Source of the DNA: an uncultured Oscillospiraceae bacterium
GTDB lineage: Bacteria; Bacillota_A; Clostridia; Oscillospirales; Oscillospiraceae
DNA length: 27,612 nucleotides
Assembly (NCBI GenBank): GCA_900754605.1
Contig: CAAEDK010000048.1
Span: 1-27,612 of the forward strand
Direction of reading: 5' to 3'
Part shown: positions 1-27,612 of the stretch, in pieces
Position numbering within the stretch: the stretch's first letter is position 1
How the letters are laid out: every line of letters starts with the position of its first letter
The notes under the pieces: generated by a model
Told to the model about the DNA's origin: nothing
Database searches by the model: none
Seen by the model: only the letters and a program-made list of their open reading frames with translations
Position numbers and translations under genes: made by a program

Positions 1-213
1 CTGTTCGCCTTTGATGCGGGCGAGGCCATCAGTACCCACGCCGCCCCCGGGGACGCCATGGCCACCATCCTGGAGGGCACCGCTCAGATTACCATTGACG
101 GTGTCCCACACACGCTGAACGCCGGGGAGGCTGTCATCATGCCGGCCGGCATCCCCCACGCGGTCCAGGCCGTGACCCCATTCAAAATGTACCTGGTGGT
201 TGCGAAGGAGTGA
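1..213 (+). CDS. Cupin-domain protein, C-terminal part
   Basis: The frame is open from the first base and ends at TGA 211-213, giving the last 70 residues of a protein whose start lies outside the window. The residues form a small beta-barrel typical of cupin_2: a GEAISTH strand, an ILEGTAQITIDG strand-turn, then the conserved GEAVIMPAGIPHAV block with the second-motif histidine. Cupins of this length are usually stand-alone metal- or sugar-binding proteins or the C-terminal part of a regulator, and the fragment cannot separate these. It is transcribed towards the metal-ATPase cluster, and the two converge on the shared hairpin at 276-323. Confidence 0.85.
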   Translation: MFAFDAGEAISTHAAPGDAMATILEGTAQITIDGVPHTLNAGEAVIMPAGIPHAVQAVTPFKMYLVVAKE

Positions 214-275
214 CCCTTTCCCATCCAATGCTCTGTGGACAGACCCAGGTGGGGACATGACAAATCACAGCATAA

Positions 276-323
276 AACACAGCCCCGTCTGACCGTATGA
301 ACAAGGTCAGATGGGGCTGTGTT
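276..323. terminator. Bidirectional intrinsic terminator
   Basis: Two 19-base arms (276-294 and 305-323) pair with one G-U exception around a 10-nt loop. The stem carries AGCCCCGTCTGACC and its complement. Read on the minus strand the hairpin is followed by TTTTATG, a fair U-tract. Read on the + strand it is followed by CATGCTTTT. It sits between the convergent cupin and P-type ATPase genes, and its right arm reaches the first base of the ATPase stop codon. Confidence 0.85.
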
Positions 324-2410
324 CATGCTTTTGCTGGCGGCAACAGATTGGTCATGCTGCGCAGGCTGATGCCCAGAGTGGACAGGTTGTGGAGCGTGGC
401 AGAGGTGGCTGGCGCTAGGATGCCCAGGGCTCCCAAGGCGATGAGTCCGCCATTGAAGCCGATGACAAAGCGGTAGTTAGACTGGATGCGGTTCATCAGG
501 GCCACGGACAGCCGCCGCAGCTGCACCAGTTCGAACAGGTCGTTTGCCGCGATGGTGATGTCCGCGATCTCCCGGGCGATGGCGGCGCCATCGCTGATTG
601 CGATGCCCACATTGGCAGCGGACAGAGCCGGGGAGTCGTTGATTCCATCGCCGATCATGACCACCGTGCGGCCCTGTGCGCGCTCGGCCTGCACAAAACG
701 GGCCTTGTCCTCCGGCAGCACCTCAGCCCGGTACTCGTCCACTCCCACCTGGGCGGCGATGGCTGCCGCAGTGCGCTCACTGTCGCCAGTGAGCATGACG
801 ATCTTGCCCACCCCCAGGTCATGGAGGGCAGCTACCGCATCCACCGCCTCGACGCGCAAGGGGTCAGAGATACAGATAACTGCGGCCAGTACGCCGCCGA
901 CCGCCAGATACAGGTGGCTGTACTGCTTAGGCAGGGCGTCGAAGGCGTCCTGCTCTCCCGGCGGGACAGTGCAGCCCTCATCCTCAAAGACGAAGTGGGC
1001 ACTGCCAATGATGACCCGCCTGCCGTCTACCGTGCTGGCGATGCCGTGGGCCACCAGGTACTCCACCTGGGAGTGCATCTCCTCGTGGGCAAGCCCCCGC
1101 TCCCGGGCGGCCTGGACCACGGCGTTGGCCATGGAGTGCGGGAAGTGTTCCTCCAGGCACGCGGCCAGACGGAGCATTTCCGGCTCCTTGTTCCCACCAA
1201 AGGGGATCACCTGGGCCACCACGGGGCTGGCATGGGTCAAGGTGCCAGTCTTGTCAAAGACGATGGTGTCCGCCTGGGCCACGGCCTCCAGGTACTTTCC
1301 GCCCTTCACGGTCACATGGAAGCGGCTGGCCTCGCTCATGGCGGAGAGAACCGCCAGAGGCATGGACAGTTTCAAAGCGCAGGAGAAGTCCACCATCAGC
1401 ACAGACAGAGCACGGGTGACATTGCGGGTGAGCAGATAGACCAGTGCGCTCCCTGCCAGCGTGTAAGGCACCAACTGGTCGGCCAGATGTGCCGCGTGAT
1501 TCTCCGCCGCGGACTTGAGCTGCTCCGACTCCTCGATCATGGCTACGATCTTGTCATAGCGGCCCTCGCCGGACTGCTGGGTGACCGTGAGGACGCATTC
1601 GCCCTCCTCCACCACCGTGCCGGCATAGACGCTACTCCCGGGCCGTTTGGGGACAGGAATGGATTCTCCGGTGAGGGACGCCTGATTGACCATGACCTCG
1701 CCCTCCACGATGGTGCCGTCTAGTGGGATCATGCCGCCCATGCGGACAACTACCTGATCCCCGGCCTGCACCTGATGGAGCGGGAGCAGTTTCTCTCCTT
1801 TTTCGGTTTTCATCCAGACCCGGTCGATGTTCAGAGACATACTCCGAGCTAGGTTTTCCACAGACTTTTTGTGGGTCCACTCCTCCAGCAACTCGCCAAG
1901 CCGTAGCAGGAACATCACAGAACTGGCTGTGTCGAAGTCCCGCCGCGCCATGGACAAGCAGATAGAAATCCCGTCCAGCAATTCTACATGGAGCTGTCTT
2001 CGCAACAGACACCGGAGTGCTCGGAACAGGTATGGAACAGCTTTCACAACAGCGTAGGCTGTCCGCAGCGGTGCCGGAAAAAACAGGGAGCGGACTGCCT
2101 TAAACGCGACCATACCCACCAGCTTTTCCTCATAGGCACGATTGAGCGCCCGGCTGCTGTGGAGCGGGACCAATTCCGCCAGCGCATGATTCTGATAAGA
2201 AAAACCGGCGAGGGCCCTTAGTAAATCCTGCCGATCTCCCTGATACTCAATCACCGCGCAGCGGGTCCGCTCATGGACAGACGCCCGCTCCACCTGCGGC
2301 AGAGTCAGCAGCCATGCCTCCAGCATGTCGGCCTGTTCCAGCGTCATGCGCTGCTGCATGGCCTGAACGCGGATTCGTCCGCGGCATTCGTGTTTAATTT
2401 GAAATTTCAT
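323..2410 (-). CDS. P1B-type heavy-metal-translocating P-type ATPase
   Basis: This 695-residue membrane pump uses ATP to move a metal ion across the cytoplasmic membrane. Visible hallmarks are the phosphorylation motif DKTGTLT (Asp about 386), the TGES actuator loop, MLTGDSERT, and the hinge GDGINDSPAL (about residue 585). The N-terminal ~70 residues have an HMA-like fold pattern but no CxxC. In the membrane helix before the phosphorylation domain, the position of the usual CPC reads FSC (Cys about 344, no proline), so metal specificity cannot be read from the classic motif. I chose ATG 2410 rather than the in-frame ATG at 2422, because GGAGG lies five bases before it and overlaps the upstream ATG. 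It is the last gene of the HMA/AraC/DUF6110 cluster. Confidence 0.93.
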   Translation of the reverse strand: MKFQIKHECRGRIRVQAMQQRMTLEQADMLEAWLLTLPQVERASVHERTRCAVIEYQGDRQDLLRALAGFSYQNHALAELVPLHSSRALNRAYEEKLVGMVAFKAVRSLFFPAPLRTAYAVVKAVPYLFRALRCLLRRQLHVELLDGISICLSMARRDFDTASSVMFLLRLGELLEEWTHKKSVENLARSMSLNIDRVWMKTEKGEKLLPLHQVQAGDQVVVRMGGMIPLDGTIVEGEVMVNQASLTGESIPVPKRPGSSVYAGTVVEEGECVLTVTQQSGEGRYDKIVAMIEESEQLKSAAENHAAHLADQLVPYTLAGSALVYLLTRNVTRALSVLMVDFSCALKLSMPLAVLSAMSEASRFHVTVKGGKYLEAVAQADTIVFDKTGTLTHASPVVAQVIPFGGNKEPEMLRLAACLEEHFPHSMANAVVQAARERGLAHEEMHSQVEYLVAHGIASTVDGRRVIIGSAHFVFEDEGCTVPPGEQDAFDALPKQYSHLYLAVGGVLAAVICISDPLRVEAVDAVAALHDLGVGKIVMLTGDSERTAAAIAAQVGVDEYRAEVLPEDKARFVQAERAQGRTVVMIGDGINDSPALSAANVGIAISDGAAIAREIADITIAANDLFELVQLRRLSVALMNRIQSNYRFVIGFNGGLIALGALGILAPATSATLHNLSTLGISLRSMTNLLPPAKA

Positions 2411-2426
2411 GATTGCCTCCATAGAA

Positions 2427-2460
2427 CGAGAGGGACCGCCTCCCGGCGGCCCCTCCCTCG
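2427..2460 (-). promoter_or_regulatory. Intercistronic hairpin before the ATPase gene
   Basis: An imperfect GC-rich inverted repeat (2427-2440 against 2445-2460, with a two-base bulge) fills most of the gap between the DUF6110-like gene and the ATPase start. On the minus strand it is followed by TTCTATGGAGG, a poor U-tract that runs straight into the ribosome binding site. It could lower ATPase expression relative to the upstream genes or stabilise an RNA end. The hairpin is seen; the role is inferred. Confidence 0.4.
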
Positions 2461-2471
2461 TTTCTTACGCA

Positions 2472-2732
2472 TTACGCTTCAGAACACTCTACGCTGGCAG
2501 CCTCCTCCGCCTTCGCACGCTGCTCATTGATTTCCTTGGCGGAGGCCAAGATATCAGCGGCATTTTCCTGGACAGAGGTGACCGTCTCCATCACGGACTC
2601 CTTTACCCGCAGAGCCGCGGCAGTGGCGTGTGTATAGGCTTTCTTCGCGTCCTTGCTGGACAGCAGCTTGAAGCCAGCAGAGCCGAACAGCACGCCGCTG
2701 GCGAACAGACCTACTCCCTTATAGATATTCAT
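2472..2732 (-). CDS. DUF6110-like small membrane-associated protein
   Basis: The protein has 86 residues. A hydrophobic N-terminal stretch (YKGVGLFASGVLFGSAGFKL) is followed by a charged, probably helical, C-terminal region containing SSKDAKKAYTHATAAALRVKE. I recognise this pattern as the DUF6110 family, which sits beside metal P-type ATPases in gut Firmicutes; no molecular function is established. The start is placed at ATG 2732, six bases after GAGGTG, not at the GTG three codons upstream that overlaps this Shine-Dalgarno sequence. It lies between the microprotein and the ATPase, in line with an accessory role in the same metal-handling system. Confidence 0.8.
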   Translation of the reverse strand: MNIYKGVGLFASGVLFGSAGFKLLSSKDAKKAYTHATAAALRVKESVMETVTSVQENAADILASAKEINEQRAKAEEAASVECSEA

Positions 2733-2748
2733 ATTGCTCACCTCGCAT

Positions 2749-2829
2749 TCAGCGGTGCCGGTATCCGGTAATGATGGCCATGACCATGCAGACGACAGCG
2801 CCCCAAGCCCAGAAACGGTGGTGTTTCAT
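2749..2829 (-). CDS. 26-residue single-helix membrane microprotein
   Basis: A very short reading frame starts at ATG 2829, eight bases after a strong GGGAGGG site, and ends 16 bases before the DUF6110-like start. The product opens with basic/aromatic residues (MKHHRFWAWG), continues with one hydrophobic helix (AVVCMVMAIITG) and ends in YRHR. The strong ribosome binding site, the co-directional position and the clean TM-plus-basic-ends layout argue for a real protein. It resembles tiny proteins that, from memory, are annotated as DUF6219 near metal ATPases; this name is unverified. It may act as a regulatory or scaffolding peptide for the pump. Confidence 0.6.
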   Translation of the reverse strand: MKHHRFWAWGAVVCMVMAIITGYRHR

Positions 2830-2902
2830 TGGATAGTCCCTCCCTCGCCAGACATGGCACCTTATTTGAGCACACATAATAACATACGAATCTTAGACTT
2901 TT

Positions 2903-3805
2903 CTATCCGTTTCGGACGAAAACCGTTGCAAATGGATTTTTATTTGCATTCCGTCGAAATTGGGAGGGAGGCATATGGTAGCGCTGCTTGAACGCGATGC
3001 CGAACTGGCTGACGCTGGAATATCCTACTGCTGTAGAGATCTGGAGCACGCTCTGGGTCGTAGTAGCGAGGAGTTCCGCGGCCTGGGCCATGCGCTGTTC
3101 CAGGAGATACTGGTGAATCGGGACTCCATACACCTGACGGAAACAGGACTTCAACGCTGTGCCGGAGATTCGAAACTGTTGGGACAGTATCTGAATCGTC
3201 AGTCGCTCATCCAGGTGCCCCACCAAGTATTTCTGAATCTCGCGTATGGTTTCAATCTGACTATGTGTATGGTAATCACACTGCGGAGGTAAGGCCAGCC
3301 CCTCTCGCTGTGCATGGAGCAGGAACAAAACCTCCAGCGCCTTGATGACATAGTAATCTCCGATATGTCCCGGCTGCATATAGTCCAGGGCAGAAAACAG
3401 AGCTTCGCTCCAGAGTGCTGCCTTCAGCATACAAGGATCATTCCAGGCACGGGAGATGGACTCTCCCAAGTCGGAGTGCATAGCACGCAGGGCCGACCAC
3501 GCGGCTTTCGCTTCCATCCGAATAAGGGCACCATAGAATGACTCCGAAGCAAACTGGCCCCGATACGCTTCTGTACGGACTGGGAGAAACAATACCTGAT
3601 CGGCGCTAAGGCTAAGACGCCGGTGGCCGGCCCATTCCAAAATAAGCCCGCCTTTGCGGCAAAATAGGATCTCCAGAGCCTCCGACTCCTGGATAAACGG
3701 GAACTCTTCCGAGGGGGGTGCTCCCTCCAGTCGGAAGATAGCCGCCTGCTCCGCGGGCAACTGGGTGACGGTCCAGCCGTCCCAGGATAAAAGTGCATCC
3801 AGCAT
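2903..3805 (-). CDS. AraC-family transcriptional regulator
   Basis: The protein has 300 residues. The C-terminal ~100 residues carry the double helix-turn-helix of AraC/XylS proteins: LTIQILSQQFRISGTALKSCF, then ISTAVGYSSVSQFGIAFKQRY and the PSQFRR end. The N-terminal ~190 residues look like a cupin-like sensor (EALEILFCRKGGLILEW, LSADQVLFLPV). It starts five bases after the stop of the HMA gene with no strong Shine-Dalgarno, so translational coupling is likely. Placement between a metallochaperone and a metal ATPase suggests control of this cluster, though AraC proteins usually read organic ligands or siderophores rather than free metals. Confidence 0.9.
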   Translation of the reverse strand: MLDALLSWDGWTVTQLPAEQAAIFRLEGAPPSEEFPFIQESEALEILFCRKGGLILEWAGHRRLSLSADQVLFLPVRTEAYRGQFASESFYGALIRMEAKAAWSALRAMHSDLGESISRAWNDPCMLKAALWSEALFSALDYMQPGHIGDYYVIKALEVLFLLHAQREGLALPPQCDYHTHSQIETIREIQKYLVGHLDERLTIQILSQQFRISGTALKSCFRQVYGVPIHQYLLEQRMAQAAELLATTTQSVLQISTAVGYSSVSQFGIAFKQRYHMPPSQFRRNANKNPFATVFVRNG

Positions 3806-3810
3806 GGCGC

Positions 3811-4065
3811 TTACTTTCGGAAGGAGAAGAGGCCCTTCTTCTCATAGGGGGCCGACTGGATGGAAAGGACCTGATAGCCTGTGGCGGAGATCGCACTGCG
3901 CAGGGCGTCCTCATCTAATCTGTTCTCACACAGGATCTGCGTCTGCCCTTTGCTGTGGGACGAAGTGACCTTTTTAATGGGAAATGCCTTGCGGACTGCG
4001 TCGTTGACATGAGCTTCGCACATGGAACAGGCCATTCCTTCCACTGCGATGGTGTATTGGAGCAT
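3811..4065 (-). CDS. HMA-domain metallochaperone (copper-chaperone-like)
   Basis: This 84-residue protein consists of one heavy-metal-associated domain. The metal loop is GMACSMCEAHV, with Cys13 and Cys16, and the beta-alpha-beta pattern continues to about residue 70. A short basic tail (KKGLFSFRK) follows. Such proteins bind soft metals, often Cu(I), and hand them to P1B ATPases. Here the ATPase's own HMA-like region lacks CxxC, so this separate protein may supply the metal-binding domain in trans. ATG 4065 follows GAGGG by nine bases. It is the first gene of the cluster. Confidence 0.88.
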   Translation of the reverse strand: MLQYTIAVEGMACSMCEAHVNDAVRKAFPIKKVTSSHSKGQTQILCENRLDEDALRSAISATGYQVLSIQSAPYEKKGLFSFRK

Positions 4066-4083
4066 TACAGTTTCCCTCTCATC

Positions 4084-4103
4084 TTGTTAGTTTTTGCTAA
4101 CTA
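4084..4103. promoter_or_regulatory. Palindromic operator, proximal site
   Basis: The inverted repeat TTGTTAG-6-CTAACTA has one mismatch in the 7-bp arms. It lies about 20 bases upstream of the HMA start codon, just beyond the Shine-Dalgarno. Read on the minus strand it matches the distal site at 4181-4200 in all but a few central or end positions. Its place suggests repression of the metal cluster by blocking the start of transcription. The GTTAG/CTAAC half-sites recall DtxR-type metalloregulator boxes, but the spacing differs; this link is inference. Confidence 0.55.
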
Positions 4104-4180
4104 TTCAGTACAAATAAAATACCAGAACCGCAGTTTGCCAGATACTTTTGCTTATCTGCACTCCTACCCCTGGCATTCAA

Positions 4181-4200
4181 TAGTTAGCATTTACTAACTA
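4181..4200. promoter_or_regulatory. Palindromic operator, distal site
   Basis: The inverted repeat TAGTTAG-6-CTAACTA has perfect 7-bp arms and the same 7-6-7 geometry as the site centred 97 bases away. The central CATTTA reads as a near match to the proximal site in inverted orientation. Two such copies flanking the expected promoter of the metal cluster make a pair of binding sites for one regulator, perhaps with looping, more likely than chance. Confidence 0.55.
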
Positions 4201-4650
4201 ATAATACCACAAATTTTAATGCCCTGCAAGTCCCTTGAAAAAAAGAGTATTGTGTCACGTAGAAAATATCCATACGGTACGATATTTTTGTCAAGGAGTC
4301 CGCCTGTCACAGTCGATGGATATTCTCTTTTCACATGATACCGCTCCCACGGCTCCGAAAAGAGGTTGAGGGCACAGATGCTTGGGGCTTCCGTGCAATC
4401 CACTTGGTGGCGATCACCAATTAAGAGAAATCTAATTCTCTTTATCAAATAACCCCTCATAGCCTTGGCGGGCCTATATGTGGGTTCACTCATTCTGCTT
4501 CTATGGTCTTCTGAATGGTCGGGTATATCATCTGACATTCAAAAAGAAAATCCAACTAGATCAATGCGTCGTGGAAAACTCTTGACAGTGGGATCTATCA
4601 TTTGCCACCAAAAGTGCAACTTTATCCGATCTTCACAGCCCGGTTTGCAG

Positions 4651-4679
4651 TTGCCGTGACCTCAAAAACATGATATGAT
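4651..4679 (+). promoter_or_regulatory. Predicted sigma-A promoter of the SEC-C gene
   Basis: TTGCCG (4651-4656) and TATGAT (4674-4679) are separated by 17 bases. The expected start of transcription near 4686 leaves a leader of only about 15 bases containing AAGGGGG and the TTG start codon. Confidence 0.5.
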
Positions 4680-4700
4680 GCTTGAAAAGGGGGAATTGAC

Positions 4701-5822
4701 TTGGCACAGAAAGGACTCAGCCATGATGTTATGGAGGCGGCCGCACCATTCACGGATCTGCAGAACTGTCTGGCGAGGAAAACTATCCCCCAATTGCGCC
4801 GCCTCGCGGCAAATCTCCATTTAAATGGTACCTCTAAATTGCGAAAAAATGAATTGATCGGCGTAATCCGCAACGACTTACTGCGGCCCGAGCGGTTAGA
4901 AGCGGTCCTGTACGGCTTAGAAGAACCAGAGTGGATACTTTTTCAAAAATGCGCGGCAGCCGATGCCTACCCACTAAAAACGGCTGCACAGGGGATGGAA
5001 GGCATTCTACCCTTCCTAGGATATCTTCAGGCCTTTCAGCATGAGAATCGTCAATTTTACGTTGTACCGAAGGATGTGCGTGCAATCTACCAGGAATTGG
5101 CTACCGCCAGTTTCCTGGCACGCAAGAAACGCGACAACCTGATCCATTCCTACGCCATGGCGGCGGTTAATCTGTATGGCGTGATCCGCCAGGATGACCT
5201 GATCACCATTTTCAACAGCCAGAACAGTAAGAAACTCGCGGAGGCGGAACTTTTCCCCACCCTGCTCCGGCACATCGCCTCAATGTGCGGTTATGTGCTA
5301 TGGGAGGAATACTTAGTCCATCACGGCTTCGAGGAAAATGAATTCCGTGATGTTGCGGACCTTTTGACCAGGATTGGAAGCAAGCCGCGATACATTCCCC
5401 CGAAGCCCGAGTTCCTCAAGTATGCAGATATCGACTACTATGAGGAAACCGCCGCCACACTGCTGATGGAGCAATACCTCCGACGTGATATGGGATTGAG
5501 CCACGAGGATGTGAATGCGGTCATGTCGGAACTCCACTTCGCCATGCTTCTGGAGGTACGCCCTGTTGAGTATCTGAATATTCTCCGTGACTGCAAGATA
5601 TTTATTTCCCGGAAAGACCTGCAAATCGTTCTGGATATTCTGTCGGAAATGGCGAACAGCACACGGCTCTGGTCAAACAACGGGAGAACTCCGAACGAAA
5701 TTTTTGAGTTGTACGAGCAGCCACGCCTCAATAAACTGCCATCCAAAACAGTAAAGGTCGGGCGTAACGATCTCTGCCCCTGTGGGAGTGGAAAGAAATA
5801 TAAAAAGTGCTGCGGCAGATAG
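4701..5822 (+). CDS. SEC-C zinc-motif protein with N-terminal SAP/Rho-N-like region
   Basis: This is a 373-residue cytoplasmic protein of unknown specific function. The last 20 residues form a SEC-C metal-binding motif (CPCGSGKKYKKCC), the zinc knuckle also found at the end of SecA and in many small-domain proteins. Residues about 28-55 (TIPQLRRLAANLHLNGTSKL) resemble the helix-extension-helix of SAP/Rho-N domains, which often bind nucleic acid. The middle is alpha-helical and unrecognised. The start is TTG 4701, seven bases after AAGGGGG; the first ATG lies later with no site. It is the only complete + strand gene here and is followed by the terminator at 6047-6090. Confidence 0.82.
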   Translation: MAQKGLSHDVMEAAAPFTDLQNCLARKTIPQLRRLAANLHLNGTSKLRKNELIGVIRNDLLRPERLEAVLYGLEEPEWILFQKCAAADAYPLKTAAQGMEGILPFLGYLQAFQHENRQFYVVPKDVRAIYQELATASFLARKKRDNLIHSYAMAAVNLYGVIRQDDLITIFNSQNSKKLAEAELFPTLLRHIASMCGYVLWEEYLVHHGFEENEFRDVADLLTRIGSKPRYIPPKPEFLKYADIDYYEETAATLLMEQYLRRDMGLSHEDVNAVMSELHFAMLLEVRPVEYLNILRDCKIFISRKDLQIVLDILSEMANSTRLWSNNGRTPNEIFELYEQPRLNKLPSKTVKVGRNDLCPCGSGKKYKKCCGR

Positions 5823-6203
5823 TCTATTGCAGCATGAAACGAGGAATCCCCGCAGCAGATGTCATCATAGACTATATGATCCTGCAGGTATGCTGGCCCT
5901 CGTTGTCAAAGAAAGAGCGCATCGTCTTTGCAAAGAGTAGCCGGGCTCTAATTCCATACAGTTCCCTGTGGCTGCCCGCGGAAGAAGGCAATTCAGACGC
6001 CCCAGCTGGCTAGACAGATAAACTCAATCATTCGTACCAGACAAGCAAAAACGGGCCCGCGGAAGCATTGCTCCCGCGGGCCCGTTTTTTCATGCTCGCA
6101 GCACGTTCATCAACTGATGCATAGACAGCCGAAAGCAGGACATGCTTCAGCCATTGTCTACCGGAACAGAGTCTAAAACAGCGTGCCATCCCTTTGGTGC
6201 AAA
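5823..6203. other. Intergenic stretch around the 6047-6090 terminator
   Basis: Convergent genes end on both sides. Apart from the strong terminator, there is a 9-bp inverted repeat (ATAGTCTAT at 5819-5827 and its complement at 5867-5875) just after the SEC-C stop, which could be a weak first hairpin. A 68-codon frame at 5807-6013 has no convincing ribosome binding site. No tRNA or obvious attachment repeat is seen, although this junction is a reasonable place for the left end of the conjugative element. Confidence 0.45.
6047..6090. terminator. Strong bidirectional intrinsic terminator
   Basis: The perfect 12-bp GC stem ACGGGCCCGCGG (6051-6062) pairs with 6074-6085. It is flanked by AAAA on the left and TTTTTT on the right, so a U-tract follows the hairpin in both directions. 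It ends the + strand SEC-C transcript and the minus-strand sigma-factor operon. Confidence 0.93.
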
Positions 6204-6764
6204 TCAGGAAAGCGCCCCCGAATACTCATAGTCTCTCTGCCGTTTTAGGACCTTCCTCGCCTTAGCAACCCACGCTGTAACATAGTTGGCCGGTACGCCA
6301 AACAGTTCTCCAATCTCACGGTTGCTGTATCCTTCAGCGAGCAGCCGGATGGCCTGCATCCCTTTTGCAGCCACTCCGGTGGCGTCTGCCTCGGCTCGAT
6401 CCAAAAAGTGAAGGAGACTGAGGCTTGCCTCCCGCTGTTCTGTGGTCTCATCGTCCAGTACCGAACACGGCATCTCATCTGGATCGGTGGCCACTTCCCT
6501 GCCCCGGCGTGTTGCGTACTCCAACTGTGTATAGATCTCATTGCGGATCAGGCGGTAGGCATAGGTCGAAAAGGCCACGTTATACCCTGGCTGGTCCGTC
6601 TGGGCGGCTTTACATAGGCCAATGCATCCAATCTGGAACAGGTCGTCATAGTCATAGATGCAGCCCGTGCCCAATGTATGCACACAGTCCTGGATCACCT
6701 TCCCCACCAAGCCCATATTCTCCTCCACCTTGATTTGCTGTTCATTCGTCAACGGCTTCAACAT
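6204..6764 (-). CDS. Sigma-70-family RNA polymerase sigma factor
   Basis: This 186-residue protein lets RNA polymerase recognise a subset of promoters. Region 2 is clear at about 38-80: DYDDLFQIGCIGLCKAAQ followed by FSTYAYRLIRNEI, the core-binding and -10 recognition segment. Region 4 is the C-terminal helix-turn-helix SNREIGELFGVPANYVTAWV. Region 3 and any N-terminal region 1 are reduced, as in alternative or element-borne sigma factors. The start is ATG 6764, one base after the stop of the DUF3268-like gene and eight bases after GGAGG; an in-frame GTG at 6773 overlaps that site and is less likely. The pair is translationally coupled and shares the structured leader upstream. Its targets may be promoters of the element. 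Confidence 0.9.
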   Translation of the reverse strand: MLKPLTNEQQIKVEENMGLVGKVIQDCVHTLGTGCIYDYDDLFQIGCIGLCKAAQTDQPGYNVAFSTYAYRLIRNEIYTQLEYATRRGREVATDPDEMPCSVLDDETTEQREASLSLLHFLDRAEADATGVAAKGMQAIRLLAEGYSNREIGELFGVPANYVTAWVAKARKVLKRQRDYEYSGALS

Positions 6765-6765
6765 T

Positions 6766-7230
6766 TCATTCACCTCCAGATACCTTTCCTAACCGCTCCT
6801 TCTCTCCCATCCGTTCCTGATACAGTTTCCTGCTCTCCCGGATGACCACCTGACAGTAATACTCTCCCAGATGCCCAATATGGGCGTGAGCCATCGGTGC
6901 CTGCACAATCATGCCCAGCCACTGATAAGCATCACGCTTACTCATGATCCCTGACTGGTACAGACGGTTGAATTCCTTATGCGCGTTATAGCGTAGCCGC
7001 CTCAGTTCCGGTCCCGCCAAACTGCCCATCGGCTTCAATGTCTTTGCATGTGCCATCACAAAGGAATCACAATCCGGATATCTGGAACAGACATAGGCCA
7101 TCGCTCCCTCCTGGTGTACCCTGCATAAACCCTCCGCGCTGCGCAGAACCGCAGGGCTGCCGCAGTGGCAATGTAGGCGCCCACTACCCGGCAGTACACT
7201 ATCCTTGCTGCGGTTTGATTTTCTCTTCAT
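6766..7230 (-). CDS. DUF3268-family zinc-finger-domain protein
   Basis: This is a 154-residue cytoplasmic protein of unknown function. It has a basic start (MKRKSNRSKDS), a first Cys/His cluster (LHCHCGSPAVLR), then YVCSRYPDCDSFVMAH and MGSLAGPELRRLRYNAHKEF, the pattern I know as the DUF3268 zinc-finger-containing domain of phages and conjugative elements. The remainder (KRDAYQWLG, AHIGHLGEYYCQVV) also fits the family. The frame stays open upstream to 7386, but that part overlaps the leader terminator. ATG 7230 has GAGGAGG eight bases before it and is the clear start. It is the first gene after the structured leader and is coupled to the sigma factor. Confidence 0.85.
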   Translation of the reverse strand: MKRKSNRSKDSVLPGSGRLHCHCGSPAVLRSAEGLCRVHQEGAMAYVCSRYPDCDSFVMAHAKTLKPMGSLAGPELRRLRYNAHKEFNRLYQSGIMSKRDAYQWLGMIVQAPMAHAHIGHLGEYYCQVVIRESRKLYQERMGEKERLGKVSGGE

Positions 7231-7294
7231 GCTAAAATCCTCCTCTCGAAGTAATGACATATGACAGACTCGCATCAGCCTGAGCGGAACCGGG

Positions 7295-7407
7295 AAAAAC
7301 GAAAAAGACCGGAAGACCGCTGAAAAAAGACAATGCAGAGCCAAGCGCTGGAATAGTGGTGTCGCATCCAGCCATTGACTCTGCACTGTATTTCAGCGGC
7401 CTTCCGG
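7295..7407 (-). terminator. Intrinsic terminator/attenuator in the leader
   Basis: Domain II of the leader ends in the pairing CCGGAAG...CTTCCGG and is followed on the minus strand by TCTTTTTCGTTTTT (7295-7308). The outer 14 or so base pairs are almost perfect. It lies 65 bases before the DUF3268-like start codon and after a strong promoter, the layout of a transcription attenuator. Confidence 0.75.
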
Positions 7408-7545
7408 CCACATTCTTTTCAGACAAGACCTGCGCGTTGTGGGGCCGCGGGACAGCGGCTCCGTAACGATTCCCCGCACCATTTCAGCAGGTCTGACGCC
7501 ATGGCGCCCCGGCGTATCGAAAGCCTCTACGCAGTATCTTGCTAT
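7295..7545 (-). ncRNA. Structured leader RNA of the DUF3268/sigma operon
   Basis: From the expected transcription start near 7545 the minus-strand RNA folds into two domains. Domain I is closed by AGACCTGC/GCAGGTCT (7426-7433 with 7487-7494) and contains GCCGC/GCGGC with a 6-nt loop plus a bulged GTGGGG/CCCCGCAC stem. Domain II is a hairpin of about 30 bp (7309-7340 with 7379-7407) with an inner GCTGGA/TCCAGC stem, followed by two U-runs. It occupies the 5' leader of a DUF3268 gene. A cis-regulatory candidate called the DUF3268 RNA motif has, as I recall, been described from comparative genomics, and this may be a member; that identification is unverified. It may act as an attenuator or as a stand-alone small RNA. 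Confidence 0.7.
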
Positions 7546-7551
7546 ATTGGA

Positions 7552-7580
7552 ATTATAGCAGAATCCATCCAAAAAGTCAA
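7552..7580 (-). promoter_or_regulatory. Strong sigma-A promoter of the leader RNA/DUF3268/sigma operon
   Basis: On the minus strand TTGACT (7575-7580) and TATAAT (7552-7557) are separated by exactly 17 bases, close to consensus. The flanks are AT-rich. A start of transcription near 7545 gives a leader of about 315 bases to the DUF3268-like start. Confidence 0.88.
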
Positions 7581-7627
7581 TAAAAATCACAAAAAACACA
7601 GTGATTTTCGCAAAAATCCCACTCATT

Positions 7628-7658
7628 TCAGTCTGGGAGTATCCATCTCAGTCTGGGA
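7628..7658. repeat. Two direct repeats, 20-bp period, upstream of the promoter
   Basis: TCAGTCTGGGA occurs at 7628-7638 and again at 7648-7658, exactly 20 bases (about two helical turns) apart. They lie 48-78 bases upstream of the -35 box of the leader promoter and just past the stop of the signal-peptide protein. The same-face spacing suits an activator or repressor dimer. Near-identical decamers recur in the S1-protein coding repeats at 10800-11140. Confidence 0.5.
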
Positions 7659-7670
7659 CAATTTCAGGGC

Positions 7671-8225
7671 TCAGTATTCGTCATCGTCCCCATCCTCCCA
7701 GTTATCACAAACCGACTGCTGGCGCCGTTTGGCAATGTAGAGCGCGGCCAGACCCGCCCCAGCGAGGGCCAAGCCGGTCAGGAACAGGATCAGCGTGCCG
7801 ACTGGGATGCCGCCTGAGTTTGCATCAGGTTCTTCCTGCTGCGCCACATCCGCAGCGGCGTCTTGTGACGGCTCAGCCGGCTCCTGTACAGCCTGGCCTT
7901 GCCCCGTGAGCGGATCTGGGATAGGTACCGTGGAATTGAGGCAGCTGAGGGTATAGGTCTTGCTGCCGCCCAAATCCATGGTCAGTACTCCGCTGCTGTC
8001 TACAACAATGGGGGCCGGGAATACTCCGGCGTCAGTGCGTAGTTCAAACTCTACACCCGCCCAGCGCGTTCCAAGCTGCAGAATCAGTTGATCTGGCTGC
8101 TGTGTCAGTTGTGGTTCTGTGCCATCGGTATCGGCCAAAGCCGCTGGACACAACACTGACATCAACATTACAATCACCAACAGAGACAGGCAGGCCCGTC
8201 CCGTTTTCTTTCTCGTTCTATTCAT
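7671..8225 (-). CDS. Secreted/anchored protein with signal peptide and C-terminal TM helix
   Basis: The protein has 184 residues and no family I recognise. Residues 1-31 are a signal peptide (basic NRTRKKTGR, hydrophobic core, ALADT cleavage region). A compact beta-rich extracellular part (QLILQLGTRWAGVEFELRTD) follows, then a Pro/Glu/Ala-rich linker (about 110-140). One TM helix (about 143-164) ends in KRRQQ and an acidic cytoplasmic tail WEDGDDDEY. This is a type I single-pass surface protein. ATG 8225 follows AGGAG by ten bases. It lies downstream of the DUF4143 ATPase and that gene's terminator. It may be part of the conjugation surface or envelope apparatus; this is inference. Confidence 0.8.
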   Translation of the reverse strand: MNRTRKKTGRACLSLLVIVMLMSVLCPAALADTDGTEPQLTQQPDQLILQLGTRWAGVEFELRTDAGVFPAPIVVDSSGVLTMDLGGSKTYTLSCLNSTVPIPDPLTGQGQAVQEPAEPSQDAAADVAQQEEPDANSGGIPVGTLILFLTGLALAGAGLAALYIAKRRQQSVCDNWEDGDDDEY

Positions 8226-8254
8226 CTTAGTTCATCTCCTCTTCGCAGAAAATG

Positions 8255-8291
8255 AATCAGGGTGAACGCACCTCATGCGTTCACCCTGATT
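8255..8291 (-). terminator. Intrinsic terminator of the DUF4143 ATPase gene
   Basis: A perfect 16-bp stem (AATCAGGGTGAACGCA at 8255-8270 with 8276-8291) and a 5-nt loop are followed on the minus strand by CATTTTC, a short U-run. It lies 19 bases after the ATPase stop and before the ribosome binding site of the next gene. Confidence 0.8.
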
Positions 8292-8309
8292 CCAAGTGCT
8301 ATCCAAATT

Positions 8310-9626
8310 CTACTGTGTTTCACCATCCAGCAGGAAATCCAGCGCATTCACGATCTTAATCCCGTTGATGTCGGTATCCAGCGGCTGATCCATCGTAATG
8401 ACGACTTTCTCGTAGTTGTCCTGTACCGCCATCAGAGGCGCCAGTTCCCGTTTCCGTGTTTCAGAATCACTCATGGTTTCGGTCACTTGGATATATCTTT
8501 TGGGGCCGTTGCTGGTTGCGATAAAATCGATCTCCTTATCGTCCAGTTTCCCAATCGCCACATCGTATCCACGCCGGAACAGTTCCAAATATATGATATT
8601 CTCCAGCAGATGGCCGGTGTCACCGCCCCGGTCACCCAGCAGGTAATTGCGAAGGCCAGTATCCACGATATAATACTTGCCCAGTGTCCGCAGATAATCC
8701 TTTCCCTTGATGTCAAACCGCTTGACCTCATAGAAGATATAGGACTCCAGCAGGGCGTCTATATAGGCCGAGATGGTCTGCACGGCTGGCTTGCTCTTAC
8801 GGTTCCCCTCCTCCAGGAGGCCCTCCGTCACAAGCGTGTTGCCGATGGAGCGGATCGAGGTGTTGTTCCCAATGTTGTCGGACAGAAAGAGGATGATCTT
8901 CCGCAAAAGCAGTGCGTCTGTAATGGCCCGCTGTTCCTTCCGGCGGCCGCGCTCCAGGATGTCCCGCACTACCACAGCAGAGTAAATGCCATCCAGCAGC
9001 ATATGGACCTTTTTTTGATCAAGCCCGGTTTCCGAAATGGCTGGCATCCCGCCGAAGCGGATGTATGCCTGAAACAGTTCCCGCAAATCCATCATTTGTC
9101 CCTGTTTGTCAATGGCCCGCTTCCGTTGGCCGCCTGCGGGAGATTGATATGACTCCACTGTGTACCCTTGAAAATCAAGGAATTCCGCAAAGGAGAGGGG
9201 CAGCATCTTCACTTCCACATATCGGCCGGACAGGTAGGTGGACAACTCGGATGAGAGCAAAAAAGCATTGGAGCCGGTTACATAGATGTCGCAGTCTAGG
9301 TCGATCCGAAAGGAGTTGACCGCATTCTGCCACTGGGGGACCTTTTGAACCTCATCAAAAAAGAGGTAAAGCCTCTTCCCCGCCAGTTTCCGCTCCATTA
9401 CCGCTTGGTAGAGAGCCTTGCTATCCATATCGGCGTACTGCATAGACTCAAAATTCATAGAGACGATCTGCTCCGCTGCCACACCGTTTTCCCTAAGGTG
9501 CTCTTCCATCAGTTCCAGCAGGCTGGACTTCCCACAACGCCGAATACCGGTGACCACTTTTATGAGGTCTGTGTCCTGGAACGAAATCAATTGCTTTAAA
9601 TACCGAGTACGGTTCCTGAGTTCCAT
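8310..9626 (-). CDS. AAA+ ATPase with C-terminal DUF4143 domain
   Basis: The protein has 438 residues. The N-terminal P-loop is GIRRCGKSS (27-35), Walker B is LYLFFDEVQ (about 86-94) and a sensor-like VTGSNAFLLS follows. The C-terminal half carries the DUF4143 pattern: YYIVDTGLRNYLLG, HLLENIIYLELFRRGYDV and the KEIDFIA signature that resembles a restriction-endonuclease-like core. The family is common in bacteria and archaea, its function is undefined, and links to DNA processing or stress have been proposed. ATG 9626 follows GGGAGG by seven bases. The gene has its own promoter and palindromes upstream and its own terminator, so it behaves as a self-contained cassette at the end of the transfer operon. 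Confidence 0.9.
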   Translation of the reverse strand: MELRNRTRYLKQLISFQDTDLIKVVTGIRRCGKSSLLELMEEHLRENGVAAEQIVSMNFESMQYADMDSKALYQAVMERKLAGKRLYLFFDEVQKVPQWQNAVNSFRIDLDCDIYVTGSNAFLLSSELSTYLSGRYVEVKMLPLSFAEFLDFQGYTVESYQSPAGGQRKRAIDKQGQMMDLRELFQAYIRFGGMPAISETGLDQKKVHMLLDGIYSAVVVRDILERGRRKEQRAITDALLLRKIILFLSDNIGNNTSIRSIGNTLVTEGLLEEGNRKSKPAVQTISAYIDALLESYIFYEVKRFDIKGKDYLRTLGKYYIVDTGLRNYLLGDRGGDTGHLLENIIYLELFRRGYDVAIGKLDDKEIDFIATSNGPKRYIQVTETMSDSETRKRELAPLMAVQDNYEKVVITMDQPLDTDINGIKIVNALDFLLDGETQ

Positions 9627-9667
9627 GAACTCACCTCCCAGTCATCATCTTATCACATCCCTTCTAA

Positions 9668-9697
9668 ATTGTAAAGTTGATAATATCAATGTGACAA
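9668..9697 (-). promoter_or_regulatory. Predicted promoter of the DUF4143 ATPase gene
   Basis: On the minus strand TTGTCA (9692-9697) and TACAAT (9668-9673) are 18 bases apart in an AT-rich setting between the S1-protein stop and the ATPase start. Confidence 0.65.
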
Positions 9698-9725
9698 ATT
9701 TCGATTTTTATTTTTTTTGTCACAT
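9677..9725. promoter_or_regulatory. Nested palindromes over the ATPase promoter
   Basis: TTGATA-A-TATCAA (9677-9689) is a perfect palindrome lying inside the -35/-10 spacer. Beside it, ATGTGACAAA (9689-9698) and its complement (9716-9725) form a wider inverted repeat whose left arm contains the -35 box. Binding to either would block RNA polymerase, so autoregulation or a dedicated repressor is likely. The wider repeat could also form a weak terminator for the S1 gene. Confidence 0.5.
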
Positions 9726-9733
9726 CAAAAGCA

Positions 9734-11305
9734 TTATCGAGTTGTAGACATATGTGTGATCACACCCCAGATCCGGTTGTTCTCGTGGTTGATACCGAGG
9801 ATGCGCACAGTCGCCCTGGCGCCCCGTGGCGGCCGGCCGCGCTTGGGATAGGTACATAGGCAGTCGACGCCTCCGTCCAGGGATACGAACACGCCGTTGA
9901 GGTCCACCATGCTGACGGTGCCCACGTAGCGGTTGCCCACCACATATTTCTTCAAGGCCTTTTCGTAGGGGTTTTCCATCGCCTGCTTTACCGATGCGGA
10001 CACCCGAGGGTGGCTGCGGTCGCTGCGGTCCACCTCTAGGACCTTGACCAGCACGCGCTGGCCAGGCTGATAGTGCTGTGCGGCATCCACCCACCGCTGA
10101 TAGGAAAGTTCCCGCAGCGGGATGTAGCACTCCGCGCCGAACAGGTCAATAAAGATGCCGGCCCGGATAACGGAGATAACCCGGGCCTCTGCACGGATTC
10201 CTTCATAGATCTGATAGTTGCCGTCCCGGTCGGTACGGAAATAATACTCCCGCCGCTTGAGTGCCATAGCCTCCAGACGGCTGGCAGCCACTACATTGTT
10301 TTCCTGGTCGACGCCCTTGACAATGTAGTCCACCTCCGCACCCAGTCTCTTATTGAGCAGATAGTGGAGTACATCACCCCGAGGCTGCCCGCGATAATCC
10401 TCCGGCTCCTCAATAGCCTCCAACACCGGAATGATCACTTTGAAGTCACCATGGTAGATGACCGCATAGGACATCTCCGGGTTGTCTGCCAGCCGCTCCA
10501 CACCCTGGATTGTGCCGGTGAGTATCTTCTTACTTTTAAGGGATTCCACCAGATCCAGCAGATCGCTGCGCAGCCGGTCTGTATCTGTCTGCACGGTACG
10601 CTCGGCGTCAATGGAGACGACCCTCTGGCGGCGCCGGCCAGGCATCCGGAGTTTTTGGGACTGCCCTGTATTGGTTTCCTCCTCATCGGAGGCCTCAGCG
10701 TCAGAAGCATCGGATTTTGGTTCCGCCTCAGATACCTTCTTGCGGGTGCTCCTGCGGCGCCTTGCGGGCGGCGCGCCGGCCTCCGCATCCTGAACTGATT
10801 CCGAGTCAGTCTGGGGCGTATCGTCATTTTCACCAGGCTGAAGCCGCTCATCGCAATCTCCTCCCGAATCAGACTCGGTCTGGGAATCGGAGGCACCTTC
10901 GCCAGGTTCGGTACCTGGTTGCCCGCCAGGCTGAGGCAGCTCATCCTGAAAATTATACTCAGTCTGGGGAACGTCATCAGGTTCCAAACTGGATTCTGTT
11001 TCAGTCTGGGAACCAGAGTCGCCTTCACCAGGTTCAGCACCAGGCTGAAGCGATTCATCTTGGGATGCATCCCCATCATTCTCAGTCTGGGGATGCGGTG
11101 CCTGGCCATCCGCAGCTTCGCCCAAATTCTCGTCAGTCTGGGAGGCATCCGGGTCCAATGTAGTCGCACTTGCCAGTTCCAGATCGATCATGCCCGCAGG
11201 CGGGCTCCCATCTGGGTACAATTCCGAATCGGTCAGGCCGGCAGTAATGCCATCCTGCTTTTCTTCAGAGTTCTGTTCCTGAATCTCTTTCTTGGTTTTT
11301 GCCAT
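9734..11305 (-). CDS. Double-S1-domain RNA-binding protein with acidic repeat N-terminus
   Basis: The protein has 523 residues. Residues 1 to about 200 are low-complexity and strongly acidic, built from loose repeats around SQTE/PQTE and LQPGxEPGEG, with a basic patch PPARRRRSTRKK near 180. After a middle domain, two OB-fold S1 domains follow at about 370-440 (EARVISVIRAGIFIDLFGAECYIP...LVKVLEVD) and 450-523 (YVGTVSMVDLNGVFVSLDGGVDC). S1 domains bind single-stranded RNA or DNA. It follows the VirD4 gene by 42 bases with AGGAGG ten bases before ATG 11305. Such proteins recur beside coupling proteins in clostridial conjugative elements, but their role there is not established. Confidence 0.85.
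   Translation of the reverse strand: MAKTKKEIQEQNSEEKQDGITAGLTDSELYPDGSPPAGMIDLELASATTLDPDASQTDENLGEAADGQAPHPQTENDGDASQDESLQPGAEPGEGDSGSQTETESSLEPDDVPQTEYNFQDELPQPGGQPGTEPGEGASDSQTESDSGGDCDERLQPGENDDTPQTDSESVQDAEAGAPPARRRRSTRKKVSEAEPKSDASDAEASDEEETNTGQSQKLRMPGRRRQRVVSIDAERTVQTDTDRLRSDLLDLVESLKSKKILTGTIQGVERLADNPEMSYAVIYHGDFKVIIPVLEAIEEPEDYRGQPRGDVLHYLLNKRLGAEVDYIVKGVDQENNVVAASRLEAMALKRREYYFRTDRDGNYQIYEGIRAEARVISVIRAGIFIDLFGAECYIPLRELSYQRWVDAAQHYQPGQRVLVKVLEVDRSDRSHPRVSASVKQAMENPYEKALKKYVVGNRYVGTVSMVDLNGVFVSLDGGVDCLCTYPKRGRPPRGARATVRILGINHENNRIWGVITHMSTTR
10790..11150 (-). repeat. Degenerate coding repeats in the S1-protein N-terminus
   Basis: Six copies of the decamer family CAGTCTGGGR (near 10808, 10873, 10956, 11002, 11081 and 11134), interleaved with CCAGGCTGAAG/CCAGGTTC-type units, encode the (S/P)QTE and PGxEPGEG-type motifs. 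Spacing is irregular (46-83 bases), in multiples that keep the frame. Repeat-driven length variation between related elements is expected. Confidence 0.65.
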
Positions 11306-11347
11306 GGTATTGAGTCCTCCTTTGTTTTTTCATCGTGCTTTAATTAC

Positions 11348-13339
11348 TCAAAAATCCGTCGGCGGCCTAGCGCTCTCATAGAGGGTCTTGGGCCGTTTGG
11401 CGGGTTTTGACGGTTGTTCTGGCGGCGCAGCAGCCGGGGGCGCGCTAGTTTGAGCTGGAGCAGCAGGCTTCTCGCCCTGTTTTGCTGCAGACGCTCCGCG
11501 ACCTGCTGTTTTCTCTTTTGCCGTCTTCTTTTTTTCCGGTGGTGGAGTTTCCTCCGCTTGTGGGTGGACCATCACCGGAGCGGGCTTCTCCTCAGGATGT
11601 GCAGGCTTGTAGTCCCGGATATGGGCCTTCACGCATTCTTTGGCATACGGGTGTTCCGTAAAGTCAAACTTCTTGGCCCGCAGAACCTTCTGTCCGCGGA
11701 TGATGATGAGCAGTTCATCGTTGGGCAGGCGCAGCACCTCATCTGGAGTCAGTACGCGGCGGCGGCCGATTCCCTCTGTGTAGCGGTATTGAGGAATAAC
11801 CTGCGCAAGGGCGATACTTTGTCGTGTGGTCATAGTGGAGTTGACTTCCACTGTCATGTCTCCGCTGCGGGCACTGAAGTATTGCGCCGACACATCATCA
11901 GTGGCTCCCAACATAACCTGCGTATCCGCGTTGCCTAATAGTTCCGCCCACAGATTATCGGGATACCGGTTCTGAAGCTGAGGCAGGCTCTGGCAGACCA
12001 TCAAAATCTGCAGGGCCCTTGAGCGTACTGTGCTGAGTCGCCGGCCAAAGTCAGGGATCACGCCAATGTTGTTCATCTCATCCAATATGATATTGACCGG
12101 CACCTTGCATCGCTGCTCCGGCATACTGTCCGCATAGCGCACCAACTTAATGAACAAAAATACAAAGAAAAGAGACGACAAAAACTCAAGAGATGAGTTT
12201 TGGTCGTCCAAGATGATAAAGTATGCGCATTTTTGTTTGCCCGGCAGTGACAAATCAATATCCGAGCGACGGGTAATCTGACGCACGGCTTCGCTTTGCA
12301 ACACCTGAAGCCTGGTTCCAAGGCCAAGCACAATGCCAGCCCGTACTGCATCACTGCCTTGACTGAACAGGCTGTATGGAGCCTTAGCCGGATGGTCCAG
12401 CGGCAGCCGATCAAAAATCATAGTCAGTTCTTTTTCTGTGTTCTGGGTGATCATTTGATAGACGGCCGGCAGGTTTTTCTCCTCCGGTTTGCGGGTAGAG
12501 TCCATATCCACATAAAGGATCAGGCTTTTGAGCAGATTTGCCTCGCCATTATCCCAGAAATGATCACTCTCACCATCTCCCTTCGTGTTGGCGATGATGA
12601 CATCGGTAAGCACCTGTGCCATGAGGGTGTCCCCGCCCAGGTCGAACATACAGTTCCAGGAGTCGCCAAGTTCCGGCTGTAACAGATTGTAGACCCGAAC
12701 TAGATAGCCGTGCTTGCGAAACAGTTCTGCCGTGTCCGCATACATTTCGGATTTTGGATCTGAAATCACCACGGATTCCCCGCGCCGGATACTCTGGAAC
12801 AGCGCCGGGCGGATGATTCCGCGGGATTTCATTGTTCCGCTTGCGCCGAAGACGGCAATGTGCTTATTGAGCCGGGTATCCTCCGGCAGACAAATGACGG
12901 CTCCTTTCTCCGTCTTGCCTAAGATAATCCCCTTCGCATGGCCGGGGCTGCTGATCTCCAGGATGGCACGCATCTCCTTGTCGCTCATCCACCCCGCTGT
13001 GCCATAGGTCCCCCGCTTACTGCGGGAGAAATTGCGAGGATCATAGTCGCCATTGCCAAATCGATCTTGGAAATGGATGAAAAGATATACACCACTGCCG
13101 ATGACTGCCACAAGGGCAACGCATTTCAGACCGCTTGCGGTCATGGCGCTCCGCCAGCAGCACACCGGCGAAAAACAGATCGCGTCCATTGTGGCTTTGC
13201 CAGTGATCCCGCCCTCTGCAAGCCACTTCTGATAATTGAGGTTGAATTGGTTGACCAACCCACCTATGTAAAAAATCGCCGCCATACTCAGTATGACGGC
13301 GAGTACAATTCCTATTGTGCGAATATACTTCGACTGCAT
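11348..13339 (-). CDS. VirD4/TraG-type conjugation coupling ATPase
   Basis: This 663-residue inner-membrane motor brings the relaxase-DNA complex to the type IV secretion channel. Two TM helices lie at about 8-30 and 70-90. Walker A is GASGTMKS (165-172), followed by the family block SVVISDPKSEMYADTAELF. Walker B and the TraM-recognition region appear as NIILDEMNNIGVIPDFGRRL and ILMVCQSLPQL. From about residue 578 to the end it is a Pro/Ala/Lys-rich disordered tail ending RPPTDF. ATG 13339 follows AGGGGGG by six bases, 18 bases after the winged-helix gene. Other coupling-protein names such as TcpA would describe the same role. Confidence 0.95.
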   Translation of the reverse strand: MQSKYIRTIGIVLAVILSMAAIFYIGGLVNQFNLNYQKWLAEGGITGKATMDAICFSPVCCWRSAMTASGLKCVALVAVIGSGVYLFIHFQDRFGNGDYDPRNFSRSKRGTYGTAGWMSDKEMRAILEISSPGHAKGIILGKTEKGAVICLPEDTRLNKHIAVFGASGTMKSRGIIRPALFQSIRRGESVVISDPKSEMYADTAELFRKHGYLVRVYNLLQPELGDSWNCMFDLGGDTLMAQVLTDVIIANTKGDGESDHFWDNGEANLLKSLILYVDMDSTRKPEEKNLPAVYQMITQNTEKELTMIFDRLPLDHPAKAPYSLFSQGSDAVRAGIVLGLGTRLQVLQSEAVRQITRRSDIDLSLPGKQKCAYFIILDDQNSSLEFLSSLFFVFLFIKLVRYADSMPEQRCKVPVNIILDEMNNIGVIPDFGRRLSTVRSRALQILMVCQSLPQLQNRYPDNLWAELLGNADTQVMLGATDDVSAQYFSARSGDMTVEVNSTMTTRQSIALAQVIPQYRYTEGIGRRRVLTPDEVLRLPNDELLIIIRGQKVLRAKKFDFTEHPYAKECVKAHIRDYKPAHPEEKPAPVMVHPQAEETPPPEKKKTAKEKTAGRGASAAKQGEKPAAPAQTSAPPAAAPPEQPSKPAKRPKTLYESARPPTDF

Positions 13340-13357
13340 GGCAGTCCCCCCTTCCAG

Positions 13358-14509
13358 TCAGATCTCATCTGCCTGAGGTCCGATCCCCAGCGCCGCCTCC
13401 AAGTCAGTCATGCTGATTTCACGCAGCTGTGCCCGAGGGCCGATATACCCGTGCAGGAATGGGCATTGCCAGGGGAAACACATGATCTCATATGGGACCT
13501 TGCTGTGCTCCAGCGCCTGCCGCACCCGCACAAGCCGTGCGATGTCGCCGTCCAAGTGGGAGAGAATCAGGGTATTCCCGTTTTGAGCGTCATACTCCAT
13601 CACGCCCGGTCCCACTGTACGCATCTGCTCCGGAAAGACAACTGACAGGACCCGCTCTTTCCAGTCTGGGAGCGTTAGGAGCCTCAGCAGTCGGATTCCC
13701 TGCTCTGTCATTGGGATAAAATGTACGTGTGGATAGATACGGTCAAAACGCAGTTCTATGCGGCCGCTTTTATCCGACTCCAGCAAGGTCTGCAGGGCCA
13801 AATCCATATTCTCTCCCAACAGAAGTGCATGGTCTGCCCGGGCGGGGCCTGCATTCATACGGGATAATTCTTCCAAATGCCGTGCTGTCTTGAACTCGCC
13901 CATACCGCTCCACTTCATCACTGCATTGCGCGTGTTATAGACAGCATAACAGTAACCAGGGCTGAAGAGCGCGCCCGTGAGCCGTGTGAAAATCGTCTTG
14001 TTCATTTCCGCATGGTCCAGCCGCTTCACGGATTTTGCCGTGTAAAAACTCGCCCCATCCAGTACAACCTGCTGAATTGCCCGCCTTTGGAGAACAGGCA
14101 GTAGAAAAGGACGTGTCTCCACGTCCGCAACCAAGCACATCGCCACCGTCTCTGCGACTCGGTGGTTGCGCTCGATATGTTCCGCACTCCCAGAAAAACG
14201 ATGATTTCGAGTGATGTCTAAATAGTGTGCGAGGGCTGCCGGATGGAGGGTCTGCAGGAGGGGGAGCGCACTCTTATACAGCCGGATTGTCCGCCGCTCG
14301 CCCCTCCCACTTGTGGTAATCATTTTACAGGAGCCAAGGTCTGCCCCAGTGGAGGTGCGGAAGTCCTGCACATGCTCCAGCCGGTGGACAAGGTCCTCCA
14401 GCGTCCGGCTGCTGCCTAACAGATGCAGAGAGCGCATGGGGTATTCCCCAGCAATGGCCAGTAAAAGCAGCAGGCGGTAAACATGACTGCCCGGTCGCAG
14501 TGTGATCAT
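13358..14509 (-). CDS. Winged-helix protein, Replic_Relax-like
   Basis: The protein has 383 residues. The N-terminal ~90 residues look like a winged helix (YRLLLLLAIAGEYPMRSLHL...LEHVQDFR) followed by a wing with basic residues (TTSGRGERRTIRLY). The middle and C-terminal parts are mixed alpha/beta and unrecognised. Overall layout and neighbourhood next to VirD4 resemble replication-relaxation (Replic_Relax) proteins of conjugative elements, which are thought to bind near origins; this is a moderate-confidence assignment. ATG 14509 overlaps the stop of the small basic gene as ATGA, so coupled translation replaces a Shine-Dalgarno. An in-frame TTG at 14566 with GGGAGG is an alternative start. 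Confidence 0.65.
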   Translation of the reverse strand: MITLRPGSHVYRLLLLLAIAGEYPMRSLHLLGSSRTLEDLVHRLEHVQDFRTSTGADLGSCKMITTSGRGERRTIRLYKSALPLLQTLHPAALAHYLDITRNHRFSGSAEHIERNHRVAETVAMCLVADVETRPFLLPVLQRRAIQQVVLDGASFYTAKSVKRLDHAEMNKTIFTRLTGALFSPGYCYAVYNTRNAVMKWSGMGEFKTARHLEELSRMNAGPARADHALLLGENMDLALQTLLESDKSGRIELRFDRIYPHVHFIPMTEQGIRLLRLLTLPDWKERVLSVVFPEQMRTVGPGVMEYDAQNGNTLILSHLDGDIARLVRVRQALEHSKVPYEIMCFPWQCPFLHGYIGPRAQLREISMTDLEAALGIGPQADEI

Positions 14510-14700
14510 TGGGACTGCCCGGTCGTGTCTGATTTTAAGGCATGGCTTTTCCTCTCTTTGCCGCAAAACGCCTCCCTGTCACCTTGGGAAACCCTTGATT
14601 TTTCAGGTATTTTCCTGCGTTTCGGATTTACGTGGAAAAATGGGGTGAAACTGGGCCTCAAATCCCGTACTTTTTTAGTCCCAAATTTCGCTCGTTTCAT
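14506..14700 (-). CDS. Small basic protein, 64 residues
   Basis: This short frame starts at ATG 14700, nine bases after GGAGG, inside the last 26 bases of the DUF6100-like gene. It ends in an ATGA overlap with the winged-helix gene. The product is very basic (MKRAKFGTKKVRDLRP, NPKRRKIPEKSR, GKERKSHALK) and has no recognised domain. The ribosome binding site and the stop-start overlap are the evidence that it is translated. A basic protein of this size could bind DNA or RNA, or it could be mainly a coupling leader for the next gene. Confidence 0.55.
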   Translation of the reverse strand: MKRAKFGTKKVRDLRPSFTPFFHVNPKRRKIPEKSRVSQGDREAFCGKERKSHALKSDTTGQSQ

Positions 14701-15364
14701 ACAGTCTTTCCTCCTCCAAATCATTCGCCTGTTCTGCCGCCAGCCATGTGGGGAACCGGCTGGTTGGGATTACATAGACCTCCGTCTGATCCTCTGCCCC
14801 GGCGGCGCTGCAATAGTAGTGGGCGCATCGCCGCGGCGCATCATCCGGAAGCAGGTACAGCGTGATGATGTCTGTCACCATGTTGACCTCAATGTTATCG
14901 TGGTCCCGATAGGCACGCTCCGGACGTTCCCGACAGTACACATGGCGGTAGGCCAGCACGCAATTTTGATAGAGAGCCGGCGGCTTTCCAGCAAAATAGC
15001 GCCGCAGCGCCGGGTAGAGATACTGCTGGATGTAGATGGGGGAGCCGGACTCCTTCTTCGGCAGCAGTGCAGGGATCTGCAAACGAAACCACCCACGCTT
15101 TGCATATCCCATCTCCACGGGGATCGTGTCCATCAGCATCTGCTCCTTCAGTTCCGCTGCCTTGGGATGTCCGGTATAGGCTGGCAGGACACGCGCAAGA
15201 AGCGCGAGTTTCTCTACCTCCGCGGAAAATGCGAATGCCGCCCCGAACGCACCGGCCATGTCCTCCCGCTCCAGCAAACGGCGAGTACGGGCTAATTCCA
15301 CCGCCGCTCTTCCCGCCCGATGCTCCGCTGCTCCAAGCGCCCGCTCAAACTCAGACCGCGGCAT
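14675..15364 (-). CDS. DUF6100-family protein
   Basis: This 229-residue protein has a helical N-terminal half (FERALGAAEHRAGRAAVELA) and a conserved C-terminal part containing GWFRLQIPALLPKKESGSP, YQNCVLAYRHVYCRERPERA, DHDNIEVNMVTDIITLY and CAHYYCSAAG. I recognise this as DUF6100, a family found in clostridial conjugative elements; its function is unknown. The frame is open upstream to 15496, but ATG 15364 has GAGGGGG six bases before it. The 14-base overlap with the DUF5697-like gene also favours this start and indicates coupling. Confidence 0.75.
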   Translation of the reverse strand: MPRSEFERALGAAEHRAGRAAVELARTRRLLEREDMAGAFGAAFAFSAEVEKLALLARVLPAYTGHPKAAELKEQMLMDTIPVEMGYAKRGWFRLQIPALLPKKESGSPIYIQQYLYPALRRYFAGKPPALYQNCVLAYRHVYCRERPERAYRDHDNIEVNMVTDIITLYLLPDDAPRRCAHYYCSAAGAEDQTEVYVIPTSRFPTWLAAEQANDLEEERLYETSEIWD

Positions 15365-15893
15365 AGGTGTCCCCCTCGCTTTCCGTAAAGAACCGTACAT
15401 CCGGCGTCTCCTGTCCGTTGTAATCCACAGTCGCAAACAGGTGAGGCGCAGATGGCAAGACCAGCTCCTGCGCCATGTTGATATGTGGCAGGACAAGGAT
15501 ATACCGCAGATCCTCCTGAGGCTGAAGCAGTCTGGTCAGATGCTGTTCGCCATCGTAGAGGACAACAATCTCATATCCAATATCTTCTTTGAGGAAGAAA
15601 ATCTGGGACGGATAAGTAGCGGGATAGTGAGCCATAGGGTCCACCCTGTCAATGAACTGCAGCAACACCCATACGGCAAGGATCATGCGCTGATCCGGCT
15701 GGCACATGGGGTCCACCCCCAGATAGTACCCGCCGGAGATTTCGTGGAGCATGACCTCGTTCTTGAGCGCACGAATAATCTTTTCTGCCGTCTTAGGCGG
15801 TTTGTCCTTCAGCATTCGGACAATTTGCGCTTTAGGCAGCGGCCCATACTCTGTCAGCCAATGGATGATATACTGTTCTTCCTGTAACAGCAT
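15351..15893 (-). CDS. DUF5697-family protein
   Basis: The protein has 180 residues. The N-terminus is a predicted winged helix (EEQYIIHWLTEYGPLPKAQIV followed by KTAEKIIRALKNEVMLHEISG). The core contains DQRMILAVWVLLQFIDRVDP and IGYEIVVLYDGEQHLTRLL, the pattern I associate with DUF5697, a family of conjugative-element proteins of unknown role. ATG 15893 follows AAGGAGGG by ten bases and lies inside the 3' end of the HD-GYP gene (40-base overlap). DNA binding is plausible from the N-terminal fold only. Confidence 0.75.
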   Translation of the reverse strand: MLLQEEQYIIHWLTEYGPLPKAQIVRMLKDKPPKTAEKIIRALKNEVMLHEISGGYYLGVDPMCQPDQRMILAVWVLLQFIDRVDPMAHYPATYPSQIFFLKEDIGYEIVVLYDGEQHLTRLLQPQEDLRYILVLPHINMAQELVLPSAPHLFATVDYNGQETPDVRFFTESEGDTYAAV

Positions 15894-16507
15894 AGTTTTG
15901 TTTCCCTCCTTCCTCTATGTGTATAAATGGGAGAAATACGTATTTTGCAGGTTATACGTGTACTGTCCCGATATAGGGCCAATACCTGTGGAAGATTGTC
16001 CAGCAGCAGTCTGACAATGGCACCATCCAATTTCACGCCAGCGCACGATTTTAGGTAATCGCTGACTCGACGGATATCCCACGGACGCTTATAAGGGCGA
16101 GGCGAGATCAGGGCATCGAAAACGTCTGCCACTGCTACTATTTTTGCATGAGGGTGAATTTCAGCATCTTGCAGCCCCAAATAGCCGCTGCCGTCCAGCC
16201 GTTCATGGTGCTGCAAGGCCACAACAGAAGATGTCCCCAGCATCGTTCCGGTTTGTAGCAGCAGAAAATGTCCAATTGACGTATGTTTCCGCATTGATGA
16301 CCGTTCTACTTCTGATAAACTGCCCGATTTACAACGGATGCGCACCGGGATCATTGTTTTCCCAATATCGTGAAGCAATGCCGCCTGATACACTTCGTGT
16401 ACTTCAGCCGAGTCATAATCCGCATGTTCAGCCAGTATTCTGCTGATCTCCGCAGTCCGCTTGCTGTGTGCGATCTCCTCCGCTGTCAACGAGGTGAAAA
16501 TATCCAT
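15854..16507 (-). CDS. Solitary HD-GYP-domain phosphohydrolase
   Basis: This 217-residue protein consists of one HD-GYP domain, the class that degrades cyclic di-GMP or related dinucleotides. Visible metal and substrate motifs are ALLHDIGK, the KHTSIGHFLL helix, QHHERLDGSGY, VAVADVFDALIS and RPYK. Two deviations are seen: GYP reads GYL, and the late AGTHFD-type segment reads AGVKLD. There is no receiver or other sensory domain. The last ~35 residues (KIRISPIYTHRGRRETKLCC...) do not look like domain sequence and overlap the DUF5697-like start. ATG 16507 follows AGAGGAG by eight bases, but lies 80 bases inside the helicase frame. Confidence 0.85.
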   Translation of the reverse strand: MDIFTSLTAEEIAHSKRTAEISRILAEHADYDSAEVHEVYQAALLHDIGKTMIPVRIRCKSGSLSEVERSSMRKHTSIGHFLLLQTGTMLGTSSVVALQHHERLDGSGYLGLQDAEIHPHAKIVAVADVFDALISPRPYKRPWDIRRVSDYLKSCAGVKLDGAIVRLLLDNLPQVLALYRDSTRITCKIRISPIYTHRGRRETKLCCYRKNSISSIG

Positions 16508-18680
16508 TTCTGCAACTCCTCTCTTCTAAATTCTTTTTTGAATTTGATGCATTCCAAACCATACCCATCGCATCCAGTTTTGCGATCTGTTCCTGGGTGA
16601 TAAACCCACTAGACGCAGTGCCCGCACGAATTGCTCTCATTCGCTGAATGAATTTCCCAAGTTTGCATCCATTCTCCGGCACAATATAGTTCCCAGGCAC
16701 CCTAATATGCCCCTCCCTCCGATAGTATCGGAGCAGCTCCTCATAGTAAGTATCAAATGGCAATGGAGATGCCTGGACTTGCCAAACCATCCCTAAGTCA
16801 TTGAGCATCTCAATTTGCCGGTCTGTCAGAACAATATCATGGCCCGTTCCCCTCTTTGCCTGCCTTACACAATTGATAAAGTTGCCCAAATGGCAACCAG
16901 TATCAGGATCAATAAACCTTGTGGGAACTTTGATGTGCCCTTCTCGGCGGTAAAACTTTATCAGTTGCTGGTAATAATAATCGAAGTCCCGATATGGGTG
17001 CTCTCTTTTCACCCACTTCATGCCAAGAGCATTCAGTCTATTGATCTGGTCCTGCGATAAATGTCCCCTATCGGTCTTTTTTCTAATGTTGCGTAAACGT
17101 GTCAGATAAAGGCCCAGTTTACATCCTGTCGATGGATTTATGTATGATTGTGGAATATCAATGTGCCCTTCTCTCTCAAAGTAAACGAGCAATTCTTTAT
17201 AGTAGTCATCGAATGTACGTCTGGTTGGTTGTCGTTCAATCAGAAAAGTCGACCAGCCAGGTAGCATCTCCAGCCTTTCCTTTCGGGCTACTGATAGACT
17301 GTTGTGCTGGATATATAGGATTTGTTCCGATAGCCACCTCCCTATTTTGATGCCTCGGTAACATGTGCGGCTATGCGGATATTGGCCGTATTCGTGGTAA
17401 AATTCCTGGAGGATGGAGTAGCAAAAATCCCATCGTCCCGCCCGCGTAAATAGATGATCGAACTTCTCAAGGATGGCTTCGAATTGTGTGGGGACCCCAG
17501 ACATGTAAAAGGGTATAGGCGTGTTCTTCCCTTTCCCACTGCTGGGATGGTGGGAAAACTCAATATTGAATACACGCTGACCAGACTCTTCAACACGTGC
17601 AGACTCATAGTTGTTGACCAAATCAAAAATTACCGGGGATGTACTACCATCCGAACTGCAGGCGAGACAGCGTCCAATCTGCTGTAAATAGACAATCGGG
17701 CTTATCGTAGGGCGTAACATGACAACCCCATCCACATCCTTGATGTGGATACCCTCATTCAGCATATCCACGCAGTAGAGCAACCGTATTGCATTCCTTT
17801 CATTATCCCCAGCAAAGGCGTTGAGTTCAATATCAGCGGCCTTTTCATCTGAACGGCAGACATACTCCCTGATTTTCTTACCTGGTCCCAGCCAACGGTG
17901 CATGTCTTCCCGACATTGCGCAATATGTTCAAGATTCCGGCAGAATACGATCAACTTTGCAAATCTATTGGGCATATGGCACTTAAATATTTCGTCAATT
18001 CCTTGCGCTTCTGCCATATTTCTTTTAAGGCTTTCTAACAATGAATAACCAGCAGTACGAGCCCTCCCATAAGAGGCAACCTGCGTTAATGCGGTTTCCA
18101 GAGAAGAGACCCTTTCGTTCATCAGGATATCTCCCAATACATAGTGCGGCACCGGCAGGACCTTATCATTGATTGCATCTTGAAGGGTATAATAACTTGC
18201 AATACTTCCGTGAAAAAGTTCCTCAGACATATCGCGTGTGCCGGCCTTATCCAGATACCGGACTGGGGTAGCTGTAAATCCAATTAAGAAGCATTCAACA
18301 TACAAAGCGAGAAGATGGTCAACCGCACTTCCCCAGTCATCCGCCCCACAGCGGTGAAATTCATCAAGGATAATGTAGTCCGGCTCCAGTTTCCCAAGTT
18401 CGTCCTCGTGAAGCAGGCAAAGTTTCTGATATGTCATCATGGTTGTATGGAGAAGCACATCTGTATGCCCAGCATGATGTTTCAGTTGATTGAAGATATG
18501 CGTAGATGGTGCGAGATACAAAAACGAGTTATTCGGCCGGCGTTCTATAAAAGCCAGCGCAACAAAACTCTTCCCAGTTCCAGTAGGCTGGATAACCGCA
18601 GCACGGCGTGTATACTTGAGGGCCTCCTCCAAATGGTTGAGTGCAGCTTGGTTATGTGGGTAAAGTTCAATCTTCGGCAT
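16428..18680 (-). CDS. SF2 helicase with C-terminal HA (helicase-associated) repeats
   Basis: The protein has 750 residues. The N-terminal half is a superfamily 2 helicase: Walker A GTGKS (34-38), DEFH box (106-109), GFTATP (about 139), and motif VI as QQIGRCLA. The C-terminal half carries three clear helicase-associated repeats, each with a YYxxLLxYxxREGHIxxP, GCKLGxxxxxxR and LxxLGMxW pattern, plus a weaker one before them. HA repeats are thought to bind nucleic acid. ATG 18680 follows GGAGGG by five bases and overlaps the VirB4 stop by 14 bases, so the in-frame codon six residues upstream is unlikely. After NASNSKKN the last ~40 residues overlap the HD-GYP gene out of frame. The role in transfer or defence is unknown. 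Confidence 0.9.
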   Translation of the reverse strand: MPKIELYPHNQAALNHLEEALKYTRRAAVIQPTGTGKSFVALAFIERRPNNSFLYLAPSTHIFNQLKHHAGHTDVLLHTTMMTYQKLCLLHEDELGKLEPDYIILDEFHRCGADDWGSAVDHLLALYVECFLIGFTATPVRYLDKAGTRDMSEELFHGSIASYYTLQDAINDKVLPVPHYVLGDILMNERVSSLETALTQVASYGRARTAGYSLLESLKRNMAEAQGIDEIFKCHMPNRFAKLIVFCRNLEHIAQCREDMHRWLGPGKKIREYVCRSDEKAADIELNAFAGDNERNAIRLLYCVDMLNEGIHIKDVDGVVMLRPTISPIVYLQQIGRCLACSSDGSTSPVIFDLVNNYESARVEESGQRVFNIEFSHHPSSGKGKNTPIPFYMSGVPTQFEAILEKFDHLFTRAGRWDFCYSILQEFYHEYGQYPHSRTCYRGIKIGRWLSEQILYIQHNSLSVARKERLEMLPGWSTFLIERQPTRRTFDDYYKELLVYFEREGHIDIPQSYINPSTGCKLGLYLTRLRNIRKKTDRGHLSQDQINRLNALGMKWVKREHPYRDFDYYYQQLIKFYRREGHIKVPTRFIDPDTGCHLGNFINCVRQAKRGTGHDIVLTDRQIEMLNDLGMVWQVQASPLPFDTYYEELLRYYRREGHIRVPGNYIVPENGCKLGKFIQRMRAIRAGTASSGFITQEQIAKLDAMGMVWNASNSKKNLEERSCRNGYFHLVDSGGDRTQQADCGDQQNTG

Positions 18681-21273
18681 CTTTTCCCTCCATTCCACCA
18701 GTCAAACCCGCAGAAGAACCATTGCTTCCGCTTTCCGCAATATCGGCTACCGCCTTTAATTCGTTGAGCATAGCCTCCAGTTCAGCCCGGTCGGTAGTGA
18801 TCATCTGCTGCTCCTCCCGGGATGCCTTGATAATGACCGGCACTTTGTTGCTGTTGCTGGAGATCAGCGCCTCACCGCGCTCAAACTGTGTGATGCTGCG
18901 GATCTCAGTTCGAGTTAATTTCAAGACATCTTTCACATATTCTGCCTCGTCCGGCTCCAAGTTGAGGATGATTTTCGTCTTGGAATTATTCAGAATTGCT
19001 CTGCCATAACGGCCGTCCTCTAAGCCAAAAAAATCGGAGAGGTCCTGCGTTGCCGCAAGGGCGCCTCCTCCGTAGCCTCGAATAATTTTGAATATTTCCA
19101 GACAAAACTCCGCAGCCTGTTTGTTGGCCGCGCCGCCAATCAGTTTCCAGATCTCGTCGATAAACACCATTTTGCGTCTGGTACGGTCTGCCTTCACCTG
19201 GTCCCACACATAGTCCAACGCAATCATCATACCTACCGGCAACAGTTTGCCCTTGAGTTCCGAGATGTCCAGCACAACATACTTATTGTCTAGGTTTACA
19301 TTGGTCTGGCGGTTAAAACTCTGGGCGCTGCCTGTAACAAAGCGGCTGACTATGGTGGCCAGCCGGGTAGTCAGTGGATTTTCCTTGAGTATCTCATAGA
19401 GATCTCCCAGGATTGGCATAGTCTTGATCTCTCCCCTGCTCTGGTCAACATAGATAGAATTGTTATCGTGGGTAATCCCGAACTTGGCGTAGGTCTTGAC
19501 CAGGGCCTCGTCCAGCATCTGCTCCTCTTCATTATTCATATCGGGGATCAGAAGGGAGAAGAAAATCATCAACTGCTGGATCTTTTTTGCCAGCATGGAG
19601 TCGATGTCGTTGTAATCCAATTCGTCGATCAGTTCCATTTCCGGTGTGAGTGTAGGACGAATCTCCATGACGTTGATGCAGGCGCTGGAACCCGGGGCCA
19701 GTTTGATATAGGTACCGCCAATTTTGTGGCAGGCACGCTTGAACTCATGGCCTTTGAGCGGAGCAATAATATAGCACTGGACGCCGCGCATCCGAAGCCT
19801 GAGCGCCATCACCTGCATGGTAAAGGTCTTACCGGCGCCAGATGTCCCGCAGATAGTAAAATTGGCATTCTTATTGACTTTTGTATTAAATGGATCGACA
19901 ATACACAGCGAATTGTTATGCCGGTTAAGACCCAAGAGAATGCCATTGTCATCAGACAGTTCAAAACTGGTGAACATATAGGTCGAGGCCGCGCCTGAAG
20001 TAAGCACATTTCGTTTGGACTTGCGCTCCAGACCAGGATCGAGGTAGAGAAATGGCATGGTGGATCGCAGTGCCGCCTCCTGTTGAAACAGGCAGTCACC
20101 TACTTGGATGTCCATGGACTTCATCAAGTCACTCATCTGCTGCTTACGCCACTGCAGTTCTTCGTAGGTAGGGGCAGATATCGTAATGAGCACCGACATA
20201 TAGAACAGGTCCTCATTCCGGCTGGAGAGTCCCTGCTTGATGTAGTAACCGGCCTGGATAGAGCCAGCCAGTTCCTCATAGTCAGTGGAGGTGTCCTGCA
20301 GTTCTCGCAGTTTGGTGCGGTTGAGCCGGATGCGCTGGGCCACTCGATCAATGGTCTTACCACGGATCTCGCGGTGCAGATGCAGATCCACATCTACGCC
20401 CTCGCCTGCATTGATGAGTGAAGACATCCAACCTCCCCGCACCTGCTGAGGAAATCCGTTTTTGCGAATATATAAGTAGGTATAGTAGGTCCCATCCATA
20501 ATAATGTAGCCAGCATGACTCAAGTCAAGGCCGCGAGGGGCCACAAAGTTGGATGTCCGGATCTTCGGGACTGGATCGATGCCGACAACTCGCCTTTTTG
20601 CCGCCATCGCATCCACCACCACGCGGTTGAGCCGACTCTGGAAAGGGTCCTCCACGCAGGAACGGCGATTGAAGTACATATACAGGATTTCAGCTACAAA
20701 TGCGTCTTCATCTTTTGGCTGTACAATACTGTTGCCGCATTGGGCGAAATAGGTCTTGGCATTCTGCGTCACCGTCTGCAACGCTGCGTAGACCTCACCA
20801 TAATCGTTATCGGACTGGCGGCGCACCGCCTCGTATTGAAAAATCAGGAAAAACCGGCGGGACAATGCCTCACGGCTACCTTCCTCCCGGATGAACTGGA
20901 TAGTACCACGCCCCAATTCCCGGCAGGCCGTTACGTCCTCGCTCTCAATGTCCGCCTCCAGTCCCGCCACATACTTGTCAGAATCCGCTTTGCGGGTTAC
21001 GGACTTAAACTGCAGGCGCATGGGCGAAATTTTAAGCCAGCTGGCAAACGTAGAGATAATGCCCCACTGCTCCTCATTGGAGCGAAGCAGAAAGTTGATG
21101 GGTTCAATTTCCAGGATTTTGAGGTACCGGCCATCTGTAGTTTCAACGATCCCGTTTCTGATCTCTTTGAGGGGAATGTAGTCCTGTACGAACTCCAGAC
21201 GGGCGGCTGCTTTTTTCCGACGGCCTGGGCTTTTGTGCCGACGGGCGTTTCCTGTGTGTGACTGTCGTGCCAT
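18667..21273 (-). CDS. VirB4/TraE-type conjugation ATPase
   Basis: This 868-residue ATPase energises assembly of, and transport through, the type IV secretion channel. A very basic N-terminus (RRHKSPGRRKKAAAR) precedes the conserved block IPLKEIRNGIVETTDGRYLKILEIEPINF. Walker A is CGTSGAGKT (about 475-483), Walker B is KMVFIDEIWKL (about 700) and FKIIRGYGGGALAATQDLSDFF follows as the arginine/Gln region. ATG 21273 has AGGAGG 13 bases upstream, longer than ideal, with a second AGGA at about eight bases. The start lies 131 bases inside the PrgI-family frame. It is the best-conserved marker of the conjugation module. Confidence 0.96.
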   Translation of the reverse strand: MARQSHTGNARRHKSPGRRKKAAARLEFVQDYIPLKEIRNGIVETTDGRYLKILEIEPINFLLRSNEEQWGIISTFASWLKISPMRLQFKSVTRKADSDKYVAGLEADIESEDVTACRELGRGTIQFIREEGSREALSRRFFLIFQYEAVRRQSDNDYGEVYAALQTVTQNAKTYFAQCGNSIVQPKDEDAFVAEILYMYFNRRSCVEDPFQSRLNRVVVDAMAAKRRVVGIDPVPKIRTSNFVAPRGLDLSHAGYIIMDGTYYTYLYIRKNGFPQQVRGGWMSSLINAGEGVDVDLHLHREIRGKTIDRVAQRIRLNRTKLRELQDTSTDYEELAGSIQAGYYIKQGLSSRNEDLFYMSVLITISAPTYEELQWRKQQMSDLMKSMDIQVGDCLFQQEAALRSTMPFLYLDPGLERKSKRNVLTSGAASTYMFTSFELSDDNGILLGLNRHNNSLCIVDPFNTKVNKNANFTICGTSGAGKTFTMQVMALRLRMRGVQCYIIAPLKGHEFKRACHKIGGTYIKLAPGSSACINVMEIRPTLTPEMELIDELDYNDIDSMLAKKIQQLMIFFSLLIPDMNNEEEQMLDEALVKTYAKFGITHDNNSIYVDQSRGEIKTMPILGDLYEILKENPLTTRLATIVSRFVTGSAQSFNRQTNVNLDNKYVVLDISELKGKLLPVGMMIALDYVWDQVKADRTRRKMVFIDEIWKLIGGAANKQAAEFCLEIFKIIRGYGGGALAATQDLSDFFGLEDGRYGRAILNNSKTKIILNLEPDEAEYVKDVLKLTRTEIRSITQFERGEALISSNSNKVPVIIKASREEQQMITTDRAELEAMLNELKAVADIAESGSNGSSAGLTGGMEGKDAED

Positions 21274-21595
21274 AGTGGTATCCTATCCTCCTGTAATGCA
21301 ATCGGCGGCGCCGTACCCAAAACAGAACCATATTGGTGACAAACCGGAGCAGAGAGTCCCCGCCAATGCCCATCAGGGCGAAGACGCCCAGTGGCAACAG
21401 CGTCACGGTCATCACAACAACTTTTGCAGTAGCTGGAAGATGCATCCACATCAATTCCGGATAGCCCACAAGCAAAAGCAGAATGCATGCCTCTACTGTA
21501 TTTCGTGTCTCCAGTAGACCGCCCAGCAATTTTCCAGAATCAGTGTAGTTTGGCGGGATAGTATAGACATTGCTGAACTCTCGATCATCCGCCAT
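21143..21595 (-). CDS. PrgI-family membrane protein
   Basis: The 150-residue product has the PrgI layout: VYTIPPNYTDSGKLLGGLLETRNTVEA, two adjacent TM helices (about 35-53 and 58-80) and a basic FWVRRRRLHYRRIGYHY segment. PrgI proteins are VirB3-like partners encoded just before VirB4. ATG 21595 follows GGAGGAG by seven bases and overlaps the NlpC/P60 stop by 11 bases. Family members usually end soon after the basic segment. The last ~45 residues here, a Pro/Ser/Arg-rich tail, are read out of frame through the VirB4 start region. Confidence 0.85.
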   Translation of the reverse strand: MADDREFSNVYTIPPNYTDSGKLLGGLLETRNTVEACILLLLVGYPELMWMHLPATAKVVVMTVTLLPLGVFALMGIGGDSLLRFVTNMVLFWVRRRRLHYRRIGYHYGTTVTHRKRPSAQKPRPSEKSSRPSGVRTGLHSPQRDQKRDR

Positions 21596-23069
21596 ATCCA
21601 ATCTCCTCCGTGATGTCTGCCAAGGGCAGATCTCCTTCTAAATCAATATCATTCCTGCGTCGGTATTGGGTCACATAGTCTGGGGAGTTCAGCACCACGC
21701 CAGTGCCGCTGGCACAGTGGACCCATAGTTTGGTTCCGTCGGCATCCTCTCCCGCGTAGAGCAGTACATGGTTGACTGGGACTGTACCGGGCACCGCCAT
21801 GAAGCCGAGGTCGCCGGGCAGCAGTTCGTCTTCTGAAATGGCATGCGTGGCATCCCACTGGTTCCAGGACCCATCATACAGTGTCACGCCTAACGCTGTC
21901 TGATAGACCCATTCCGTGAATCCGGAACAATCGAGTCCATAGGGGCGGATCGTTCCTGTGCTGCTGGACCCCGCCGCAGTGACCAGTTTGGGGGTGTTCC
22001 ACTCCTCATTCCAACCTGGCGCGCTCTTCCCGCCCCAGAAATATGGGACGCGGCCCACCAGTGAGAGGGCACAGCGCATCAGTTCCTTGCGTTTCCCGCT
22101 GCAGTCCAGGCTGGCCAGAAACAAGTTCAGTTCCGCGTCGCTGATAGGCGGCACGCTCCCGTTACTGGCGGTCCCATACATAGTCATCTTCAGCGCATTA
22201 GACATATTGAGGATCGCATCCCCATAGGAGATCTGGAACTGATCGTATGTAGCATCCACGTCCACGTCAAAGGCCTTCAGGATAATCGACTGGTCAAATG
22301 GGTGGATCGTACAGGCCACATACTGCACCGTTTCCTGCGTCTCCCCATCGCCCCCTTCATTCTCTACCGGGACTTGGGTACTCTTCACCTCATAAGTGAC
22401 AGTATACATTTGGTCGGTGACGGCGTTGAGTTTACTCTGCAGATCTGCCTTAGTCGTTCCGCGCTGGCCCATGGAGGCAGAGTAGGCAGCCAGGATATAG
22501 CAGGTATCGTAGTCCATAGATACTAAGGCATTATTGACCAATGCCTCCATGGACAGGTCATAGTCATAGCCCCCATCGGCTATAATCTCATCTACCTCCG
22601 CCAAGGCGGCATCATACCCAGCCTGAATACAATCGGCCACAGTAGCGGAGAGGTCATCGAAGATGGCTGTCATCTCAGTTGGGCCATTTGGATCAACGGT
22701 AGTCGGGTCAGTGTGGAAGATATTATTGAATACGATGGACGGCAGGGACACTACGGTAATGATAATGAACAGCAGGAACAAGCAGAGAAACACCAAGACC
22801 TTAAAGAGCGTGTGGCGGAGAGACCACGCCGCTGAGAGTACGGCACCCCACGGCCCGCCAGCAGCCGTTCCGACGGCGATCTCTGACGCCGCTTTGCCAG
22901 TCTCCATACCGGCTTGCACTGTAGCTGCGGCCGCGTTGGCCGTCGCTTCACCAGCCGCCGTGCCAACTGAACCGGCGGCGGAACCGGCTTGTTTAGCCGC
23001 CTCTGCCGCACTGCGTATCCCCTGCAGGTAGTTGTCCTGGCCTTCGCCAAACTGTCGGTCGTCAGACAT
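21585..23069 (-). CDS. NlpC/P60 cell-wall hydrolase of the transfer system (VirB1-like role)
   Basis: The protein has 494 residues. An Ala/Gly-rich cytoplasmic N-terminus (about 20-80) precedes one TM helix (88-110), then an extracellular region of about 230 residues, and finally an NlpC/P60 domain with the catalytic cysteine in GLDCSGFTEW (Cys about 381), the histidine in VNHVLLYAG (about 433) and a polar residue near WVHCASG. Such enzymes cut peptide stems in peptidoglycan and open the wall for the secretion channel. ATG 23069 is six bases after GAGGTG; the frame extends only three codons more. A hairpin lies between it and the VirB6-like gene. Confidence 0.9.
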   Translation of the reverse strand: MSDDRQFGEGQDNYLQGIRSAAEAAKQAGSAAGSVGTAAGEATANAAAATVQAGMETGKAASEIAVGTAAGGPWGAVLSAAWSLRHTLFKVLVFLCLFLLFIIITVVSLPSIVFNNIFHTDPTTVDPNGPTEMTAIFDDLSATVADCIQAGYDAALAEVDEIIADGGYDYDLSMEALVNNALVSMDYDTCYILAAYSASMGQRGTTKADLQSKLNAVTDQMYTVTYEVKSTQVPVENEGGDGETQETVQYVACTIHPFDQSIILKAFDVDVDATYDQFQISYGDAILNMSNALKMTMYGTASNGSVPPISDAELNLFLASLDCSGKRKELMRCALSLVGRVPYFWGGKSAPGWNEEWNTPKLVTAAGSSSTGTIRPYGLDCSGFTEWVYQTALGVTLYDGSWNQWDATHAISEDELLPGDLGFMAVPGTVPVNHVLLYAGEDADGTKLWVHCASGTGVVLNSPDYVTQYRRRNDIDLEGDLPLADITEEIGYGG

Positions 23070-23100
23070 AGAGATCACCTCGCTTGTACCGAAATATGAA

Positions 23101-23132
23101 GGCAGGCATACCCGTTCCCAGGTATGCCTGCC
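23101..23132 (-). promoter_or_regulatory. Intercistronic hairpin between the VirB6-like and NlpC/P60 genes
   Basis: A perfect 12-bp stem (GGCAGGCATACC at 23101-23112 with 23121-23132) and an 8-nt loop are followed on the minus strand by TTCATATTTC. It lies just after the VirB6-like stop. The U-run is broken, so it would act as a partial terminator or an mRNA stabiliser that sets the ratio of the two products. Confidence 0.6.
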
Positions 23133-23138
23133 CGATGG

Positions 23139-25286
23139 TCAATGTTTTTTTCTGTTTGGCGGCTTACGCTCTGTGACTGGTCTCTTTTTCGGCTCGGAGT
23201 ACCGGGCAGGAGTAGACTTGTAGCGTACCGTCTCCACTGTAAATGTTTGAAGTTTGTCATTTTCATAGAGCGGTTTCCCGTCCTCATAGACGGGCCGACG
23301 CTCCACGGCAGGAGTGCCATGAATGGCATACCACTGGCTGCCACCGCTGTCTTCGTACACATGGTAGTCGCCGCGTGGAGCCTGATAAACAGCGCGGTCA
23401 TAGAATGCGGTACCACTTCCGTCCTCATGCCGCACCTCCAGAATACCATCCCCAGCTCTGGAACTATCCACAGACACCACTGGCTGGTCAAAACCAGGCA
23501 TAAACTGGCCAAAGAGCGCCTGGTTGTACCGCTCCGCCGCTCCGCTTCCACCATCTGGTACCGGCTCAAATTGCGGCACAGATGCTGCAGGAGTCATCGC
23601 ATACCAACTCAAACCGTCGGCGCCCTGGATTGTTTCATGGGGCGCATCCGGCTCCTGGAAATAGGCGCTGTTGTACCAGAGACTATTGCCGCCATCCGGG
23701 TAAATGGCCTCCAGCGTACTCTCATCAACCTGCCGCAGCAGAGTGCCGTCCGGTGCGCTTGGGAACGCTTCAGACACCTGCGCCGCCTCGGATACATTTC
23801 CGGTGAATGCGGGGGTGGCATAGAACGCACCCATTCCCTCCCCAGAGGCCACCTGATACCATTGGCTCCCATCTGCAGCAGTAACAACGGTGTGGGGGGT
23901 GGTGGGCACATCATGCTGGGCCGTGTTGTAAAAGTCCACCTTGGCCTGCCGCCCATCCGGTCCTACTGCATTGGTGCTGATGTGGCCGCCAGTAATCTCT
24001 GTATCAGCGTAGGTCATCCCGGCGGCTTTGCCGCTTGTCAGGTGCGGCATATAACTGTTGAGGCTACGATTGGCAATGTCCCCTGCAATTGTTCCGGATA
24101 CGTTGGGCATCCGTGTTGCCACTGATGACACCGACTCCGGGGTCAATGTTGCACCATTTCGGGCTGCCATTCCTCCGAATACCCGGCCAACAAAGCCGAC
24201 ACCGCCACCAACTCCCATGCGTTTTCCGCCGTCCACAACGGCATCACGCACAAAACTGTTGGGCTTCACGTGGCTCATAAAGCCGGACAAAATACCGCCT
24301 GTGGTGACACCGCCAGCCGCACCGGCGGCAGCCCCGGCCCCGCTCTTCGCCGCGCCTCCAAACACGGAGGCAGCGCTGCTGCCGCCTTTGGAGAAACCAG
24401 TCAGCGCCCGGGCAGCCATCAGCATCTCTATTCCCATGCTGCTACCCGTCTGTGCCACAGATAGGCCCATAGCCGCCAGATAACTGTCGCATCTCTGGGC
24501 GATTTTCAGAAGTGCCAGTGCGCAGAAAAGCCACAAGAAGACGCTGCCTTGACCACTGCTCAAAGCACCACCATTCGCAATGAATTGGCCAACGGACGAG
24601 TCAAATGCCCGTAGGAACCACACATTCAGAACCAGCAGTAGAAGTTGGGAGCCAACCATTCGGCACCAACTTTGAAAGACCCGGGAAGTCGCCTTAGAAG
24701 CCCCCATCGAATATGCCAGCGGAGATGTATAGCAAAGGACGCCTACCAGGACATATCGCTCCACGGTTTCCAACAGCAGTTTAAAGTAGTTCCATGCCAA
24801 AGCGATCATGAAAATGATCAACAAAATCAGTCCTACCACCGTGGCTACAGATACGATGGTAGCCAACCCATTGGTAAGAGTCTGCTGGATTCCCGCAAAT
24901 GTAAAGTCGCCCGGGTCCATAGTCTCTTCCATGAGCGCTGTATAAGGCGCTCGTGCAATGTCCAGAACGAGACTGAAAATGGGCTTTGCATATCCAATCA
25001 GGATCGCAAAGATTGCACCTCGGGCCAGCAGAGCGAGCGGCTCCTCTGTTTCGGACAGGGGACCGCTGAACGCACGGAATAACTGCCATACCACCACCAG
25101 AAAAAGCACTGCCCACGCTGTGTATTGGATAACCGTATAAGCACTGACGGCAAACGGGAAGTACTCTTCCATTGCGGTCGTATCGGTGCCAAGCGCGTCA
25201 AGAAACACCCCGGATATAGCATCCATGATCTGTGTCATCACGCTGGCCACCCAGTTCGCTATCCCCTCAAAAATCCAATCTAACAT
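23139..25286 (-). CDS. VirB6/TrbL-like conjugation membrane protein with long C-terminal tail
   Basis: This 715-residue protein has about six TM helices in the first ~290 residues, with a VirB6/TrbL pattern (YTVIQYTAWAVLFLVVVWQL, ETVERYVLVGVLCYTSPLAY, SVFLWLFCALALLKIAQR), forming part of the inner-membrane channel. A Gly/Ala-rich hinge (about 290-345) follows, and then a soluble tail of ~370 residues with loosely repeated aromatic units (GSQWYQV, NSLWYNSAYF, LSWYAM, TAFYDRAVY, GSQWYAIHG). The end is very basic (KKRPVTERKPPNRKKH). ATG 25286 follows GAGGT by nine bases. It is preceded by the SpaA-type gene and followed by the wall hydrolase. Confidence 0.88.
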   Translation of the reverse strand: MLDWIFEGIANWVASVMTQIMDAISGVFLDALGTDTTAMEEYFPFAVSAYTVIQYTAWAVLFLVVVWQLFRAFSGPLSETEEPLALLARGAIFAILIGYAKPIFSLVLDIARAPYTALMEETMDPGDFTFAGIQQTLTNGLATIVSVATVVGLILLIIFMIALAWNYFKLLLETVERYVLVGVLCYTSPLAYSMGASKATSRVFQSWCRMVGSQLLLLVLNVWFLRAFDSSVGQFIANGGALSSGQGSVFLWLFCALALLKIAQRCDSYLAAMGLSVAQTGSSMGIEMLMAARALTGFSKGGSSAASVFGGAAKSGAGAAAGAAGGVTTGGILSGFMSHVKPNSFVRDAVVDGGKRMGVGGGVGFVGRVFGGMAARNGATLTPESVSSVATRMPNVSGTIAGDIANRSLNSYMPHLTSGKAAGMTYADTEITGGHISTNAVGPDGRQAKVDFYNTAQHDVPTTPHTVVTAADGSQWYQVASGEGMGAFYATPAFTGNVSEAAQVSEAFPSAPDGTLLRQVDESTLEAIYPDGGNSLWYNSAYFQEPDAPHETIQGADGLSWYAMTPAASVPQFEPVPDGGSGAAERYNQALFGQFMPGFDQPVVSVDSSRAGDGILEVRHEDGSGTAFYDRAVYQAPRGDYHVYEDSGGSQWYAIHGTPAVERRPVYEDGKPLYENDKLQTFTVETVRYKSTPARYSEPKKRPVTERKPPNRKKH

Positions 25287-25308
25287 GCTTTTGTAACCTC
25301 AAAAGGGG

Positions 25309-25334
25309 TGGGGGCGACCCATCGGCCGCCCCCA
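25309..25334 (-). promoter_or_regulatory. Intercistronic hairpin between the SpaA-type and VirB6-like genes
   Basis: TGGGGGCG (25309-25316) pairs with CGCCCCCA (25327-25334). On the minus strand the stem is followed by CCCCTTTTGAGG, so a short T-run ends in the ribosome binding site of the VirB6-like gene. It may be a leaky terminator that separates surface-protein from channel expression. Confidence 0.5.
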
Positions 25335-25350
25335 TCAAAGTCGGATACCA

Positions 25351-27612
25351 TCAATAGCCTGTCCTGGGCAGAGTGGGGACAGGACCGCCGCGGTAGATGA
25401 TAGTCACCCAGCGGTCGGTCGCCTGCACCCACTGGTTTTGCCACATGCCGCCCACATCGCATTTGTTGGCAAACCGGTATTCGTGAGATAGATTGGACAG
25501 GACATCGCAGTAAATATAGGGCGTCTCCACCTGTTTGAAGCCGCCCGGGACACGCCCGAACAGGAAGGTGACCTGAGTCACATACTCATTGGAGGCAAGT
25601 CCTAGAGCCGCAGGAGAGGCGTCCAGCGTATAGTTCTTTTGTGTGTTCAGGTTGTCGGCCAGTACGCGCTGCGTATCGTTCAAATTGGTTTGGAACACGA
25701 CTTTGTAGTTCAGCCGGGCCGAGTAGGTGCCAGTGATGATCTTATCCAACCGGACGGCGTCTGTGGGCAGCGTATCACGCCAATAAAAGCTGTCCAGCGG
25801 GACTGTGGAGTTGTTCCCGATATCCTTGAAGGTATAGCGGATCTCCTGGCCAGGTACGACCTGTGTGTAGCCGCTCTTGCTGATAGACACATTGGTATAA
25901 ACGCTCTCATTCAGGTACTCAACCTGCACGATTTGGCCTTCATGCTCCAGATAGACCGTCACCTCTTCATCGCTGACCGAGTAGAACTGGGGGCTGGAAA
26001 TCTCTTTCACGGTATAGCGGCCCAAAGGCAGCGGCTTTGAAACCGCCAGGCCCCGGCTGTCGCTCTCAACGGTGTCTACAAGGGCATTGGCCTTGTTATA
26101 GATTCCAAATACCGCACCCTCCAACGGAGTACCGGCAGGGAAACCGTTGATCGGATTATCGTCAGCAGACTTCTTCCAAATCTGGATCTGTCCAGTGATC
26201 GCCGTATTGACCCACTCGATTTCCGCCGTGCGGCCTGGGCGCACATAGACGGTCTTATACTCCTCGTCTAAGATGTAGCCCTCCGCAGCCTCCAGTTCAC
26301 GCAGATAAAACCGGCCACTGGTGTTGGCACCATCCGGCAGGTCGTCGGCTGTGATATAGACCCACCCCTCGTCATCAGAGGTAAATTCCCCAATGGGATT
26401 ACGGTCTTCGTCGTAGAGCAGGAACTTGACGCCATAGATTCCCTCGCCGGAGGTGTCCACCTTATGGATCAAAATACCGGAATTGGCCTCATTTTTGATT
26501 CGCAGGGTGGTCACTTCCCCGTTTTTGACCTCGAAGTAATGAGGGGTATCATCCAATACGAAGTCCGGATTGGCCTCGACTTCAAGCGCGTAATAGGAGC
26601 CGTCCTCCAGGGAGAGATAGGCCCTGCCGTTCCGGTCTGTGGTGATGGTATCCACCAGAGCGTCATCCATGCGGCGGATCTCAAAGGTGGTATCGGGAAT
26701 TCTTTCGGATGTCTTGCTTGCGTTGACCTTGATAATTTCAATGCCGCCTATAGGGTTGTTGTAAAAATACAACTCCTGTGTATCATTGGGATTGATCACC
26801 ACGGTTTGGGACTGCGTATTGGGGTCAATCGTATAGCCCGGGATGCTTTCCACTTCCGTTACCACCACTGTGCCCGTGAGGCCGGAAAGAATAATCTGAC
26901 CTGCCGAGTTGCTCCAATACAGGCCGTTGCTGGAAAGCTGCCCGCTGTCGGCATCCACAAAACTTCCGTCGGAGTATGTGATTTTGAACTGTACCCCTTC
27001 AAGCGGCGTTTTCCTGTCATCACCAGAGAGCTTGTGGATAATGAGCTGTCCTGTGGGTTGATTCCGGAATTCGAGGGTAACAGTTTGGCCGGCCTTAATT
27101 TGGGCAGTCTGGGGTGTGTCGTCCAGAAGGAACCCATCTTTCGCCCGGGTTTCTTTGACCACGAGTGTGGTGCCGGGGTCGATACCCTCAATGAGGATGG
27201 TCCCCGCGGAATCGGTAGTGAAATAGCCGTTGCTGTCACCCACCACCGTTCCGTCGCTTTCGGTCACAAAGAACTGAACATCAGAAATCGGAGAGTTGTC
27301 GGCACTGGACACCTTTTTGATCAGCAGCGAGCCCTTGGGACTGTTGCCAAAATAGACCTGAACAACCTCCTGATCTTCGCCGGAGAGGTACACCGTCTGA
27401 GGCGGGGTGTCGATCACATGAGAGCCATCACTGGAGAGCTCTTCGATGATGTAAGTGCCGGCCTTGCAGCCCGTGACGGTGAAAGAGCCGTTTACCGAAG
27501 TGCGGTAGGTACCGATGACCGTTCCGCCGGTGCCGGAGGTGTTGCCGGAGAGATACCGGACCTGGAACACAGCCCCCTCAATAGCGGCCCCGGTCTCACT
27601 GTCATATTTCCA
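25351..27612 (-). CDS. SpaA/Cna_B multi-repeat surface protein, 5' end missing
   Basis: The frame runs off the window edge; 753 residues are visible. At least five complete prealbumin-like repeats and part of a sixth appear, each opening with a strand such as GSLLIKKVS, GQLIIHKLS, GIEIIKVNAS, GILIHKVDTS or GQIQIWKKSA and closing with an E-containing turn (KETRAKDGF, TEVESIPGY, RELEAAEGY, KEISSPQFY). The Lys and Glu fit internal isopeptide bonds. A distinct ~190-residue domain (VSISKSGYTQVVPGQEIRYTF) follows. The protein ends PTLPRTGY: an LPxTG-like motif with no hydrophobic or basic tail after it. The likely role is an adhesin promoting cell contact during transfer. The GTG at 27570 is internal, not a start. 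Confidence 0.92.
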   Translation of the reverse strand, partial: WKYDSETGAAIEGAVFQVRYLSGNTSGTGGTVIGTYRTSVNGSFTVTGCKAGTYIIEELSSDGSHVIDTPPQTVYLSGEDQEVVQVYFGNSPKGSLLIKKVSSADNSPISDVQFFVTESDGTVVGDSNGYFTTDSAGTILIEGIDPGTTLVVKETRAKDGFLLDDTPQTAQIKAGQTVTLEFRNQPTGQLIIHKLSGDDRKTPLEGVQFKITYSDGSFVDADSGQLSSNGLYWSNSAGQIILSGLTGTVVVTEVESIPGYTIDPNTQSQTVVINPNDTQELYFYNNPIGGIEIIKVNASKTSERIPDTTFEIRRMDDALVDTITTDRNGRAYLSLEDGSYYALEVEANPDFVLDDTPHYFEVKNGEVTTLRIKNEANSGILIHKVDTSGEGIYGVKFLLYDEDRNPIGEFTSDDEGWVYITADDLPDGANTSGRFYLRELEAAEGYILDEEYKTVYVRPGRTAEIEWVNTAITGQIQIWKKSADDNPINGFPAGTPLEGAVFGIYNKANALVDTVESDSRGLAVSKPLPLGRYTVKEISSPQFYSVSDEEVTVYLEHEGQIVQVEYLNESVYTNVSISKSGYTQVVPGQEIRYTFKDIGNNSTVPLDSFYWRDTLPTDAVRLDKIITGTYSARLNYKVVFQTNLNDTQRVLADNLNTQKNYTLDASPAALGLASNEYVTQVTFLFGRVPGGFKQVETPYIYCDVLSNLSHEYRFANKCDVGGMWQNQWVQATDRWVTIIYRGGPVPTLPRTGY

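Follow-up and report, generated by a model that had tools for sequence, protein, structure and literature searches.

The window, i.e. the whole stretch of 27,612 nucleotides that was analysed, carries a promoter, a structured leader, a short operon and a T4SS cluster, all on the minus strand. Listed from the upstream end, the features are:

9734..27570, minus strand: T4SS cluster encoding an S1-domain protein, VirD4 (CD1115 family), DUF6100, DUF5697, a VirB4-like protein, NlpC/P60, a presumed VirB6-like protein and SpaA (domain searches)
7671..8225, minus strand: p184, a small protein encoded upstream of the promoter and unmatched in Pfam and NCBIfam (present ahead of 36 of 48 leaders)
7552..7580, minus strand: sigma-A-type promoter, TTGACT (7580-7575), 17-nt spacer, TATAAT (7557-7552) (promoter scan and spacing in 58 leaders)
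7428..7543, minus strand: DUF3268 RNA (RF02966), a multi-helix, sensor-like domain (Rfam score and helix covariation in 17 aligned copies)
7396..7411, minus strand: GNRA-capped hairpin H, GUGGCC-GGAA-GGCCGC, the proposed antiterminator, overlapping the 5' arm of T (alignment, covariation, folding)
7307..7409, minus strand: terminator hairpin T, lower stem 7409-7401 paired with 7307-7315 (terminator scan, covariation, folding)
7335..7384, minus strand: inner terminator hairpin, which fits either state, with conserved CAGAGTC and GGCTCTG arms (paired-cell analysis)
7298..7306, minus strand: U-tract of the terminator, TTTTTCGTT (terminator scan)
6766..7230, minus strand: DUF3268 zinc-finger protein of 154 aa, first gene of the operon (PF11672, 134.2 bits)
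6204..6773, minus strand: sigma-70 family factor, its GTG start overlapping the DUF3268 stop (PF04542, region 2, 43.8 bits; TIGR02937, 58.4 bits)

A preliminary description of this DNA had named a near-consensus promoter, a leader of about 315 nt (7545 to 7231), a long hairpin ending in an intrinsic terminator and a DUF3268-like gene coupled to a sigma factor, and each of these was recovered here. It had also seen a cruciform-like domain in the leader and pointed to a DUF3268 RNA motif. In an Rfam covariance search, positions 7428-7543 matched RF02966 over the full model (1-121) with 70.9 bits against a gathering score of 65.3 (E 1e-12), identifying the domain as that RNA. RF02966 was the sole family above its gathering score in the window in two concordant Rfam scans, the permissive one run on 7200-7700. 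A match of the latter scan to MIR840 on the terminator hairpin (31.8 bits; gathering score 150) was taken as a long-hairpin artefact. In 17 sequences, the consensus helices of RF02966 kept a double change at 18 of 28 predicted pairs. AGAC and GGAA stretches, candidates for a k-junction with two sheared G-A pairs, are present in the window copy and mostly kept across leaders. PMC10573300 reports that DUF3268 RNA holds a k-junction (crystal structure 8ITS) which A. fulgidus L7Ae fails to fold, ascribes no function to the RNA and credits the class to Weinberg et al. 2017; an earlier paper, PMC8191799, had listed the motif as a probable k-junction. The promoter, H, the terminator and its inner hairpin all fall outside the Rfam model, which ends at 7428.

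One copy of the RNA was found in the genome of the window. Even draws, which overlap and each include that genome, contained the RNA in 12 of 400 genomes at the family level, 8 of 394 at the order level and 5 of 391 at the class level. No DNA match of 6204-7700 was obtained in plasmid or phage sequence sets, and two pattern matches to the leader in viral contigs were not matched by the covariance model; on these grounds, carriage of the leader by phages or plasmids was rejected. To assemble related leaders, we searched genome contigs with a pattern taken from the first copies. This yielded at least 119 stretches, and among the matches listed 58 hold the RNA. A covariance model built from 17 copies matched these 58 stretches, seven of eight copies from the genome search (L140 was missed) and the window. 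With L013, L005 and L140, the 66 model matches gave 69 leaders among the matches listed, and removal of ten cut-off or duplicate and five identical records left 54 distinct leaders. L140 lies under the Rfam cut-off and was also unmatched by our own model. Alignment A2 contains all 54 leaders, and alignment A3 50 of them (without L093, L055, L102 and L140). The terminator bounds in A2 were set by hand for L042, L093, L055 and L118, and the settings for L042 and L118 also enter the counts of the gap between terminator and start codon.

The promoter of the window has 11 of 12 consensus matches and a TG ahead of the -10 box; the scan of both strands of 6100-7700 reported no other promoter-like site. 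Since shuffles of this region average 1.2 sites, the single site is not significant by itself. In contrast, its conservation is: the best site has a 17-nt spacer in 58 of 58 leaders (53 of the 54 distinct leaders and five cut-off records), and scores of at least 9/12 and at least 10/12 were reached in 56 and 53 of these 58, compared to 16% and 3% of shuffles. The -10 box ends 2-4 nt ahead of the model start in 53 of 58 leaders, the exceptions being L086, L024, L104, L118 and L140. Thus, DUF3268 RNA is predicted to form the extreme 5' end of the transcript, with an RNA start predicted near 7545. Immediately upstream of the -35 box, a short AT-rich hairpin followed by a T-run is present at 7584-7607 (AAATCAC...GTGATTTTTATT), possibly as an insulator between the T4SS operon and the leader.

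The terminator hairpin at 7307-7409 has a predicted energy of -69.5 kcal/mol, and the whole leader folds at -134.3 kcal/mol compared to -108.7 (sd 5.1) for 100 shuffles (z -5.0). T does not appear in the simple promoter and terminator scan of 6100-7700, because the loop limit of 8 nt in that scan excludes it. A terminator between the sensor domain and the start codon was called in 52 of the 54 distinct leaders and is visible by eye in the other two, L093 and L055, which the scan missed because of a mis-assigned start codon; the attenuator layout put forward in the preliminary description is therefore conserved. The distance from the terminator end to the start codon has a median of 28 nt and is at most 40 nt in 41 of 52 leaders. 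Between terminator and start codon, no second promoter was found above shuffles (mean score 6.13 compared to 6.04; 3 of 52 reach 9/12), and a second promoter behind the terminator was rejected. With the terminator this close and no second promoter behind it, the genes need read-through. In the window the gap is longer (67 nt from the U-tract end, 76 nt from the hairpin end, to the ATG at 7230), yet the relatives indicate that these genes, too, would depend on read-through. Any transcript from farther upstream would meet the same terminator. The CUUCC of the terminator 3' arm in the window (7311-7315), once freed, might pair with the RBS AGGAGG (7239-7244), and translational control would then be added.

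This arrangement bears on the possibility that the leader is an independent small RNA, i.e. that a product of approximately 250 nt ending at the terminator is functional and the genes are fed by leaky read-through. Rfam types RF02966 as sRNA, the domain is highly structured, and nearly all copies are bounded by a promoter and a strong terminator, which makes for a discrete RNA. However, the terminator sits right ahead of a start codon that has no promoter of its own, the same genes follow almost always, and a hairpin competing at the terminator base, as described below, would serve no purpose if the RNA simply ended there as an sRNA. We regard this reading as decidedly improbable.

The 5' arm of the terminator opens with a self-complementary stretch, 7411-7396 in the window, which can fold into hairpin H. 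As H and T share bases 7396-7409 there, the two exclude each other. In alignment A2, H has its four pairs and an intact GNRA loop in 41 of 54 leaders. L057 is intact once realigned, L035, L046 and L013 have a five-base, a GGAG and a six-base loop, respectively, and nine leaders (L054, L055, L101, L024, L104, L059, L088, L093 and L089) have a weak or broken H. In L054, L055 and L101, where H is lost, another short hairpin, CUUCC-CGGCC-GGAAG, occludes the same arm, which is suggestive, albeit confined to a single clade. The loops of H vary (GGAA, GAGA, GAAA, GUGA), with compensation on the other terminator arm, and the terminator pair formed by the second loop base, 7404-7312, ranks third among the pair-like covarying columns of the leader.

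The preliminary description had proposed to look for covariation in homologous leaders; paired changes were found in the helices of the RNA, in H, in T and in the inner hairpin. For the T base, 94.2% of cells were paired compared to 89.2% in shuffles, with double changes at 7 of 10 pairs, and on each of five measures the observed value was reached by none of 500 shuffles. The inner hairpin (87.6% of cells paired; 81.5% in shuffles) is conserved in sequence as well as in pairing. For H, the values were 92.3% and 87.4%, with double changes at 3 of 4 pairs; none of 500 shuffles reached the observed value on three measures, and 8 and 24 did on the other two, counts that rest on four pairs in a highly conserved stretch and are not to be read as a probability. 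When H was slid along the alignment, one slid version equalled it on pairs with double changes. Thus, both of two mutually exclusive pairings show paired changes.

These data can be set against a reading without a switch, in which H is simply the 5' arm of the terminator seen alone and the leader sets a low, constant level of expression. T is far more stable than H, conservation of the H sequence could be demanded by T alone, and H is missing from several clades, all as this reading would have it. On the other hand, self-complementary arms of this kind are rare elsewhere: a GNRA self-hairpin at the 5' base occurred in 1 of 142 other hairpin-plus-T-tract sites with long arms, and a self-hairpin with any tetraloop in 23 of 142; these control sites were drawn from loci up to L034 and may include intragenic hairpins. 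Paired changes are also retained in H, the loops of which are mostly of the GNRA type, with T compensating on its other strand. In addition, L118 has its terminator elsewhere and keeps H as CGUC-GGAA-GACG, with a different stem and no overlap between H and T, so that H in this leader is no mere by-product of T. We therefore consider the reading without a switch distinctly unlikely, and H is probably an antiterminator. The non-overlap in L118, taken with L042, where the terminator found by the scan itself is the inner hairpin, indicates that competition between H and T is not universal.

Folding predictions were in line with two successive states. When platform stretches were truncated ahead of the 3' arm of T, partition functions gave H a probability above 0.5 in 45 of 54; in complete stretches, T exceeded 0.5 in 52 of 54. 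With the DUF3268 domain included, the corresponding numbers were 41 of 50 before the 3' arm and 48 of 50 with it. In the window, the terminated fold was predicted at -120.9 kcal/mol compared to -96.1 kcal/mol with the 3' arm masked. Due to this gap of approximately 25 kcal/mol, H cannot win at equilibrium unaided; the predicted default is termination, and any read-through would have to stem from kinetics and a bound signal. Helices P2 and P3 were not recovered by single-sequence folding (medians 0.02 and 0.20), which is thus uninformative on the fold of the sensor. In a covariation screen restricted to base-pair-like changes, no helix was seen to connect the platform with the DUF3268 domain; the pairs obtained were isolated and weak (e.g. 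7484-7339, 7447-7381 and 7452-7408), so that docking of H on the k-junction domain gains no support from the screen.

Taken together, layout and conservation make a role of the leader as a cis-acting attenuator well supported. The order of promoter, RNA, H, T and genes recurs in dozens of loci. In the mechanism that we favour and hold to be somewhat more probable than not, the leader (7545-7298, minus strand) would act as a transcription attenuator: the DUF3268 domain would read a signal and H would block the base of the terminator, allowing read-through into the DUF3268 and sigma factor genes. H is predicted to form first during transcription. T would then zip from the inner hairpin downwards and displace H last, at the base pairs adjoining the U-tract, which are those that matter for release. 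With the signal absent, T would win and the transcript would end. With a signal, be it a metabolite, an ion or a protein, at the DUF3268 domain, H would persist, the terminator base would stay blocked and the polymerase would read on. Read-through would thus serve a short operon, located at one end of a T4SS cluster, that encodes DUF3268, the sigma factor and, in many relatives, signal peptidase I.

The genes behind the leader were determined in the related loci as far as the flanks permitted. The preliminary description had suggested that the RNA decides when the sigma factor is made. A sigma factor gene indeed follows in 40 of 47 leaders with at least 1,150 nt of flank (including a remnant in L066), but it is not the sole output: a DUF3268 gene lies behind 48 of the 52 leaders whose flank measures at least 600 nt, and signal peptidase I behind at least 34 of 54. 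PF10502 was confirmed in six signal peptidase I genes (L042:3541-3939, L093:6438-6878, L130:651-1154, L104:835-1272, L051:1564-1962 and L212:1286-1666). In nine loci, signal peptidase I follows DUF3268 without a sigma factor (L042, L093, L051, L130, L104 and, on short contigs, L067, L025, L024 and L128), in L104 with a RhuM-family gene in between. No signal peptidase I gene was seen behind the sigma factor in the window. The peptidase may process surface proteins of the element. At L066:5486-5598, the leader is intact, DUF3268 is gone and a sigma factor remnant is left, i.e. the copy is decaying. A lipoprotein-like gene and a resolvase (PF00239) lie behind the leader at L086:2615-4332.

Since no gene follows the RNA more often than DUF3268, the attenuator might be controlled by a protein: the DUF3268 protein, an S1-domain protein or a host factor would bind the leader and set read-through, so that control would be autogenous rather than exerted by a small molecule. 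The DUF3268 protein has a basic N-terminal tail and invariant cysteines, an S1-domain RNA-binding protein is encoded in the same cluster, and the inner terminator hairpin is conserved in sequence and not in pairing alone. Against this, L131 retains the whole leader and the sigma factor without DUF3268, and L086 the whole leader with neither gene. DUF3268 also often occurs without the RNA, 62 protein matches being spread over 46 of the 400 family genomes, far more than hold the RNA. The predicted DUF3268 fold (pLDDT 84.9) gave no Foldseek match in the PDB at E 0.001 or better and none informing RNA binding, and a sequence search of the PDB returned three matches, all at E 1 or worse. Protein control thus appears unlikely, if the least so of the alternatives considered here.

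Among 30 DUF3268 loci examined, 6 have the RNA by the model; in 16 others, all lacking a model match, DUF3268 is accompanied by a more distant sigma factor. No similar leader was seen at those distant loci that were read. Thus, the RNA marks one lineage of the module. Upstream of RNA-less DUF3268 genes in L154, L159, L161, L171, L175, L176 and L177, a shared TTYACAAAAARTTYACARATT-like sequence was noticed by eye, possibly an operator or iteron. Matches to the DUF3268 protein exist in plasmids and phages, all below 60% identity.

The T4SS cluster upstream is a recurrent neighbour. Up to 20 kb upstream were read in 12 genomes: p184 lies next to the RNA in every one of them, and VirD4 is present in 10, being absent from the stretch read in G271 and G918; the S1-domain RNA-binding protein (window 9734-11305) likewise recurs in 10 of the 12 stretches. 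VirD4 of the window matches NF045973 (CD1115 family conjugal transfer) with 394.8 against a cut-off of 250, and the VirB4-like protein resembles NF045971 below the cut-off (297; cut-off 325). The VirB6-like protein matched no family, and its presumed identity follows gene order. The locus had been described as ICE-borne. The VirD4 and VirB4 genes agree with this, but an ICE is unproven here; members of the searched recombinase and relaxase families lie at least 81 kb away. In genome G000, the nearest PF07508 match is approximately 81 kb from the window and has an internal stop, the nearest PF00589 match approximately 295 kb and the nearest PF03432 relaxase approximately 1.9 Mb; the mobility search comprised these three families. 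We therefore refer to the locus as a T4SS cluster and treat an ICE as a possibility. A tyrosine recombinase is encoded just behind the operon in two relatives, L042 (by Pfam) and L100 (by similarity to L042). Near the sigma factor end of the element, L199, L201 and L207, from three genomes of two families, apparently share the same 523-aa gene (by eye), hinting at a shared insertion neighbourhood or cargo. With regard to the preliminary description as a whole, the observation itself was confirmed and its interpretation partly supported.

Attenuators are known from conjugative elements of this kind. The tet(M) gene of Tn916 is controlled by leader-peptide attenuation through ribosome stalling, and read-through feeds the regulators of the element. 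The leader described here resembles that of tet(M) in being an attenuator with such an output, but differs in having no conserved leader peptide: a short frame preceded by an SD sequence occurs in 9 of 54 leaders, where it encodes unrelated peptides, and no such frame is present in the window. A conserved leader peptide was therefore rejected, and ribosome stalling is hardly conceivable as the mechanism. Transcription-terminating riboswitches have the same general build, i.e. a structured 5' domain followed by mutually exclusive antiterminator and terminator ahead of the start codon. In contrast to these, the DUF3268 leader has no known ligand, and in place of a long antiterminator helix it has a tiny local hairpin at the terminator base. 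A further parallel is offered by the terminators and canT of Tn916 (PMC11658703), where termination and RNA-based antitermination govern genes of a Gram-positive conjugative element. However, canT is processive and works on heterologous terminators, whereas the DUF3268 leader has one local terminator overlapped by its own competitor. That DUF3268 RNA is itself a processive antiterminator of the canT, put or EAR type, acting on RNA polymerase, is highly improbable: one terminator and two or three genes lie directly behind the RNA instead of a long operon with multiple terminators, and the layout with a competing hairpin fits a local switch.

As the RNA class was already known, the novelty lies in its mechanism and its client operon. 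In the titles and opening parts of abstracts of the open-licence literature, we found no statement on either of these and none linking DUF3268 RNA to conjugation or attenuation. New here is the GNRA hairpin that competes with the terminator at the base of its 5' arm. We tentatively propose, at somewhat less than even confidence, that DUF3268 RNA provides the sensor for a riboswitch class not described before, in which a k-junction aptamer and a GNRA hairpin on the terminator base would time the synthesis of a sigma factor, a zinc-finger protein and a signal peptidase in T4SS elements of Clostridia, that is, the preparation for mating. A k-junction with a structure but no function ascribed to it in PMC10573300 thereby gains a promoter, an expression platform, a competing hairpin and recurrent client genes; with these defined, its role is testable by a single in vitro transcription assay. 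Should the proposal hold, the regulator of a T4SS element that occurs in several families of Clostridia would be gated by an RNA signal, a control point of horizontal gene transfer that would be independent of a repressor protein.
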